Below, in pieces: positions 1 through 64,000 of a DNA stretch of 64,000 bases. The stretch spans positions 372,001-436,000 of the forward strand of contig NZ_JADQDP010000002.1 in the NCBI RefSeq assembly GCF_015694735.1, written 5' to 3'. Source of the DNA: Hymenobacter properus (GTDB taxonomy: Bacteria > Bacteroidota > Bacteroidia > Cytophagales > Hymenobacteraceae). The notes beneath the pieces are model-generated. The model was not told the DNA's origin. It worked only from the letters and a program-made list of their open reading frames with translations, and did no database searches. A program made the translations under genes and the position numbers. The stretch's first letter is position 1; each line of letters opens with the position of its first letter.

Positions 1-792
1 TTTTTGTTGGGCATTATTCTCACCGTTACCTGGGTGGTGCTGCGGCTGGTCGACTTCGCTTTACTGGTGGTGCAGCGCCGCAACGAGCTGCGCCAAACTG
101 CCACCGCTACCCGGCTCGACAGCCAGTTTCTGCCCTTCGCCAAAGACCTGCTGAAGGTGCTGGTTATCATCATCGGGGTGCTGGTGGTGCTGGGCGAAGT
201 CTTCAACGTGAACGTGACGGCCCTGATTGGCGGCCTTGGCATCGGCGGGCTGGCGGTGGCTTTCGCAGCCAAGGAAAGCCTCGAAAACCTTATTGCCTCC
301 TTCACCATCTTCCTCGACCAGCCCTTTGGGGTGGGCGACCTTGTGACGGCCGGCGACGTGAGCGGCACCGTAGAAAAAATCGGTTTCCGCAGCACGCGCC
401 TGCGCACCGCCGAGAAAAGCTATGTGACCGTACCCAACAAAAGCATGATTGACAAGCCGCTGGATAACCTCTCGCTGCGCACCTCGCGCCGCGTGGGTTT
501 CACCCTCGTCTTCGACCAGAAAACCACCAGCGCCCAACTCCACGCCATCATCGCAGGCTCCATTGCCGCCATGCAGGCCCACCCGCTGGTGACGCAAGAC
601 GTGCAAATGAAATTCAACGCCCTCACGCCCGCCGGCCGCGAAGTCACCGTGCAGTACTTCGTCGACACCACCAGCTACGACGAGTACCTCGACGTGAAGG
701 AAGACCTTAACTACCGCCTCGTGGAAATGGTGGAGCAGCACGGCGGCGTGTTTGCCGGCGCGCCGGTGGTAGCGCCGCCAACCAAGCCCTGA
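1..792 (+). CDS. Mechanosensitive ion channel, MscS family (5' end outside window)
   Basis: This is the C-terminal part of a small-conductance mechanosensitive channel, an inner-membrane pore that opens under hypo-osmotic stress. The frame is open from base 1, so the start lies upstream; an internal TTG at position 4 is not a convincing start. About 40 residues in, a hydrophobic helix leads into the Gly/Ala-rich pore-lining TM3 (GGLGIGGLAVAFAAKES), followed by the amphipathic continuation FLDQPFGVGD and the beta domain (VEKIGFRSTRLRT, VPNKSMIDKPLDN). These are standard MscS hallmarks. The C-terminal alpha/beta domain is complete and ends in a proline-rich tail. The TGA stop is itself the first bases of the left arm of a large inverted repeat. 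Family assignment is secure; which MscS subclass is unknown because the N-terminal membrane segments are missing. Confidence 0.93.
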   Translation, partial: FLLGIILTVTWVVLRLVDFALLVVQRRNELRQTATATRLDSQFLPFAKDLLKVLVIIIGVLVVLGEVFNVNVTALIGGLGIGGLAVAFAAKESLENLIASFTIFLDQPFGVGDLVTAGDVSGTVEKIGFRSTRLRTAEKSYVTVPNKSMIDKPLDNLSLRTSRRVGFTLVFDQKTTSAQLHAIIAGSIAAMQAHPLVTQDVQMKFNALTPAGREVTVQYFVDTTSYDEYLDVKEDLNYRLVEMVEQHGGVFAGAPVVAPPTKP

Positions 793-992
793 ACCACGGA
801 CCACGGATTCGCGCGGATTTTTCGGATGCCACGGATTTTGTGGACGGATGCACATAAATCAACCCCGAGCTCAATTAAAAATAGAAAAGCCACTCAATGA
901 GTGGCCTTTCTATTTGTGCAATCAGAAGATAAAGGCGTCCACAAAATCTGTGGCATTCGAAAAATCCGCGCGAATCCGTGGTCCGTGGTTCA
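790..992. repeat. Large inverted repeat between two convergent genes
   Basis: Two 56-base arms (790-845 and 937-992) are reverse complements with only two mismatches; each contains a CCACGGATTCGCGCGGATTT-like core. The left arm begins on the stop codon of the MscS gene and the right arm ends four bases from the stop of the TerB-like gene. A near-perfect terminator hairpin sits in the middle, so the whole spacer is a nested palindrome. It may be an intergenic repeat element or a bidirectional transcription barrier; this is inference. Confidence 0.85.
879..915. terminator. Bidirectional hairpin terminator
   Basis: AAATAGAAAAGCCACTCA pairs with TGAGTGGCCTTTCTATTT with one mismatch (18-bp arms). 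A-rich and T-rich flanks are present on both sides, so it can terminate both convergent genes. Confidence 0.75.
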
Positions 993-996
993 AGAT

Positions 997-1893
997 TTAG
1001 CGATTGCCGCCGAACAGCCCGCCGAGCATGCCGCCCAAGCTGCCACCGCCCAGCAAACCACCCAGGCCGCTGCCGCCCGCACTGGCCGGCTGCGAGTTAG
1101 GACGCCCGCCCAGGCCGCCAAGGATGGACATCATCGAGCCCAGACCGCCGCTGCCAATGGCCGAGCCTTGCTGCGGGTAGTTGGCCGCTTGATTGCCGCC
1201 ACCCATGAGGCCGCCCAGCATACCACCGCCCAGCAAGCCGCCGAGCATGCCGCCCAGGCCGCTGTGGGCCGCGCCGCCCAGCAGGCCGCCCATGCTGCCG
1301 CCCAACAAACCACCACCCTGGTTGCCATAGCCCTGGTTCTGGCTGCCGCCGCTCATCACGCGCGAAATCACCATGGGGGCCACCACACCGAGCAGGCCCG
1401 TCATCAGAGCGCTTTTGGGAATGCCCACGTTGGAGAGCTTGTCGCCGATGCGGTCGAAGAAGCCCTGCTTGGCGGGGTCCTGCGGGTCGTGCGGCACGTT
1501 GGCGGCTTGGTCCACTACGGTTTCCAGCGTCTGTTTTTGCTCGGGGTTGATGCCGAGGTACTGCGCCATCTTGCTAATCATGGCTTCCTCGTCGTTGGCG
1601 TAGGAGCCATCGGCGCGCGCGAAGCTGATGAGGTCGGTGACGAGCGAGAAGCGCAGGTCGCTGTTTTTCAGCGCGTCCAGGTTCTGCTGAATGCCTTCGT
1701 TGCTAGCATTTTGGGCAGCAGCGGCCACCTGCTGGGTTGAGCTTTCGGAGAGGCCCGCTTGCTGGCATAGTGCCTGCAGGAACTGGCCTTCGGCCTGGGA
1801 GGCCTGGCGGTCAGCAGTGGCGAGGCTGGCAATGGCGCTCAGGTAAGCTGTTTTCTCTTGCTCGGAGTAGTTTTGGAGGAGTTGGGTATCCAT
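997..1893 (-). CDS. TerB-like N-terminal domain protein with glycine/methionine-rich tail
   Basis: A 298-residue protein with two clearly different halves. Residues 1 to about 140 are helical and acidic (LSAIASLATADRQASQAEGQFL, SFARADGSYANDEEAMISKM), the pattern of tellurite-resistance TerB/DjlA-type domains, which often carry conserved acidic residues and appear in stress-response proteins. From about residue 150 a short hydrophobic stretch (MTGLLGVVAPMVISRVM) precedes a tail built from GGLLGG and GGMLGG-type repeats. No signal peptide is evident. The ATG at 1893 is the natural start. The gene converges with the MscS channel across a palindromic spacer. The TerB-like call is by pattern, not a profile search; the tail could mediate self-association or membrane contact. 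No specific function can be given. Confidence 0.7.
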   Translation of the reverse strand: MDTQLLQNYSEQEKTAYLSAIASLATADRQASQAEGQFLQALCQQAGLSESSTQQVAAAAQNASNEGIQQNLDALKNSDLRFSLVTDLISFARADGSYANDEEAMISKMAQYLGINPEQKQTLETVVDQAANVPHDPQDPAKQGFFDRIGDKLSNVGIPKSALMTGLLGVVAPMVISRVMSGGSQNQGYGNQGGGLLGGSMGGLLGGAAHSGLGGMLGGLLGGGMLGGLMGGGNQAANYPQQGSAIGSGGLGSMMSILGGLGGRPNSQPASAGGSGLGGLLGGGSLGGMLGGLFGGNR

Positions 1894-2147
1894 TGGGAAA
1901 GACAGTTTGGTTGGAAAGTGAGATTTGGAAGCTTAACGGGAGTGGCCCGAATACGTTGCCAGCTCCGGAAACTGCTCAATTGAGATACCGGCCGACAATT
2001 TTGAGGAAAAATTCTTTGCCTGAAAATGAATGAATTGCTGCTGAAATGATGGATTGCACGAAAAAATCAAGAGGCTAAAGCTTCGTTCCGTTTGGCATTT
2101 CCAAAATCACCTCCCATCTTTGCAATCCCAAACGGGAACAACCCCAC
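1894..2147. other. Intergenic region upstream of tRNA-Val and the TerB-like gene
   Basis: This holds the divergent promoter region. On the plus strand a candidate promoter for the first tRNA is visible (annotated separately). Nothing else is recognised; the ORF-like stretch around 2054-2317 runs through both tRNA genes and is not coding. Confidence 0.5.
2091..2122 (+). promoter_or_regulatory. Candidate Bacteroidota-type promoter for tRNA-Val(TAC)
   Basis: TTTG at 2091-2094 and CATCTTTG at 2115-2122 are separated by 20 bases, close to the Bacteroidota consensus TTTG-N19-21-TAnnTTTG with one mismatch in the -7 box. Predicted transcription start is near 2129, about 20 bases before the tRNA. Confidence 0.5.
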
Positions 2148-2222
2148 GGGAGATTAGCTCAGCTGGTTCAGAGCATCTGCCTTACAAGCAGAGGGTCGTA
2201 GGTTCGAACCCTACATCTCCCA
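2148..2222 (+). tRNA. tRNA-Val (anticodon TAC)
   Basis: A full cloverleaf can be drawn: acceptor GGGAGAT/ATCTCCC, D stem GCTC/GAGC, anticodon stem TCTGC/GCAGA enclosing loop CTTACAA (anticodon TAC, reads GTA and related valine codons), T arm GTAGG-TTCGAAC-CCTAC, discriminator A. The CCA tail is not encoded. It is followed at once by its own terminator. Confidence 0.96.
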
Positions 2223-2232
2223 CACTGAGAAG

Positions 2233-2270
2233 CAGCCACTTAGGCGTTAAGCTAGGTGGCTGTTTTTTTT
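2233..2270 (+). terminator. Terminator after tRNA-Val(TAC)
   Basis: CAGCCACTTAG pairs with CTAGGTGGCTG (one G-T pair) and is followed by eight T residues. Confidence 0.85.
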
Positions 2271-2307
2271 GCCGCAAGTGTAATTGGCGCTTGTTGTTTA
2301 TGCTTTT

Positions 2308-2382
2308 GGGAGGTTAGCTCAGTTGGTTTAGAGCGCTTGCTTCACACGCAAGAGGTCGAAGGTTCGAATCCTTTACTTCCCA
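2308..2382 (+). tRNA. tRNA-Val (anticodon CAC)
   Basis: Acceptor GGGAGGT/ACTTCCC (one G-T pair), D stem GCTC/GAGC, anticodon stem CTTGC/GCAAG enclosing TTCACAC (anticodon CAC, reads GTG), T arm GAAGG-TTCGAAT-CCTTT, discriminator A, no encoded CCA. A separate valine isoacceptor for GTG fits the GTG-rich codon use seen in the neighbouring genes. Confidence 0.95.
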
Positions 2383-2387
2383 CACGA

Positions 2388-2430
2388 AAAACCGCCACTC
2401 AGTTGTAGAATTGAGTGGCGGTTTTGTTTT
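2388..2430 (+). terminator. Terminator after tRNA-Val(CAC)
   Basis: AAAACCGCCACTCA (2388-2401) is the exact reverse complement of TGAGTGGCGGTTTT (2412-2425), followed by a T-rich run. Confidence 0.85.
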
Positions 2431-2545
2431 TGCCCCGGTTTGGCTTGGTGCGAAAGCTGCCTTGGCCTTTCGCCGCAACTCGTTTTTTTACAGCTTCCGA
2501 CGCCGTATCATCCGATTCAAAGCCGCGCCGCGGCTCTTCCGCAAC

Positions 2546-4189
2546 GTGAGCTACTTGTTGAAGCGCTTTGTTCTTTTTGGGGGCTTGCTGCTCAGCAGTT
2601 TGTGGGCTTGCGCAATAGAGCGAACAGGCACCACCGACAGCCTGCTTACGGTGCTCAACCAAACCCTGGCCCATAAGAAGGAATACGACGGGCAGCGCCT
2701 GAATCGCATTGCGGCCCTCACGGCCGACTTCGCCTCCAGCGAAGCCAGCGACAATGCCAAGTTCGACCTGGGAGTGCGGATTTACGAGGAATACAAGGCG
2801 TTCAAGTACGACTCGGCATTTGCTTACTGCCAGAAGATTACGCGCCTGGCGGCCCAGCTGCGCAGCCCCGAGAAGATGGAGCTGGCCAAGTTGAAGCTGG
2901 CCTTTGTGCTACTCTCATCGGGCTTGTTTAAGGAAACCTTCGACACCCTGGACCGCATCAACCCAAAGCTGCTAAGCGGGCCAGATAAGCAAAGCTTCTA
3001 TTTCCTGAAAGCCCGGGCTTACAGCGACCTAGGCAACTTCAACCAGGACCAGGTGTATCGCCCGGGCTACTACGCCAAAGCCCTGGCGTATGCCGACAAG
3101 GCTCTGCAGTTCAGCCGGCCCGGTTCTTACGACTACCTGTCGGTGCAGGAGTTTAGGGCGCAGAAACGCAACGACCTGCGGGCCGGCGTTGCGGCTTACC
3201 AGCAAATCCGGCAGCTGCCCCGCCTCACGCTGCACCAGCTAGCGGTGAGTGCCAGCACCACCGCCTACCTCTACGAGCTGGCTGGCCAGCCCGGCAAGGC
3301 GTTTGAGCTGCTGCTGCTGGCGGCCATTGCCGACGTGAAAACTGCCACCAAGGAAACCACGGCCATCTTCAAGCTCTCCGACTATTGCTACCGGCAGGGC
3401 GACCTCCAGAACGCATATACTTTCATCCGCGAAGCGCGCGAAAATGCGGCGTTTTACAAGGCGCGGCAGCGGCAGATTGAAATCAGCCACGTGTCGTCCA
3501 TTATCGAGGGGCAGAAAATCAGCATCATTGAAAACCAGCGCAAGTCGCTGAAAACTTATGCCATCATCATGACAGCGCTGGCTGGGGTGGTTATTGCCTT
3601 TGCGGTGGTAAGCGCGCTGGCGCTGCGCAAATTGCGCCGGGCCGACCGCCTCATTTCAGCGGCCAACGGCGCGCTGCAGGCCCGCAACAACGAACTGTAC
3701 CAACTCAACCACGGCCTCAACGAAGCCAACAAGATTAAGGAAGAGTACATTGGCTACTACTTCCACAACAACTCACAGTACATTGACAAGCTGGAGAACC
3801 TGAAAAAGCGGGTAGAGGCCCTGCTGAGCAGCAAGCAGTACGCCGGCCTGCAAAAGTTGGTCGATGGCGTCAACATCAAGACCGAGCGCAACGAATTACT
3901 GCGCGGCTTCGACACGGTTTTTCTGCGGCTGTTTCCCAACTTCATTGCGCAATTCAACGCGCTGTTTCGGGAGGAAGACCGGGTGGTGCTTTCCGATGAC
4001 CAGCTGCTAACGGCCGAGCTACGCATCTTCGCCCTCATCCGGTTGGGCATTGCCGACAGCGAGCAAATCAGCCGCATGCTGGGCTATTCCATCAACACGA
4101 TTTACACTTACAAGACCCGGGTGAAGAACCGGTCGGTAGTTCCGAACGAGGAGTTTGAGGCACGCATTCAGGCCATCGAGGCGGTGTAG
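2546..4189 (+). CDS. Membrane-anchored DUF6377-type transcriptional regulator (SusR-like role)
   Basis: About 547 residues. After a signal/anchor sequence ([16 protein letters not shown]) comes a helical TPR-like periplasmic region, a single transmembrane segment at about residues 337-360 ([20 protein letters not shown]), a coiled coil ([23 protein letters not shown]), and a C-terminal LuxR-like helix-turn-helix containing [15 protein letters not shown] and [11 protein letters not shown]. This order is that of DUF6377 proteins, which control glycan-use genes in Bacteroidota. The next two genes downstream encode starch-degrading enzymes, so it probably senses maltodextrins. No ATG is available before the TPR region: GTG at 2546 is chosen, TTG at 2558 is equally possible. 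The reading frame continues upstream into the tRNA terminator, which cannot be coding. Effector and target promoters are inferred only. Confidence 0.8.
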
Positions 4190-4441
4190 GTAAATGGCCG
4201 AAGGTGGGGTGCTTTGCGGCCAAAACTGACTTGAATGCAGCAATATTAGGTCAATATTTTGCCTCGTTTTATAAGTGATACTGCGCTGTTAGTGAGCGTG
4301 TTTGCCTAATGGGAGCTTAATAATTTTTATATTAGGGCTTGATTACTTACGGGCAGGTAAAGGTGGGACTAGCTTTGTCGGATTCCCACTCGAAACGAAT
4401 GCAACCCAGGCCCCTGGGCTCGGTGCATTCGATGCCTATTT

Positions 4442-6601
4442 ATGAAAAGAATCCTACTGGCCGTTGGCCTCTTGGGAGCTGGGCACTGCGCCCACGCTCA
4501 GGCTGCTTCACCTCTCACCGCCCGCCTCGATAAAGTCAGCCTGAGGGTGGCGCTGGGGCCTGATAGACGCCCTACCTATTCCGTGTTTTACGGCCCGAAT
4601 GAGGTGTCGCTGAGACAAGAAGGGATGGTTAAAGGGCCGAAAGAGGTTATCAAGCCCTCACGGCTGGGCCTGTCGTTTGCCGATGGCAATGGTTTTGACG
4701 GGCCGCTGGTGATGGTGGGCAGCGAAACCAAGGACGTAGACGAGACCTGGCAACCGGTGTGGGGCGAGGTGAAAAGCATTCGCAACCACTACCAGCAGCT
4801 CACGGTGCACCTTCGCCAGCCCGCGGCTGACGGGCGCAAGATGGACGTGGTGTTTCGGGTGTTTGCCGACGGGGTAGGCTTTCGGTATGAGTTTCCGCGG
4901 CAGACGCGCCTGCAGTACTTCACGGTGCAAGACGAGCACACCGAGTTCAACCTGCCGGCCAACCACAAGGCCTTCTGGATTCCGGGCGACTACGATTCGA
5001 ACGAGTATACCTACACCACCAGCCGCCTGAGCGAGGTAAACACCACGCCCATTGAGCCCATTCAGCAGAAGGCCGACCCCAAGCGGGTGCAGACGCCGCT
5101 GATGCTGAAATCGGATGACGGGCTGTACGTGAACATCCACGAGGCGGCGCTGGTGAATTACCCGGCCATGTTCCTGAACGTGAACACGCAAACCTTCGGC
5201 CTGAGCAGCCAGCTGGTGCCCGATGCCACCGGCACCGGCGCCAAGGCCTACCTGCAAGCACCCGAGCACACGCCCTGGCGCACCATTGTGGTGGCCGACA
5301 ATGCCCCCGCCGTGCTGGCCAGCAAGCTCATCCTAAACCTGAACGAACCCAGCAAAGTAGCTGAAACCAGCTGGATTAAGCCCCAAAAGTTTGTGGGCGT
5401 GTGGTGGGAGATGCACGTGAACCGCGCCAGCTGGAACTACGCCGACACCAGCAACATCAAGCTGGCCGGCACCAACTGGAACGCCCTGAAAAACAACGGT
5501 CACCACGGCGCCAACACCGCCAACGTGAAGCGCTACATCGACTTCGCCGCCGCGCACCACATCCCCGGCGTACTGGTAGAAGGTTGGAACGTGGGCTGGG
5601 AAGACTGGGCCAATAACTGGAAGGAGGAAGTTTTCGACTTCGTGACGCCTTACCCCGACTTCGACGTGGACGAGCTGCAGCGCTACGCCGCTGGCAAGGG
5701 CGTCAAGCTCATCATGCACCACGAGACGAGCAGCTCCGTGACAAATTATGAGCGCCGGCAGGACGCCGCTTACCGCTTCATGCAGCAGCACGGCTACGAC
5801 GCCGTGAAAACCGGCTACGTGGGCCGAATCATTCCGCGCGGCGAACACCACGACGGGCAGTGGATGGTGAACCACTACGTGCGCACGGCCCAGCGCACGG
5901 CCGACAGCCGCATCATGGTGGACATGCACGAGAGCGTGCGGCCCACCGGCCTGCACCGCACCTACCCCAACTGGCTGGCCAACGAAGCCGCCCGCGGCAA
6001 CGAGTTCAACGCCTGGAGCAGCGGCAACCCGCCCGAGCACGAAACCATCCTGCCCTTCACCCGCCTCATGGGCGGGCCTATGGACTACACGCCCGGCATC
6101 TTTCAGATTAAGCTCGACGACTGGAACCCGGCCCGTAACCAATGCAAGCAGGTGCACACCACCCTGGCCAAGCAGCTGGCCCTGTACGTGACAATGTACT
6201 CGCCCCTCCAAATGGCCGCCGACCTGCCCGAGGCTTACAACCAGCACCTCGACGCCTTCCAATTCATCGAGGACGTGCCCGTGGACTGGGATGATACCCG
6301 CATTCTGGCCGCCGAGCCCGGCGACTACCTCACCACCGTGCGCAAGGCAAAGGGCAAGGATGAGTGGTACCTGGGTGCCATCACCGACGAGAATGCCCGC
6401 CAACAGGCCGTGAAACTGGACTTTTTAACGCCCGGCCAGCGTTACGAGGCCATTATTTACGCCGACGGCAAAGGGGCCGACTGGCAGAAAAACCCCATGG
6501 CCTACCGCATTACCAAGCAGACGGTGACCAGCAAATCGGTACTGAAGCTACAACTGGCGCCGGGCGGCGGGGCAGCCGTCAGCTTCAAGCCGGTGAAGTA
6601 G
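4442..6601 (+). CDS. susB: Glycoside hydrolase family 97, SusB-like alpha-glucosidase
   Basis: A 719-residue periplasmic enzyme with a cleavable signal peptide (cut after HAQ, about residue 20), an N-terminal beta-sandwich and a central (beta/alpha)8 barrel. Glutamates E428 (HHETS), E497 (DMHESV), E515 and E521 (NEF) line up, with a constant offset of 11, with E439, E508, E526 and E532 of SusB from Bacteroides thetaiotaomicron, which form its catalytic and calcium site. This supports an inverting alpha-glucosidase rather than the retaining alpha-galactosidase branch, which uses an aspartate. The product would be glucose from maltodextrins. It lies 252 bases after the regulator gene and 39 bases before the amylase gene, forming a probable operon with the latter. 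Confidence 0.93.
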   Translation: MKRILLAVGLLGAGHCAHAQAASPLTARLDKVSLRVALGPDRRPTYSVFYGPNEVSLRQEGMVKGPKEVIKPSRLGLSFADGNGFDGPLVMVGSETKDVDETWQPVWGEVKSIRNHYQQLTVHLRQPAADGRKMDVVFRVFADGVGFRYEFPRQTRLQYFTVQDEHTEFNLPANHKAFWIPGDYDSNEYTYTTSRLSEVNTTPIEPIQQKADPKRVQTPLMLKSDDGLYVNIHEAALVNYPAMFLNVNTQTFGLSSQLVPDATGTGAKAYLQAPEHTPWRTIVVADNAPAVLASKLILNLNEPSKVAETSWIKPQKFVGVWWEMHVNRASWNYADTSNIKLAGTNWNALKNNGHHGANTANVKRYIDFAAAHHIPGVLVEGWNVGWEDWANNWKEEVFDFVTPYPDFDVDELQRYAAGKGVKLIMHHETSSSVTNYERRQDAAYRFMQQHGYDAVKTGYVGRIIPRGEHHDGQWMVNHYVRTAQRTADSRIMVDMHESVRPTGLHRTYPNWLANEAARGNEFNAWSSGNPPEHETILPFTRLMGGPMDYTPGIFQIKLDDWNPARNQCKQVHTTLAKQLALYVTMYSPLQMAADLPEAYNQHLDAFQFIEDVPVDWDDTRILAAEPGDYLTTVRKAKGKDEWYLGAITDENARQQAVKLDFLTPGQRYEAIIYADGKGADWQKNPMAYRITKQTVTSKSVLKLQLAPGGGAAVSFKPVK

Positions 6602-6640
6602 CCGCCGGTCTTTCTTTTCGCTTTATATAAACGCTTTACA

Positions 6641-8047
6641 ATGTCGATTCGCCAAATTTTACGCGCTAACGCACTGGTGCTGGCCACCGTGGGCTTGCTG
6701 GCCGCCTGCAATAAGGACGCTACGCCCCCAGCTGTAGATTTCCCAACGGTTACTTCCACGCCCACGCCGCCGCAGTACGGCACGCCCTTCAACGGGGTGC
6801 CTAACCGTGAGGATGCGGTGATTTACCAGGTCAACATGCGCGCCTTCAGCCAGGCGGGCAACTTTGCGGGCGTGCTGGCCCGGCTCGATTCCATCAAAGC
6901 CGTGGGCACGAACGTGCTGTATTTGATGCCGATTTACCCCATCGGCACCGACAGCAAATCGGTGAATTCGCCCTATGCCGTGAAGGACTACCGCGCCGTG
7001 AACCCGGAATTTGGCACGCTGGCCGATTTGCGCACCTTGGTGGATGCCGCCCATACCCGCGGCATGGTCGTGATGCTGGACTGGGTGGCCAACCACACCA
7101 GTTGGGACAATGCCTGGATTACTGCCCACCCGGACTGGTACAAGACCAATCCGGGCGGCGGCATTGCGGCGGTGTCGAACAACGGCACTACCTACAACGA
7201 CGTGGCCCAACTCGATTTCAACAATGCCTACATGCGGGCCGAAATGATTTCGGCCATTAAGTCGTGGGTGTTCACGGCCAACGTCGACGGCTTCCGCTTC
7301 GACTACGCCGACTTTCAGCCCAACGATTTCTGGAAGCAAACCATCGACACGCTGCGCAACGTGAAGACCCACAAACTGCTGCTGCTGGCCGAAGCCAACC
7401 GTAGCAGCAACTTCGCCTCGGGCTTCGACTACAACTACGGCTTCAATTTCTACGGCGGCGTTTACAACGTGTATAAAAACGGCCAGTCGGCCACCAGCTT
7501 CGACGCCCTCAACGCCAGCGAATACTTGGGCGCCACGGGCACGCAGCAGGTGGTGCGCTACATCACCAACCACGACGTGAACGGCTCCGACGGCTCGCCC
7601 GTGGCGCTGTTTGGCGGCAAGGCGGGCGCCATGTCGGCCTTCGTGGTGGCGGCCCTCTATAAGGGCGTCCCCATGATTTACAACGGCCAGGAAACGGGTA
7701 TGGCGGCCAACATTCCCTTTCCCTTCACCTCCGTGAAAGTGCAGTGGGGCCTGAACCCCGACGTGAAGCGCGCCTACCAGCAGCTGATGACGGCGCGCGC
7801 CGCCAGCCCCGCCCTGCGCACCGGCACGCCCACCGCCTACAGCACCGCCAACGTGTGCGCCTTCACCAAAACCACCGGTACCGAGCAAGCCTTCGTGCTG
7901 GCCAATGTGCGCAATTCGGTGCAGACCTTCACCGTGCCCGCCGCCCTGGCCAACACCACCTGGACCAACGCCTTGCAGGGCGGGACCTATGCCGTGGGCA
8001 CTACCATTTCGCTGCCAGCGTATGGCTATCTGGTACTGAAGAAATAG
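6641..8047 (+). CDS. Alpha-amylase family (GH13) lipoprotein
   Basis: A 468-residue GH13 enzyme cleaving alpha-1,4-glucans. A lipobox (LLAAC, C23) predicts membrane lipidation, as for surface SusG-type amylases. The four conserved regions are in order: DWVANH (147-152), GFRFDYAD with nucleophile D221, LLLLAEAN with acid/base E251, and YITNHD with transition-state D312. The protein is shorter than SusG and lacks an obvious inserted carbohydrate-binding module; the C-terminal all-beta domain is small. It follows the GH97 gene by 39 bases. It could act on surface starch or on periplasmic oligosaccharides. Neighbours indicate a compact starch-use locus without SusC/SusD within the window. Confidence 0.92.
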   Translation: MSIRQILRANALVLATVGLLAACNKDATPPAVDFPTVTSTPTPPQYGTPFNGVPNREDAVIYQVNMRAFSQAGNFAGVLARLDSIKAVGTNVLYLMPIYPIGTDSKSVNSPYAVKDYRAVNPEFGTLADLRTLVDAAHTRGMVVMLDWVANHTSWDNAWITAHPDWYKTNPGGGIAAVSNNGTTYNDVAQLDFNNAYMRAEMISAIKSWVFTANVDGFRFDYADFQPNDFWKQTIDTLRNVKTHKLLLLAEANRSSNFASGFDYNYGFNFYGGVYNVYKNGQSATSFDALNASEYLGATGTQQVVRYITNHDVNGSDGSPVALFGGKAGAMSAFVVAALYKGVPMIYNGQETGMAANIPFPFTSVKVQWGLNPDVKRAYQQLMTARAASPALRTGTPTAYSTANVCAFTKTTGTEQAFVLANVRNSVQTFTVPAALANTTWTNALQGGTYAVGTTISLPAYGYLVLKK

Positions 8048-8073
8048 GGGAGGAGCTGGGAACGTCAGAGAAT

Positions 8074-8183
8074 AAACAGAACGGTCATGCTGAGCGCAGC
8101 CGAAGCATCTCTACCGCGCAGTGAAATTCATATACTGCTGCGGTAGAGATGCTTCGGCTGCGCTCAGCATGACCGTTCTGTTT
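8074..8183. repeat. Palindromic intergenic element, copy 1 (perfect 44-bp arms)
   Basis: Arms 8074-8117 and 8140-8183 are exact reverse complements over 44 bases; the core reads GTCATGCTGAGCGCAGCCGA. The 22-base centre is also partly self-complementary. It fills the gap between the convergent amylase and aldo/keto reductase genes, 26 and 18 bases from their stop codons, and may serve as their shared terminator. Confidence 0.9.
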
Positions 8184-8201
8184 CCTTTCTAAAATTCTGC
8201 C

Positions 8202-9182
8202 CTACGAGAAGCCCAGCACCGGGTGCGGCTGGTACGGCTCTTCCAGGCGCTTTATTTCTTCGGCGCTGAGTTTCACGTCCACCGCCGCTACGGCGTCTTC
8301 GAGGTGGCCGGGCTTGCTGGCGCCCACAATGGGCGCCGTGATGACGGGCTTGCTTAGCATCCAGGCCAGCGCAATCTGGGCGTTGGGGAGGCCATGTGCC
8401 TGGGCAATTTCCGTCACACGGTCGGCCACGGCAAAGTCGTCGTCGCGGCCGTAGAGGCTTTTGCCGAAGGCGTCAGTTTTGGCGCGTTCGGTTTCGTTGC
8501 GGGCCTTGCCGCGGCCGCCCGTGAGCAGCCCCCGCGCCAGCGGCGACCACGGAATGACGCCGATTTTCTGGTCTTCGCACAGCGGCAGCATCTCGCGTTC
8601 CTCCTCGCGGTACACAAGGTTGTAGTGCGGCTGCATGCTCACGAAGCGTGTCCAGTTGTGCTTGTCGGCCAAGTACAGAGCCTGCGCAAACTGCCAGCTG
8701 TACATCGACGACGCCCCGATGTAGCGCGCCTTGCCGGCCTTCACCACGTCGTGCAGGGCCTCCAGTGTTTCCTCGATGGGGGTGTGGTAGTCCCAGCGGT
8801 GAATCTGGTACAGGTCCACGTAATCGGTGCCCAGGCGCTTGAGGCTGGCATCAATAGCACTCATGATGTGCTTGCGCGAGAGGCCCTTGTCGTTGGGGCC
8901 GGGTCCCATGGGGTTGAAGACTTTAGTGGCCAGCACCACTTCGTCGCGCTTGGCAAAGTCGCGCAGGGCGCGGCCCACCACTTCCTCGCTGGCGCCGTTG
9001 CTGTACACGTCGGCCGTGTCGAAGAAATTGATGCCCAGCTCCAGCGCCTTCTGGATGAAGGGCCGGCTTTCGTCCTCTTTCAGGGCCCAGGGCCAGCGCT
9101 CGGTGGGGGTGCCGTAGGTCATCGTGCCGAGGCAGATGCGCGACACCTGCAGGCCGGTGTTGCCCAAACGTAAGTATTCCAT
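8202..9182 (-). CDS. Aldo/keto reductase
   Basis: A 326-residue cytoplasmic NADPH-dependent oxidoreductase of the AKR TIM-barrel superfamily. The catalytic tetrad is visible as D55 and Y60 (FFDTADVY), K87 (LATKV) and H128 (YQIHRW). The start MEYLRLGNTGLQVS is the standard N-terminus and length matches the AKR11/YajO-like bacterial group. Physiological substrate unknown; such enzymes usually reduce aldehydes. No SD is seen, and the gene is alone on its strand. Its terminator is most likely the palindromic element 18 bases past its stop. Confidence 0.93.
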   Translation of the reverse strand: MEYLRLGNTGLQVSRICLGTMTYGTPTERWPWALKEDESRPFIQKALELGINFFDTADVYSNGASEEVVGRALRDFAKRDEVVLATKVFNPMGPGPNDKGLSRKHIMSAIDASLKRLGTDYVDLYQIHRWDYHTPIEETLEALHDVVKAGKARYIGASSMYSWQFAQALYLADKHNWTRFVSMQPHYNLVYREEEREMLPLCEDQKIGVIPWSPLARGLLTGGRGKARNETERAKTDAFGKSLYGRDDDFAVADRVTEIAQAHGLPNAQIALAWMLSKPVITAPIVGASKPGHLEDAVAAVDVKLSAEEIKRLEEPYQPHPVLGFS

Positions 9183-9221
9183 AAAAAGCGGGAAAAAGGC
9201 TGGCCAGCGCCAGCCGATGAT

Positions 9222-9326
9222 TTAGTAGCTGATAAATCTGAATTCAACTGCAAAATCGTAGGTGAGGTTTTCGAAAAAGCTCATCCTGAATGTTCCCATG
9301 TTGAGGTTGCCGTAAGAGTCAAACAT
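9222..9326 (-). CDS. Possible 34-residue small ORF or gene remnant
   Basis: ATG at 9326 to TAA at 9222 encodes MFDSYGNLNMGTFRMSFF followed by ENLTYDFAVEFRFISY. An in-frame stop lies four codons upstream of the segment. The composition (aromatic, mixed charge, no frame-shadow bias) looks more protein-like than random, and it lies upstream of the aldo/keto reductase gene on the same strand. It could be a real micro-ORF, or the end of a lost gene. I recognise no family. Confidence 0.2.
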   Translation of the reverse strand: MFDSYGNLNMGTFRMSFFENLTYDFAVEFRFISY

Positions 9327-9391
9327 GCTCTTGTTATTGGATTATACCATGAAGAAGCATGAAATTATATTTCTGTGGAAATTAGTAAAAT

Positions 9392-9408
9392 TATATTTGC
9401 TAAATTTG
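9392..9408 (+). promoter_or_regulatory. Two overlapping-range -7 boxes (TAnnTTTG)
   Basis: TATATTTG (9392-9399) and TAAATTTG (9401-9408) both match the Bacteroidota -7 consensus exactly. A convincing TTTG at -33 was not found. They lie about 120-140 bases before the TPR gene start. Confidence 0.35.
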
Positions 9409-9529
9409 TATCAGTTATTAGATAATGCGTTTAATTTGGTCTGAATTAGGGTTTATAAAGCGTATTCACCGCTTTCGCCTCTCTTGTTTATTAAGTTAAT
9501 TATCGGTTAAATTATACAAAGGCTCGCAC

Positions 9530-10852
9530 ATGGCAAATTTCTACCAATTTCGTCGTGCCCTGCGTTTTGTGAGCGCAGGAATATTTAGTTTTTTTTCGCT
9601 GACCACCGCGTCGGCTCAGGCTCCGCTGCCTTCGCCTGCTGATACCGTGCGGGCCATGCCCGAGGTGGCGCTTGACGACGTGCTGGTGGCCCCGGCCGCC
9701 GTCGATACCAAGGAGTGGCTGCTGCTCAACGCCGACATCCAGACCGAGCTGGACGGGGCAGTGCACAACCTCTACAACTTCAAGTTTGACCAGGCTGAGC
9801 GGCAGTTCCGGTCGTTGCGGCGGCGCTACCCCAACCATCCCATGCCCTACTTCCTACTGGGCCTGAGCACGTGGTGGAAAATCATGCCCAGCAACACCCA
9901 TAATCAGCAGTACGACAAGACCTTCTTCGCCTACATGGACACGGCCACCACCAAGGCCCAGAAGCTCTACGACGCCGACAACAACAACTACGAAGCCAGC
10001 TTCTTCCTCTCGGCCGCCTACGGCTTTGATGCCCGCCTGCACGCCGAGCGGCACGACTGGCGCAAGGCCACGGTGAGCAGCAAGCGGGCGCTGACTTACC
10101 TGCAAAAAAGCCGCGAGGCCAACGGTCTGAGCCCGGAATTCGTGTTCGGCGAAGGCTTGTTCAATTACTACGCCGTCTGGATTGCCGAGGAATATCGCTG
10201 GCTGCGCCCTGTGCTTTGGTTTTTCCCCAAGGGCAACCGCAACACCGGCCTGGCCCAACTGGAAGATGTGGCCCAGCACGGTTTCTACACCGCTGCCGAG
10301 GCCCGCTTCTTCCGCATGCGCATTCTGGGCAGCACCCGCGAAAACAACACGGCCGGTGCTCTTTCCGCTGCCCGCGACCTCACCCGCGACTTTCCTGACA
10401 ACAGCTGCTTTCAGCGTGCCCGTGCCCAGAATGCTTTTGCCGAAGGCGAGCTGACAGAGTGCGAGCGCACCAGCCGCGACATTCTGGCCAAGATAAACAA
10501 AGGCCTGCCCGGCTACGAAGGCTTCAGCGGCCGCGCGGCGGCCTACTACTTGGGCTACGTGGAGCAGCACCGCTACCACAATTTCGCAGCCGCGCAGGAT
10601 TTCTACCAGCGCTGCCTGGTGTTTTCCGAATCGGTGGGCCAGACCAAGGGCGGCTACTACCTGTTTGCCGCGGCCGGGCTGGGCCGGCTGGCGGCGCAGG
10701 CCAGCAACCGCCCGCTGGCGCAGCGCTACTTCCAGGTGGTGCTGGAGCAGGCCGAACGCAAGTCGGACCTTTATCAGGAAGCCCACCGCTACCTAAAGAA
10801 GGGGGCACCGGCTCGGAACCCAGCGGCCGTTGAGGTAATGGCTTCTAACTAA
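9530..10852 (+). CDS. Secreted tetratricopeptide-repeat protein
   Basis: A 440-residue protein with a signal peptide (cut around TASAQA, about residue 30) and then helical repeats. TPR-like units include FDQAERQFRSLRRRYPNHP, the stretch KATVSSKRALTYLQKS, and RYHNFAAAQDFYQRCLVF followed by PLAQRYFQVVLEQAERKS. The sequence WLLLNADIQTELDGAVHNLYN precedes the first repeat and is not a known catalytic motif. It is probably periplasmic and a scaffold for protein contacts. It stands alone between an AT-rich promoter region and a strong terminator. No neighbour suggests the partner, so the function is unknown. Confidence 0.85.
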   Translation: MANFYQFRRALRFVSAGIFSFFSLTTASAQAPLPSPADTVRAMPEVALDDVLVAPAAVDTKEWLLLNADIQTELDGAVHNLYNFKFDQAERQFRSLRRRYPNHPMPYFLLGLSTWWKIMPSNTHNQQYDKTFFAYMDTATTKAQKLYDADNNNYEASFFLSAAYGFDARLHAERHDWRKATVSSKRALTYLQKSREANGLSPEFVFGEGLFNYYAVWIAEEYRWLRPVLWFFPKGNRNTGLAQLEDVAQHGFYTAAEARFFRMRILGSTRENNTAGALSAARDLTRDFPDNSCFQRARAQNAFAEGELTECERTSRDILAKINKGLPGYEGFSGRAAAYYLGYVEQHRYHNFAAAQDFYQRCLVFSESVGQTKGGYYLFAAAGLGRLAAQASNRPLAQRYFQVVLEQAERKSDLYQEAHRYLKKGAPARNPAAVEVMASN

Positions 10853-10877
10853 TCACCCGCTTTCGTCAGAGCGGTCG

Positions 10878-10916
10878 AAGGCCCACCGGTGCTCCACCGG
10901 TGGGCCTTTGCGTTTT
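10878..10916 (+). terminator. Terminator after TPR gene
   Basis: GGCCCACCGGTG pairs perfectly with CACCGGTGGGCC around a CTC loop, followed by a T-rich tail (TTTGCGTTTTT). Confidence 0.85.
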
Positions 10917-11046
10917 TCTCGTCTGGCCATGCAACCGCCTACCGCCTGCACTAGGCCAACCCTTTGGGCAGAACAGTCGTTTAAGCCAACTCACAGCCGG
11001 TATTCCACTTAGGCCGGCTCAACGTTCTCTTAACGCCATCTTACCT

Positions 11047-11337
11047 ATGAAAAAGCAACTTTTCTTAGCACTGCTGTTTGCTTCAGCAGGCTACTCGGCC
11101 AGCGCTCAGTCGAGCACGACTACCACCACCACGCGGCAAACCACGGTGACGCCGGCCACGCCCGCGTACCCGGCCACCCCGGTGCAAACCCCCGCCTCAT
11201 CGACCACCACCGAGTCGACGACCACAACGGTAGAGCCATCGACTACCACTACCGTAAACCAGGCTCCGGTTATTCCGAGCGATACCAAGATAAAGGGTAA
11301 GCGCGGTGGCAAAACCAAAGTGAAGCCCAAAGACTAA
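11047..11337 (+). CDS. Small secreted threonine-rich protein with basic tail
   Basis: A 96-residue protein with a clear signal peptide (MKKQLFLALLFASAGYSASAQ, read as two parts: basic start and hydrophobic core, cut after SAQ). The mature part is low-complexity, with runs such as STTTTTTRQTTVTP and ESTTTTVEPSTTTTV, and ends in a lysine-rich tail (KIKGKRGGKTKVKPKD). The ATG at 11047 is chosen because it starts the signal peptide; the frame is open further upstream but over terminator sequence. It is flanked by strong terminators on both sides, so it is a single-gene unit. No family is recognised; it may be an envelope-associated linker or surface protein. Confidence 0.75.
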   Translation: MKKQLFLALLFASAGYSASAQSSTTTTTTRQTTVTPATPAYPATPVQTPASSTTTESTTTTVEPSTTTTVNQAPVIPSDTKIKGKRGGKTKVKPKD

Positions 11338-11354
11338 GGTGTATAAGCCTTTAG

Positions 11355-11402
11355 CCTATAAAAAAGCCAGTCGTAGAAAGCTATGACTGGCTTTTTTATA
11401 GG
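11355..11402. terminator. Bidirectional-looking terminator with 18-bp perfect stem
   Basis: CCTATAAAAAAGCCAGTC (11355-11372) is the exact reverse complement of GACTGGCTTTTTTATAGG (11385-11402). Confidence 0.9.
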
Positions 11403-11693
11403 CACCAACCCAGTTGGTTGCATTGTTGGCTAAGTAGCAGGGGCGGAAAGATGGTCAGCTTCCGGCATAGGATTTCGACAATCCTAATCATGAATTATTA
11501 ACAGTAGCCCAGCCAGAATTTAATAAATAAAATATTTTGCGGGCGCATTTTATGATATTTTTCCAATAATGAAAAATATGTTTTTTGAAAATAAGTAAAT
11601 TTATTACTTTATAAGTACATTTATTGCAGCAATTGCCCATGCGTTCCCAGGGCAGTTGCGCTTGCATGCTATCCTACACCAATTCTGCGCGCT
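11403..11693. other. AT-rich intergenic region
   Basis: About 290 bases, strongly AT-rich in 11480-11640 (for example TTTAATAAATAAAATATTTT). No ORF or clear promoter motif could be assigned; it is probably the upstream control region of the small zinc-ribbon-like gene. Confidence 0.4.
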
Positions 11694-11975
11694 ATGAAAT
11701 ACAGCTTGCCGTTTTATGCAGTCTCACTGGAAATGCCAGCGGCTGAGGTTTATCACACCCACCCCAACTGCCGTGTTGGCCAGAAAATAGAGCCCGCCAA
11801 CCGCATATATGGCATGGGCGAAGGACGGAAAGAATGCCCCTTTTGCTTCGTGCTGGGCCAGCTGGGCGCTACCAAACTGCCGCGAAAGGGCGGTGCCTCC
11901 GGTAATTCTGTCCCTGCCCCCGCGCAGGCAGACTACGCCACGGCAGCACGCAGTGGGTCCTCGCGGCTGCAATAA
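11694..11975 (+). CDS. Small zinc-ribbon-like protein of unknown function
   Basis: A 93-residue protein. Possible metal ligands are grouped as H-x-H-x3-C (VYHTHPNCRVGQKI) and then CPFC (GRKECPFCFV), which together could bind one zinc ion. The N-terminal half (to about residue 60) is compact and plausible as a fold; the C-terminal 35 residues are Ala/Ser/Pro-rich and likely disordered. No signal peptide. I do not recognise a named family. It has its own AT-rich upstream region and no obvious operon partner. Coding status is supported by the ATG start, conserved-looking Cys/His layout and lack of a better competing frame. Confidence 0.65.
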   Translation: MKYSLPFYAVSLEMPAAEVYHTHPNCRVGQKIEPANRIYGMGEGRKECPFCFVLGQLGATKLPRKGGASGNSVPAPAQADYATAARSGSSRLQ

Positions 11976-12090
11976 AAGGCCGGGGCACCCCCGCTGGCCA
12001 AGGGCGAGAGGAGGTTGAGGCGTTTCTTTGCGGCGTTACCGGGTTTTCGGCGGCGCGCTTGCGTGGCCCGGCCGCGGAACACACTTTGCT

Positions 12091-13260
12091 ATGCCACTTC
12101 TAGAAGTTGTCGACGCCCGCCTGGCGCGGGAGTTTATTGAACTGCCGGCCCGCTTGCACGCGGGCATACCGAATTACATTGGCCCGCTGGAAAACGAGGT
12201 GGAGGCCGTATTCGACCCTGCCAAAAATCCCAAGTTCAAAAATGGGGAGTGCGTGCGCTGGGTGCTGACCGATGCCGGCGGCCAAACCGTGGGCCGTGTG
12301 GCGGCCTTCCTCAACCGCGACGCGGTGGATGTGCAAAACGCCGACCTGCCCACCGGTGGCATGGGCTTTTTTGAGTGCATCGACGACCAGGCGGCGGCCA
12401 ACCAACTATTTGAGGCGGCGCGCCAGTGGCTGGCGGCCCGGGGCATGCAGGCCATGGACGGCCCCATCAACTTTGGCGAGCGGGACCGGTTCTGGGGCTT
12501 GCTCATCGACGGCTACGACTTGGAGCCCAACTACGGCATGTTTTGGCACCCGGCCTATTACCGGCAGCTGTTTGAGCAGTACGGGTTTGAGGTGTACTTC
12601 AAACAATACACCTGCTACCGCACCACGGCAGCTCCCTTGCACCCCAGCTTTGCCAAGCGGGCCGAGGAACATGCCGCCGCCTACCGCTTCGCCCACGCCC
12701 GCAAGCAGGACGCCGAGAAGCTGGCGCAGGATTTTCACCACGTATACAACCTGGCCTGGGCCAAGCATACCGGCGTGAAGCCCATGGCGCTGGAGGAAGC
12801 CCGCAAGATTGTGAAGGAAATGAAGCCCGTGGTGGATGAGCGCCTGCTGTGGTTTGCCTACCACGGCGAAGAGCCGGTGGCGTTTTTCATCAGCCTGCCT
12901 GCTCTGAATCAGATTTTCAAGCACGTGGGGCGGCGCCTAAACTTGCTGGGCAAGCTGCGCTTCCTGTGGGAGCAGCGGCGCTACATGCAGCGGACCGATA
13001 AGAAGATGTTCGGCATCATCTACGGGGTGGTGCCCGAGCACCAGGGCAAGGGTGTGGACGCGGCCATGCTGGTGTATGCGCGCCAGGCATTCATCGACGC
13101 GGGCTATGCCGACCTGGAAATGAACTGGATTGGCGACTTCAACCCGCGTATGCTGGTTACCATACGTTCCATCGGCGCCAAGATTCTGAAGACGCACGCC
13201 ACCTACCGCTACCTGTTCGACCGGGAGCGGCCGTTTGAACGCATGCCCATTATTCGGTAG
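12091..13260 (+). CDS. GNAT-like acyltransferase-fold protein
   Basis: A 389-residue cytoplasmic protein. The second half has an acetyl-CoA-binding-like segment (FGIIYGVVPEHQGKGVDAAM), where V-x-x-x-x-Q-G-K-G resembles motif A of GNAT enzymes. The ending ATYRYLFDRERPFERMPIIR is shared by a group of uncharacterised bacterial proteins of this length. The first half (ALEN-type start, then TVGRVAAFLNRDAV, GFFECIDD, PINFGERDRFWGLLIDGYD) may be a second, degenerate GNAT domain. ATG at 12091 is preferred over an upstream in-frame start at 12028 because the family begins near this point. Substrate unknown. It converges with tamL. Confidence 0.8.
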   Translation: MPLLEVVDARLAREFIELPARLHAGIPNYIGPLENEVEAVFDPAKNPKFKNGECVRWVLTDAGGQTVGRVAAFLNRDAVDVQNADLPTGGMGFFECIDDQAAANQLFEAARQWLAARGMQAMDGPINFGERDRFWGLLIDGYDLEPNYGMFWHPAYYRQLFEQYGFEVYFKQYTCYRTTAAPLHPSFAKRAEEHAAAYRFAHARKQDAEKLAQDFHHVYNLAWAKHTGVKPMALEEARKIVKEMKPVVDERLLWFAYHGEEPVAFFISLPALNQIFKHVGRRLNLLGKLRFLWEQRRYMQRTDKKMFGIIYGVVPEHQGKGVDAAMLVYARQAFIDAGYADLEMNWIGDFNPRMLVTIRSIGAKILKTHATYRYLFDRERPFERMPIIR

Positions 13261-13270
13261 AGAATAGACT

Positions 13271-13442
13271 TGTCATTGCGAGGCAAAGCCGAAGCAATCC
13301 GTCCTGTCAACATCATACACGCTCTTTTGCCAGAAAGCCCCGATACCGCATTGGTACCGGGGCTTTTTAATTGGCTTTATCACTTCTTCGGGCTGGTCAC
13401 TGAGGTCAAGACGGATTGCTTCGGCTGCGCCTCGCAATGACG
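13271..13442. repeat. Palindromic intergenic element, copy 2 (composite type)
   Basis: Outer arms 13272-13303 and 13410-13441 are near reverse complements (two mismatches; core GTCATTGCGAGGCAAAGCCG). They enclose about 106 bases with an internal hairpin terminator. The element starts 11 bases past the GNAT-like gene stop and ends 9 bases before the tamL stop, filling a convergent gap. Confidence 0.85.
13334..13370. terminator. Terminator hairpin inside palindromic element 2
   Basis: AAGCCCCGATACC pairs with GGTACCGGGGCTT (one G-T pair) around GCATT, followed by T residues. A related hairpin lies inside element 8. Confidence 0.7.
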
Positions 13443-13451
13443 GGGCCCGTT

Positions 13452-15728
13452 TTAGAACGGATACCCGATGGCCAGGTTGAAGCGGGGGCTGGTGCTGTCG
13501 GGCGGGCCATAAGGCGCCTGCAGCGGGAAGGCCAGGTCGAAGCGGATGACGAAGAACTGCACATCAACGCGCAGGCCCACACCATAGCCTACCGCCAATT
13601 CTTTGAGAAAGGTTTTGGGGTTGAACTTGCCGCCGGGGCGGTCGGGGTCGTCGTTGGCCAGCCAGATGTTGCCGGCATCCACGAACACAGCACCTTTGAG
13701 GTAGGGAATAAGGTCTTGGCGGTACTCGAGGTTGCCCTCGAGGCGGATGTCGCCCACCTGGTCGTAGAACTGGTTGAGGGTTTGCTCGCCCGGCGCCGGC
13801 TTGTAGGTGCCCGGCCCGATGCCGCGGGCCGCAAAGGCGCGGATGCTGTTGGGCCCGCCAATGCCGTACTGGCGAGGGTAGGGGAGCACCACCGAATTGC
13901 CGTAAGGCATGCCCACGCCGGCTTGCAAGCGGCCCACAATGCGGTTGCCAGAGGCGGGGTTCGGGCTGATGCGGTAGTACTCGCGCAACTCCAAGTCAAA
14001 CTTCAGGTACTGGCTGAACTGCTGGCCGCCCACGGTGTAGCCGCGCTCGGGCGGGTTGCGCGTCTGGCCCGTGGAGCCGGCAATGAGGCTGGCCAGGTTG
14101 CCGCTGCCTTCCACCTGCCCGCTGAAATAAATCTGCTGGCGGCGCTGCTCCAGCACCTGCTGGTTGTAGGTGTAGCGGTAAGAACTGGCCAGGATGAACT
14201 GTTGCTCAAAGGCCGTTTTTAGGTAGCGCCGGTCCTTAAGAATGATGTTGAAGGTGTCGGTAGGCGCAAACTGAACGTAGGTAATGTCAATGGGCCGGAT
14301 TTCCTGCTCGTTGGTAATCTTGGTTTTGAAGGTGTAGCCGTAGTTCAGGTTGAAGAAGTTCTGCGAGAAGTAGTTGGCCCGCGTCACCGTTCGCACACCG
14401 ACGCCCAGCGTGGTGCGCGGCTGGAAGTCAGAGTTGGGCAAATGCACATCCAGCAAGGGCAGGTGCGGCACCACCAGCCGCGGAAACAGCAGCTGCGCGT
14501 TGATGCCGTACTCGTAGCTGGTGAGGCCCAGGGCGCCATTGCCGTTGCCGGTTTGCGTTTCGGTCGACACCACGGCGTTCACCAGCAGCTGCTCGCCGCC
14601 GCGCAGGGCCGAGCGGTTGCGGAACGACACGGTGAGGCCCGGGCCGGTGAAGCCGTTGCTCTTGCTCACCAGCTGCAAGTCGGCCCGTAGGCTTTTCTTC
14701 TTGAGCTGGGTCATGCGCACGTCGGCATCGAGGCGGGCGCGGCCGGCCGAGTCGCCGGCCGCCGACGGCAGGAAGCGGATTTCCACGAACTTGAACGTGT
14801 TCAGGCTCATCAGGCGGCTGATGGTCTGGTCGCGCCGCTTGCGCCGGAACAGGCTGTCCGGATACAGGAAGGTGGCGTTGGTAATGGCCTTGGCCTTAAA
14901 CACCTTCTCGTCGGGGTAGTACTCGTATTTTTTATAAAGCACCGGCTGCCGCGTGGTGGTATCGGTCAGCACGTAGTTGGTGTTCAGCTTGATGCGGTCG
15001 AGCCAGTAGGGGCGGGTGGCTTTGGTGGGGGCCGAGGCCTTCACGCGCAGGTACACGTTGATTTTGTTGTTCAACGTGCTATCTACCTGGAATAGGATGT
15101 AGTCGGGGTTGAAGTAGAAATAGCCGCTGTTTTTCAGCTCATTGTCGATGCGGACCCGCTCGGCGATGAATGTATTGAGGTTATAAGCATCGCCTTCCTT
15201 GAGCAGCGTGCCGGGCTGGGTGGCCCGAATGTCTTTGTCAATCAACGTGTCGCGGTCGGGAAAGAAAATTTTCTCGATGGTGTAGACCTGGCCCGTGGTG
15301 GCGGTGTAGTTAACCTGAGCGGTTTTCTCCTGGGTTTTCACCTCGTTGGTTACCACGCCCTTAAAGAAGCCGTTGTTGTAGAGGCGATTGGTGATGAGGC
15401 CGCTGGTGGCTTTGATTTTCACGTCTTTCAGCAGCACCGGCGGCTCGCCAAACTTGTCGGCCAGGAACTTGCCCAGGCCCTTTTTCTTAACCTGGCCGCG
15501 GCCCCAGAAATACAGCTTGGGCCGCATGCCCAGAAAGGAGCCGTTGGGCTTGGGCGTGATAACGGACTCAAGCTCGGTTTGCAGCGCACTCTGGTTCGGT
15601 AGCTTCTCGGGCGACTTGATGATGACCTTGCTGCCTGTGTACAGCTTCTGGCCTTCGGGCACATACTTCAGGCCCGAGCATGCGGAGAGCGCCAGCAACG
15701 AAGCAACAAGCAGTGGAAACCGCTTCAT
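13452..15728 (-). CDS. tamL: TamL: lipid-anchored Omp85/TamA-like outer-membrane protein
   Basis: A 758-residue Omp85-family protein. The start at 15728 gives a lipoprotein signal (MKRFPLLVASLLALSAC, lipidated C17); ATGs at 15770 and 15791 are in frame but put the hydrophobic core too deep. After the lipobox come POTRA-like domains (to about residue 400) and a C-terminal beta-barrel with the Omp85 signature region (GIGGPNSIRAFAARGIGPG) and a terminal GYPF. An N-terminal lipoprotein anchor on a TamA/BamA-like barrel is the TamL type known from Bacteroidota and Chlorobiota. It lies 72 bases downstream of tamB in the same direction, so the two form a complex-encoding operon for outer-membrane biogenesis. 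Confidence 0.92.
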   Translation of the reverse strand: MKRFPLLVASLLALSACSGLKYVPEGQKLYTGSKVIIKSPEKLPNQSALQTELESVITPKPNGSFLGMRPKLYFWGRGQVKKKGLGKFLADKFGEPPVLLKDVKIKATSGLITNRLYNNGFFKGVVTNEVKTQEKTAQVNYTATTGQVYTIEKIFFPDRDTLIDKDIRATQPGTLLKEGDAYNLNTFIAERVRIDNELKNSGYFYFNPDYILFQVDSTLNNKINVYLRVKASAPTKATRPYWLDRIKLNTNYVLTDTTTRQPVLYKKYEYYPDEKVFKAKAITNATFLYPDSLFRRKRRDQTISRLMSLNTFKFVEIRFLPSAAGDSAGRARLDADVRMTQLKKKSLRADLQLVSKSNGFTGPGLTVSFRNRSALRGGEQLLVNAVVSTETQTGNGNGALGLTSYEYGINAQLLFPRLVVPHLPLLDVHLPNSDFQPRTTLGVGVRTVTRANYFSQNFFNLNYGYTFKTKITNEQEIRPIDITYVQFAPTDTFNIILKDRRYLKTAFEQQFILASSYRYTYNQQVLEQRRQQIYFSGQVEGSGNLASLIAGSTGQTRNPPERGYTVGGQQFSQYLKFDLELREYYRISPNPASGNRIVGRLQAGVGMPYGNSVVLPYPRQYGIGGPNSIRAFAARGIGPGTYKPAPGEQTLNQFYDQVGDIRLEGNLEYRQDLIPYLKGAVFVDAGNIWLANDDPDRPGGKFNPKTFLKELAVGYGVGLRVDVQFFVIRFDLAFPLQAPYGPPDSTSPRFNLAIGYPF

Positions 15729-15800
15729 TAGCAATTTCAGACCGCTCGTACCCGAGTCCCTGTTAGCCATATCGTATTCTCCATTCCTCATTCTTGGTCT

Positions 15801-18800
15801 CTATTTTTTGGGCGTCCGCGTGGTGTCTACCCGCGCCGAAGGCTGGCTTTGCACGGAGTCCTTTTCGGCCTTCTTCTCAGCTTTGGCGTCCTTTTTATCG
15901 GCCCGGCGCTCGGCTTTGATGTCCTTGGGTACCTTCGAAAACAGCTCCTTCAAATCCTGGTAGTCGCGCTGGAACACCAAGGCCGCACCCGTGCGAATAA
16001 TCTGCCCATCGATGTCCTCATAGCTGTTTTGGCGGAACACGCGCACCCGCAGGCGGCCGTCGGCCAGCACGCGGTATTCGATGCTCACGTCGCCGGCCAG
16101 GTTGCTGGCGCTGTTTTGGCCACGGGTGGCCTGGGTGCCCGTGCCGCCGCTCAGGTTGATGTCGGTGCCCACGCGCACGGTGAGGCGGTTGTTGAGCAGC
16201 TGGCGGCGCAGGCCCACGTTCAGGTCGGTGCGGCTGCCCTGGCTGCCGTCGGCGCCGTAGGCAGCTTGGTTGGTCACGCCCAGGTCGAGGCCCAGGCCGG
16301 AGAGGTACTTGTCGGTGAGGTTGGTGAGCTGGTCCGTCAGCACGGCGCTGGCGCTGCCGCGCAGCTGCGTGGCCACCAAACCCTCGCCGCTGCTGGTCTG
16401 GAAAGGGTTCTGGGCCACAAACCGGCCCAGAATCAGCAGCGAAAACACCTGCTTGCTCAGCTCCGAGGTTTGGTTGGGCTGGCGCAGCTGGGCCAGCTTG
16501 GCTTCCACCTGGCCGTTGAGGGCGCCGCGCTGGTTTTCGGGCAGCGTGATGTCGAAGCCGATGGTGGGCTTGCTGAGCTGGTCGGTCACTTTCAGCAGCA
16601 CGTTAAACGGCAACCGGTTGCGCGATACCGTGGCGCTGGTCAGGTCGTCGGTGCCCTGGCCGGCCAGCAGCTCGGCCGGCGCAGCCTGCACCTTGTATAT
16701 GGCCGTGAGGTCGAGCGTGGCATTGTAGGGGTCGCCGTCCCAGGTGATGGACGAGCCCCGGCTCAGGATAAAATCGCGCTGCGCCAGGTTGTAGAGCGAC
16801 ATGTGGTACTGCCCGCGGGCCACGTCCAGCCGGCCGCTGAGCGAGATGGTGCCGTCGGGCGCAATGTTGGTGTTGAGCGTGCCGGCGGCCCGCACCTTCA
16901 GGTTGTCGCCGCTGGCCGGGTCGATGACGATGGTAAAGGGCGTGCGGTTGGTGATGGTAACCACGGCCGTGATGTCGTAGCCCGTGGCGTTCACCTTGGT
17001 AGTATCCACGGCTACTTTGCGGGCCAGCATGGTATCGAGCGGGGCGCTCTTGTCAATAAATTCAACAATACCCGTGCGCTCTTGAGTAGTAGGCGTGGCC
17101 GCCGGCGACTCCACCGTGAGGTTGGAGCCATCCACCACGGTCACGCGGGTGTCAATTTTGATGAGGTCGACCGGCCCGGTGAGGCGCGTTTCCGAATCAA
17201 GCACCAGGCGGCCGTAGAACAGCTCGTTGTTTTCGCGGGTACTGCGCACGGCCAGGAAATCATTGGTTGTTGCCCGCATGTCGAAGGCGTAGTTGATGAA
17301 ATCCTTGCTCAGCAGGTAGCCGTTAATGACGGCCTTGTTGGAAGCAGAATCCAGCACCGTGAAGTTGTTGAAGGCAATGCCCCGGACATCAAACGTCAGC
17401 GCCTGGTTGGGCAAGCGGAAGGGCGAGCCCAGCTGTGGCACGATGAAGCCGGCATCATCCGAGGTATTGAGCGTACCGCGCACGATAGGAGCGGAGGGGG
17501 CGCCCGTTACCGTCAGCTGCCCGCGGATGTAGCCCGTGGCGCTGCGCACCTGCCCCACCGAGAAAGGCTCCACTAGCTTCAGGTTGAGCCGGTTGGCGTC
17601 CACGGTCAGGTTGAGCGGAGTGGGGCTGCTGGCTAAGTAGGTGCCGGTTACGTGCACGTCGTTGCCGGCGCCGCCCACGGTGCCGGCCGCTCCGCCGGTC
17701 AGGCGCGCGTCGATGTCGTAGCGGCTGGGAGCGGGATTGGTGGCCTGGAAGGCAATGTCGCCAATCGAAGCCTTCTGGAACACCAGGTTTTTGATGGTGG
17801 CATCGGCCGTGAAGGCTTGGTTGGGCTTGCCCAGGTTGTCGATGCGGGCCGTGCCATTGAGCTGCCCCGCCACCAGCGAATCCTGCTGCTGCACGATGCG
17901 GGCCAGCTCGGCCAGCTCGAAATTGGTGAACGTGACGCCCAGCGGCGAGGTGGGTACCTGCGGATTCTGGCTTTGCAGGGCCAGGGTGCTGCGGCCGTTG
18001 GTCAGGTTCAGGCCATCGGCCACCACGGCGCCGCTGGGGTAGTAGCGCACGTAATTGTTGGCGCCGGCCGTCCAGTTCTGGTAGTTGATAATCTGCTCGG
18101 GCGCGGCCTCAAACTGGTAGGCCACTTCCTTGCCGCCGGGCTGGGCCAGGGCCTGCACGGTGCCCGCCAGCGCCAGCCGCTCACGGTTGGCCGAGTCGCC
18201 GAGGATAGCGGCCCGGGCAAACACCTTGTTGTTGGCAATGTTGCCCACCACGCTGGGGCGCCGCAGCCGCAGCGTGGTATCCTGCGCGGCCTGGGCCAGG
18301 CGCAGGCCGAAGTCCAGTTTGCTGGGGTCCGAGTCCACGTTCAGGCGCAGCGAATCGAGCCGGTAGTTGTTGTACTGAATAAGCGGAATGCTGGTGTTGG
18401 CCGTAAGGCGGGCGGCCTGCCGCGAGTAGTCGCCGGCCAGCGTGAAAGGCGAAATCTTCTTGAGGCCCGGCACCAGTTTGGTGGCCAGCCGCGGGTCTTT
18501 CAGCTTGAGCGAGTAGGTGAAATGCCGGTCAGCCGTGCTGGGCACGTAGCGCACACCAGGCACGTCGAAGTAGCGGTCGAGGTGCTGCTGCAGCTCGGTG
18601 GCAATGTCGCCGAGGTGCACGTTGCCGTCGAGGTTCACGTTGGCGATATCGGAGGTGATGACGGCCGTGGTGCGGGTAGCCGTCTGCACAATGCGGCCGT
18701 TGAGCGAGTCGAGCGCGAAAGGCTGGTTGTCGCGCACAATCACAATCTTCTGCCCGCTGAAGGTGCCGTTCAGCGTGTTCAGGTTCGAGCCGCGCAGGTT

Positions 18801-21050
18801 GGCCTTGAGGTTGCCCTGCACGCGCAAGTCGCCGCCGGTGTAGAAGCCCAGCGCCGTGAGGTTGGCGCCGCGCAGGTTCAGGTTGGTGACTTCGTAGGTG
18901 GGGTTGCGCGGGTCGCGCAGGTTCACCACAGCGCTCAGGTCGAGGTTGAGGTTGGGGTCGTTTTTGCTGCTGGCGTTGATGACGTAGCGGTTGCGGTCGA
19001 GGTCGACGGTGGCGGCTACGCCTTTATAAGTATAGCCGTTGTAGCGGGCGCTCTGCACGTTGGCGCGCACCTGGCCCACGAGCGTGCCGGGGTCCTGCAG
19101 GTTGCCGGTAGCGTTGATGCGGCCTGTGGCCGTGACGCGCCCAATGGTCGGGTCTTTCAGCAGCTTGCCAAAATCGAACCCGCCAATGGCAAACGTGCCC
19201 ACCAGCGGCTGCTGTCCGTTGGCCTGCTTGCGGCCCAGGTTGCCGCTGAAAGCCAGGTTGCCGTAGCTAGTGCGGGCCTGCAGGTCGGTGTTGAATTGCA
19301 GCGTGGTGGGGTAACCCTTGAAAGTGCCGCTCACCGCAAAAGTGGGTGGAATGCTGATGTTGTTCGGAATGCTGCCCTTGGGCGCGAGGCTCAGCACATC
19401 AGCCCGCGACGAGCTGAACTGCCGCAGGTTGGCATCGACGTACAACCGCCCGTCCACCTCCGGCAGGCCGGTGATGTGGATGCGGGGCACCTTCACAATG
19501 GTGTTGCGCAGGCCCACAAACTCGAAGTTGCGAATGGTCATGTCGCCTACACGGCCCGCTACCTGCCCGTTCAGCAGCACCGACTGGTTGGGTCCGGTGT
19601 TGAAGGGCGAGGTGCCGGCCAAGTCCGGCGCCAGGTACAAAATGTCGCGGAAGCCCAGTCGCACGTCGCGCAGGTCACCTTCAATCTTCAGATTCGGCAG
19701 CTTATTCACATCGCCCAGCGCGGCCAGGCTCTCGTAGCCAATGGCCAGCGTGCGCCGGATGCGGGTGTGCGGCGTCACCAAATCGAGGCTATCTAGCCGA
19801 ATCTGTACCGAGTCGTACACCACGTTAGCCTTCCACGAATCCACTCGGAAGCCGCTTTTCTCTTGCCCAGCCAGGTTGTCCACCTTGCCCGTTGTGCGGT
19901 TTTCGGAATAGCGCAGGTCGCGCGTGTTGAGTACAAGGTTGGTAAAATCGAGGTGGTTGTAGTCGAGCGCCGGGATGCGGGTGCGCTGCTGGGGTTGGTT
20001 GAAGTTGTCAAACTTCACGGCCAGGCCGCTGATGTCCGACTGGTCCAGGTTCACGCGCCAACCGGGCGAGGCGGCGGCCTGGCCGGTGGCGGCCTTGGCT
20101 TTGTCGGTGGCCTCGTCGAGTTTGCGCACAGCCTCGGCGGGGTTCACTACCCTTTCTTCCACGGGCACCTGCTCGTTTTGGGCATAGGCGAAGGTGGTGT
20201 TCTTGAGGGTGAGCTTGCCCAGGTTCACCCGCTGCCGCTGCAGGTCGATGTCCTTAGCGGTGATGTCGGCCAGACCGATGTTGGTGTTGATGTACTGCGC
20301 CGCGGGGTTATTCTTATAAGTAAACTGCACGCTGTCGAGCGTGGCGCGGTTAAGGCCAAACTGCAGGGTGAGCGGCTCGGTAGGGCCGGGGTTTTCCACC
20401 TCGGGCGCCGTCTTGGTTTGCACGATGCTGATGGCCGAGCGGCGCAGGGCCGCTTTATCCACCTTGTAGATGGAGTTGTCCACATCCACCTCGTCCATGT
20501 TGGCCGTGAACTCGCCGATGCGGGCCCGGATGTCGGAGCCCGTAATCTGGTCGAGCTGCGTAAAGTAAATGTTAGTGAGCCGGGCCTTGCCGATGTCGTA
20601 CTTCAAACCCGAAGCCGTGGTATCGACCGGCGCGGTGGGGTCGGTGAAGGCTTTGATGATGAAATCGTAATTGTTCACCGAGTCGGGCTCGGTGCGGGTG
20701 AGGCGCACGCGGCCGTCGTTCAACTCGATGTTCGAAACGTTGATTTGTTTGTGCAGCAGGTCCCAGATGGCAAGGTCGACGCCCAGGTGGCCCACCGACA
20801 GTAGCGTGTCGCGCTGCTGGTCTTCGAGGTACACGCCGTCGAGGTTGATGGCGTGGCGGAAGTCGGTGCGGAACTTGCCAATGCGCACTTCCGTACCCAG
20901 CTTGCCGCGTAAGTAATTCTCGGCTCTCTTGGCTACAAAGTCTTGTCCGGCATCGAATTGCAGAAACACCACCACTGCAACAACGAGCAGTAGCACCAAG
21001 GCAATTAAGCCCAACAATCCGTAAAGGGCACGACGCAGAAAAGTGGACAA
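15801..21050 (-). CDS. tamB: TamB-like translocation and assembly module protein
   Basis: A 1,749-residue protein with an N-terminal signal anchor (residues about 8-30: YGLLGLIALVLLLVVAVVVF), a very long beta-taco/beta-helix-like region, and a C-terminal TamB (DUF490) domain containing GQVEAKLAQLRQ, FSLLILGRF and LTDQLTNLTDKYLSG, then a Lys/Ala-rich tail. TamB bridges the two membranes and works with its barrel partner in envelope assembly and lipid transport. Its partner TamL is the next gene on the same strand. The gene is somewhat longer than the proteobacterial TamB (about 1,260 residues), typical for Bacteroidota. Large antisense reading frames inside it are GC-codon shadows. Confidence 0.93.
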   Translation of the reverse strand: MSTFLRRALYGLLGLIALVLLLVVAVVVFLQFDAGQDFVAKRAENYLRGKLGTEVRIGKFRTDFRHAINLDGVYLEDQQRDTLLSVGHLGVDLAIWDLLHKQINVSNIELNDGRVRLTRTEPDSVNNYDFIIKAFTDPTAPVDTTASGLKYDIGKARLTNIYFTQLDQITGSDIRARIGEFTANMDEVDVDNSIYKVDKAALRRSAISIVQTKTAPEVENPGPTEPLTLQFGLNRATLDSVQFTYKNNPAAQYINTNIGLADITAKDIDLQRQRVNLGKLTLKNTTFAYAQNEQVPVEERVVNPAEAVRKLDEATDKAKAATGQAAASPGWRVNLDQSDISGLAVKFDNFNQPQQRTRIPALDYNHLDFTNLVLNTRDLRYSENRTTGKVDNLAGQEKSGFRVDSWKANVVYDSVQIRLDSLDLVTPHTRIRRTLAIGYESLAALGDVNKLPNLKIEGDLRDVRLGFRDILYLAPDLAGTSPFNTGPNQSVLLNGQVAGRVGDMTIRNFEFVGLRNTIVKVPRIHITGLPEVDGRLYVDANLRQFSSSRADVLSLAPKGSIPNNISIPPTFAVSGTFKGYPTTLQFNTDLQARTSYGNLAFSGNLGRKQANGQQPLVGTFAIGGFDFGKLLKDPTIGRVTATGRINATGNLQDPGTLVGQVRANVQSARYNGYTYKGVAATVDLDRNRYVINASSKNDPNLNLDLSAVVNLRDPRNPTYEVTNLNLRGANLTALGFYTGGDLRVQGNLKANLRGSNLNTLNGTFSGQKIVIVRDNQPFALDSLNGRIVQTATRTTAVITSDIANVNLDGNVHLGDIATELQQHLDRYFDVPGVRYVPSTADRHFTYSLKLKDPRLATKLVPGLKKISPFTLAGDYSRQAARLTANTSIPLIQYNNYRLDSLRLNVDSDPSKLDFGLRLAQAAQDTTLRLRRPSVVGNIANNKVFARAAILGDSANRERLALAGTVQALAQPGGKEVAYQFEAAPEQIINYQNWTAGANNYVRYYPSGAVVADGLNLTNGRSTLALQSQNPQVPTSPLGVTFTNFELAELARIVQQQDSLVAGQLNGTARIDNLGKPNQAFTADATIKNLVFQKASIGDIAFQATNPAPSRYDIDARLTGGAAGTVGGAGNDVHVTGTYLASSPTPLNLTVDANRLNLKLVEPFSVGQVRSATGYIRGQLTVTGAPSAPIVRGTLNTSDDAGFIVPQLGSPFRLPNQALTFDVRGIAFNNFTVLDSASNKAVINGYLLSKDFINYAFDMRATTNDFLAVRSTRENNELFYGRLVLDSETRLTGPVDLIKIDTRVTVVDGSNLTVESPAATPTTQERTGIVEFIDKSAPLDTMLARKVAVDTTKVNATGYDITAVVTITNRTPFTIVIDPASGDNLKVRAAGTLNTNIAPDGTISLSGRLDVARGQYHMSLYNLAQRDFILSRGSSITWDGDPYNATLDLTAIYKVQAAPAELLAGQGTDDLTSATVSRNRLPFNVLLKVTDQLSKPTIGFDITLPENQRGALNGQVEAKLAQLRQPNQTSELSKQVFSLLILGRFVAQNPFQTSSGEGLVATQLRGSASAVLTDQLTNLTDKYLSGLGLDLGVTNQAAYGADGSQGSRTDLNVGLRRQLLNNRLTVRVGTDINLSGGTGTQATRGQNSASNLAGDVSIEYRVLADGRLRVRVFRQNSYEDIDGQIIRTGAALVFQRDYQDLKELFSKVPKDIKAERRADKKDAKAEKKAEKDSVQSQPSARVDTTRTPKK

Positions 21051-21348
21051 AGCAGGATGGGATTAGCAACTACACCAGGCAAAGCAGCTATTCCAAACGC
21101 AAAACCGTACGCCGGGGTTGGACATCAACACGGCGCTCCAGGAGGAATGTAGAATTAAGAACGAATAATTGGGGCGTAAAAAGTTGTCTGTTTGAGCTGG
21201 GTAAAAGCCGCTTGATTTAGCTAGTTGTTCAATCGATTGCACAAAACAGCCGGAAACGGCCCAACCCTGCTCAGCCTGACGCGCTTTCTTTCCGTCTTCC
21301 TCACTAAACGCCGCCTTATCTTCGACCCGAAATCCCACCGAGCTTCCC
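21051..21348. other. Divergent promoter region between tamB and malQ
   Basis: About 300 bases with no ORF. On the plus strand TATCTTCG near 21315 resembles the -7 box of malQ with one mismatch. Nothing else is recognised. Confidence 0.4.
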
Positions 21349-24183
21349 ATGATAATACGTTTCTCTCTTCCCTACCGCACCGTGTTTGGCCAACGGCTGG
21401 CCGTGTGCGGCTCCCGCCCCGAGCTAGGCGATTGGTTGCTGGCGGGGGCCGCCCTCATGCGCTACGACGAAGCCACCACCTGCTGGAGTTTCGACCTGGA
21501 AGTGCCCGACGCGGCCGGTACGCTTACCTATAAGTATGTACTGCTCGACGCAAACACCGGCGCCCAGCACTGGGAGCACGGCCCCAACCGCACCGTAACC
21601 TACGACCCCGCCCGCACCCCCGCCCTGCGCCTGGCCGACTACTGGCGCGCCCCCGCCCAGCCCGAAAATGAGCTGCAGACTGCCGCCTTCACCAAGGCCC
21701 TGTTTCGCCGCCCTGCCCGGCCCGCCGCGCCCGCCGAAACCCCGGCTCCCAAAGCCAAGAAAGCAGCCAGAGGTACTAAAGCAGCTAAAGACGCTGCGGA
21801 TGTTGCGGAAACCGCCGCGACAGGCAACAACCAGCAACTAGCGACCACCAACCAGCCAGCCCCCGCCGCTGGCGAAACCGTTTTCCAACTCGTCGCGCCC
21901 CGCGTGGCGCCCCACCTGGGGCTGTGCATTCTCGGCTCCGACCCCGCGCTGGGCGCCTGGGACAACACCAAGGGACTCGTGCTGTCGGATGCCAACTACC
22001 CGACTTGGACCGGCCGCGTCACGCTGCAAAACCCGGGCGAGGACTGCCACTATAAATACGCCATGTGGGATGCCGTCGCCGGCCACGCCCTCGACATGGA
22101 AGGCGGCGAAAACCGCGTAGTGCCCGCCACGCAGGATAGCACCGCCGCCCGCGTGTTCAACGACGAAGGCTACCGCCACCCCGACGCCTGGCGCGGGGCC
22201 GGTGTGGCTTTGCCCGTTTTCGCCATGCGCTCCGAAAGCGGCCTTGGGGTAGGGGAGTTCTCCGATTTGAAGCTGCTCACCGATTGGGCCGTGCAAACCG
22301 GCCTCAAGCTGGTCCAGATTCTGCCCATCAACGACACCACAGCCACCCACACCTGGGTCGATTCCTACCCATACGCAGCCATTTCGGTGTTTGCGCTGCA
22401 CCCGCAGTTTATTCACCTCGAAGGCATTGCCGCCCTCAAGGACAAGAATACCGCCAAAGAGCTGGCCCAACTCAAGCAGGAATTCAACGCCAAAGATTTC
22501 GTGGACTACGAGCCGGTGATGAATGCCAAGTGGAAGTTCCTGAAGCTGCTCTACAAGCAGGAAAAACAGAACTTCCTGGCTGATGCTGGCTACCGCGCCT
22601 TCTACGCCAGCCAAGCCGAGTGGCTGGTGCCCTACGCGGCCTTCTCAGCCCTGCGCGACCGGTTCGGCACGGCCGACTTCCAGCAGTGGCCCGAGGAGTT
22701 TCGCTCTCCCCGTAACCTAGAGACCCTCACCGCTGAAAACGCGCCCGACTACGATGAGTACGGTTTGTTCTTCTTCGTGCAGTACCACCTCGACAAGCAG
22801 TTGCTGGCCGCCGTCGATTATGCCCGTTCGAAGGGCGTAGTGCTGAAGGGCGACCTGCCCATCGGCATCTACCGGCACTCGGTGGATGCCTGGACCCAGC
22901 CCGAACTCTACCACATGAACCGCCAGGCCGGCGCCCCGCCAGACGATTTTTCCACCACCGGCCAGAACTGGCGCTTCCCCACCTACAACTGGGAGCGCAT
23001 GGCCGAGGATGGCTACAAGTGGTGGAAGCAGCGCATGGGCCACCTCGCCCGCTACTTCGACGCCCTGCGCATCGACCATATTTTGGGCTTCTTCCGCATC
23101 TGGGAAATGCCCATTGAGTCAGTAGAAGGCCTGCTGGGCCACTTTTCGCCGGCCCTGCCGCTGCACCGCCACGAGATTGAGCGCCGCCTTGGCTGGTTCG
23201 ACTACTCGCGCCTGTGCGAGCCGTACATCCGCTGGCACATGCTCCAGGAAATCTTCCAAGGCGAGGCGCAAAATGTATTCGATGAATACATGTACGATGC
23301 CAGCTACGGCCGCATTCACTTGAAAGAAGAAGTCGACAACCAGCGCAAGATAGAGGCTTACATTGCCCAGAAAATTGCCGATTACCCCGAACATGCCGAG
23401 TACTTCCAGTGGGTGCAAACCGGTTTGTTCAAGCTGGTGAACGAAGTGCTGTTTGTGCCGGCCGGCGATGACTTCTACCACCCGCGCATCACGCTCAACA
23501 AGAGCTACTCCTTCCGCGAGCTGGACAGCGACGAGGACCGCCGCCGCCTCTACGACGACATCTACCTCGACTTCTTCTTCCGCCGCCACGAGGAGTTCTG
23601 GCGCCAGCAGGGCCTCATCAAACTGCCGCCCGTGCGCTACGCCACCGACATGCTCATCTGTGGCGAAGACTTGGGCATGGTGCCCGCATCCGTGCCCGGC
23701 GTGATGAAGGAACTCGGCATCTTGGGCCTCAACATCCAGCGCATGCCCGCCGACCCCGCCACCGAGTTTGGCCACCCCGACGCGGCGCCTTACCTAAGCG
23801 TGGTGACCACCAGTAGCCACGACATGAGCACCATCCGCGGCTGGTGGGAAGAAGACCGGGTGCGCACCCAGCGCTTCTTCGAAACCATGCTGGGCCACTG
23901 GCGCGAAATCGCCCCCTTCTACTGCGAGCCCTGGGTAGCGCGCGAAATCCTGGTGCAGCATCTGCATTCGCCGGCCATGTGGGCCATTTTCCCGCTGCAA
24001 GACCTGCTGGCCATCGATGGCCACCTGCGCCGCGCCAACCCGCACGACGAGCAAATCAACGTGCCCAGCAACCCCACGCACTTCTGGAAATACCGCCTGC
24101 ACCTGCCGCTGGAGGAGTTGGTGGAGTCCGTTGGCTTCAATGAGCCCCTGCGGGCGCTGGTGACTAATAGCGGCCGGGCGTAA
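21349..24183 (+). CDS. malQ: 4-alpha-glucanotransferase (GH77) with two N-terminal CBM20 domains
   Basis: A 944-residue amylomaltase that disproportionates maltodextrins. Two starch-binding CBM20-like domains occupy about residues 1-100 and 175-275, joined by an Ala/Lys/Pro-rich linker (about 120-172). The GH77 barrel follows, with nucleophile D576 (DALRIDHILG), acid/base E773 (CGEDLGMVP) and transition-state D825 (TSSHDMSTIRGWW). No signal peptide, so it is cytoplasmic. The layout is that of plant DPE2, also found in Bacteroidota. Together with the GH97/GH13 genes at 4.4-8.0 kb it would complete intracellular processing of starch products. It is transcribed divergently from tamB, with a strong terminator after it. 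Confidence 0.94.
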   Translation: MIIRFSLPYRTVFGQRLAVCGSRPELGDWLLAGAALMRYDEATTCWSFDLEVPDAAGTLTYKYVLLDANTGAQHWEHGPNRTVTYDPARTPALRLADYWRAPAQPENELQTAAFTKALFRRPARPAAPAETPAPKAKKAARGTKAAKDAADVAETAATGNNQQLATTNQPAPAAGETVFQLVAPRVAPHLGLCILGSDPALGAWDNTKGLVLSDANYPTWTGRVTLQNPGEDCHYKYAMWDAVAGHALDMEGGENRVVPATQDSTAARVFNDEGYRHPDAWRGAGVALPVFAMRSESGLGVGEFSDLKLLTDWAVQTGLKLVQILPINDTTATHTWVDSYPYAAISVFALHPQFIHLEGIAALKDKNTAKELAQLKQEFNAKDFVDYEPVMNAKWKFLKLLYKQEKQNFLADAGYRAFYASQAEWLVPYAAFSALRDRFGTADFQQWPEEFRSPRNLETLTAENAPDYDEYGLFFFVQYHLDKQLLAAVDYARSKGVVLKGDLPIGIYRHSVDAWTQPELYHMNRQAGAPPDDFSTTGQNWRFPTYNWERMAEDGYKWWKQRMGHLARYFDALRIDHILGFFRIWEMPIESVEGLLGHFSPALPLHRHEIERRLGWFDYSRLCEPYIRWHMLQEIFQGEAQNVFDEYMYDASYGRIHLKEEVDNQRKIEAYIAQKIADYPEHAEYFQWVQTGLFKLVNEVLFVPAGDDFYHPRITLNKSYSFRELDSDEDRRRLYDDIYLDFFFRRHEEFWRQQGLIKLPPVRYATDMLICGEDLGMVPASVPGVMKELGILGLNIQRMPADPATEFGHPDAAPYLSVVTTSSHDMSTIRGWWEEDRVRTQRFFETMLGHWREIAPFYCEPWVAREILVQHLHSPAMWAIFPLQDLLAIDGHLRRANPHDEQINVPSNPTHFWKYRLHLPLEELVESVGFNEPLRALVTNSGRA

Positions 24184-24210
24184 GGTCGCCCACTTTTAGA
24201 AATTCCGCCG

Positions 24211-24253
24211 AAGCGGGCGGTTGGCCATACAAGTGGTCGACCGCCCGCTTTTA
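24211..24253 (+). terminator. Terminator after malQ
   Basis: AAGCGGGCGGTTGGCCA pairs with TGGTCGACCGCCCGCTT through 17 positions including two G-T pairs, followed by TTTATTTT. Confidence 0.85.
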
Positions 24254-24753
24254 TTTTCTCGCTATTTTACTGGGTTTTGTACAATTATGTGTAAACAGAT
24301 TTTACTCAGAATTGAGACATGATGAATAAATAATTGGATTATTTACAATAGATATAGAGTTAAATCATATTGGTATTTAAAAAAAATGATTCTAACAATT
24401 TTAGATTTACGCCTTTGATTATTAGGTAAATAATGTCAAAAAAATACTGCCGTTTATAAAGTCAATATAGTAAAATTATTCATGTGCAATTGATGTTAAT
24501 TTTATAATTATACGTGTCTGGTTAAGGCCAAAAGCTCTAATTTTGTCATTTAAATGAGCGTTTGTAATTGAATTTAATTAATAAAAGCCTTTGGCGGTAT
24601 TGATGGTATTTTACCCGCACCAGCTACGTCTGCGATTCATTGCCAAACGCTGCCATTAAAACGCAAGAGCCCTCTGCCCTTCGTTATGCCAAGCTTAATA
24701 ATTAGCCGGCATACTGTCTGATTATAATCTATTTCCACACTACCACTTCTGAT
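24254..24753. other. Long AT-rich upstream region of a T9SS cargo gene
   Basis: About 500 bases with strikingly low GC between 24260 and 24600. One exact TAnnTTTG box (TAATTTTG, 24538-24545) lies about 210 bases before the next gene. No ORF is credible. It probably holds the control region of the secreted protein gene at 24754. Confidence 0.45.
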
Positions 24754-27700
24754 ATGAAACAGAGACTACTGACCAAAGCACTGGCGCTTGGGGGCCTTCT
24801 AGCTAACCTAAGCTTCGGCTCACAGGCCTGGGCCGAGGGGTCAAAAAACCTCACCCCCGGCACTAATACCGATGCCTTAACGGCCACGACTAATGACCGA
24901 ACCGGATTTCTGGTGCACGATTCGGACGTGGCTTCGGGGGGGATTGACGTCTCCTATGGGTTTTTGAAACCGGCTAGCTGGACCAGCACCGCAGCTGGCT
25001 CTTCGTTCTCGCCCGACCAGCGCCTGTATATCCGGCTGCTGCCCGGCGAAAAGTTGTCGTACGGCGTAAACCGCACGGCCCCGCTCACAAGCCTGACGGG
25101 CGCTGCTGCGGCCTATCAGGATTTGATGATTACGCTGCGCTACGGCACCGGCGATGGGACTATTGTAGACCAGAAAACCCTGACCCGCGCCAGCACCACT
25201 ACCAACACCTACCAACTGCTGACCACGCAGGCGGGGGTGATTAATAGCTATGCACAGGCCACCGCGGGCCCAGGCGGCGCCAATGGCTATGTGCCGCTTA
25301 CCTACGTCAACAATACCGGCGCCACGCAGGACTTCTTTGTAGAGTTCACGCAGGTGGGCGAATACACGAGCCAAGGCACGCAGGGTGCCTTCAATGATTT
25401 GAAAACGCGTAGCAACAATACGGCCTTTCCCGGCCAGCGCTACAGCGTGTACGATAAATGGGACTTCACCGTAACTGGCACCGACAACCTGGAGAAAACG
25501 GGCCGCCTGTTCAGCAAGTTCTGGGCTTTTTCGACCGGTCCTTCGGTCAACGCGCCGGGCGGCACCACGTTTGAAAACCGGCTATCCAAAAACTTTACGC
25601 TTTATCCCTTGGTGGAAAGCCGGGCCACGCCGGGCCAGTATTATGTGAAAGCCATTGAGCTGGCAGGCCTGCGACCCTACGCTTTCTTCTTTGTTACCAA
25701 TGAGTTTGGCTCCACCACCGCTACTGGGCGCAACACGGTAGCGCTGCGTCGGCGCAGCCAGACTAGCAACCTAGCGTATGCACAATACCCCAGTTTCGTG
25801 AACGACCCCGACCGCACCATTTGGCCCAGCGCCGCGGTGCCGGTGGCCAGCATCACGCCTCAGCCCTACTGCCGCAGTGGTAACACGGAAGTGGCGTTTA
25901 CTACCTATTCATCGGAAACGGGCCGGTTTGACATTAATATCACCTACGGCGGCAATACCCGGACGCTGACGGCTGATGTAACGGCTGGCACTTCGGCCAC
26001 CGTGCTATGGGACGGTTTGGTGAACGGCGTTCGGGTGCCCGCAGGCCAAACCATTTCCTATAGCTTTGTAAACCGCGGCGTGGCCGTCAACTTTCCCCTG
26101 TACGACGCCGAAGGCAACGAAGGCGGCTTTGTCGTGCGCAACGTGCGGCCTTCATCCACCGGCACCGACCTGCTGTATTGGGACGACACCAACCTGACCG
26201 GCTTCCCGACGCCCACCGTTCAAACCACTGGCACCAACGCCGCAAACGCCGGCCACCCCTGGGGCAATGGCACCAACACTGTGGGCAACAACTACCTAGT
26301 GAACAGCTGGACGTACGGTTTCGTGAGCACCGCCAGCAACCTATCCTACACCACGGTGAGCGTATGCGACAATGACAACGACGGTGTGACCGACAACACA
26401 GACATCGACGACGACAACGACGGGGTGCTGGATGTGGTGGAAGCCCTGTCCACGAACACGACCAGCATCGACCCCAGTGGCTTTGCCGACGCCCAGTCGC
26501 CCATTCGCTACCTCGACGTGGACTACGTGCACCCCGTGCTGGGTGCGTTCCGCGATGCCAACAAAGACGGCATTAACGATATCTTCGATATCGACCTCGA
26601 CGGCATTCCCAATCATTTCGACGTGGATGCTGATGGCGACGGCCTGCCCGACGCCGTGGAAGCCAACGGCAACAACTCAACGGTATCGGCTCCGACTTAT
26701 TCATTCAGAAAAAACCTGGCCGGCGGCGGCACCAAATCCAGCGACTACAACACCTCGCTGGGCAAGTACATGGCAACCGACGTAAGCACAGCCCCTTCCA
26801 GTGTGGGAAGCAACGGCTTGCCCGATGCCGTGAAGCAAACCATGACTTATTCAAATACCGGCACCATTACAGCTGAAGACGGTGTAAGCAAATACACGCT
26901 GACCGACAACGACGCCGATACGTTCACGGCTAACAGCCAGACCGTGCGCAACTATAATTTCCTGGATTTTGATTCAGACAACGACGGCATCGACGACGGC
27001 CGCGAGGCCCAGGCCACGCTGACTTATGTAGCCCCCACCGGCCTCGACAATGACAAGGATGGGCTGGACAATGCCTACGATGCTACCCCGGGTGGCACCG
27101 CACTCGTTGGCACCAGCTTGACGTATGCCGTGGATACGGATGCCGACACCAAAGCCGATATGTTCGACGCCGATTCCGACAACGATAATGCGGCCAACGG
27201 TGCCAAATCTGTACTGCAGCAAACGGCCGACTGGTCCGAGGGCTTTGACACGAACGACAACGGCCGGGCCGGTGATGAAATCCTGGCCAAAGCCCGCGCC
27301 TTCACGGTTGCTAACACGGAAAAAGCTACCTATTACCCGGTAGGCAATACCTTGGCGGCTACGGCGTTCCTCCAGGATACGGACAACGACAAGATTCCAA
27401 ATTTCCTCGACACCGACAGCCCGTATTACCACGATGCCAACTTCAACGGACTAGTAGACCTATACGACCCCACGTACGGCGGCACGCCGTCGACCGCGCC
27501 CAAAAACGCGGCAGGCACCCAGTACCTGTTCCGCTCCAATGCCGTTGCCGTGCCCCTGCCGGTTGAGCTGACAGTTTTTGAGGCCACGGCCAAGAAGGCC
27601 GATGCCGTGCTAACCTGGACCACGGCTTCGGAGAAGAATAACGACCATTTCGTGGTGGAGCGCTCTATCAACAGCACCACGTTCGTAGCTGTGGGCACGG

Positions 27701-28101
27701 TGCGCGGCCAGGGCAGTACCACCCGCGCCACCGAGTACCGCTTCACCGACGCCGGGGTGGGCCCGCTGACGCAGGGTGTGGCTTACTACCGCCTGAAGCA
27801 GGTAGATGCCGATGGCACTGCCTCATACGGCCCCATTCGCAAGGTGGTGTTTGGCATAGGTAAAGCCGCGGTGTCGCTCTACCCCAACCCCAGCCAGGAA
27901 AACGCCACGCTTGACCTCAGTGGCCTAGCCGCCGGCTCGTACCAGGTGCAGGTAGTTGACCTGGCCGGCCGTGTGCTGCGCAAACAGCAAATGGAAGCGG
28001 TGGCTGCGTCGCTCGATTTGCAAGGCCTGCCGCAGGGTGCCTACATCGTGCAGGTGCAAGGCGCGGGTATCAGCCAAGCGCTGCCGCTCATCCGCCGCTA
28101 A
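24754..28101 (+). CDS. T9SS-secreted protein with thrombospondin type-3-like calcium repeats
   Basis: A 1,115-residue secreted protein. A signal peptide (cut near SQAWA, about residue 27) is followed by an unassigned beta-rich region (about 30-540). From about 545 to 960 come acidic, calcium-binding thrombospondin-3-like segments such as [61 protein letters not shown] and [15 protein letters not shown] fibronectin-like module ([16 protein letters not shown]) leads to the C-terminal type A sorting domain ([32 protein letters not shown]), which directs export by the Por secretion system and surface attachment. The substrate or partner is unknown; adhesion or biofilm roles are plausible. A strong terminator follows and it is a single-gene unit. 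Confidence 0.9.
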
Positions 28102-28148
28102 TTGGCGATAAAACAAGTGGCTCCGATTCGGGGCGACCTGATAAAAAC

Positions 28149-28181
28149 AAAAAGCCCCGTCGGTCTCCGACGGGGCTTTTT
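28149..28181. terminator. Terminator, 15-bp perfect stem
   Basis: AAAAAGCCCCGTCGG (28149-28163) is the exact reverse complement of CCGACGGGGCTTTTT (28167-28181). Confidence 0.92.
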
Positions 28182-28785
28182 GCATTAGGACCCAATGCGG
28201 CGCTACCAGTAATCAGCAGCAGGGAGCACGTTCATGTGGTCACGTTTCGGCAATCAGGCAGCTGCTGGCTAGGAACCCTTGAACGAGTCGTTAAACTAAT
28301 TCAACCGAATAGAAATCGTATTGATATAAATGATAAGTGATTGATAAATAGGATTTTATATAGAATGGGTAAACGTAGCAAATTATTAATTTAAGGCCAA
28401 ATCCGATTTGAAATTGGCTCCGTAATTAGTGGCTGCATTCCGACCATAGTGCTTATTTCTAAGCCGATTCGATATAGGTTGTTGAGGCGCCACAAGGCTT
28501 AAAAAATTTATTGTAAAATAAAATATATGACTTTTTCAATTTGTTTTTAGGATGGCATTTTCAGGGTTGCCCTCTTGAGCAAAATGAAAGTAGCATCATG
28601 TCTGCCGTTCACCTCCTCTTTTGGCGCGTTTGCCGGCGGACCCGGTGGGTTAAACGAAAGCAATACAAGAACATCTGGCATTAAAAATACTTTTGTAACC
28701 GGGGAAATCAATTGTGCATTCGCTTGCCCGCCCCACTCAGAATTGTGCTTCCCATTTTCTGATTTTTCACAATAAGTTTTTTTTC
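28182..28785. other. Long intergenic region upstream of the giant DUF11 protein gene
   Basis: About 600 bases, AT-rich in 28290-28550. A -7-like TACTTTTG (28688-28695) lies 90 bases before the next start. A 66-codon open frame at 28575-28775 overlaps this promoter box and shows no family features, so it is not called. Nothing else is recognised. Confidence 0.45.
28688..28695 (+). promoter_or_regulatory. -7 box (TAnnTTTG) for the giant cargo gene
   Basis: TACTTTTG matches the Bacteroidota -7 consensus exactly; no TTTG is found at the proper upstream distance. Predicted leader is about 80 bases. Confidence 0.35.
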
Positions 28786-31700
28786 ATGAAAATAAACATA
28801 CCTATTAGGGCCCTATTGTTGGCTTGGGTCAGTCTCATAAGTATTGAGACGTGGGCCCAAACCTGCAACCAAACCACGACCTTTAACTACGCCACGGCCG
28901 CTCCCGGCAGCCGCAAGGCCGCCAGCGATGTGGTAGGTGGTACCACACTGACTACCAGTGGCTACACCTCGACCGTGACCGGGACGAACACCAACTTATT
29001 CTCGGTGGGCGCCGATGCGGTGTTGGGCACTGGTAATTACTTGGTGTGGAAGCAGAACAACGTGGGCGTGACCGGTGCCAACGTAGCGACCGTTACCTAT
29101 ACGTTCAGCCGGCCGTTAAGCAATTTCACCATCCGCCTTACCGACATCGACCAGGACGTGCAGCCCACTTCCGCCACGCCGGCCGACTTCATCGACCGCG
29201 TGACGTTCGACGGCTACGACGCGGCCACGGGCGGCAACCTCGTCACGCTGACTACTGCCAACGTGACTGTGGGCACGAACAACACCAACCGCTTTGTGGG
29301 CTCGGGCTCGGGCCTCACGGCGGCCACGACGCCGCAGTTCAAGACCAATGCCGTGACCGGCATAGCTGCCAGCGCTGCTGACCGTGCCAGCGACGTGACC
29401 GTGCGCTTCCCCAGCCCGATTCAGCGCTTGGTGCTCACCTACGAAAACATTGCCCCGGCCAACACCACGGCCGACCGCACGCAAACCACGGGCATTGTAG
29501 ACCTAGCCTGGTGCGCCCAGTCCGACATTCAAACGACCATCAGCGGGCCAACCAGCGCCTCGTTCAACTCGACGGCCACCTACAGCGTGACCACCCAGAA
29601 CCTGAGCGGCGACGTTGCCAACGGCGTGGTGCCCACGCTGACGCTGGTGCCCAACCTACCCCTGGCCAGCCTGACGCTGCCCGCCGGCGCCACCTACACG
29701 GCCAGCACGGGCGTGGTCACGTTTGCCACCATCAACAACCTGGCGACCGGCGCGGCCAACGCCGTCACGAACTCGGTCAGCTTTGTGATGCCAAACCAAA
29801 CCGTGACCGGCAAAGCCGCTAGCTCGGCTTCGCCCAACGACGGCACCGTGGCCAACAACAACGGCACAGCTACTGCCGCCAACATTACCACCACAGTAGC
29901 GGCCAATACGCCGCCCGTGGCCAACAACGTGACCAACTCGCCGGTGCTGCCTAACAGCAGCCCCGCCACCGCCATTGCTCCGCTGAGCGCCACCGACGCC
30001 AACGGCAATGGCTCCATTGTGTCGTATACCCTGGTGACCGTGCCCAACCCGACCACGCAGGGCACGCTGTACGTGAACGGTGGCCCGGCCCGCGCCGGCC
30101 AGGTGCTGACCCCCACCCAAATTTCGCAGCTCAGCTTCGCGCCGGTGGGCACTTATGTGAACGCATCTTCGCCCACCTTTACTTACTTGGCTACCGACGA
30201 CCAAGGTGCTGCTTCAAACACTGCTAACTACATCATCCCCACTAGCGCCGGCTCGGCCGACGTGGTGACGACGATTTCGGGCCCCACCGCTGCGGCGGCC
30301 GGCCAGACGGTGGCCTACCAGGCCATCAGCCAGAACAATGGCCCCAACTACGCCCAGGCCGTGGTGGCTACTATTCAGCTCCCGGCCGGTACCACGGGCG
30401 TCAACGTAACGAATGGCAGCTATAATCCTTCGACTGGGCTGGTGACGTTTGACGCCGTAGGCATTGCTAGCGGCGCCTCGGTGGTGAACTCGGTGAGCTT
30501 CGTGGCGCCCACGCCAACCAGCGGCAGCGTGAACGTGACCGGCAAGGCCGCCAGCACCAGCTCCACGGCCGACCCTGCGGCAGCCAACAACAACGGCACC
30601 GCCGCCGCGGCCAACGTGACCACGACGGTGGGTGCGGCTAGCACCGCCGCCACCCCCGGCCCGTGCCCGACCACGCCCAGCACGGCCACTACCCCTACGG
30701 CCGCCATTGGCAACCAATACTATGCGGTATCCAACCAAACGACCACGGCGGGCACGACCACGGTAATCACGCTGCCCAGCCTTAACCAAGGCTACGGAGG
30801 TAGTACGGCTGCCATCAACAGCGGTGACTTACTGCTGATAGTGCAGATGCAGGGAGCCGACATCGACGCCACCAACACGGTGAGCTACGGCAACGGTGTG
30901 CCCAGCGCACCCGTGAACGGCAACCTCTCCAACAACAATTTCACGGCGGGCCGCTACGAGTATGCCATCGCCAGCTCGTACAATGCTCCGAAAAACAACC
31001 AAGACGGCAGCGTAACCCTCAGCACCGCGCTGCGCAACGCTTACTCGAATGCAGATGCTACTGCTGCGACCGGTCAGCGCCGGTTTCAGATTATCAAAGT
31101 GGCGTCTTACCAAAGCCTGACGCTAAGCGGCAACCTGTCGCTGCAAACATCGGCCGGCGGCCAGGTGTGGAACGGCCGCGTGGGCGGCGTTATCGCGCTT
31201 GACGTGCTGGGGACGCTTAATTTCAATGGTTTTAATATTGATGCTTCGGGTGCCGGCTTCCGCGGGGGCGCGGGCATTGAACAGGCCGGCGACGCCACCG
31301 CTAGCGGCACCGACTACCGAAACCTAGCTTCTAAAACCGTGCACGGCGCCAAAGGCGAAGGCATGGCGGGTACTCCCCGTTTCACCAATAACGGTGGCGC
31401 TACAACGGCCGCAACCGATAACGTAGCGGAAGGCTACCCCAGCGGCAGCAACGGCCGCGGCGGGCCCGGCAATGCCGGCGGTGGCGGCACCGACGCCAAC
31501 CCGGCGGCCAACGACCAAAACACCGGCGGCGGCGGCGGCGCCAACGGCGGCCAGGGCGGCCGTGGCGGCAACTCGTGGAACAGCAACCAACCGGTGGGCG
31601 GGGAGCCCGGGGCCGCCTTCGCGGTGGCCAGCACCAACCGCCTAGTGATGGGCGGTGGCGGCGGCGCCGGCACCACCAACAACGGCACCGGCGACAACGC

Positions 31701-34700
31701 CAACGGCTTCGCCAGCAGCGGCGCGGCCGGCGGCGGCCTGGTGCTGATTCGGACCGGCTCGGTGAGCGGCGCGGGTTCGGTGCTGGCCAACGGCGCCAAT
31801 GCCAACAACAGCGTGCTGAACGACGGCAGCGGCGGCGGCGGCGCGGGTGGCTCGGTGCTGCTCACGGCCAACAATACGCTGGGTCTGCCCAACATCATTC
31901 TGCAAGCCAACGGCGGCAACGGCGGAACGAACACCCCGGGCGCCGACCCCCACGGCCCGGGCGGCGGCGGTGGCGGCGGCTTTGTGTACACCAACGGTCC
32001 GGCGTCGAGTGCCTCGTCGGCCAACGGCGGGGCCAACGGCCTCACGCTCGCCACGAGCGGCACAACTGCCTACGGCGCGCAACCCGGCTTGGCCGGGGTG
32101 GTGAACAAGAACATTGGCAACGTCATCACCAACACCACGGCTGGCATCAACTGCACCTTCGACTTGATTTCGGACCTGACTGGCCCGACCACGGCCGCGG
32201 TGGGCAGCACAGTGAACCTGAACGTAGACTTCTATAACAACGGTGGTACGGCGGCCAGCAACGTGGTGCGCACCGTCACTCTCAAAGTGCCGGTGGCCAC
32301 GGTTATTACCGCTACCGGCGGCACAGTGGGCGCCTACAACGTGGCCGCTGGGACTTACACGGTCACCTACCCGACCCTGACGACTATGGCCGGTGGTACC
32401 ATTACTTCTTTCGGTATCTCGTATGTGGTGGCTGCAGGCACGACTTCGGCGGTGGCCAACTCCAACATCACGCCGGCCGCCGACGCAGTGCCGGCGAACA
32501 ACACCGACCAGCTGACGACCACCATTTCGACCAATGCCGACGTGGCCACTACGCTCAGCGGCCCCACGTCGCTGTACGCTGGCCAGCCTTCGGGTACTTA
32601 CACCGCGACCTTCACCAACAACGGCCCGGCAACGGCGGTGCAGGTGACGCAGAAAGTAACTCTGCCCACCGGCGTCACCAATGTGGTATTGCCCACTGGT
32701 GCTACCCTGGCGGGCAACGTTATCGACTTCGGTACGGCAGCTACGCTGGCCAGCGGCGCCACTAACATGTTCACGTTCAGCTACACCGCTTCGACCACGC
32801 CTACCGCCTCGACTCCGGCCACGGCTGCCAACACGCTGACCAGCAACACCACGACTACTTCCGGCCAGGGCGGCATCACCGCCAACGACGCCGCCTCGCT
32901 GGCCCTGACGGTGGTGGGTACCGCCGACGTGCAGGCTGCTATCACGGCTTCGAACGCCACGGCCACGGCCGGCGGCACGGGTGCCAACCAAGGACAGTTC
33001 AACGTGACGTTCCGGAACACCGGTGCGGTGGCGGCGGCCGACCCTTCGCTGATTGTGGAGCTGGTGCCTAACCTGACCAACGTTACCATTGGCGCCATCA
33101 CGGGCTACACCGCGGCTTACGACGCCACCACGGGCCTTGTAACGTACACGCCCACGGCGGCCGGGACTACCCTTGCGGCCGGGACTACGCTGGCCACTTC
33201 GGCCATCAAGTTTGACGTGCCGGCCACCGGCCCGGTAACGGCTACGGCCAATATTAGCACCAGCACCAACGAAGGCGGCCAGACGGCCAACAATTCGGCA
33301 TCGGCTTCCATCAACGTCACCCCGCAGTTCGACGTGCAGACGCGCATCGTGGGGCCCACTTCGGTACCGGCCAACGGCACGGTGACTTACGATGTGACGA
33401 CCTTCAACGCCACCAGCACCCAGACGACGGGCTCTATCTCGCCGGCCTTGAACGTGGTGCAGACGGTGCAGCTGCCAACTAACCTGACCAACGTGTTTGT
33501 GACCAACGGCGGCACGTACGACAAGAGCAGCGGCTTGGTGACCTTCCCGGCCCTGCCCAGCCTGGCGCCCGGTGCCAGCGTCAACAACGTCATCAGCTAC
33601 AGCCCCACGGCTGCCGCGACGGCCTTCGCTGTGACGGCCACGGCCACGCCCAATACCACGGCGGCCGGCGACCTGAACACGGCCAACAACTCGGCCGTGG
33701 TGAACCTGACCGTGAACGCCGCCACGGCGGCATCGGCCAACCTGTACACGACCATCACGGTGCCGAGCAATGCGGTGACCGCCGGCAGCACCGTCACCTT
33801 CACGGTGGCTTCGGGCAACGCCGGCCCGGGCGCGGCCACCAACGTGACCCAGACGGTGTCGTTGCCGGCCGGCCTGAGCGGGGTAACCGTATCGGGCGGC
33901 CCGGCAGGCGCCACAGCCAGCAACGCCAACTACAACGCTACAACCGGCGTGGTTACGCTGCCCACTATTTCGGGCGCAGTGACTTCGGGCTCGGCGTACA
34001 CCTACACCATCACGGCCACGGCTCCCGGCGGGGGCACCATCACGGCCATGTCGACCATCGGCTCCGACACGTCGGACCCCATGCCCAGCAACAACCTGTC
34101 GAACGTGGACGTGACGGTGAGCCCCACCACCAACGACCTGGCAACGACCATCACGGGCCCGGCCTCGGTGCTGGCCGGACAGGCCGTGACCTACACGGTG
34201 ACCACCCTCAACAACGGTCCCCTGACGGCTACGCCGACGCAGACCGTTTCTATCCCGGCCGGCCTGACGGCCAGCCAGGTGACCTTTGGCGGCCCGGATG
34301 CAGCGGGTGCCACTTACGACGCCACGACCGGGCTGGTCACCTTCCCGCAGGTGGCAAACCTGGCGCCCGGCACGCGCCGCGAAAACACCGTGACCTACCT
34401 AGCGCCCAACGTGCCCACGCTGACCAACGTGGCCTCGGTAACGGGCTACCGGATTGACAGTGCGCCGGCCAACAACGCGGCCACGGCCAGCACCACCGTG
34501 ATTCCGAACAGCGACTTCACCGTGGCCATCAACGGACCCGCCACGACGGTGGCGGCCGGCAACCTGGTGACGTACACGGTGACGACGACCAACAACGGCC
34601 CCTCGGCCAGCAATGGCCAGACGACGACCGTGCAACTGCCGGCGGGCCTGACTGGCCTGACGTCGGTAGCCGTCTCGGGCGGCGGCACCTACAACAACGC

Positions 34701-36960
34701 CACGGGCCTGGTGACCTTCCCGGCCCAAACCAACCAGGCACCTGGTGCAGCCAACGCCATCGTGAACACCATCACGTTTACGTCGCCTTACGTGCCCGAA
34801 ATCACAGCTGCCGCCACGGTAACGCCCACCGACGCCAGCAATGACCAGATTTTCAATAACAACTACGCGGCCACGGTGACCACCCTGGGCGCGCAGACGG
34901 CCGCTGTGGCCGACGTGCAAACGACCATCACGTCCAACCTGGAAACGCAAGCGGCCGGCTCGGCGGTGACGTTCACCGTGACCACGGTGAACGCCAGCAT
35001 CACCACGGCGGCCGCTCAGGTGGCCCAGAAGGTGCTGCTGCCGGCCGGCCTGACCGGCGTGACGATTTCGGGCGGCCCGGCGGGCGCTACGGCCAGCAAC
35101 GCCAATTACGACGCCACGACCGGCGTGGTCACCTTCCCGGTGGTTGCCTCGATGGCAGCCAACACGACCAACACGTACACCATCACGGTGAACGCGCCCG
35201 GCACAGGCCCGCTGCTGGCCACTGCTGCCGTAACCGATAACACCTCCGACCCGAACCTGGCCAACAACATTGCCAGCACCTCAGTGTCGGTAGCAACTCA
35301 GGTGAACGAGCAAATCTCGCTGGCGGGCCCGGCACAAGTGCAGCCCAACACGCCCGTGACCTACACTGTGACGACGCGCAACAACGGCCCCTCGACGGCT
35401 TCGAACGTGAACTACTCGGTGCAGCTGCCGGCCGGCCTGGGCACGGTGACCGCCTCGGGCGGTGGCACCTACGACAACGCCACGGGCATCGTGACCTTCC
35501 CCGCGCTCAGCACCCAAAACACTGGCGCGACGAATCAGGCCCTGAACACTATCACCTTCACCTCGCCCACCTACTCGTACACAGCGGTGGCCAGCGTGAC
35601 GGCTAGCGGCGATATTCTGGCCTCGGACAACACTTCGTCGGTGACCACGCAGGTGAACTACCTGCCCGTGGCCCTGCCCTTGGTGAATACCGGCGTCAAC
35701 TACCGCGTCCCCGAAGGCAACACGGCCGACCAGCTCGCGCTTTCGCCGGTGCAAGGCACCGATACCGACCCCGGCACGGTGGTGAAGTACATCATCACGT
35801 CGCTGCCCACGGCGGCCCCCAGTGGCAACAGCCCCGGGGTGCTGTACTACAACGGCGCAGTGGCCACCGTGGGTACGGTGGTGACGGACGCCACCAAGCT
35901 GACGTTCGACCCCGCTGCCAACTTCGTGGGCAATGCTTTCTTCACCTACCTGGCCGTCGATAACCAAGATGGGCAGTCGCTTCCGGCGCTCTACACCATC
36001 CCGGTGGGCCAGGACAACGCTGCAGTTTACACGGTTATCACCAAGGGTGGCAATGCCAACCAATACCAGAACGGCGACGTGGTGGCCTACGGCATCGACA
36101 CCAACGGTGCCCTCTACAATGCCTCCGGCCTGGTGTACAACGCCAACGGCACCCCGGCCACGGGCACGGTGAACAACGGCATCGTCACCGGTTCCATCAC
36201 GGCTGCCAACACCGCGGCCCTGACGGCGGTGGGCATTGCCTATAACGCCACCACCGGCTTGTTCACGGTAACGGACCGCACCAAGCTGCCCCGCGCCGGC
36301 CAGACCATCCCGGTGACCATCACCACCACCGACCTCTACGGCGGTATCACCACGCAGACCTTCAACCTCGTGCTGGGCGCCAACCCGCTGCCGGTGGAGC
36401 TGACCGACTTCACGGCGACGGCAGTGAAAAACGTGGACGCTGCCTTGGTGTGGCACACGGCTTCGGAGAAGAACAACGACCACTTCGATGTGGAGCGTAG
36501 CTTGAATGGCACCGACTTCGTGAAAATCGCGCAAGTGAAAGGCCAGGGCTCGAGCTCGGTGGCCACGCCCTACGGCCTGACGGACGCTGGTATCGGCCGC
36601 AAGGCCACCGGCTTGGTGTACTACCGCCTCAAGCAGGTCGACACCGACGGCACGGCGACCTACTCGCCGGTGCGCACCGTGGCCTTCACGGGCACCGCCA
36701 CCGCCGAGCCGGCCATCACCCTGTTCCCGAACCCCGCCACCTCGACCACGCAACTCGACCTGACGGCGCTGCCTGCTGGTAGCTACCAGGTGAGCGTGCT
36801 CGACGCCACGGGCCGCATGGTGCTGAGCGTAACGCGCGAAGCCGGCTTGGCCCAGGCATTGGATGTGAACACCATTGCCAGCGGCACCTACATGGTGCTG
36901 GTGCGCGGCGTGAGCAACGGCCAAACCATTAACCTCACCAAGCGCCTTATCAAGGAATAA
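28786..36960 (+). CDS. Giant T9SS-secreted DUF11-repeat protein with glycine-rich insert
   Basis: About 2,724 residues, starting at ATG 28786, which begins a signal peptide (ends near TWAQ); the frame is open slightly further upstream but without signal sequence. Eleven DUF11-like beta-sandwich repeats are recognisable by the pattern D-x-x-T-x-I-x-GP-x4-A-G followed by NNGP, LPAGLTGVT and YDATTGVVTFP. Repeats 3 to 11 start near 32161, 32539, 32926, 33331, 33739, 34135, 34513, 34912 and 35302, a spacing of about 375-407 bases. A glycine-rich domain of about 500 residues (30650-32160) interrupts repeats 2 and 3. Cadherin-like segments flank repeat 1 and follow repeat 11. The end carries the NNDHFDVERS module and a type A sorting domain (LFPNPATSTTQLDLTA). 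It is likely a surface adhesin. Confidence 0.9.
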   Translation: MKINIPIRALLLAWVSLISIETWAQTCNQTTTFNYATAAPGSRKAASDVVGGTTLTTSGYTSTVTGTNTNLFSVGADAVLGTGNYLVWKQNNVGVTGANVATVTYTFSRPLSNFTIRLTDIDQDVQPTSATPADFIDRVTFDGYDAATGGNLVTLTTANVTVGTNNTNRFVGSGSGLTAATTPQFKTNAVTGIAASAADRASDVTVRFPSPIQRLVLTYENIAPANTTADRTQTTGIVDLAWCAQSDIQTTISGPTSASFNSTATYSVTTQNLSGDVANGVVPTLTLVPNLPLASLTLPAGATYTASTGVVTFATINNLATGAANAVTNSVSFVMPNQTVTGKAASSASPNDGTVANNNGTATAANITTTVAANTPPVANNVTNSPVLPNSSPATAIAPLSATDANGNGSIVSYTLVTVPNPTTQGTLYVNGGPARAGQVLTPTQISQLSFAPVGTYVNASSPTFTYLATDDQGAASNTANYIIPTSAGSADVVTTISGPTAAAAGQTVAYQAISQNNGPNYAQAVVATIQLPAGTTGVNVTNGSYNPSTGLVTFDAVGIASGASVVNSVSFVAPTPTSGSVNVTGKAASTSSTADPAAANNNGTAAAANVTTTVGAASTAATPGPCPTTPSTATTPTAAIGNQYYAVSNQTTTAGTTTVITLPSLNQGYGGSTAAINSGDLLLIVQMQGADIDATNTVSYGNGVPSAPVNGNLSNNNFTAGRYEYAIASSYNAPKNNQDGSVTLSTALRNAYSNADATAATGQRRFQIIKVASYQSLTLSGNLSLQTSAGGQVWNGRVGGVIALDVLGTLNFNGFNIDASGAGFRGGAGIEQAGDATASGTDYRNLASKTVHGAKGEGMAGTPRFTNNGGATTAATDNVAEGYPSGSNGRGGPGNAGGGGTDANPAANDQNTGGGGGANGGQGGRGGNSWNSNQPVGGEPGAAFAVASTNRLVMGGGGGAGTTNNGTGDNANGFASSGAAGGGLVLIRTGSVSGAGSVLANGANANNSVLNDGSGGGGAGGSVLLTANNTLGLPNIILQANGGNGGTNTPGADPHGPGGGGGGGFVYTNGPASSASSANGGANGLTLATSGTTAYGAQPGLAGVVNKNIGNVITNTTAGINCTFDLISDLTGPTTAAVGSTVNLNVDFYNNGGTAASNVVRTVTLKVPVATVITATGGTVGAYNVAAGTYTVTYPTLTTMAGGTITSFGISYVVAAGTTSAVANSNITPAADAVPANNTDQLTTTISTNADVATTLSGPTSLYAGQPSGTYTATFTNNGPATAVQVTQKVTLPTGVTNVVLPTGATLAGNVIDFGTAATLASGATNMFTFSYTASTTPTASTPATAANTLTSNTTTTSGQGGITANDAASLALTVVGTADVQAAITASNATATAGGTGANQGQFNVTFRNTGAVAAADPSLIVELVPNLTNVTIGAITGYTAAYDATTGLVTYTPTAAGTTLAAGTTLATSAIKFDVPATGPVTATANISTSTNEGGQTANNSASASINVTPQFDVQTRIVGPTSVPANGTVTYDVTTFNATSTQTTGSISPALNVVQTVQLPTNLTNVFVTNGGTYDKSSGLVTFPALPSLAPGASVNNVISYSPTAAATAFAVTATATPNTTAAGDLNTANNSAVVNLTVNAATAASANLYTTITVPSNAVTAGSTVTFTVASGNAGPGAATNVTQTVSLPAGLSGVTVSGGPAGATASNANYNATTGVVTLPTISGAVTSGSAYTYTITATAPGGGTITAMSTIGSDTSDPMPSNNLSNVDVTVSPTTNDLATTITGPASVLAGQAVTYTVTTLNNGPLTATPTQTVSIPAGLTASQVTFGGPDAAGATYDATTGLVTFPQVANLAPGTRRENTVTYLAPNVPTLTNVASVTGYRIDSAPANNAATASTTVIPNSDFTVAINGPATTVAAGNLVTYTVTTTNNGPSASNGQTTTVQLPAGLTGLTSVAVSGGGTYNNATGLVTFPAQTNQAPGAANAIVNTITFTSPYVPEITAAATVTPTDASNDQIFNNNYAATVTTLGAQTAAVADVQTTITSNLETQAAGSAVTFTVTTVNASITTAAAQVAQKVLLPAGLTGVTISGGPAGATASNANYDATTGVVTFPVVASMAANTTNTYTITVNAPGTGPLLATAAVTDNTSDPNLANNIASTSVSVATQVNEQISLAGPAQVQPNTPVTYTVTTRNNGPSTASNVNYSVQLPAGLGTVTASGGGTYDNATGIVTFPALSTQNTGATNQALNTITFTSPTYSYTAVASVTASGDILASDNTSSVTTQVNYLPVALPLVNTGVNYRVPEGNTADQLALSPVQGTDTDPGTVVKYIITSLPTAAPSGNSPGVLYYNGAVATVGTVVTDATKLTFDPAANFVGNAFFTYLAVDNQDGQSLPALYTIPVGQDNAAVYTVITKGGNANQYQNGDVVAYGIDTNGALYNASGLVYNANGTPATGTVNNGIVTGSITAANTAALTAVGIAYNATTGLFTVTDRTKLPRAGQTIPVTITTTDLYGGITTQTFNLVLGANPLPVELTDFTATAVKNVDAALVWHTASEKNNDHFDVERSLNGTDFVKIAQVKGQGSSSVATPYGLTDAGIGRKATGLVYYRLKQVDTDGTATYSPVRTVAFTGTATAEPAITLFPNPATSTTQLDLTALPAGSYQVSVLDATGRMVLSVTREAGLAQALDVNTIASGTYMVLVRGVSNGQTINLTKRLIKE
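30650..32160 (+). other. Glycine-rich insert domain within the giant protein gene
   Basis: A coding segment separating DUF11 repeats 2 and 3. It begins with a non-repetitive part (NQYYAVSNQTTTAGTTTVI, LLLIVQMQGADIDATN) and becomes Gly/Asn/Ala-rich (GGGGTDANPAANDQ, GGQGGRGGNSW, GPGGGGGGGFVYTNG). The spacing of small residues suggests a beta-helix or Gly-loop-rich adhesive fold; the DNA is extremely GGC/GGN-rich. Confidence 0.7.
32161..35690 (+). repeat. Tandem DUF11-like coding repeats, nine units of about 390 bp
   Basis: Nine consecutive repeat units within the giant gene, with the most similar pair being the units at 33739 and 34912, which share LPAGL(S/T)GVT(V/I)SGGPAGATASNANY. Such similarity could permit recombination and length change. 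Confidence 0.75.
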
Positions 36961-36991
36961 GGCCGCTTCCGGCCTAGCCGGCGATTTGACT

Positions 36992-37025
36992 AAAAAGCCC
37001 TCCCCACGCTGGGGAGGGCTTTTTT
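36992..37025. terminator. Terminator, 15-bp perfect stem
   Basis: AAAAAGCCCTCCCCA pairs perfectly with TGGGGAGGGCTTTTT around CGC, with T residues after it. Confidence 0.92.
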
Positions 37026-37085
37026 GCTTTTATCACAACCCCAGCGCCGTGGGGGCAGTTACAGCAACCGACGTTTCTTCTACTT

Positions 37086-38006
37086 ATGCAATACGATGTT
37101 TTGATAGTGGGTGCGGGCAGCGCCGGGCTTTCGGCGGCCCTCACGTTGGGCCGCTGCCTGCGCCGGGTGCTGCTGGCCGACGGTGGCCGCCCCCGCAATG
37201 AATGCTCGCCGGGCGTGCACGGTTTTCTCACCCGCGACGGCGTGGCCCCCGACGAGTTGCTGCGCCTGGGCCACGAGCAGCTGCGCCCCTACGAAACGGT
37301 AGAAGTACAGTGCCTGCGCATCGAGAGCATCACCCGGCAGGATGGCGGCTTCCGGGCCACCGGCCGGGGCACCGCCGACGACGCGCCGTTTGAGTGCAAC
37401 GCCCGGCGCGTGCTGCTGGCCACGGGCGTGTCCGACGTATTGCCGCCGCTGCCGGGCTTTCGGGAATTGTGGGGGAGGGGCGTGCTGCATTGCCCGTACT
37501 GCCACGGTTGGGAGGTGCGCAACCAACCCTTGGCCGTGTTCGGGCAGGGCCGTACCGTGACGGGCCTGGCCCTGCTGGTGAGCCGCTGGAGTTCCGACAT
37601 TGTGGTGGTTACTAACGGCCCGGGTCACCTCACGCCCAACGCCCGCCGCCGCCTGCGCCGCCAGCACATTCGCGTGCACGACGCGCCCATTGCCCGGCTC
37701 ATTGGCTCGCCGGCGCGCGACTTGAAGTGCATCGAGTTCGAAGACGGTAGCCAGCTGGAGCGAGCCGCCCTGTTTCTGCACGCGCCGCAGTTGCAACGCA
37801 GCGCTTTGGCCACCGACATGGGGGCTCGCCTCACCAGCAAGGGTGCCGTGTGGGTGGATAGTGGAATGCAGACGTCCATTCCGCGCCTCTACGCCGCCGG
37901 CGACACCACACCCGGCGCCCAGCAAGCCCTCATTGCCGCGGCGGAGGGCAACCGCGCCGCCATCCTTATCAATGAAGGTCTGACGCGGGAGGAGTGCCCA
38001 AAGTAA
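37086..38006 (+). CDS. NAD(P)/FAD-dependent oxidoreductase, thioredoxin reductase-like
   Basis: A 306-residue flavoprotein. The FAD Rossmann motif GAGSAG is at residues 9-14, the second FAD motif is YAAGDTTPG near the C-terminus, and a redox CPYC pair (C136, C139) sits in HCPYCHGWEV as in thioredoxin reductase-like ferredoxin/flavin oxidoreductases of this size. The NADPH site (VFGQGRTVTGLALLVSRW) is present but lacks a textbook GxGxxA. No thioredoxin gene is adjacent. It could reduce a thioredoxin-like protein or detoxify a metabolite. It converges with an ECF sigma factor gene. Confidence 0.87.
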   Translation: MQYDVLIVGAGSAGLSAALTLGRCLRRVLLADGGRPRNECSPGVHGFLTRDGVAPDELLRLGHEQLRPYETVEVQCLRIESITRQDGGFRATGRGTADDAPFECNARRVLLATGVSDVLPPLPGFRELWGRGVLHCPYCHGWEVRNQPLAVFGQGRTVTGLALLVSRWSSDIVVVTNGPGHLTPNARRRLRRQHIRVHDAPIARLIGSPARDLKCIEFEDGSQLERAALFLHAPQLQRSALATDMGARLTSKGAVWVDSGMQTSIPRLYAAGDTTPGAQQALIAAAEGNRAAILINEGLTREECPK

Positions 38007-38020
38007 GGAGGGGATGAGCC

Positions 38021-38065
38021 TATAATACTGCCATTCTTCGCGCAGCGAAAGGAAACAGTATTATA
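38021..38065. terminator. Bidirectional terminator between convergent genes
   Basis: TATAATACTG (38021-38030) is the exact reverse complement of CAGTATTATA (38056-38065); inner bases TTCTTCGC and GCGAAAGGA extend the stem imperfectly. It lies between the flavoprotein and sigma factor stops. Confidence 0.6.
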
Positions 38066-38069
38066 AACG

Positions 38070-38624
38070 CTACTTCGCCATATTGCCCAATACCAGCAGG
38101 GCGGCGCGGGCGCGGGTTTTCACCGTGGCCAGCGGAATACCGAGTTGCTCAGCAGCTTCCACCTGCGTGCAGCCGCCGAAGTAGAGCAGGTCGATAACCT
38201 CGCGCTGCCGGGGCTTGAGGCGCAGCACCAACTCGCGCAAGCCAATGTGCTCGGGATTGAACGAAGCGGGGGCCGAGGCCTGCTGCGCGCCGCCCACTTC
38301 CAACGACTTGTTGGCGCTGTGGAAGCGGTGCCGCGGGCTACGCATCGCATCAATGGCCTGATTGCAGCACACGCGCACCATCCAAGTGAAAAGGCGGCCC
38401 CGGGCGGGGTCGTAGCGGGCAATGCTGAGCCACACTTTCAGCAGGCCCTCCTGCAACACGTCCTGCGCCAGGTCTTCATGCCGCACCAGGCGGATAATGA
38501 CTGTGAGCAGGTTGCGGGAATAATGGTCATGCAGGAGTCGGAGAGCCTGTTCGTCACGGGCAAGGAGGCGCTGCACCAGCGCGTCTTCGTCCGCTGCCGA
38601 CAGCAGCGCCTGAGTTGATTTCAT
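38070..38624 (-). CDS. ECF RNA polymerase sigma factor
   Basis: A 184-residue sigma-70 family factor with only regions 2 and 4, which defines the extracytoplasmic function group. Region 2 includes HDHYSRNLLTVIIRLVRHED, DVLQEGLLKVWLSI and FTWMVRVCCNQAIDAMR (DNA-melting and -10 recognition). Region 4 contains LKPRQREVIDLLYFGGCTQVEAAEQLGIPLATVKTRAR as two short stretches, the helix-turn-helix for -35 contact. The start MKSTQALL at 38624 matches the family. Usually an anti-sigma factor gene lies next to it, but the flanking genes here are a flavoprotein and a hydrolase, so its control partner is not evident. Regulon unknown. Confidence 0.93.
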   Translation of the reverse strand: MKSTQALLSAADEDALVQRLLARDEQALRLLHDHYSRNLLTVIIRLVRHEDLAQDVLQEGLLKVWLSIARYDPARGRLFTWMVRVCCNQAIDAMRSPRHRFHSANKSLEVGGAQQASAPASFNPEHIGLRELVLRLKPRQREVIDLLYFGGCTQVEAAEQLGIPLATVKTRARAALLVLGNMAK

Positions 38625-39069
38625 GGAAAGAGTGTAACTGGCGCTGGCCGGTGGGCGGCGAGGGGCAGAGCTTGCAATAAAAGAACGGAGGATGGGGCTA
38701 GTACGAGTTTATTGCAGATAGAGGCTATGTATAAGTACGTAATCTAGAAGTTAATGAAGCGACCCGAAGACGGGCTATGGCGTTGATATCGGGTAATTGA
38801 AGCGCACTTACGAGCCGGAAAGGGGCTGCGGTTTGCATTACTGGCGAAAAAAGTTGACTACTGCGCCTGAAATGCTGATGCACAACCCGATGCTGACCGA
38901 TGCCAACGGCGCGCACCGAAGCAGATAATAGTTATTGCTACGCTTCCATCCGCCGGAAGAAAATGGGATGGTGAAGGCAAATTTTCGCCCGGAGGCAAAA
39001 CAAGTAGGGAAGCAGACGGCTTTTTCAGGCCGGCTGCGTACAGTAGCGCTTACGCCCCACTTTGCTGCT
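38625..39069. other. Divergent intergenic region with no recognised gene
   Basis: About 445 bases between the sigma factor and the hydrolase starts. Short open frames occur on both strands but none has a family match or convincing start. Control elements for both genes must lie here; no clear consensus box was found. Confidence 0.4.
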
Positions 39070-39783
39070 ATGTCCCACACCATTATCGCGTTGCACTGCT
39101 GGGCCAGCTCGGGCCGTGAGTACGACTTGCTGCGTCAGTTGCTGCCTGCGCCTGCAGCCCTACTCGCACCCGACCTCCCCGGTTTTGGCGGACAAGCGGT
39201 GCCGGCAGGGTACGATTACTCGGTGCGGGCCTATGCCGACTGGATAGCCGCTTTTATCGCGCAGCACCACGTGGCCGATTTCACCCTCATTGGCCACAGC
39301 ATGAGCGGCAAAATGGCGCTGGCGCTGGCCGCCCGGCAGCCGGCGGGCCTGCGCCGCCTGGTACTACTGTCGCCCTCGCCGCCCGCCGGCGAGCCCATGA
39401 CCGACGAGGACCGCGCCGCTTCCGTGGCCGCCCACGGCAAACTGGAAGAGGCCGAAAAAACCTTCCGCAAAATCACCCGCCGTCCCATCGCGCCCGAAAT
39501 CCGCGCCCGCGTCATCGCCGACAACCTGCGCACCACCCAGGCCGCTTGGACGCATTGGCTGCTCGAAGGCGCGCGCGAAGACATCACCGCCCTGATGCCG
39601 CGCGTGCAAGTGCCCTGCCACCTGCTGGTGGGCGAAGGCGATACCGCCATTACGCCCGAAAGCCAACGGCACCTCACGCTGCCGCTGTTGCCGGCTGGCA
39701 CGCCCTTCCGCGTGGTGCCCGGTGCCGGCCACCTGCTGCCGCTGGAAGCGCCAGACGAGGTGATGGAGGCGGTGCGGAGGTAG
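39070..39783 (+). CDS. Alpha/beta-fold hydrolase
   Basis: A 237-residue cytoplasmic hydrolase. The nucleophile elbow is GHSMSG (within FTLIGHSMSGKMALALA), the N-terminal oxyanion region LHCWASSGREYD and the catalytic triad ends at the C-terminal H in VPGAGHLLPLEAPDE, with an acidic residue in LLVGEGDTAITPES. ATG at 39070 begins the canonical beta strand (MSHTIIALHCWAS), whereas the open frame upstream encodes a basic, non-family stretch. Substrate unknown; possible esterase or epoxide-hydrolase-like activity. Its end is 18 bases from a palindromic element. Confidence 0.88.
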   Translation: MSHTIIALHCWASSGREYDLLRQLLPAPAALLAPDLPGFGGQAVPAGYDYSVRAYADWIAAFIAQHHVADFTLIGHSMSGKMALALAARQPAGLRRLVLLSPSPPAGEPMTDEDRAASVAAHGKLEEAEKTFRKITRRPIAPEIRARVIADNLRTTQAAWTHWLLEGAREDITALMPRVQVPCHLLVGEGDTAITPESQRHLTLPLLPAGTPFRVVPGAGHLLPLEAPDEVMEAVRR

Positions 39784-39801
39784 CTTGAGTATTACGAAAA
39801 C

Positions 39802-39885
39802 CTGTCATCCTGAGCGCAGCGAAGGACCTTACCACGTCAGAATATTCTAGCGTGATAAGGTCCTTCGCTGCGCTCAGGATGACAG
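39802..39885. repeat. Palindromic intergenic element, copy 3
   Basis: Left arm CTGTCATCCTGAGCGCAGCG with GAAGGACCTTA and a matching right arm; one mismatch, and the centre (CACGTCAGAA-TAT-TTCTAGCGTG) continues the palindrome. It fills the gap between the convergent hydrolase and patatin genes (18 and 21 bases from their stops). Confidence 0.9.
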
Positions 39886-39906
39886 AGTCGCTTGGTAGTT
39901 AGATTC

Positions 39907-42216
39907 CTACTCCAGCGCGCGGCTGCGGAACAGCAGGAAGCCCAGATGCCCGTACACACCGAACCGCTCGGCTGGGTCGTCGTAGAAACGGGCGTGCACG
40001 GCCAGCGGGCCCACCGGCGTCTGGAAAATCAGGCCCGTGCTGGCCGTCAGGCGGGGTCGGTCGAGGCCGGACTGGCGCACGGCCACCTGCTGTTCGCCCT
40101 GCTTCAGGGGCTGGGCGTTCACGTGCACGTACACTTCGGAGCGCCATTCCAGCTTTTTCAGGAAGGGCTGAGTGTAGCGCAGGCCCACCGCGCCGTAGCG
40201 CGCCGAGCGGTAGCTGTCCAGAAACAGCGTGCGCGTATCGGGCAGCGGGGCAAAAACCGGCGCCGTGGTTTGCGAAGAGCGGTAGTTCGAGAACGTGCCC
40301 TGCGAGCTGGCCATCAACTCGGCGAAATAGCCCCAGGCGTGGCGGTCGCCCTTCAACACAAAATACCGCTCCACCGTGGCCCGAAACTGCAGCCACTCGT
40401 GGTGGGTGGAGCTGCCCGGCTGCTGGCCCGTGGAGCCGGGCGTGTAGTCGGCTTCGCCCGTCACGCCGCGCAGCGTGTACACGTAGCGGTGGCCGCTGGT
40501 GGCGTACTGCTTGCGGTTGAGAGTGTTGCGGGCCAGGCGTAGCGCCGCCGTGGCCCCCCGAAACACCGTGGCATCAAGTACATCGGCCGAGTTGATTTCC
40601 TTAGAGTTGGTGTATTCGTCCTTGGTCACGAAGGTGGCCAGGTCGAGCAGCAGGCGGCTGCGGTAGGTGGGACTAATGCCGAACTGCCCGCCCAGCTTGG
40701 TGTCCTGCTGCCGCACCTGGGTGCTCAGCACGTCGCGGCCCAGCAGCCCGCCGGTGTTTTGGTAATCCCACTGGTTATAGGTGACTTCGGGCTCAATAAA
40801 GTAGGAATACTTGGCCGGCACGCTGATGCGGAACGAGCCGTGCGCGCCATTGTAGAAGCGGCCCAGGCTCACGTCGGCCGAGGCCGTGTAGAGCAGCCGG
40901 CGCAGGTAGCGGTATTCGAGCCCGAAGTACAGGTTGTCGATGGGCCGGTTGGAAAGCACGAAGCCCAGCTCCGTGCTCACGTTGTTGTTGCGCTGGGCAT
41001 CCACGCTGAAGACGTAGCCCTGCCGTGCTGCGTCGTAGCGAATGCGCGGGTAGATGTTCTTGAAATAGTCGTCCGACGCCAGGCGGTAGTAGCCTTCCTC
41101 TAAGTCGTCGAGCGTGTATTCGCGGCCGGTCTTCCGGAAAAACCGCGCCGCATACTCGTTCTGGTCGGGCCGCAGGCCGTTCACTTTCACGTCGATGAAG
41201 CGGGGCTTGGGGGCCAGCGCCTGGAAGGCCAGCCGGCGCTTCTGGAGCTCGGTCGAGTCGACGCGGCGGCCGATGCGGGCCTTTATTTTTTCCATGTTGC
41301 GCAGGGCGGCCGTGTCGCCTTCGGCAATAAAGTCCTTCACCCGGTCGAAGTCGCCCACGCCCATGCCGTCGAGGTCAGGCTGAATGTAGATGCCGTTTTT
41401 GCCCACGCTGCCCGTGTCGGCCACGCTCGTGCCCAGAAAGGCCACCGTGCTGGCCAGCAGCTGGTCGTCGTTTTTGGGGTATTTCTTGAAGGCCACGTCG
41501 CCCACGTTCACCCCAATGATGATGTCCGGGGCGAAGGTTTTCTTCATTGTATTCGTGGGGAAGTTATCGTACACCGCCCCATCGTAGTAGTACTTGCCGT
41601 CGAGGTTGCGGATGGGCCGGAACGCCAGCGGGAAGGCCATCGAGTTGCGAATGGCGTCAGACAACGAGCCCGACTTCTGCTCCACCACCTGCCGCGTAAA
41701 CACCTCCGAGGCCATGCAGCGGAAGGGCACAAACAGCTTGTCGAAATTGTAGCCGCTGCTGGCCGAGGCCGGCGCCAGCATGCGGGTCAGGGCCAGGTTC
41801 AGGTTCAGGTCGTTCACCAGGTTGGTGCTCACCCGCGCCTTGAAGGTCGAGTCGATGGCAATGCCGAGCCGCAGGGCCGAGGGCGAAGGTTCGGCCGTGA
41901 GGAAATTGAATGTCTTGCTTTCCAGTGGCTTGCCCGATGTCCAACGCTGAAACTCGGGCGTGAGCACAATCTGCTCAATTTCCTCCGGCGAGTAGCCGGC
42001 CGCGTACATGCCGCCCACCACGGCGCCCATGCTCGTGCCCACGATGTAGTCGATGGGAATGTGGTTTTTCTCCAGCTGCTTGAGCACGCCAATGTGGGCC
42101 AGGCCTTTGGCCCCACCGCCGCTGAGCACCACACCCACCTTCTGGGCCTGGGCCGAAAACCTAAAAACACCTGCCAGCAGCAGCGCCAGCAGCATCCGGG
42201 AGCAAAATTGAGCCAT
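39907..42216 (-). CDS. Patatin-like phospholipase with POTRA and outer-membrane barrel (PlpD-like)
   Basis: A 769-residue protein combining a secreted patatin domain and an Omp85-like barrel, the arrangement of type Vd secretion (PlpD). After a signal peptide (FSAQAQ) the patatin has the oxyanion loop GGGAKG (33-38), the nucleophile S62 in GTSMG and the DG dyad aspartate D212 in YDGAVYDNFP. A POTRA-like segment (about 335-410) precedes the barrel, which ends FLLFRSRALE. In PlpD the patatin moves to the surface. An alternative start at M8 would give a shorter signal. The gene converges with the hydrolase at the palindromic element. Confidence 0.9.
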   Translation of the reverse strand: MAQFCSRMLLALLLAGVFRFSAQAQKVGVVLSGGGAKGLAHIGVLKQLEKNHIPIDYIVGTSMGAVVGGMYAAGYSPEEIEQIVLTPEFQRWTSGKPLESKTFNFLTAEPSPSALRLGIAIDSTFKARVSTNLVNDLNLNLALTRMLAPASASSGYNFDKLFVPFRCMASEVFTRQVVEQKSGSLSDAIRNSMAFPLAFRPIRNLDGKYYYDGAVYDNFPTNTMKKTFAPDIIIGVNVGDVAFKKYPKNDDQLLASTVAFLGTSVADTGSVGKNGIYIQPDLDGMGVGDFDRVKDFIAEGDTAALRNMEKIKARIGRRVDSTELQKRRLAFQALAPKPRFIDVKVNGLRPDQNEYAARFFRKTGREYTLDDLEEGYYRLASDDYFKNIYPRIRYDAARQGYVFSVDAQRNNNVSTELGFVLSNRPIDNLYFGLEYRYLRRLLYTASADVSLGRFYNGAHGSFRISVPAKYSYFIEPEVTYNQWDYQNTGGLLGRDVLSTQVRQQDTKLGGQFGISPTYRSRLLLDLATFVTKDEYTNSKEINSADVLDATVFRGATAALRLARNTLNRKQYATSGHRYVYTLRGVTGEADYTPGSTGQQPGSSTHHEWLQFRATVERYFVLKGDRHAWGYFAELMASSQGTFSNYRSSQTTAPVFAPLPDTRTLFLDSYRSARYGAVGLRYTQPFLKKLEWRSEVYVHVNAQPLKQGEQQVAVRQSGLDRPRLTASTGLIFQTPVGPLAVHARFYDDPAERFGVYGHLGFLLFRSRALE

Positions 42217-42377
42217 AAAATGCAGAAAAGCGCGCGGCCCAGAGCCGCGCCGCTGCGGCTGGTACGCCGGGCCGGCCCGCTAGGTTTTTGCCGGCCGTAG
42301 CCAAGCAACAGCTTGCTGATTGGCAGCGCAATGGCACGGGTAGTGAGGCGTCGACGCGGGGCCGCACATTTATTTCT

Positions 42378-42400
42378 ATAGCAATAATCTATATTGCTAT
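42378..42400 (+). promoter_or_regulatory. Dyad upstream of the T9SS cargo gene
   Basis: ATAGCAATA and TATTGCTAT are perfect 9-base inverted repeats separated by five bases, about 50 bases before the cargo gene start. It could be a regulator-binding site or a hairpin. Evidence is the symmetry alone. Confidence 0.35.
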
Positions 42401-42450
42401 CCTGGCTTGGCGGCGCACCGTCCTGCCGCCATCATCCCTGCCCATTGCTT

Positions 42451-43965
42451 ATGAAAAACGCTTACTGGCTGCTCATCTTGCTATTCTCTATCACGGCCCG
42501 GGGGCAGAATTTCCGTCCGTTTCGGCCGGGTGCCTCGTACGAGTTCAGTCAAGTGGGGAGCGACACACTCTACTCGTTGCGACTGGAACGCGCCGGAGTG
42601 AGCGGCGGAACCGACTCGGCCTACTTTTTCAATTCCCGCGTCGGTCCTAATCTAGGAGCGTCATACGTAGCCAATTGTCGCAATTGCCGCTATTCAGATA
42701 ACTTGTTTGGCGGCTATCTGGAAGTACGCAGTGCCGGAACCGCGCAGGAAGAATACCGACTGATTTTTGGTGATTATGCTAATATGCAGTACTTCAAGGT
42801 GTTTGTCTTGCGTCCGCGCGCGCCACTCAATCAGGCGTGGGGGCTATACGGACAGGGAAGCGCCGAAACGGCTCGCGTCACGGCCCGCGGCTTAGTTACG
42901 GTGCTAGGGCAGACAGACTCGGTGGTGACCATCACGTCTTCGGCTGGCAAAATATGGCGACTTAGTAAAAACAACGGCCTGGTAGAGGGCCCCTCACTGA
43001 GTGATGTCCGGCTTCGGGCGGCTAACCGGGTGCGGCAATTGGTGCTAAGCGCAGTGCCCGGCCGCCGTCTGGGCACCGCGCAACTCACGCCCCAGGCTAT
43101 TTACGATTTTCAGCCCGGCGACGCATTCTGGTACAATACTTCCGAGTATAATAGTGGCGTGCCCGCCCCTTCCCCTTTTATCTACAACTACAACTACGTA
43201 GACAGCGTCCTCACGCGCACGGCTAGCCGCACGGGCGACACACTTACCTATCGCATCTGGCACTGCGCGGCTTCCCGCCAAACTTATGGCCAGATTATTA
43301 CGTTGGTTGTTTCCAGTCGCACAATGTCCCGCTTTGCCCGGGGTACCGGCGAATACGTGCCCGATGGGCCCCGGCAGCGCACCGGAGGCGTTATGCGCGA
43401 TGCCATCCGTTCGGCGCAATGGAACCGCCGGCCTGTTTGGCGTTACGATGGCCGGTATAGCTGGAGTGGGGGTAGTTTTAGCACCCCTCCCAACGACTCG
43501 GTCTGTCTGCAAAGGCCGTGTGTCGACTGCGAACTCTATGAAACTTACGCTGTCGGGCTGGGCCGAACCAACCACATTGAATACAATTCCTCCTGCTGCA
43601 CCATAACCACCAATTTGATTGGCTATCGGAAAGGCACTGAAACCTGGGGCCAAACGCCGCGCCAAGCCTGTCGGCCCCTGGCCACGGCCGCCAGCCGCCC
43701 GGCCGCCACTACGGCCGCCTTTCCCAATCCCTTCGGAGCCGAGCTGTCCGTAGCTTTCACCCTTGCGCATGCCCAGGCTGTGGCCCTCACGTTGCACGAC
43801 GGGCTGGGCCGCGTGGTGCTGGCCTGGCCGGCGGCGCTGTTGCCGGGCGGCGCTCAGCAGGTGGCGCTCCCTACCACCGGCCTGCCAGCAGGCGTGTACA
43901 GCCTGCACTTGCGCTTCGTTGGCGAAGGCCGCACCGAAGTGCTGCGGGTAGCCAAAGCGCAGTAG
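42451..43965 (+). CDS. T9SS-secreted protein of unknown function
   Basis: A 504-residue secreted protein starting at ATG 42451, which begins the signal peptide (ends near ITARGQ). The middle is beta-rich with unusual cysteine pairs (VANCRNCRYSD; SVCLQRPCVDCELYE; NSSCCTITTN) that may form disulfides. The C-terminus is a type A sorting domain (AFPNPFGAELSVAFT, ALTLHDGLGRVVLAW, GVYSLHLRFVGEGR), so it is Por-system cargo. No catalytic motif is recognised. It ends 9 bases from the stop of the convergent DUF486 gene, so no separate terminator exists there. Confidence 0.83.
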   Translation: MKNAYWLLILLFSITARGQNFRPFRPGASYEFSQVGSDTLYSLRLERAGVSGGTDSAYFFNSRVGPNLGASYVANCRNCRYSDNLFGGYLEVRSAGTAQEEYRLIFGDYANMQYFKVFVLRPRAPLNQAWGLYGQGSAETARVTARGLVTVLGQTDSVVTITSSAGKIWRLSKNNGLVEGPSLSDVRLRAANRVRQLVLSAVPGRRLGTAQLTPQAIYDFQPGDAFWYNTSEYNSGVPAPSPFIYNYNYVDSVLTRTASRTGDTLTYRIWHCAASRQTYGQIITLVVSSRTMSRFARGTGEYVPDGPRQRTGGVMRDAIRSAQWNRRPVWRYDGRYSWSGGSFSTPPNDSVCLQRPCVDCELYETYAVGLGRTNHIEYNSSCCTITTNLIGYRKGTETWGQTPRQACRPLATAASRPAATTAAFPNPFGAELSVAFTLAHAQAVALTLHDGLGRVVLAWPAALLPGGAQQVALPTTGLPAGVYSLHLRFVGEGRTEVLRVAKAQ

Positions 43966-43974
43966 CGCCGCTTC

Positions 43975-44349
43975 TTACCACTTCTTAAAAATCACATACA
44001 CGGCCGCCACCAGCAGCACAAAGCCCACAATGTGGTTCCAGCCCAGCTTGTCCGTTTTGAACACGAACACCGCGCACAGCGTGAACACCGTGAGCGTGAT
44101 GACTTCCTGAATGACTTTGAGTTGAAACAGGCTGAACGGCCCGCCGTTTTCCTCAAACCCCAGCCGGTTGGCCGGCACCTGAAACACGTACTCAAACAAG
44201 GCTAGCCCCCAACTCACCAGGATGACGCCCACCAGCCCCAGCTTGGCAAACCAGGCCATTTTCTTGAACAGGTGCAGGTGGCCGTACCAGGCAAACGTCA
44301 TGAAAAGGTTGGAAATGGTGAGCAGGATGAGGGAGTAAACGCCTTTCAT
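43975..44349 (-). CDS. DUF486/DMT-like small membrane protein
   Basis: A 124-residue integral membrane protein with four predicted helices (for example SLILLTISNLFMTFAWYG, LGLVGVILVSWGLALFEYVF, ITLTVFTLCAVFVF and HIVGFVLLVAAVYVIFKKW). This size, the PANRLGFEENGGPFSLFQLK region and the ending FKKW match DUF486 proteins related to drug/metabolite transporters. The ATG at 44349 is chosen because an upstream start adds only a hydrophobic tail of no family relevance. Transport function is not demonstrated. It is divergent from the KirBac gene. Confidence 0.87.
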   Translation of the reverse strand: MKGVYSLILLTISNLFMTFAWYGHLHLFKKMAWFAKLGLVGVILVSWGLALFEYVFQVPANRLGFEENGGPFSLFQLKVIQEVITLTVFTLCAVFVFKTDKLGWNHIVGFVLLVAAVYVIFKKW

Positions 44350-44371
44350 GAAGGGAAGGGGTAAAGCAAAT

Positions 44372-44486
44372 AAGAACGTCATGCTGAGCTTGTCGAAGCA
44401 TCTCTACCGCTGAAGTAACTTATTCGTTGCAACGAAGCGATAAAGACGCCTCGGCAAACGGACGTCGGATAAAGCATGACGTTCTT
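44372..44486. repeat. Degenerate palindromic element, copy 4, in a divergent promoter region
   Basis: The outer tips AAGAACGTCATGCT (44372-44385) and AGCATGACGTTCTT (44473-44486) are exact reverse complements, but the centre has lost most pairing while the left arm keeps the GAGC-TTGTCGAAGCATC core. It lies between the divergent DUF486 and KirBac genes, so a promoter may overlap it. Confidence 0.65.
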
Positions 44487-44514
44487 TGGCAGCGGTTATT
44501 AGCCTTTTATTCTC

Positions 44515-45426
44515 ATGCCCACGCTCGACCCTGGCATTGGCGAAAAATTCTCGCGCCGCACCCAGCGCGCCATCAACCACGACGGCACTTTCAACGTGCG
44601 GCGGCGCGGCGGCCCCCACCAGCACGACCCTTATCAGTGGCTCATCACCATGCCGTGGTGGCCGTTTATCGGCATTGTGGTGGTGTTTTTCACGGTGCTG
44701 AACGTGGGTTTTGCGCTGGCCTACATCGCGCTCGGGCTCGATGATTTGCCCGGCGTGGCCGCCCCGCACGGCTGGTGGCAGGACTTTCTCAGCGCCCTGT
44801 TTTTCTCCATCCAAACATTCACCTCCGTCGGCTACGGGCACGTGTACCCCGGCAGCAACGGCAGCGGCTTTCTTTCCAGCGTGGAAGCATTGGTGGGTGT
44901 ACTCACCTTTGCCTTGGCCACGGGCTTGCTATACGGGCGGTTTTCGCGGCCTACGGCGCGCATCCTGTTCAGCCGCACGGCCCTCATCAGCCGCCGGGCC
45001 GATGGCACGCCCTGCCTGCAGTTCCGCATTGCCAACCTGCGCAACAGCATTCTCATCGACCTGCAGGCCCGCGTCATCCTCAAAACCGTGGACGAGGCCA
45101 CCCTCGACCAGCGCTACGACCTGCTGCCCTTGGAGCGCAGCGCCATCAGCTTCTTCCCCCTCACCTGGACGCTGGTGCACGACATCACCCCCGAAAGCCC
45201 GCTCTACGAGTTGCAAGCCGAAGACTACGCCCGGCTGGGCATCGAAGTCATCGTGCAGCTCAAAGGCTACGACGACACCTTTGCCCAGGACGTGCACGCC
45301 CGCAACTCCTACACCCACGACGAAATCGAGTGGCACCGCCGCTTCATCCGCGCCTACGAAGTCGGCGATGACGGCATCGCCGTGGTCAACCTGGACCAGG
45401 TGCACGACACCGAAGCGTTGCGCTAA
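44515..45426 (+). CDS. Inward-rectifier potassium channel (KirBac type)
   Basis: A 303-residue channel with two transmembrane helices (about 47-73 and 118-145), the pore loop and the potassium selectivity filter TSVGYG (103-108, in IQTFTSVGYGHVYPG). The C-terminal half is the cytoplasmic immunoglobulin-like Kir domain (FRIANLRNSILIDLQARV, WTLVHDITPESPLYEL, VIVQLKGYDDTF). The full set matches bacterial Kir channels and the length is usual. It would conduct potassium and influence membrane potential. Transcription start unknown because a palindromic element lies upstream; the stop codon is 2 bases before the next element. Confidence 0.94.
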   Translation: MPTLDPGIGEKFSRRTQRAINHDGTFNVRRRGGPHQHDPYQWLITMPWWPFIGIVVVFFTVLNVGFALAYIALGLDDLPGVAAPHGWWQDFLSALFFSIQTFTSVGYGHVYPGSNGSGFLSSVEALVGVLTFALATGLLYGRFSRPTARILFSRTALISRRADGTPCLQFRIANLRNSILIDLQARVILKTVDEATLDQRYDLLPLERSAISFFPLTWTLVHDITPESPLYELQAEDYARLGIEVIVQLKGYDDTFAQDVHARNSYTHDEIEWHRRFIRAYEVGDDGIAVVNLDQVHDTEALR

Positions 45427-45428
45427 TA

Positions 45429-45533
45429 AAAACGTCTGTCATCCTGAGCGCAGCGAAGGACCTTATCCAGTCAGAACGTTGTTCGTTCCGTGGTGATAAG
45501 GTCCTTCGCTGCGCTCAGGATGACAGACGTTTT
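45429..45533. repeat. Palindromic intergenic element, copy 5 (perfect 39-bp arms)
   Basis: Arms 45429-45467 and 45495-45533 are exact reverse complements; the core is TGTCATCCTGAGCGCAGCGA. It starts two bases after the KirBac stop codon and ends 37 bases from the convergent next gene's stop. Confidence 0.92.
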
Positions 45534-45570
45534 CTGTTGTGTATTCCCGATAATGCCAGCTGAAGCCCGC

Positions 45571-46557
45571 TTACTCGTCGTGCCCCGGCACCACCCGCGT
45601 GGGGGCCACAGCGGTTTGTTTGGCCTCCTGCTCCAAGCGCAGCTGCTCTTTTTCGGAAGGCGTGCGCGGCAGCTGGCGCAAATCAGGCGAACCACCGTCT
45701 ACCCAGCAGGTAAACCAGAAGTCGCCGATGAGTCCCGCTGCGTAGCGCATCTGCCGCTCCACCTGCCCGTTGAGCCGTGCGTGGTAGGCCCGGCTGAACT
45801 CGCGTGAGTAGGCCCGCACCGTGTTGTTGCCGCGCTGCTCATAGCCGTATTTCTGGTCGCCTGCCATCTGTGCCGTCAGCTGCTTCTCAAACAGCAGCAC
45901 CGAATCGACGGCCGCGTGCGAGCGAATCACCGCGGCCCAAATGGCGTTGGTGGGGTTTTCCAGGTATTCGGCCTTGCCCGTAAACAGGTCGTAGTCACTG
46001 CTCAGCAGCTCGGGCAGGCGCGATTCCCACAGCCCGTGAATGCCGCGCTGGCCGGTGAGCTGGCCGTTGTAATTCTTGGTGGTGTGCAGCGGCACGCAGG
46101 CATCGGCCACGTAATGTCCCAGGTCGGCCGAGAGGCGAAGAATGCGGTCAGTGTCCTTGGCCTTGAAGGCGGCGGTGAGCTGGTTTTTCATGGCCACCAC
46201 GTTCCAGGGCACAATGCCGTGGCGCTGCAAGGAGTCTTCGCCGTAGCGGGCCACGGCGTCGGCATACTTGCGCGGCAGCTTATACTCGGCGCTGTCGCCG
46301 TAGCGGTCCACGTCCAGAAAGTGTTTGGGGGCTTCGTCGGGCACAATGGTGCGGCGCGAGTCAGGCCGCGTAGCATTCACCGTCAGGTAGTCAATGTTGG
46401 CTTTGTAGAAGCCTATCATGCCCGGCGGCAGGGTGTACACCGCCAGCCGGTTGAGCAGCCGGTGCCCAAAAAAGCCCCAGGCTTGCGCCCGGTAAGCCAC
46501 AAACAGTAAGGGCAAGCAAATCAGCAGGAAGTAGCCGTATTTTTTCACGAGTAACAA
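45571..46557 (-). CDS. Zinc-dependent phospholipase C / S1-P1 nuclease-like protein
   Basis: A 328-residue secreted protein of the tri-zinc phospholipase C/P1 nuclease fold. After a signal sequence (LLFVAYRAQA) the mature chain begins with WGFFGHRLLNRL, where the N-terminal W and H are usual zinc ligands. Further ligand motifs are APKHFLDVDRYG, LGHYVADACVPLHTTKNYNG and GIHGLWESRLPE. This order matches the family. Substrate (phospholipid or single-stranded nucleic acid) cannot be told from sequence. The C-terminal about 40 residues are polar and not family-like. Flanked by palindromic elements on both sides. Confidence 0.87.
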   Translation of the reverse strand: MLLVKKYGYFLLICLPLLFVAYRAQAWGFFGHRLLNRLAVYTLPPGMIGFYKANIDYLTVNATRPDSRRTIVPDEAPKHFLDVDRYGDSAEYKLPRKYADAVARYGEDSLQRHGIVPWNVVAMKNQLTAAFKAKDTDRILRLSADLGHYVADACVPLHTTKNYNGQLTGQRGIHGLWESRLPELLSSDYDLFTGKAEYLENPTNAIWAAVIRSHAAVDSVLLFEKQLTAQMAGDQKYGYEQRGNNTVRAYSREFSRAYHARLNGQVERQMRYAAGLIGDFWFTCWVDGGSPDLRQLPRTPSEKEQLRLEQEAKQTAVAPTRVVPGHDE

Positions 46558-46601
46558 GATACGGAGCCGGGGGCGTAACTATTCAAAGAAACACTATGAA
46601 A

Positions 46602-46687
46602 CCTGTCATCCTGAGCGCAGCGAAGGCCCTTATCACGTTAGAAACTTCTGGCGTGATAAGGGCCTTCGCTGCGCTCAGGATGACAGG
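46602..46687. repeat. Palindromic intergenic element, copy 6 (perfect 36-bp arms)
   Basis: Arms 46602-46637 and 46652-46687 are exact reverse complements (CCTGTCATCCTGAGCGCAGC at the start), with a 14-base centre. It lies between two minus-strand genes: 44 bases upstream of one start and 27 bases past the stop of def. Confidence 0.92.
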
Positions 46688-46714
46688 ATATAAAGTTTAC
46701 CGCGGGATAAATAC

Positions 46715-47323
46715 CTACCGCCGTTTGCCGTCGGCGGCAAACTTCATGCGGTAGTCGTGCCGCACGTCGCCCTTGCTGATGCGGGCCAGCTTGCCCTTGA
46801 GCAGCTGCTTCTTAAAGCCCGAGAGCTTGTCAGTGAACAGCACGCCTTCCAGGTGGTCGTACTCGTGCTGGATGACGCGCGCGGCCATGCCCGAAAATGC
46901 TTCTTCGTGCACCTGGCGGTTTTCGTCCTCGTAGCGCAGCACAATGTCGGCGTGGCGCGTCACCAGCTCCCGGATGCCGGGAATGCTCAGGCAGCCTTCC
47001 TCAAAGCCCCATTCCTCGCCGGTTTCGCTCACCATCTGCGGGTTGATGAAGGCCCGCTTGATGCCCTGCTCGGGCACTTCGCCCTCTTCCAGCTCGGCCA
47101 GGTCTTCCTCGTCGAGCTCCACCATCGGCCCCGAGTCCATCACAAATAGCCGGATGGCCTTGCCAATCTGGGGAGCGGCCAGGCCCACACCGTGGGCCGA
47201 GTACATGGTTTCGTACATGTCGGCGATGAGCTGCTTGAGCTCGGCCGCAGGCAGGTCGGCGGGCAGGTTCTTGGCTTTGGTTTTCAGCACGGGGTCGCCG
47301 ATGGCGACAATGGGGTAAATCAT
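46715..47323 (-). CDS. def: Peptide deformylase
   Basis: A 202-residue metalloenzyme that removes the formyl group from nascent proteins. The three motifs are GVGLAAPQ (45-52), EGCLSIP with metal ligand C111, and QHEYDHLEG with H153, E154 and H157. The start MIYPIVAIGDPVL at 47323 is the usual N-terminus; the longer frame upstream covers repeat sequence. An acidic insert at about 69-86 (LDEEDLAELEEGEVPEQG) lies between motif 1 and motif 2, common in Bacteroidota deformylases but longer here than in the E. coli enzyme. Essential gene; followed by element 6 and preceded by a degenerate element and ruvX. Confidence 0.97.
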   Translation of the reverse strand: MIYPIVAIGDPVLKTKAKNLPADLPAAELKQLIADMYETMYSAHGVGLAAPQIGKAIRLFVMDSGPMVELDEEDLAELEEGEVPEQGIKRAFINPQMVSETGEEWGFEEGCLSIPGIRELVTRHADIVLRYEDENRQVHEEAFSGMAARVIQHEYDHLEGVLFTDKLSGFKKQLLKGKLARISKGDVRHDYRMKFAADGKRR

Positions 47324-47343
47324 GGTATCAGGGACTATATGGC

Positions 47344-47432
47344 CGTCATGCCGAGTGCAGCGAAGCACCTCGCGTGCTATAGTAAATAATTACTGGCGGC
47401 GGGCAAGATGCTTCGCTGCGCTCAGCATAACG
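47344..47432. repeat. Degenerate palindromic element, copy 7
   Basis: CGTCATGCCGAGTGCAGCGA at the left and its imperfect reverse complement at the right (about six mismatches over 30 bases). It lies between ruvX and def, 20 bases upstream of the def start. Confidence 0.7.
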
Positions 47433-47455
47433 TTTCTTTAAAACAACTAAACCGG

Positions 47456-47881
47456 TTACACTTCCCGCATCAGCGGCGATTCGAGAAAAGACTGTAAAAT
47501 GAGCGTGGCGCTGACGCGGTCCACGGTGGCTTTGTCGCGCCGGGCTTTCTGGCCGAGGCCACCGGCCAGCATGGCCGCGTGGGCCATGCGCGAGGTAAAC
47601 CGCTCGTCGAGTTCGTGCACGGGCACCTCGGGCAGCTCGCGGCGCAGCGTGCGCAACAGGCCCACCACGGCGCTGGTGGCATCGGTGGGCTCGTTGAGCA
47701 AGGTGCGGGGCATGCCCACCACCACGGCCCGGAGCGGCTCGCGCTGGTGGTAGGCTTTCACATACGCCACTAGGTCTTTGCTGTGCACAGTTTCCAGCGG
47801 CGAGGCTATCATGCACAGCGGGTCGGTCACGGCCAGGCCCACGCGCTTGTTTCCGTAGTCGATGGCAAGGATGCGGGGCAT
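47456..47881 (-). CDS. ruvX: RuvX/YqgF putative pre-16S rRNA nuclease
   Basis: A 141-residue protein of the RNase H-like YqgF family. The start MPRILAIDYGNKRVG at 47881 carries the first catalytic aspartate (D8) and the G-x-K-R-V-G motif; VVVGMPRTL and HELDERFTSRMA are further family motifs, and DRVSATLILQSFLE contains the last acidic site. The longer frame upstream adds a non-family N-terminus. It is thought to process 16S rRNA ends. An exact -7 box (TATCTTTG) lies about 50 bases upstream of the start on the minus strand. The gene lies upstream of def on the same strand. Confidence 0.95.
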   Translation of the reverse strand: MPRILAIDYGNKRVGLAVTDPLCMIASPLETVHSKDLVAYVKAYHQREPLRAVVVGMPRTLLNEPTDATSAVVGLLRTLRRELPEVPVHELDERFTSRMAHAAMLAGGLGQKARRDKATVDRVSATLILQSFLESPLMREV

Positions 47882-47929
47882 GGCAGGGCAGGAGAAGCGA
47901 AAAAAGTGACGCAACCAAGGTTGCAACGG

Positions 47930-47964
47930 CAAAGATACGGACAGAGGCAGGGAGGTAATCCAAA
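47930..47964 (-). promoter_or_regulatory. Candidate promoter of ruvX
   Basis: On the minus strand TTTG (47961-47964) and TATCTTTG (47930-47937) are separated by 23 bases, slightly longer than the usual 19-21 of Bacteroidota promoters. The -7 box is an exact match. Confidence 0.45.
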
Positions 47965-48223
47965 GCCCGTCGGTAGCAGCATAGCCTGCTGCATCCGACG
48001 TTTTGAGTCGGCATTGCCCAGGCCGCAACTCGCCGTGAATAAAGGCTGCTTCATCGAAAGTGATTCATGCCGGTATAAATAAAGTTACAAATTGCAGCGC
48101 GTTTTTGCTGGCATTCTTAATTCGCCATAAATTGTAATATGGCAATAAGAAGGCCTGTTGTTTACTTAATTTAAGATTGTCATAGGATAAATCTTATAAA
48201 GTGTCGGGATGCAATATTTGGGG

Positions 48224-48254
48224 CTTTTAGGCTGAGAAAATTTCAATAGCTTTG
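48224..48254 (+). promoter_or_regulatory. Candidate promoter of the S41 protease gene
   Basis: TAGCTTTG (48247-48254) matches TAnnTTTG exactly; TTTT at 48224-48227, 19 bases before it, is near the -33 element. Predicted start is around 48261, with a leader of about 38 bases. Confidence 0.4.
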
Positions 48255-48298
48255 AACTCCATTATTCTATACCCTATTCGAACACTTCTATTCTTTAC

Positions 48299-49972
48299 AT
48301 GTCCGATTCGCCGTTCGATTCTTTAAAGAAGACCCGGCCCGTTGCCTCCCGGCGGCGGGCTGGGCTGCGGCAAATTCTCATGCTGGGACTGGCCATGGGC
48401 TGCGGCGTGCTGGTGGCCAACAACCCCTTCCGACCCTCTTCCGAAAACCCCGATGCTACCGCCCGTGGCTACCTGCGCTTCAAGGAAATACTGAGCTACG
48501 TGGACCGTGACTACGCCGACTCGGTGGATACCGAGGGCCTGGCCGACTACGCCGTGACGCAGATGCTGGAAAAGCTCGACCCGCACTCGGTGTACATCCC
48601 GGCCCGCGACCGGCAGAAGACCGATGCTTTCCTGCAGAGTGACTACGACGGCGTGGGCATCGAATTCAACGTCTTCCGCGACACCGTGACGGTGGTGGCC
48701 CCGCTCAGCGGCGGCCCGGCCGAGCAAGCCGGCGTGCAGCCCGGCGACCAGATTCTGAGCATCGGGGGCAAGCGTGTGTCGGGGGCCCGCCTCAGCACGG
48801 CCCGCCTTAGCGAGCTGCTGCGCGGCCCGCGCGGCAGCAGCCTCACCCTGGAGCTGCGCCGCCGGCATCTGGCTCAGCCGCTGCGCCTGAGCGTGGCCCG
48901 CAGCCGCATTGCCAACTCGTCCATCGACGCGGCTTATCTAGTGGATGACCAGACCGGCTACATCAAGGTGAGCCGCTTCGCTTCGAATACTTACGACGAG
49001 TTCAAGGCCGCATTGGTCGATTTGCGGCGGCAGGGCCTCACGCGCCTCGTGCTCGACCTGCGCGGCAACCCCGGCGGCTACCTCGACCGCGCCACCCGCC
49101 TGGCCGATGAGTTCATCGGGGGCTCGCGCAAAATCGTGTACACCGACGGCAAGGGCGAGCAGTACGACTCGCAGACCTACGCCAAAGTGGCCGGCGAATT
49201 TGAGGAAGGCGCCCTGGTGGTGCTCGTGGACGAAGGCAGCGCCTCGGCCGCCGAGGTGGTGGCCGGCGCCCTGCAAGACCACGACCGCGCCATCCTCGTT
49301 GGCCGCCGCACCTTTGGCAAAGGCCTCGTGCAGCAACCCATTGCCCTGAGCGACGGCGGCGAGCTGCGCCTCACCATTGCCCGTTACTACACGCCGGCCG
49401 GCCGCTCCATTCAGAAGCCCTATGGCGCCAACTACGCCGAATACAGCGCCGACGTGGCCAACCGCGCCGCCCGCGGCGAGCTGCAGTCGGCCGACAGCGT
49501 GCACTTTGCCAAGGAACTGCGCTTCCGCACCGACCACGGCCGTACCGTGTACGGCGGCGGCGGCATCATGCCCGACGTGTTTGTGCCGCGCGACTCGGTG
49601 GCCCACTCGGCGTATTACACCAAGCTGCTGGCCCACGGCGTGCCCCGCGCCTTTGCCCTAAGTTTCTACCAGGGCCACAAGGCCGAGCTAGAAGGCCTGC
49701 GCTTTGAGCAGTTCAACGCCACCTTCCGCATTTCCGATGCGCAGCTGGCGAGCCTCACAGCCCAGGCCGCCCAAGATGGCGTGAAGGCCGACGGGGCCAC
49801 CGTGCGCCGCTGCGCGCCGCTGTTGCGCAACCTCCTCAAGGCTTACATTGCCCGCAGTGCCTACGGCCTAGTGCCCTACTACACGGTGCTGCGCGAGCAG
49901 GACGCCGAGCTGCAAAGCGCCCTGCACGCCGTGAGCGACAGCTCGGCCCAGCTGGCGCTGCTGGGGAAGTAG
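48299..49972 (+). CDS. Carboxy-terminal processing protease (S41 family)
   Basis: A 557-residue protease with an N-terminal signal anchor (LRQILMLGLAMGCGVLVAN, about 23-41), then a PDZ domain (VVAPLSGGPAEQAGVQPGD, QILSIGGKRV) and the S41 core. The catalytic serine is S314 (DEGSASAAEV) and lysine K341 (RRTFGKGLVQ), with the usual spacing of 27 residues; LDLRGNPGGYLD precedes them. Tail-specific processing of periplasmic proteins is its likely job. The last about 140 residues are a helical extension. A palindromic element begins 30 bases past the stop. Confidence 0.94.
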   Translation: MSDSPFDSLKKTRPVASRRRAGLRQILMLGLAMGCGVLVANNPFRPSSENPDATARGYLRFKEILSYVDRDYADSVDTEGLADYAVTQMLEKLDPHSVYIPARDRQKTDAFLQSDYDGVGIEFNVFRDTVTVVAPLSGGPAEQAGVQPGDQILSIGGKRVSGARLSTARLSELLRGPRGSSLTLELRRRHLAQPLRLSVARSRIANSSIDAAYLVDDQTGYIKVSRFASNTYDEFKAALVDLRRQGLTRLVLDLRGNPGGYLDRATRLADEFIGGSRKIVYTDGKGEQYDSQTYAKVAGEFEEGALVVLVDEGSASAAEVVAGALQDHDRAILVGRRTFGKGLVQQPIALSDGGELRLTIARYYTPAGRSIQKPYGANYAEYSADVANRAARGELQSADSVHFAKELRFRTDHGRTVYGGGGIMPDVFVPRDSVAHSAYYTKLLAHGVPRAFALSFYQGHKAELEGLRFEQFNATFRISDAQLASLTAQAAQDGVKADGATVRRCAPLLRNLLKAYIARSAYGLVPYYTVLREQDAELQSALHAVSDSSAQLALLGK

Positions 49973-50002
49973 GAGCAGGAGATGTCTGTCATTGCGGGAC
50001 AT

Positions 50003-50192
50003 TTGTCATTGCGAGCGAAACGCAGTGGAGCGCGGCAATCCGTCCTTGTCTCAGCGACCTGCCTTCTATTGTGACAAAGCCTTGGTGCCAGTGCGGTACC
50101 GGGGCTTTAGCTTCGCTGACCTACGGTTCTGGTGAAAGGGAGTGTCTGGCATTGACAGGACGGATTGCTTCGGCTCCTCCTCACAATGACAG
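50003..50192. repeat. Palindromic intergenic element, copy 8 (composite type)
   Basis: Outer arms TTGTCATTGCGAGCGAAACG (50003-) and CTCCTCACAATGACAG (ending 50192) are related to copy 2, and an inner hairpin with GGTACCGGGGCTTT (50094-50107) repeats the internal terminator of copy 2. It lies between two genes of the same direction, in the upstream region of the dioxygenase gene. Confidence 0.75.
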
Positions 50193-50261
50193 ATGGTGCA
50201 TTTTGCGCGCAAAACAGCTGGGGTTCTTACCTTCACTGCTCCATTTTCCCCACCCCGCCCC

Positions 50262-51467
50262 ATGTCGCATTACCACCGCCTCGGCCAGATTCCGCGCAAG
50301 CGCCACACCCAGTTTCGGCAGCCCGATGGCTCCTTGTATTCGGAGCAATTGGTGGGCACGCTGGGTTTTCACGGCGTGTCGTCGCTGCTCTACCACGTGC
50401 ACCCGCCCACCCAGATTAAGCATGTGGGCGAGCCCAAGCCCTTCGCGCCCAAGCTGCTGAAAGACCGGCCCCTGCAGCCCGAGCACCTGCGCACGCTCGC
50501 CCAAACTACCACCGGCGGCGACTACCTGGCCGCCCGCCAAACGCTGCTCGGCAACGCCGACGTGACCATGAGCATCTGCAACCCCACGGAGAAGCGAATG
50601 GATTACTACTACAAAAACGCCCAGGCCGACGAGGTGATTTTCGTGCACGAAGGCCGCGGCGAGCTGTGGAGCCAGATGGGCAAGGTGGCCTTCGAGCCCG
50701 GCGACTACGTGGTGGTGCCGCGCACCATCATTCACCAGCTGCACTTCGAAGAAGGGCCGGTGCGGCTCATGATTATCGAGTCGTTCAGCCCCGTGGAAAC
50801 GGTGCGGCGCTACCGCAACCACTTCGGCCAGCTGCTGGAGCACTCGCCCTACTGCGAGCGCGACATGCGCCCGCCCACCGAGCTGCTGCCCCACGAGCAG
50901 CCCGAGGGCGACTATCTGGTGCGCGTGAAAAAGGAGGGCATGCTGCATGAGCTGACCTACGCCCACACGCCCTTCGACGTGGTGGGCTGGGACGGGTATT
51001 TCTACCCCTACGCCTTTAGCATCCACGATTTTGAGCCCATCACCGGGCGCCTGCACCAGCCGCCGCCCGTGCACCAGACGTTTGAGGGGCACAACTACGT
51101 CATCTGTTCCTTCGTGCCGCGTTTGTTCGACTATCACCCGCTCAGCATTCCGGCGCCTTACAACCACGCCAACGTGGACTCGGACGAGGTGCTGTACTAC
51201 GTGGCCGGCAACTTCATGTCGCGCAAGGGCGTCGATTTGGCGTCTTTCACCTGGCACCCCACGGGGCTGCCCCACGGCCCGCACCCCGGCACCGTGGAAG
51301 CCAGCATTGGCAAGACCGAAACCCACGAGCTGGCCGTGATGGTGGACACCTTCCGCCCGCTCTACCTCACCGAAGCGGCCCTGCCGTATGTGGATGCCCG
51401 CTACCCCATGAGCTGGAACCCCGGCTTCGTGCCCGACCCGCCGCGCTCGGCCGACATGATGGATTGA
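50262..51467 (+). CDS. hmgA: Homogentisate 1,2-dioxygenase
   Basis: A 401-residue iron(II) dioxygenase that opens the ring of homogentisate in tyrosine/phenylalanine breakdown. The start at 50262 (MSHYHRLGQIPRKRH) matches the family; the 23 residues before it are derived from the repeat region. Cupin-type segments EVIFVHEGRGEL and VVPRTIIHQLHF are followed by the iron-site region HANVDSDEVLYYVAGNF and FTWHPTGLPHGPHPG. No other pathway gene (fumarylacetoacetase, 4-hydroxyphenylpyruvate dioxygenase) is in the window. Regulation not evident. Confidence 0.93.
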   Translation: MSHYHRLGQIPRKRHTQFRQPDGSLYSEQLVGTLGFHGVSSLLYHVHPPTQIKHVGEPKPFAPKLLKDRPLQPEHLRTLAQTTTGGDYLAARQTLLGNADVTMSICNPTEKRMDYYYKNAQADEVIFVHEGRGELWSQMGKVAFEPGDYVVVPRTIIHQLHFEEGPVRLMIIESFSPVETVRRYRNHFGQLLEHSPYCERDMRPPTELLPHEQPEGDYLVRVKKEGMLHELTYAHTPFDVVGWDGYFYPYAFSIHDFEPITGRLHQPPPVHQTFEGHNYVICSFVPRLFDYHPLSIPAPYNHANVDSDEVLYYVAGNFMSRKGVDLASFTWHPTGLPHGPHPGTVEASIGKTETHELAVMVDTFRPLYLTEAALPYVDARYPMSWNPGFVPDPPRSADMMD

Positions 51468-51568
51468 GCTGGAAATGCGTAACTTCATCGGGTTGCCGGG
51501 CCGCTGTGAGCGAACTTTTTAGCGGCCGCATTGCGTATACCGAAACCTAACCAACCGTTTGACCATCT

Positions 51569-52108
51569 ATGAAAAAATTACTTTTCCTCGCCCCGGCGCT
51601 GGTGCTACTGACGGTATTCGGCTGCAAAAAGAACCCGCTCGATGAGCTGCTGACATTTACCGTAGACGTGTCGCAGAACTCGCGCATCCCCCCGCCCAGC
51701 ATTTTTTACACGGGCCTGCCCAAGCCGGTTTCCATCATCACGAACTCGGAGGCATCGTTTCGCAACAACAAGACCACTCGCGACAAAGTCAAGAACGTGC
51801 TGCTCGACCAGATGCAGCTCACGTTGGTGAGCCCGTCCACGCTCAACTTCGACTTTCTGGATAGCCTCAAGGTGTACATCAACACCCCGAAAACCAACAA
51901 CCGGATTATGCTCGCCTACCTCTACAACCCGCCCAGAGGAGCGAAAACCCTGACGCTGGTGCCCACCACCGAGCGCCTCGACGACTACCTGAAATCGGAA
52001 ACCTACGAGCTGACGGTGTATAGCCGGCAACGGCCCAACTACTTCGTCCGCGACTCGCTCACCATTCGTTCCGACACGCGCTTTAAAGTGACGGCCAACT
52101 CGCTGTAA
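51569..52108 (+). CDS. Small lipoprotein of unknown function
   Basis: A 179-residue lipoprotein: MKKLLFLAPALVLLTVFGC gives a lipobox (VFGC) with lipidation at C19, then a beta-rich body (TFTVDVSQNSRIPPP, LTLVSPSTLNFDFLDSLKVY, LDDYLKSETYELTVYSR). No known domain is recognised, though the size and pattern recur in Bacteroidota lipoproteins. A strong terminator follows; the gene stands alone. Possibly an outer-membrane-anchored structural protein. Confidence 0.82.
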   Translation: MKKLLFLAPALVLLTVFGCKKNPLDELLTFTVDVSQNSRIPPPSIFYTGLPKPVSIITNSEASFRNNKTTRDKVKNVLLDQMQLTLVSPSTLNFDFLDSLKVYINTPKTNNRIMLAYLYNPPRGAKTLTLVPTTERLDDYLKSETYELTVYSRQRPNYFVRDSLTIRSDTRFKVTANSL

Positions 52109-52132
52109 GCCCATTTGGCCCAGGCTTCTAAT

Positions 52133-52164
52133 AAAAAAGCCGACCCTCGCAGGTCGGCTTTTTT
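52133..52164. terminator. Terminator, 13-bp perfect stem
   Basis: AAAAAAGCCGACC pairs exactly with GGTCGGCTTTTTT around a 6-base loop; it can serve both converging genes. Confidence 0.9.
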
Positions 52165-52201
52165 GTTGCATTGATTGCACCGGGCGGGCCGGGCAGCTGC
52201 G

Positions 52202-52936
52202 TTATTTGACCACCGCAATGCGGTTGTAGTGGTCCATCATTTTGGCGATGTCGGCCGGGCGGGTGTAGTCGAGGTGCTGGGTGTTGGCGAAGGTGCGCAC
52301 GTCGTTGGCCCGGCTGCCGAAGAGGCGCAGCACGGCCGATTCGGTGGGCTCCAGCGGACGCAGAGGCTCGGTACCCACGGTGCCGGGGCCGGCCACCAGC
52401 GTGCCCACCAGGGGGCGCTTGCTGGTGGTGGCCTCGTCAGCCGGGGCATACAGCCAGGCCAGCAGCAGCGGGCCCGCGTCGATGGCGGTGAGAACTTCCA
52501 CGTACTCGCGGCGGGTGCCGGCGCTGCCTTCTTTCACCAGGCGCGAGCGGAAGCGGCGCACCGGGGCGGCGGGGTCGCCGGCCTCGCCCAGGTCGAAGCC
52601 GCGCAGGCTGCTGGCGGGCCAAAAGTGCGTCGATTCGAGGTCGATGGAGTCCTGGGCTTCGAGCAGGTGCAGGCCCGCGTGGTAGCGCAGGCCGGGCACT
52701 AGCAGGGAGCGGCCATCGGCGGTGCGCAAATAGCCCAATTGAAAAGCAGGGCCGCCCACGAACCCACTAGTTTGTTGCTTCAGCGAAGCGCGGTAACCCT
52801 CGGCCACGGCGCCGGTGTTGGCTTGCTGGTAAGCCACGCGTGCATCGGCTACGTCGCGCGAGGTTTGGGCGGCGGCAGGCGCGGCCCCGCTCACGGCCGC
52901 GGCAAAAAGGAGTGATAAGCAGAAAGAAGTTTTCAC
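52202..52936 (-). CDS. Secreted protein of an unknown family, paralogue A
   Basis: A 244-residue exported protein with a signal peptide (MKTSFCLSLLFAAAVSG, cut near PAAAQ). A GTG at 52936 is chosen; another GTG at 52969 lies within an exact -7 box (TAATTTTG, 52969-52976, minus strand), which argues against it. The mature part has the motifs YHAGLHLLEAQDS, FWPASSLRGFDLG, RREYVEVLT and AVLRLFGSRANDVRTFA. The next gene (paralogue B) shares these in the same order, so the pair arose by duplication. No known family is recognised; it is probably an envelope protein. Confidence 0.78.
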   Translation of the reverse strand: MKTSFCLSLLFAAAVSGAAPAAAQTSRDVADARVAYQQANTGAVAEGYRASLKQQTSGFVGGPAFQLGYLRTADGRSLLVPGLRYHAGLHLLEAQDSIDLESTHFWPASSLRGFDLGEAGDPAAPVRRFRSRLVKEGSAGTRREYVEVLTAIDAGPLLLAWLYAPADEATTSKRPLVGTLVAGPGTVGTEPLRPLEPTESAVLRLFGSRANDVRTFANTQHLDYTRPADIAKMMDHYNRIAVVK

Positions 52937-52968
52937 GAATAATGAAGTAAAGCCTATAAGGAAAGGCA

Positions 52969-52976
52969 CAAAATTA
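52969..52976 (-). promoter_or_regulatory. -7 box of paralogue A gene
   Basis: TAATTTTG on the minus strand matches TAnnTTTG exactly, 33 bases before the GTG at 52936. A matching -33 element was not found at the usual distance. Confidence 0.4.
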
Positions 52977-53064
52977 CAACGCCAACGGCTGTCGTGGGCC
53001 AGGCAAAAAAGTAGTTGCCGTGGCCTTAACGGCTGAATTTCACGAAGTCAGCAGCAGAATATGG

Positions 53065-53811
53065 CTATTTGCCCTGCTGGTTGTAGTATTCCACCATGCG
53101 CAGCACCTGGGCCAGGTCGGTGTAGCTGAGGTGTTCCTTGGCGGCATAAGCTTCTACCTGAGCAGCGCGGGTGCCAAACAGCCGCAACACGTCCCGCCGA
53201 TTGAGCGAGAGGGCCCGCAGGGGCTCCTGCGGCGTGGAGGAGGGACCCGCCAACACCACCTGGCCGATTTCGGTGCGGGCCGGGCGGGTTTCGGTGTGCA
53301 GAATGGGGTCGAGCACGGCGTCGTCGTGCACGTAGTGGTGCAGCACGGCCAGCACCAGGAAAGCGTTGTCGTCGGGCGTGAGCACTTCCACAAAGTTGCG
53401 CTCGGTGCCTCCGTTGCGCACCAGGAAGGTGCGGAAATGCCGCGTATCGGCCCCTTTACCCATATAAAAGCCGTCGAGGCTACCGGGCGGCCACACGTGG
53501 CTGCCGGTCGAGTCGCGCACTTCGAGCAGGTGCAGGGCCACGTTGTACTTCATGGCCGGCACGCGCACGCGGCGCTTGTTGGGCAGCACCAGCACGCCGG
53601 GCTGGTCGACGCTGACGAGGTAGGCTTCGGGCGCCTTGATGAGGTCTTTGCGCATGCGTTCCAGCGCGCCCGGCGAGTTGGCCTGCTGGTAGATGCCCAG
53701 GGCCACTTCGCCCAAGTCGCGCGTGTAGGTGGGCTGGGCGCGGGCTGGCGTGAGCAAGCCACTGACGGTGAGCGCCAGGCCGACAAAGAGAGAGGTAAAG
53801 GGACGTTTCAT
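53065..53811 (-). CDS. Secreted protein of an unknown family, paralogue B
   Basis: A 248-residue exported protein: MKRPFTSLFVGLALTVSGLL signal, cut near PARAQ. It shares with paralogue A YNVALHLLEVRDS versus YHAGLHLLEAQDS, HVWPPGSLDGF versus HFWPASSLRGF, NFVEVLTPDDNAFLVLAVL versus EYVEVLTAIDAGPLLLAWL, and DVLRLFGTRAAQVEAYA versus AVLRLFGSRANDVRTFA. It lies on the same strand just upstream of paralogue A, separated by about 130 bases. The ATG at 53811 begins the signal peptide. No enzyme motif is seen. Confidence 0.82.
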   Translation of the reverse strand: MKRPFTSLFVGLALTVSGLLTPARAQPTYTRDLGEVALGIYQQANSPGALERMRKDLIKAPEAYLVSVDQPGVLVLPNKRRVRVPAMKYNVALHLLEVRDSTGSHVWPPGSLDGFYMGKGADTRHFRTFLVRNGGTERNFVEVLTPDDNAFLVLAVLHHYVHDDAVLDPILHTETRPARTEIGQVVLAGPSSTPQEPLRALSLNRRDVLRLFGTRAAQVEAYAAKEHLSYTDLAQVLRMVEYYNQQGK

Positions 53812-53886
53812 GGAGAAAATAGTTGGAACCTTGTGGCGTTGGCAGAAAGAGTGCCAAAGCATGGCGCAGGCCCGCAGTGCCGGTGC

Positions 53887-55428
53887 CTACCGGTTGCGGC
53901 CGTACTGCTCGTGGCTGCTCACCCAGTCGGAACTGCTGATGGCGGCGCCCAGGCTTAGCTCGCCGGCCAGCACCACGCCGGCCACTATTTCGGCAAACTT
54001 GCGCACCGTGCCGCGGCCCACGCAGCCCAGCATTTGCAGGCACTCGTTTTGGGTGGCCAGGCCGGTGCCGCCGCCGTGCGTGGCCACGATGAGCGACGGA
54101 ATGGTGATGCTGATGTACAAGTCCCCGTCCTTGGTCACTTCCGAATACAGAATGCCCGCGCTCGACTCGCTCACGTTGGCCACGTCTTGCCCGGTGGCGA
54201 TGAACAGGGCCGTGATGCCGTTGGCCGAGTGAGCGCCGTTGTTGTTGGCGCCCGAGATGAAGGCGCCCACGTTGCTCACCTGGCCGTGGTAGGCCAGCTG
54301 CTCGGGCGTCACGCGCATGCGCTGCATCAGCACGTCGCGCTTCACCACGGCCTCGGCCACCACGCGCTTGCCACGGGTGCGCATCACGTTGATTTGCGAG
54401 GCTTTTTTATCAGTAGCAAAGTTCGATTCGAGGTAGAAGTGCTCGATTTTCGGGCCCTTGTAGTTTTCCAGAATCCAGGAGCAGGCCGCGAAGGTGGCGC
54501 GGCCCACCATGTTTTGCCCCGCCGCGTCGCCGGTGCTGAAATTGAAGCGCAGGTAAGCAAACTTGTTGCTCAAATACGTGTCGATGTACTGCAACTTGGC
54601 CACGCTAGACGTGCTTTCGGCCTGCGGCCGAATCTGGTTGATGTTGTCTTCCACCCACTTGCCAAAGTCGCGGGCCCCACGGGCATCGTCGAATACGAAC
54701 ACCGGTGCCCGCTGCATGGCATCGCCAATGACGGTGCACTTCACGCCGCCGCACAGGTTCAGCACCTGCATGCCGCGGTTGTAGCTGGCCACCAGCGTGC
54801 CCTCGGTGGTGGCCATTGGAATGAGGAAATCGCCCTGCGCGTGCTCGCCGTGCACGGTGAGCGGCCCGGCCAGGCCCACCGGAATCTGGGCCACGCCCAT
54901 GAAATGCTCGCAGTTACCTTTCAGCACGTGCGCATCGAATGAGTACTCCTTCAGGTGTTTAAATTCTTTGCCCGAAAATTCCTCGGCAAAGCGCTGGCGG
55001 GCCGCAATGGCGGCTTCGGCGTAGTCGTCCTCGTCGGAGCGCGGGATGCGGGGCTTGTGCATGGCGGCGCCTACAATGGCGTCTTCCACTTCCACGTGCA
55101 GCTCGCCGAAGGCATCGGTGCTGAACCAGGCCTGCACCGGGTGCATGCCCTCGGGCAGGGCCGGCGTGGCCAGCCGAATGGTGAGGGAGCGGCCCACGGG
55201 TAGGTCGATGGCCTGGCCGTCCGCGTTAATCTGGCTGGCGGGGCGCTGCTCGCCGTCGCCCAGGTCCACTACTATCTGCTCGGCTGGCACTATCGTCTCC
55301 CCAATCTTCACCTGCTTGAAGCCGGTCACCTTCACGGTGTCGAGCCGGTTTTTGATGCTGAAGGCCACGCCTTGGTTGTCGGGCAGGTTGTGCAGGCTGC
55401 CGCGCGTGTAGAGCAGCTTGAGAAGCAT
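53887..55428 (-). CDS. Hydroxymethylglutaryl-CoA reductase
   Basis: A 513-residue enzyme that makes mevalonate from HMG-CoA using NAD(P)H. Family motifs in order: MGVAQIPVGLAGPL, PMATTEGTLVAS with the catalytic glutamate, FNFSTGDAAGQNMVGRAT, a lysine site in DKKASQINVMRTRGKRVVAEA, the aspartate in FIATGQDVANV, and VATHGGGTGLATQ. The C-terminus has SSHEQYGRNR, in the position of the catalytic histidine of class I reductases. The N-terminal about 130 residues (RGSLHNLPDNQGVAFSIKNRL) are an extra domain. ATG at 55428 is chosen over 55449 because the family pattern begins MLLKLLYTRG. Likely role: isoprenoid synthesis by the mevalonate route. Nothing adjacent belongs to that pathway. Confidence 0.9.
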   Translation of the reverse strand: MLLKLLYTRGSLHNLPDNQGVAFSIKNRLDTVKVTGFKQVKIGETIVPAEQIVVDLGDGEQRPASQINADGQAIDLPVGRSLTIRLATPALPEGMHPVQAWFSTDAFGELHVEVEDAIVGAAMHKPRIPRSDEDDYAEAAIAARQRFAEEFSGKEFKHLKEYSFDAHVLKGNCEHFMGVAQIPVGLAGPLTVHGEHAQGDFLIPMATTEGTLVASYNRGMQVLNLCGGVKCTVIGDAMQRAPVFVFDDARGARDFGKWVEDNINQIRPQAESTSSVAKLQYIDTYLSNKFAYLRFNFSTGDAAGQNMVGRATFAACSWILENYKGPKIEHFYLESNFATDKKASQINVMRTRGKRVVAEAVVKRDVLMQRMRVTPEQLAYHGQVSNVGAFISGANNNGAHSANGITALFIATGQDVANVSESSAGILYSEVTKDGDLYISITIPSLIVATHGGGTGLATQNECLQMLGCVGRGTVRKFAEIVAGVVLAGELSLGAAISSSDWVSSHEQYGRNR

Positions 55429-55555
55429 GGGGCTGGGCGTGAAGACCATGGGAGCGGTGGGGTTGAGGTTGTGTGGAAGTGAAGTGGCGAAGAAGCGCGG
55501 GGGGAAGATGGGGAATTTTGGGCGGAATCGGCAAGCTGCCGCTACGCTGCGGGGC

Positions 55556-56017
55556 TCACTGTAGGCAAATAATCATGGAGAAAGATAATTGCACGCTCAC
55601 ATTCACACCGTTTTGCTGCCCCGGTCGAAAAGGAGGCAGGGCGCGAATAGCGCGTACCACTTCCGCATCGAGTGCCGCAATGCCGGAGCTGCGGGCAAGG
55701 CGGGCCTGCCGAATGGCGCCCGTTTCGCTGACGATAAAAGTGGCCACAAACCGGTTGGGCGCTTCCTGAGTGGTGGCTGGCAGGTGAATATGCCGCTGCA
55801 GGTATTGCCGCCAGGCGGCATCTCCGCCACCCGTTCGAAACTCAGGCATGCGCTCCACGAAAAGGAATACGGGCGCCGCCCCAACCGGGGTGTGCGAAAT
55901 ATGAGCAGCCTGGGCCGCAACAGTTGAACTTCTGCAGCAGAATGCCCCGGTCAAAACCAGCACCAGCCAAATAAGCGGCCCCGCGACAGTATTTGAAGTG
56001 CTGGAATGTACGACCAC
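55556..56017 (-). CDS. Small TonB C-terminal-domain protein
   Basis: A 153-residue protein starting with GTG at 56017, two bases past the stop of the next upstream gene, suggesting translational coupling. It has a hydrophobic N-terminal segment (PLIWLVLVLTGAFCC), and a TonB-type domain (VFLFVERMPEFRTGGGDA, WRQYLQRHIHLPA, RFVATFIVSETGAIRQARLA, GIAALDAEVVRAIRALP, FRPGQQNGVNVSVQLSF). TonB domains normally contact outer-membrane transporters, but no ExbB/ExbD or TonB-dependent receptor is in the window, so it may serve another envelope function. Possible lipoprotein-like N-terminus; not certain. Confidence 0.78.
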   Translation of the reverse strand: MVVHSSTSNTVAGPLIWLVLVLTGAFCCRSSTVAAQAAHISHTPVGAAPVFLFVERMPEFRTGGGDAAWRQYLQRHIHLPATTQEAPNRFVATFIVSETGAIRQARLARSSGIAALDAEVVRAIRALPPFRPGQQNGVNVSVQLSFSMIICLQ

Positions 56018-56019
56018 GG

Positions 56020-56769
56020 CTATTTTAGCTTAAAGTTCACTGGCAGCACCACGTCTACGCTAACTGGGTGGCCATTTTGCATACCCGGCTCGAAGCCAAC
56101 CATTCCCCCAATGGTTTTCAATACGGCAGCGTCCACTTGCGGGCTAAACCCCCTGATTACTCTCGCGTTGCTGGGAAGCCCATCGGCACCCACCGTGAAG
56201 GCCACGAAAATGCGTCCGGAAGCGCCCTCACCTGCCAGAACATCCGGCGCCGGCCAGTTGGTGTGCCGCTGCAGGTAGTCGGCCATCGCCCGGACGCCAC
56301 CGCCCCGGAAAGTTGGCATGTGCTCCACCACCACGCCCAGAAACGGCAGCCGGTTCTTATCTGCCAACGCCGCCGAATCCTGCTTTGAGGCTTCTGTGTG
56401 CGCTTGCGCTGGCTGTGTTACTAGCTGCTCATAGTCAATTCCCCGTCGCCGCACCTGCGCCCACGCCTCGCGCGCCGTGAGGCCCTGGCCCACCACCAGC
56501 ACCAGCGCCAGCAGAAACCAGCGCAGCCGCCGCGGCAGGGTAGGGGCGGGGGCCACCTGCGCCTGCCGAAAGCTGCCGCACACCTGCCCATTGGGCGAGG
56601 CGGCGCGGGCGGCGGCCAGGTCGGCCAGGGGGTCGGGGCTTTGGCTGAAATCCTGCACCACGCGCTGGCACTGGCCGCAGAAGCTTCCCCGCGGATGCGC
56701 CGCAAACGCGGCCCGGTCGACGGGGCAAGGGTTCAGCACCGCGTTGAAAGTGGGTAATTGAAGAAGCAT
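56020..56769 (-). CDS. TonB-domain protein with N-terminal cysteine-rich segment
   Basis: A 249-residue protein. ATG at 56769 is chosen because the N-terminal motif CPVDRAAFAAHPRGSFCGQCQRVV begins there (cysteines C15, C31 and C34 in rough numbering suggest a zinc-ribbon-like cytoplasmic domain). A transmembrane helix (LRWFLLALVLVVGQGLTA, about 83-100) follows, then a periplasmic stretch and a TonB C-terminal domain (VEHMPTFRGGGVRAMADYL, ASGRIFVAFTVGADGLPS, VDAAVLKTIGGMVGFEPGMQNGHPVS). It is coupled to the smaller TonB-domain gene downstream, with which it shares the same motifs; both are probably descended from one gene. Partner proteins are unknown. Confidence 0.8.
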   Translation of the reverse strand: MLLQLPTFNAVLNPCPVDRAAFAAHPRGSFCGQCQRVVQDFSQSPDPLADLAAARAASPNGQVCGSFRQAQVAPAPTLPRRLRWFLLALVLVVGQGLTAREAWAQVRRRGIDYEQLVTQPAQAHTEASKQDSAALADKNRLPFLGVVVEHMPTFRGGGVRAMADYLQRHTNWPAPDVLAGEGASGRIFVAFTVGADGLPSNARVIRGFSPQVDAAVLKTIGGMVGFEPGMQNGHPVSVDVVLPVNFKLK

Positions 56770-56850
56770 AGAAATAAAACCAAGCGAACCCGGGCTAATT
56801 GACGTGCGCCCGGAATAGCTGCCTAACGCTAGCGGCCGGTTATTTAGCAC

Positions 56851-57102
56851 GTTGGGTGGGCGGCTAAGTTGAGGCCGGTAAAGTATTTGGCAAACCGGAC
56901 CGTTTGCAAGGCGGAGCCGGCGGCAGATTCACAATCTGTTCACTCACCGGGTGCGTACTTGCCCTGTTTAAAACCCTCGCGCACCGGCGCGGTTTATAGC
57001 CGCTGCGCAGCCGCCAACGCCCTTTCGGCAGGGCAAGGGCTGCGCCGGGCATGTTATCTTTGTATGTCGGTTGGCCTTCCCGCCGGCCGCCTCTTTTCTG
57101 CT
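56851..57102. other. Region upstream of the PhyH gene
   Basis: About 250 bases with no gene. An inverted repeat CAAAC-CGGACC-GTTTG (near 56891-56906) and an exact -7 box (TATCTTTG, 57055-57062) are visible. A long in-frame extension of the next gene is not supported. Confidence 0.4.
57055..57062 (+). promoter_or_regulatory. -7 box of the PhyH gene
   Basis: TATCTTTG matches TAnnTTTG exactly, 40 bases before the chosen ATG; it also argues against the longer reading frame being translated. No clear -33 TTTG is present. Confidence 0.4.
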
Positions 57103-57918
57103 ATGGCTCTATCTGCTGATTACCCACGCTTTACCCTCGGCCACGCCCTCACGGCCGAGCAGCGGGCTTTTTTCGCTAAATACGGTTTCCTGCACTTTCG
57201 CCCGTTCGCCTCGCCCGAACACGTTCAGCAAATTCTGCAAGCCACGCAGGAGGTGCAAGCCAAGTGGCTGGCTGAGGGCGTGGAAAAAGTGAACGGCGTG
57301 CCCATCAAATACGGCAAGGACGTGGACGGCTCGCGCATTGTGCAGCGCTTTGCCTTCGCCTCGCAGCACCATCCCGTGCTGCACGAGTTGCTGCAGGATG
57401 AGCGGTTCCGGGCCCTGTTTCCGCTGCTCGAAGCCGAAGGCGGCCGCGTGGGCGAAAACGAGAAAGACGGCCTCGTAGTGAACCACTACGTAAACGTGCC
57501 CGGCTCCGAGTTCAGCCAGATGGGCTGGCACACCGATTCGCTGCGCGACGTGTTCTACGGCAAGCGCATCGGGCCCATGCTCAACGTGGGCCTGCACCTC
57601 GACGGCACCAAGGCCACCAACGGCGGCCTGCGCGTGATACCTGGCACCCACCGCCAGGGCTTGCACAAGATGCTGTTTCGCAAGAAGTACTACAAAGACG
57701 TGTACTACGACCCCAACGAAATGGCCATCGAAACCGAGCCCGGCGACCTCACCGTGCACGACGGCCGCATGTGGCACCGCGTGGCCCAGTCGCCGCTCAT
57801 CGGCGAGGCCAGCCGCCGCCGCGTGATGTACGTGCCCATCATCGCAGGCAAGTACCAGCCCAAGAGCGAAGACAGCCCCACGCCCTTCTACCTGCGCTTC
57901 CTGCACTTGGTGAAGTAA
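57103..57918 (+). CDS. Phytanoyl-CoA dioxygenase-family protein
   Basis: A 271-residue non-haem iron/2-oxoglutarate-dependent oxygenase. The iron-binding HxD is in GWHTDSLRD, the distal histidine in MWHRVAQSPL, and an arginine for 2-oxoglutarate follows in SRRRVMYVPI. The start at 57103 (MALSADYPRFTLGHALT) is chosen; the frame is open further upstream through the promoter. Substrate unknown; bacterial members hydroxylate fatty acids, small metabolites or natural products. It ends 7 bases before a palindromic element and is followed by an SDR gene. Confidence 0.85.
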   Translation: MALSADYPRFTLGHALTAEQRAFFAKYGFLHFRPFASPEHVQQILQATQEVQAKWLAEGVEKVNGVPIKYGKDVDGSRIVQRFAFASQHHPVLHELLQDERFRALFPLLEAEGGRVGENEKDGLVVNHYVNVPGSEFSQMGWHTDSLRDVFYGKRIGPMLNVGLHLDGTKATNGGLRVIPGTHRQGLHKMLFRKKYYKDVYYDPNEMAIETEPGDLTVHDGRMWHRVAQSPLIGEASRRRVMYVPIIAGKYQPKSEDSPTPFYLRFLHLVK

Positions 57919-57925
57919 AAAACGC

Positions 57926-58029
57926 TTGTCATCCTGAGCGCAGCGAAGGACCCTCTCACGGCTAAACGGTTTCCAGTAAATCAATCGGCGTAAACGTGAG
58001 AAGGTCCTTCGCTGCGCTCAGGATGACAA
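57926..58029. repeat. Palindromic intergenic element, copy 9
   Basis: TTGTCATCCTGAGCGCAGCG at the left and its reverse complement at the right, with an apex extending 36 bases and partly self-complementary. It fills the spacer between the PhyH stop and the SDR start (23 bases before the start). Confidence 0.9.
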
Positions 58030-58052
58030 ACATCCCACTAATTTAATCCACC

Positions 58053-58832
58053 ATGTACGCACTCGTCACCGGCGCTTCGCGCGGCATTGGCCGCGCCATT
58101 TCCCTGCAACTAGCCCGGCGCGGCTACGACCTGCTGCTGGTGGCCCGCTCCGAAGACCAACTCACGGCCCTGGCCGAGGAAATCAGCCAAAAACACCAGC
58201 GCCAGGCCAAAGTGCTGGCCCTCGACCTGGCTGCCCCCGGTGCCGCCGAAACCGTGACCGCCTGGGCCACCCAGCAAACCGACCAGCTGGCCGTATTGGT
58301 GAACAACGCCGGCTACGGCCTCTGGGGCCGCTTTGAGCAGTTGGGCCTGGCCGAGCAGCAAAACATGCTGCAATTGAACATGCATCTGCCCGTGGCCCTC
58401 ACGCACGCCCTGCTGCCGGTCCTGCACCGGGCGTCTAAAGCATACATCCTGAACGTAGCCAGCACGGCCGCCTATCAGGCGGTGCCCTCGCTCTCGCTCT
58501 ACGCGGCCAGCAAGGCGTTTCTGCTGAGTTTCAGCCGCGGCCTGCGCTACGAGTTAAAAGCTAGTAATATATCGGTGACGTGCCTGAGTCCCGGTGCCAC
58601 CACCACCAGCTTTGCTGACCGCGCCGGCATGGGCGCCGAGCTGCAAGCCACCGCCAACAAGGTCTCGATGACGCCCGAAGCCGTGGCCGAAGCCGCCGTG
58701 GCGGGCCTGCTGGCCGGCGAAGCTGAAATCATTCCCGGCGTGCTCAACAAGGTGTCGGCCGGCCTCACCAGCGTGGTGCCCAAGGGCATTGTGGAGAAAA
58801 TCGCGGCCGGGATTTACGAGAAGTATTTGTAG
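58053..58832 (+). CDS. Short-chain dehydrogenase/reductase
   Basis: A 259-residue NAD(P)-dependent oxidoreductase of the classical SDR type. The nucleotide site is TGASRGIG (about residues 6-13), NNAGYG marks the central strand, and the catalytic S-Y-K set is in LNVASTAAYQ and YAASKAF. Length and motifs fit the DltE-like subgroup. Substrate unknown. A palindromic element lies between it and the upstream PhyH gene, so a shared transcript is possible but not proven. A strong terminator follows. Confidence 0.93.
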   Translation: MYALVTGASRGIGRAISLQLARRGYDLLLVARSEDQLTALAEEISQKHQRQAKVLALDLAAPGAAETVTAWATQQTDQLAVLVNNAGYGLWGRFEQLGLAEQQNMLQLNMHLPVALTHALLPVLHRASKAYILNVASTAAYQAVPSLSLYAASKAFLLSFSRGLRYELKASNISVTCLSPGATTTSFADRAGMGAELQATANKVSMTPEAVAEAAVAGLLAGEAEIIPGVLNKVSAGLTSVVPKGIVEKIAAGIYEKYL

Positions 58833-58860
58833 GGCTAGGTGGTCATTTTGAATCAGATTT

Positions 58861-58911
58861 CATAAAAGTGAAAGCCCCAAACCTGAGTGGTTTGGGGCTT
58901 TCACTTTTATG
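58861..58911. terminator. Terminator, 23-bp perfect stem
   Basis: CATAAAAGTGAAAGCCCCAA plus ACC (58861-58883) is the exact reverse complement of 58889-58911, with loop TGAGT. Confidence 0.93.
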
Positions 58912-59261
58912 AGTCATGGTTTTTTTGAGAAACCCACAAGTTTACAAAACTCATCTACTTGGCGTATTTTGTAAACTTTGATTCGTAGACGAGTTTCTTA
59001 GACTCGCCAAGTACCGCGGTAGCTTGTTGGCATCTGGTGGCGGGAAATTATTGGCCGTTTATTGAAACGAGGAATATGTCAGCCGACTGGTCACGCTAAC
59101 GCCACCTTCGCTCTGGCCTCCACAGGGAGGCTAATATGCTCTTTCCTGGCAATAAATGGGCCCGAATGCCTCATCTGGGGGCGTATGAGAATAAAGCCCC
59201 ACCAAAAAGCCGCTAGGTTCGGGCAGGTGTAGCGGCCTTCCGAAGGAGGCAATCCCGGGGC
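58912..59261. repeat. Gene-poor stretch with interleaved inverted repeats
   Basis: AAGTTTACAAAA (58938-58949) and TTTTGTAAACTT (58967-58978) are exact reverse complements. CTCATCTAC pairs with GTAGACGAG and ACTTGGCG pairs with CGCCAAGT, but the partners are crossed rather than nested, giving a pseudoknot-like order within about 80 bases. No ORF with family features occurs here. The nature (remnant of a mobile element, structured RNA, or chance) is unknown. Confidence 0.5.
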
Positions 59262-59507
59262 TTACCCGGCGTCGCCGGACCTGGAAACGGTGGGCTCCGG
59301 GGCGTTGCGGGTCCGGGCCGAAGCCAGCAGCCTGCCGGCGTCGCGGTGCAACGCCGTCGCCGCGCGGGCCACCAGTTCGTTCAATTCCACGCCCGGCAGG
59401 GCCCCACCCAGCACGTTGATGACCGCGAGGCAGACCAGGGCGAGCCCCGCCGTGAGCAGCGCGGCTGCCCGGAACAACAGATGGGCGTAGAACTGGAGCA
59501 GGGGCAT
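59262..59507 (-). CDS. Possible small membrane protein
   Basis: An 81-residue frame with one strong hydrophobic helix (HLLFRAAALLTAGLALVCLAVI) and a polar C-terminal region ending in SRSGDAG. The start at 59507 gives MPLLQFYAHLLFRAAALL. No family recognised. A competing plus-strand frame overlaps it but looks less like a protein. Coding status is moderate; it may be a small envelope protein or chance ORF. Confidence 0.35.
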   Translation of the reverse strand: MPLLQFYAHLLFRAAALLTAGLALVCLAVINVLGGALPGVELNELVARAATALHRDAGRLLASARTRNAPEPTVSRSGDAG

Positions 59508-59851
59508 CTGGCGGGGCGGCAAAAGCAGAAAGGTGAGTCCTTCCGGCGGGCTAATATATGGAAGAAACCTAGGCCAGCACCCGGGCGCGGGTGGCCGTGT
59601 CCACTGGGTTGGTCAGCCTCCCTGAACTTGCGTTCAGGAAAACGGTCGCGCCCTAGACTTACTGCGTCTCGACAAACGAGGTTTTTGGAGCGTTTTTTGA
59701 AGGGAATGGAGCTCAAGACGGTCATGACCCATCCCCGCTTCGGGCACTTGGCCGGGACCGTTCTGCTTGTAGAGCGCTTTGAGCAAAATGCAACCTCGTT
59801 CATTAGTTGCCGGTCAAACCGATACACTCCACCTCTTTCCCCGCTACGCCC
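59508..59851. other. Intergenic region with a short hairpin
   Basis: A hairpin CCTGAAC-TTGC-GTTCAGG lies at 59621-59638. Overlapping frames on both strands between 59640 and 59820 (with basic, non-family composition) cannot be assigned; they might be a decayed gene. No promoter is recognised. Confidence 0.35.
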
Positions 59852-60295
59852 ATGAAAACGTTCCTGTGTTTGCTGGCTGCCGCTTCGCTAGGAGGTTGTC
59901 AACAACAAATGGTGGCCCCAGTGCCAGCCGCCACAACCGCGGCGCCGCTGGCTTCCGTGCAGGGGCGGATTGTGGCTGTCGAGCCCACCAAGCTCATTGC
60001 CTCCTTCAACGTCTCGCCTGTGCGCTGGCGGTGGCGGGTGGAGCTGGCGCCCCCGCTGACCCTGCCGGGCAACCCCAACAGCCACACGACGGCCTTTTCG
60101 GAAGTGAAAACCTTTTCCTTCGCCGTCGCCGACACGGCCGCGTTCCGCCCCGGCACGCGCATCTCCTTCACCTACCAAGTCCTGCCCTGGAGCCCCCCGC
60201 AGTGGTATTCCATCCCGGAAGCCATCTCTGCCGCCCCACGGCCGCCGCATTATGACTTGCCGGAAGTCACGCTGGCCAACGTTCAAGCCTTGTAA
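59852..60295 (+). CDS. Small lipoprotein of unknown function
   Basis: A 147-residue lipoprotein. The start at ATG 59852 gives MKTFLCLLAAASLGGC with lipidation at C16. The mature part has a Pro/Thr/Ala-rich linker and a compact domain (GRIVAVEPTKLIASFNVSPV, WRWRVELAPPLTLPG, FSFAVADTAAFRPGTRISFT). No known family. A strong terminator follows, so it is transcribed alone. Confidence 0.78.
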   Translation: MKTFLCLLAAASLGGCQQQMVAPVPAATTAAPLASVQGRIVAVEPTKLIASFNVSPVRWRWRVELAPPLTLPGNPNSHTTAFSEVKTFSFAVADTAAFRPGTRISFTYQVLPWSPPQWYSIPEAISAAPRPPHYDLPEVTLANVQAL

Positions 60296-60363
60296 ACCAT
60301 CCCCAGTCGGTTCACGCAAAAGGTAGCTATTCTAAAATTAAGGGCGCTTGAATGAATCCCTAA

Positions 60364-60397
60364 AAAAGCCCCGAAAATTTACATTTTCGGGGCTTTT
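60364..60397. terminator. Terminator, 15-bp perfect stem
   Basis: AAAAGCCCCGAAAAT is the exact reverse complement of ATTTTCGGGGCTTTT, with a four-base loop; it serves the convergent lipoprotein and PAP2 genes. Confidence 0.92.
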
Positions 60398-60417
60398 AGG
60401 TGCATTGCGAAGAATAT

Positions 60418-61125
60418 TCAAAGAGGAATAGAATCTTGAGCGGCGGGTTGCTGCTTTGTTACTCGCCCCGCCAGCCAGTAGGCCAGCCAGGCAAACAGCG
60501 GGGCGGCCAGCACGTCGTAGCTGTAGTGCACACGCTGGATGAGCACCAGCATGCCCACGGCCACCGTCATCAGCAGCAGGGCGCGGCGCAGCTTGCGGCC
60601 GCGCACGACCAGCGCGAGCAGCGTCATGGTGGCGGTGTGGCCCGAGAAAAACAGGTCGCGCACGATGGGCTGCGTGGTCACCTCAAAAATGCGGTCCATC
60701 ACCGGGTCGCGCAGCAGCACCAGGGCCGCGGGCGGGTCGAGGGGCAGCAGCCACAGCGTGCCCATGCGCAGCAACTGCAGAAACAGGTAGGCCCACAGGG
60801 CCCGCAGCAGCAGGTTGGGGCGCGGCAGCAGGTACACCAGCGTACCGGCCACGGCGCCGTAAATCAGCGCAAAGGTGGGCACCGATACGTCGTGCACCGG
60901 CAGCAGCGCCAGCAGCGGGTCGGCCAGTCGGTGGCCCGGGCGGGCCTGAATGAAGTGAAAGAAGCCCGGCACCACCGATAGCAGCGCGGCCATCAGCAGC
61001 AGCACCAGCGCCAGGCGCAGCCGGTAGCCGGGGCGGGCCCAGGCCGCTGCCCAGGGAGCCGGGCGGGTGGGCAACGAGGCAGAATCGGCAGGAGAGGAGT
61101 TAACCGGTTTTAAGAGAGTAGCCAC
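60418..61125 (-). CDS. PAP2/sphingomyelin-synthase-like phosphotransferase
   Basis: A 235-residue polytopic membrane protein with about six hydrophobic helices. The C-terminal catalytic motifs are FFSGHTATM (S161, H163) and RVHYSYDVLAA (H200, D204), the signature of the PAP2_C group related to sphingomyelin synthase and lipid phosphatases, rather than the classic KX6RP motif. Substrates might be sphingolipids or phospholipids; sphingolipids are common in this phylum. An exact -7 box (TATTTTTG, 61170-61177 minus strand) lies 45 bases upstream of the start. Confidence 0.85.
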   Translation of the reverse strand: MATLLKPVNSSPADSASLPTRPAPWAAAWARPGYRLRLALVLLLMAALLSVVPGFFHFIQARPGHRLADPLLALLPVHDVSVPTFALIYGAVAGTLVYLLPRPNLLLRALWAYLFLQLLRMGTLWLLPLDPPAALVLLRDPVMDRIFEVTTQPIVRDLFFSGHTATMTLLALVVRGRKLRRALLLMTVAVGMLVLIQRVHYSYDVLAAPLFAWLAYWLAGRVTKQQPAAQDSIPL

Positions 61126-61169
61126 AGAGTTAAGGCAATCAAATAATTAACCAGGAAGAAATACTGCTG

Positions 61170-61177
61170 CAAAAATA
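61170..61177 (-). promoter_or_regulatory. -7 box of PAP2-like gene
   Basis: TATTTTTG on the minus strand matches TAnnTTTG exactly. No obvious TTTG -33 element at 19-21 bases was seen. Confidence 0.35.
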
Positions 61178-61283
61178 CGGCACAAGCTCGACCGCCGCGC
61201 GGAAGCCGGTAGCATTAACGTAACATTGCAACCTGCCTGCAGGTGCCGCTGCGGGTCCATTCACCGCTAAAATTGGCTTCTCG

Positions 61284-62615
61284 ATGCGCTCCACTTCTAC
61301 ATTTGCCCTACTCACGGCCACTGCGGCCTTTGCCCTGGCTGCGCCCGCCGCACAAGCCCAAAACACAGCCCTCAATGCCCGCATTGCCCAATTGGCCGCC
61401 CAGGAAGAAACCAAAGTGATAGCCTGGCGGCGCGACATCCACGAGCACCCCGAGCTGGGCAACCAGGAAACCCGCACCGCTGCCCTCATTGCCGCCCACC
61501 TCAAAAAGCTGGGCCTGGAAGTGCAAACCGGCGTGGGCCGCACCGGCGTGGTGGGCGTGCTGCGCGGCGGCAAGCCGGGCCCGGTGGTGGCCCTGCGTGC
61601 CGACATGGACGGCCTGCCCCTCACCGAAAGCAACGACCTGCCCTTCGCCTCCAAGGTGAAAACCACCTACCTGGGCCAGCCCGTGGGCGTGATGCACGCC
61701 TGCGGCCACGACACCCACGTGGCCATGCTCATGGGCGCCGCCGAAGTGCTCAGCCAAGTGAAAGCCGACTTGCCCGGCACCGTGAAATTCATTTTCCAGC
61801 CCGCCGAAGAAGGCTCCCTGCCCGGTGTGGAGGGCGGCGCCAAGCTCATGGTGAAGGAGGGCGTGCTCGACAAGCCCAAGGTGGACGCCGTGTTCGGGGT
61901 GCACATTCAGGCCCAGACCGAGGTGGGCAACCTGAGCTACCGCCCTGGCGGCGAAATGGCTTCCTCCGACCGGTTTACCATCAAGGTGCACGGCAAGGGC
62001 GCCCACGGCGCCTACCCCTGGAACAGCGTGGACCCCGTGGTGACGGCTGCGCAGATTATTCTGGGCCTGCAAACCATCGTGAGCCGGCAGGTGAAGCTGA
62101 TTGACGACGCGGCCGTTGTCACGGTAGGCACCATCAACGGCGGCGTGCGCTACAACGTCATCCCGCCCGATGTAGAGCTGAGCGGCACCATTCGGGCCCT
62201 CAACCCCGAAGTGCAAAAGCAAATCTGGGCCAGCATCCGCCGCATTGCCACCAACATTGCCGAGAGCGCCGGGGCCACCGCCGACGTCAGCATCGAGCCC
62301 TACGTGCCCGTGACCACCAACGACCCCGCCCTCATGGCCCGGATGCTGCCCACGCTGCAGGCGGTGGCCGGCCCGGCGCATGTGCACGAAATTAAGGCTG
62401 TGACGGGTGCGGAGGACTTCTCTTTTTACCAGGAGAAGGTACCGGGCCTGTTCCTGTTCGTGGGCGGCATGGCCAAGGGGCAAGACCCCGCTACTGCGGC
62501 CGACCACCACACGGCCGGCTTCCGCATTGATGAGAGCGGGTTGACGCTAGGCGTGAAGACACTGTCGACCTTAGCCGCCGACTACCTCAACCGTACCCAA
62601 AATCAGCAAAAATAA
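61284..62615 (+). CDS. M20 family metallopeptidase / amidohydrolase
   Basis: A 443-residue secreted zinc hydrolase. A signal peptide (LTATAAFALAAPAAQAQ) precedes the M20D-type core. Metal ligands include C140, H142 and D143 (HACGHDTH), E175-E176 (PAEEG), H207 (GVHIQ) and a C-terminal histidine in HHTAGFRID. The dimerisation domain is in SSDRFTIKVHGKGAHGAYPW. M20D enzymes cleave N-acyl amino acids or short peptides (hippurate hydrolase-like). The start at 61284 is natural. It is divergent from the PAP2 gene. Confidence 0.94.
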   Translation: MRSTSTFALLTATAAFALAAPAAQAQNTALNARIAQLAAQEETKVIAWRRDIHEHPELGNQETRTAALIAAHLKKLGLEVQTGVGRTGVVGVLRGGKPGPVVALRADMDGLPLTESNDLPFASKVKTTYLGQPVGVMHACGHDTHVAMLMGAAEVLSQVKADLPGTVKFIFQPAEEGSLPGVEGGAKLMVKEGVLDKPKVDAVFGVHIQAQTEVGNLSYRPGGEMASSDRFTIKVHGKGAHGAYPWNSVDPVVTAAQIILGLQTIVSRQVKLIDDAAVVTVGTINGGVRYNVIPPDVELSGTIRALNPEVQKQIWASIRRIATNIAESAGATADVSIEPYVPVTTNDPALMARMLPTLQAVAGPAHVHEIKAVTGAEDFSFYQEKVPGLFLFVGGMAKGQDPATAADHHTAGFRIDESGLTLGVKTLSTLAADYLNRTQNQQK

Positions 62616-62824
62616 GTCCAGTTTGCTCGTTTCAAGGTAAAGGATTATTTCAATTTGGCTGAGTGCAAATTCATCTTCATGAATTGTATAAAATTTTGGC
62701 ATTAACATTAAAATTTTTAATCGATAACGTTTGCGGATTGAAATAATGTCTAGGTTGCGAAGGCAAAAGCACGAATATTGCAAAAAGTGCTAAGCCTTTC
62801 CCACCACATTTTTCATCCATTTAA

Positions 62825-64000
62825 ATGAGAAAACAATACTCAGCTGTAGCATTAACTCTGCTCGGCGCCTTGGCCGCTACCACGGCTCACGCTCAGGATG
62901 CCGCGCGCATCCAAACCAAGGTTTTGGGCGACGACAAACAGCCCGTGCTGGTGCAATTCAACGCCGAAGGCAAGATGGCCCTGCGCGGCCTGAGCGGCGA
63001 ACAGGTGCTGCGGCAGCAGCTGGCCCTTACCAACGCCGACCAGATGCGCGTGGCCCGCGTCGAAACCGACCAACTGGGCTTCACGCACCAGAAGTTCTCG
63101 CAGTACTACCAAGGCATTCGGGTAGAGCACGCCGACTACACGGTGCACGCCAAGGGCGGCACGGTAGAAAGCATCAGCGGCGACTTCGAGCGCATTTCGG
63201 GCCTGAATACCACGCCCGGCCTGAATGAGAGCACCGCTCTGAGCCGCGCCCTGGCCCACGTAGGTGCCCGCAAGTACATGTGGCAAACCAATGAAGCCAA
63301 CGCCAACGAATTCGCCCCGACCGGCGAGTTGGTGATTGTGCGTGATATGCGCCAAGGCGCTGAGAACGGCCCGCTGGTGCTGGCCTGGAAGTTCAACGTG
63401 TACGCCGCGCAGCCCATTAGCCGCTCCTACGTGTATGTGGACGCCCACACCGGCCAGGTGGTGTTGCAAGACAACATCATCAAGCACGCGGCGGCCACCG
63501 GCACCTTTGCCACGGCCTACAGCGGCACCCGCTCGTTTGCCGACGGCACCACCACCGGCGGCTATTTCCTGCGCGAAACCACCCGCGGCCTCGGCATCCA
63601 GACCTTCAACTGTAAGAAGAGCAACAGCTATACTTCGGCCACCGACTTCATCGACGCCGACAACAACTGGACGTCGGCCGAGTACAACAACGCCAACTTC
63701 GACAACGTGGCCGGCGACGCCCACGTGGGTGCCCAAGCCACCTACGACTACTGGAAGAACGTGCACGGCCGCAACTCCTACGACAACGCCGGTGCCATCA
63801 TCAAAAGCTACGTGCACTTCGACGACGTGCCCGGCGGTGCCGGCTACGAAAATGCCTACTGGGACGGCGTGCGCATGACCTACGGCGACGGCGCTACCCG
63901 TTTCCGCCCCCTGACGGCCCTGGACGTGTGCGGCCACGAAATCGGCCACGCCGTGTGCGAGAAAACGGCCAACCTGACCTACGCCAACGAGTCGGGCGCC
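62825..64000 (+). CDS. M4 family metallopeptidase (thermolysin-like), truncated by window edge
   Basis: 392 residues from the ATG at 62825, still open at base 64000. A signal peptide (ends near TTAHAQ) is followed by an FTP propeptide and PepSY-like region (LGFTHQKFSQYYQGIRVEHADYTV), then the peptidase with zinc-binding HEIGH (H371, E372, H375; sequence DVCGHEIGHAVCEKTANLTY). The third zinc ligand expected near NEA, after NESGA, lies just outside the window. Secreted endopeptidases of this type often carry a T9SS sorting domain in this phylum; that part is not visible here. Confidence 0.95.
   Translation, partial: MRKQYSAVALTLLGALAATTAHAQDAARIQTKVLGDDKQPVLVQFNAEGKMALRGLSGEQVLRQQLALTNADQMRVARVETDQLGFTHQKFSQYYQGIRVEHADYTVHAKGGTVESISGDFERISGLNTTPGLNESTALSRALAHVGARKYMWQTNEANANEFAPTGELVIVRDMRQGAENGPLVLAWKFNVYAAQPISRSYVYVDAHTGQVVLQDNIIKHAAATGTFATAYSGTRSFADGTTTGGYFLRETTRGLGIQTFNCKKSNSYTSATDFIDADNNWTSAEYNNANFDNVAGDAHVGAQATYDYWKNVHGRNSYDNAGAIIKSYVHFDDVPGGAGYENAYWDGVRMTYGDGATRFRPLTALDVCGHEIGHAVCEKTANLTYANESGA

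What the first reader, a model, noticed from the sequence alone, without database searches (positions are those of the whole stretch)
28786..36960. Giant DUF11-repeat surface protein with a 500-residue glycine-rich insert
Eleven related beta-sandwich repeats, a glycine-rich insert after repeat 2, cadherin-like segments and a Por sorting domain form a very long adhesin-like protein. The insert lies between repeats as if added later; the high similarity of repeats 7 and 10 suggests recent exchange.
Basis: partly seen in the sequence, partly recalled or inferred. Interest (0 to 1): 0.5.

Follow-up and report, generated by a model that had tools for sequence, protein, structure and literature searches.

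The report
Giant surface protein with glycine-rich head
A Hymenobacter bacterium encodes a very long secreted surface protein with eleven stalk repeats and a glycine-rich block that proves to be an old, self-contained domain which related proteins carry, lack or place differently, and which distant bacteria share.

Summary
The anatomy is confirmed: 28786-36960 (+) encodes 2724 aa with a signal peptide-like start, an N-terminal domain, 11 DUF11 repeats, a 509-aa block after repeat 2, and a type IX secretion (T9SS) type A tail. The block is a domain in its own right: a predicted barrel plus an ordered glycine-rich part. It is absent from Pfam, is related to NCBIfam gliding_AgmC_N (below cut-off), and also occurs in cyanobacteria, Chloroflexi, Acidobacteria and proteobacteria, usually with DUF11 (14 of 15 scanned outside Bacteroidota; 0 of 4 Bacteroidota outside Hymenobacteraceae). 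It is not a recent arrival here: H. rubidus has the same architecture, and so has a well-supported clade of nine further Hymenobacter proteins (one extended). Yet on a tree of 56 stalks its presence changes at least ten times, so it behaves as a cassette on the genus scale. Cysteines lie near both ends of 64 of 68 copies (3.9 expected). The repeats lack the isopeptide lysine; pairs 7/10 and 9/11 may have exchanged short tracts. Best reading: an adhesin-like protein that carries an exchangeable, probably disulfide-closed head on a DUF11 stalk. Adhesion is inferred, not shown. New member of a known kind.

The parts
28786..36960 (+). coding sequence, 2724 aa, giant T9SS-exported DUF11 protein
   Evidence: ORF and translation; Pfam
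28786..28857 (+). signal peptide-like start MKINIPIRALLLAWVSLISIETWA
   Evidence: read by eye; no predictor run
28861..29520 (+). N-terminal domain (residues 26-245), no Pfam match; Cys27 and Cys243 at its ends
   Evidence: found in 44 of 101 Hymenobacter genomes at E<=1e-8; Cys near both ends in 91 of 99 copies, no control run
29521..29895 (+). DUF11 repeat 1
29896..30255 (+). Ig/cadherin-like segment 1 (residues 371-490)
   Evidence: no cadherin-family hit itself; related to segment 2, E 7e-12
30256..30627 (+). DUF11 repeat 2
30631..32157 (+). the insert: AgmC_N-related domain (residues 616-1124), Cys627 and Cys1123 near its ends
   Evidence: NCBIfam NF047640 121.5 bits in the whole protein, 139.9 as a separate domain, cut-off 275; AlphaFold2 pLDDT 83.9, pTM 0.89; Cys near both ends in 64 of 68 copies
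30706..31107 (+). predicted barrel part of the insert (about residues 641-774)
   Evidence: VIA-align rows over model residues ~30-163, Z up to 9.6
31231..32043 (+). glycine-rich part of the insert (about residues 816-1086)
   Evidence: 63 columns with Gly in at least 80% of 36 rows; AlphaFold2 of residues 776-1120, which contain it, pLDDT 85.7, pTM 0.88
32158..35655 (+). DUF11 repeats 3 to 11 (starts 32158, 32536, 32923, 33328, 33736, 34132, 34510, 34909, 35302)
33832..33956 (+). repeat 7 side of a 125-nt stretch 82% identical to repeat 10
35008..35132 (+). repeat 10 side of that stretch
35656..36030 (+). Ig/cadherin-like segment 2 (residues 2291-2415)
   Evidence: Cadherin_5 20.3 bits, Big_9 20.3 bits, both below cut-off
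36721..36912 (+). Por_Secre_tail, T9SS type A sorting domain (residues 2646-2709)
   Evidence: Pfam 36.6 bits, cut-off 27

Best explanation
The gene encodes a cell-surface, fibrillar-adhesin-like protein. It is exported by Sec and then by the T9SS (type A tail), and so is probably anchored at its C-terminal end. Repeats 3-11 form a stalk of beta-sandwich domains; the N-terminal part, with the 509-aa AgmC_N-related domain, is the distal head. That domain is old and self-contained, its ends probably joined by a disulfide, so that it can be added to, lost from or moved between stalks. Shown here: domain order, conservation, repeated change of presence among relatives, association with DUF11 outside Bacteroidota, paired cysteines, presence of SprA. 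Inferred: the disulfide, the stalk geometry, the anchoring. Guessed: that the head binds a ligand.
For: DUF11 x11 and type A tail. SprA model at 2205 bits and at least 122 Por tails in the genome (150 of 166 candidates scored). Insert in 59 of 101 Hymenobacter genomes at E<=1e-10 and in 23 of 198 genomes sampled from the phylum. In 40 of 40 insert copies in tail-bearing chains with at least 6 repeats, more repeats follow than precede it (mean 8.85 against 1.15). At least 10 changes of presence on the stalk tree, 10 forced by starred branches. Outside Bacteroidota 14 of 15 scanned proteins carry DUF11 (6 of 6, 8 of 9); in nine cyanobacterial ones it starts within 7 residues of the domain's end, as repeat 3 does here. 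Cys near both ends in 64 of 68 copies against 3.9 expected. Predicted ordered. DUF11 arrays are described as stalks of fibrillar adhesins in PMC12617251 and as stalk domains in PMC9210967 (passages); type A tails are replaced by A-LPS in P. gingivalis per PMC9143113 (passages).
Against: No adhesive domain of known function was recognised and no ligand is known. Four of four Bacteroidota proteins scanned outside Hymenobacteraceae have the domain and a T9SS tail but no DUF11, and one cyanobacterial protein has no Pfam hit (L047), so the DUF11 pairing is not general. The two Cys of the insert lie in low-confidence ends of the model, so the disulfide is not seen. A study of an archaeal protein with 11 DUF11 repeats proposed that these repeats do not cause aggregation (PMC6759345, passages). 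PorU and A-LPS synthesis were not searched for in this genome. The stalk tree may itself be blurred by exchange between stalks.
Confidence: 0.6

Rival explanations
1. One reading: the glycine-rich block was inserted recently into this DUF11 protein, and its repeat number is in flux.
For: By the stalk, the window and H. rubidus do not group with the nine-protein clade of the same architecture; their place among forks with and without the insert is unresolved. In a search with repeats 3-11 alone, the best matches after H. rubidus include insert-free proteins (G054, G006, G053 at 52%). At the same chromosomal site relatives lack it. The barrel part has the lowest GC3 of the mature domains (72.8% against 77-90% for the others).
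Against: H. rubidus shares it at the same place, 80% identical; the glycine-rich part has a higher mean identity to ten relatives (63%) than any other region; dN/dS against H. rubidus is 0.10-0.15, within the range of the other regions (0.07-0.34); each of the 11 repeats has its H. rubidus counterpart at 62-88%, and 110 of 110 repeats in ten proteins have the same position in another protein as nearest neighbour.
Confidence: 0.12
2. The protein is part of gliding: the AgmC_N-related block works as in the Myxococcus protein AgmC, as a surface contact of the gliding machinery.
For: 36 of 36 aligned copies match NF047640; T9SS and gliding share a mechanism in Bacteroidota (PMC12635249, start of abstract in the search listing).
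Against: Own score 121.5-139.9 bits against a cut-off of 275; the domain is also in cyanobacteria and Chloroflexi; the tail is type A, whereas the motility adhesin SprB has a type B tail (PMC9143113 passages). Whether this strain glides is unknown. What AgmC does is taken from the family's name and recall; paper searches for it found nothing.
Confidence: 0.15
3. A structural surface fibre or coat protein in which the block is a stiff spacer and binds nothing.
For: Repeats rich in T, A and N with almost no Lys or Cys; DUF11 repeats proposed to stabilise cell-wall surface structures (PMC6759345 passages).
Against: The block is kept towards the distal end and its glycine-rich part is more conserved than the stalk, which a passive spacer would not need.
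Confidence: 0.17

Closest known systems
NCBIfam NF047640 gliding_AgmC_N (adventurous gliding motility protein AgmC)
   Same: The insert aligns to model positions 35-405 of 412 in two pieces; 36 of 36 aligned copies match.
   Different: Below the curated cut-off (139.9 against 275 bits); carried inside a DUF11 / T9SS protein.
Pfam PF01345 DUF11, renamed CLIPPER in PMC12617251 (crystal structure 9IFR)
   Same: 11 stretches, 248 bits; tandem arrangement.
   Different: No Lys in the first 39 residues of any of the 11 repeats, so the Lys-Asn isopeptide bond described there (Lys715, Asp748, Asn806) is not expected. That paper notes that some DUF11 domains lack it.
SprB-type giant T9SS motility adhesins (Flavobacterium)
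   Same: Giant T9SS-exported surface protein of Bacteroidota.
   Different: Type A tail here; SprB has a type B tail and binds SprF (PMC9143113 passages).
Glycine-rich domains of phage tail-fibre tips (S16 gp38, Pam3 gp24), of ALK, and mycobacterial PGRS poly-glycine II sandwiches
   Same: GGGGxGG-type stretches next to a beta domain (PMC9608196 passages; PMC9436101 passages); predicted ordered; one weak row with phage PP01 gp38, Z 5.2 over 129 residues.
   Different: No PDB sequence match; Foldseek finds no PDB match for the glycine-rich part alone; torsion angles could not be inspected.

Membership tests
DUF11 (PF01345) | profile match above gathering score | tested here: met
   248 bits, 11 stretches, cut-off 24.6
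CLIPPER isopeptide domains | Lys near the domain start bonded to Asn near its end | tested here: not met
   0 of 11 repeats have Lys within the first 39 residues; reference residues from PMC12617251 passages. 9IFR did not come up in the PDB search with the repeat profile, so the position was judged by distance from the domain start, not by alignment
T9SS type A cargo | signal peptide plus Por_Secre_tail at the C-terminus | tested here: met
   PF18962 36.6 bits, cut-off 27; signal peptide read by eye only
T9SS type A cargo | host has the T9SS | tested here: met
   SprA model TIGR04189 2205 bits, cut-off 200; at least 122 tails; other T9SS components not searched
AgmC (NF047640 equivalog domain) | score at or above the curated cut-off of 275 bits | tested here: not met
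   121.5 bits in the whole protein, 139.9 as a separate domain
AgmC (NF047640 equivalog domain) | role in adventurous gliding | not testable with these tools
   needs a mutant
Fibrillar adhesin | stalk of repeated beta domains and a sorting signal | tested here: met
Fibrillar adhesin | adhesive domain with a ligand | not testable with these tools
   no known adhesive family matched
SprB-type motility adhesin | type B C-terminal tail | tested here: inconclusive
   the tail matches the type A model PF18962; no type B model was searched for by name
Poly-glycine II sandwich | bundled left-handed polyglycine helices | tested here: inconclusive
   ordered glycine-rich model with few strands or helices, but conserved-Gly pairs are enriched at spacings 1, 2 and 3 alike, with no separate period of 3; no coordinates to inspect; no Foldseek PDB match

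The most novel reading that the evidence does not exclude
The AgmC_N-related block is an undescribed, phylum-crossing receptor-binding head of bacterial surface proteins: a barrel plus a glycine-rich bundle closed by an end-to-end disulfide, exchanged as a cassette between DUF11 stalks, above all at one variable surface-protein site of Hymenobacter (between the GH77 and the FAD oxidoreductase genes). It would be a cellular counterpart of the glycine-rich tips of phage adhesins.
Probability: 0.25. Interest if true: 0.55.

Novelty: new member of a known kind. Interest (0 to 1): 0.33.

Why it matters
The suspected late insertion becomes a test case for a widespread domain that Pfam does not hold and for which no solved relative was found here. 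If the domain binds something, it may be the unrecognised adhesive part of many surface proteins. The Hymenobacter site gives a natural series of comparable proteins with and without the domain.

Tried and rejected
Replaced by a stalk-only tree and an insert-independent search; both show more gain and loss than I had allowed. For that reason I raised the 'recent insertion' rival from 0.08 to 0.12 and interest from 0.30 to 0.33. I had also scanned only six distant proteins for DUF11; complete all 19 loci outside Hymenobacteraceae that gave a full-length domain, and five of the 19 lack DUF11.

Homogenised repeats: rejected (110 of 110), apart from two short candidate tracts. DNA-level tandem array: Tandem Repeats Finder lists only one 38-nt array in the gene, at 29367. 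Pfam CSD (20.4 bits, cut-off 27) and Integrin_A_Ig_3 hits are below cut-off, as is NCBIfam retron_eff_Se72. Viral carriers: a scan of viral contigs with A1 gave 600 pattern matches and no confirmed relative; 10 predicted viral structures match at E<=0.001 (best 5.4e-13, TM 0.46), which may reflect composition. PDB by sequence: whole protein none, A1 none, repeats only weak rows (best E 0.0019, a coat protein). Foldseek PDB: nothing at E<=0.001 for the insert, nothing at E<=10 for the glycine-rich part; VIA-align then had one chain (Z 2.8). In one search many EF-Tu and V-ATPase chains also match the barrel part at Z 5-6, so it may be a common barrel. Papers on AgmC or NF047640: none in this library, which does not show that none exist.

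Rows dropped: of 35 loci, L041 (partial), L058, L064 and L065 gave no full-length insert and are not in A1/A2 (36 rows: the window and 35 copies from 31 loci). One short copy was skipped. The loci were chosen by matches to the insert or the N-terminal domain; some genomes are there twice. sees 20-kb stretches only. One search scored 6 candidates a genome. One search is a quick tree without bootstraps.

Full report
Setting. The window lies in a 5.5-Mb genome (own contig C2, 372001-436000). That it is a Hymenobacter is judged from the named relatives brought in by the insert (H. rubidus DG7B nearest, 80%). The gene runs from ATG 28786 to 36960 on the + strand without interruption.

Observation. 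Pfam gives 11 DUF11 stretches and a Por_Secre_tail; a profile made from the repeats gives the same 11, starting at residues 246, 491, 1125, 1251, 1380, 1515, 1651, 1783, 1909, 2042 and 2173. Between repeats 1 and 2, and after repeat 11, lie two related Ig/cadherin-like segments; only the second has weak, below-cut-off family hits. Residues 26-245 form an N-terminal domain without a Pfam match that recurs in 44 of 101 Hymenobacter genomes at E<=1e-8. The insert is residues 616-1124.

What the insert is. NCBIfam matches it to NF047640 (AgmC N-terminal domain) at 121.5 bits in the whole protein and 139.9 as a separate domain, against a cut-off of 275. Pfam has no hit at E<=0.1 for it or its 35 aligned relatives, and no PDB sequence matches at E<=1. 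It occurs in 59 of 101 Hymenobacter genomes at E<=1e-10, in 23 of 198 genomes sampled across the phylum, and in contigs labelled Calothrix, Nostoc, Rivularia and other cyanobacteria, Chloroflexi, Acidobacteria, Syntrophaceae, Comamonadaceae and, as a fragment, Myxococcales. Aligned copies outside Hymenobacteraceae are 39-53% identical to it. AlphaFold2 gives a confident model (pLDDT 83.9, pTM 0.89). Model residues ~30-163 align to small barrels in a K1-capsule lyase, GH110 enzymes and phage tail proteins (Z up to 9.6 over 75-95 residues), but EF-Tu and V-ATPase chains follow at Z 5-6, so this may be a common arrangement. The glycine-rich part alone is also predicted ordered (pLDDT 85.7, pTM 0.88) with few strands and has no Foldseek match in the PDB.

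Company it keeps. I scanned with Pfam all 19 loci outside Hymenobacteraceae that gave a full-length domain. DUF11 is present in 14: 6 of 6, 8 of 9 (not L047), 0 of 4. The four are the Bacteroidota ones, which have a T9SS tail. In nine cyanobacterial proteins DUF11 starts within 7 residues of the domain's end, the same junction as insert and repeat 3 here.

Is it a late addition? I compared 316 ORFs of at least 600 codons from 95 loci. The architecture N-domain, repeat, segment, repeat, insert, nine repeats, segment, tail occurs in ten proteins including this one and H. rubidus, and in an eleventh with an extra insert and repeat upstream (L034/L077). Counting those alone would be circular, so I built a tree of 56 stalks (last eight repeats to the end, without the insert). 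Nine of these proteins (all but the window's and H. rubidus's) form one clade with support 100, and 9 of 9 keep two repeats directly before and nine after the insert: the architecture is stable over long times. The window and H. rubidus are sisters (100) but stand apart from that clade; their place is unresolved. Across the tree the presence of the insert changes at least 10 times (37 rows with, 19 without; shuffled labels average 16; 10 are forced by starred branches). A search with repeats 3-11 alone ranks, after H. rubidus (73%), insert-free proteins of G054, G006 and G053 (52%) among the best. So the insert is shared with the nearest relative and not recent, but it comes and goes in the genus; gain and loss cannot be told apart on an unrooted tree.

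Conservation. Against ten relatives the glycine-rich part has the highest mean identity (63%), segment 1 follows (57%), and the other domains, including the insert's own barrel part (50%), lie at 43-51%. Against H. rubidus alone the N-terminal domain (87%), repeat 9 (86%) and repeat 2 (82%) exceed it (81%). dN/dS against H. rubidus is 0.10-0.15 for the insert and 0.07-0.34 overall. The barrel part has lower GC3 (72.8%) than the other mature domains (77.0-90.4%), which I cannot explain (all).

The site. Many giant genes sit between a GH77 4-alpha-glucanotransferase gene (with TamB upstream) and a FAD-dependent oxidoreductase gene (with ECF sigma factor, alpha/beta hydrolase and patatin genes downstream). 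With both GH77 and oxidoreductase in one fetched stretch, five loci have an insert-bearing giant gene (the window, G019, G060, G044, G061) and nine have none (G081, G048, G006, G018, G092, G053, G054, G085, G007); G077 has one if two overlapping stretches are read together. The loci were picked by their matches, so these are examples, not frequencies.

Cysteines. The protein has four: 27 and 243 at the ends of the N-terminal domain, 627 and 1123 near the ends of the insert. In 64 of 68 distinct insert copies there is a Cys within a 50-residue window at both ends; random placement in the same proteins gives 3.9. The copies are related, so this is not 68 independent cases. For the N-terminal domain the count is 91 of 99, with no control. 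I infer an end-to-end disulfide. The model does not show it, as those ends are of low confidence.

Repeats. For 110 repeats from the ten proteins of one architecture, the nearest neighbour is the same position in another protein, 110 of 110; for the window this reaches back to the split from H. rubidus. Within this gene, repeats 7/10 and 9/11 share 75-nt windows of 85% and 84%, when the next best pair has 75% and the same pairs in H. rubidus have 69%. Repeat 10 here carries a GPAGATASNANY stretch that is near-identical in repeat 7 of both species and differs in H. rubidus repeat 10. Short gene conversion is plausible, not proven. DUF11 has been renamed CLIPPER for its Lys-Asn isopeptide bond (PMC12617251, passages); none of the 11 repeats has a Lys in its first 39 residues.

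Mechanism. Export by the T9SS is well supported (type A tail, SprA, at least 122 tails). With the C-terminus at the surface the insert lies towards the distal end: in 40 of 40 copies in tail-bearing chains with at least six repeats, more repeats follow than precede it. DUF11 arrays are described as stalks of fibrillar adhesins (PMC12617251, PMC9210967, passages). I therefore favour an adhesin-like protein with an exchangeable head on a stalk; ligand and phenotype are unknown.

Verdict. A correct observation, an interpretation half right (module yes, recent no), an ordinary class of protein, and one under-described domain worth a structure.

Noticed in passing
window 24754-28101 (+): Neighbouring 1115-aa T9SS protein with DxDxDG-type (thrombospondin type 3-like, read by eye) repeats and a type A tail; its end is 52% identical to residues 2525-2721 of the giant protein.
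   Followed up: no
L038/L084 (H. polaris); L059, L062 (Chitinophagales): Proteins with two copies of the AgmC_N-related domain in one chain; L059 and L062 have no DUF11.
   Followed up: partly
Hymenobacter genomes, e.g. G052:C2:2144533-2145981: A second class of ORFs of about 1250-1440 aa carrying the insert domain at 42-54% identity; architecture not examined.
   Followed up: no
L058 (Hymenobacter sp. BRD67), G005:C1:175350-176691: The insert-bearing gene looks broken: ORFs of 729 and 633 aa in the locus, and an in-frame TAG reported by one match.
   Followed up: no
window 34510-34893 with 35302-35655: Repeat pair 9/11 shows the same sign of short exchange as pair 7/10.
   Followed up: partly
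L039 (Chloroflexi), L053 (Acidobacteria); L048 (Chloroflexi): The domain and DUF11 are fused to a C-terminal peptidase C25 resembling PorU below its cut-off (L039, L053), or to a sortase domain (L048).
   Followed up: no
window 30706-31107 (+): The barrel part of the insert has lower GC (58%) and GC3 (73%) than the other mature domains; unexplained.
   Followed up: no
window 13452-15791 (-) and 15801-21050 (-): Omp85 and TamB genes side by side, a TAM-like pair, next to the conserved GH77 gene.
   Followed up: no
window 2148-2223 and 2308-2383 (+): Two tRNA-Val genes (anticodons tac and cac) in tandem.
   Followed up: no
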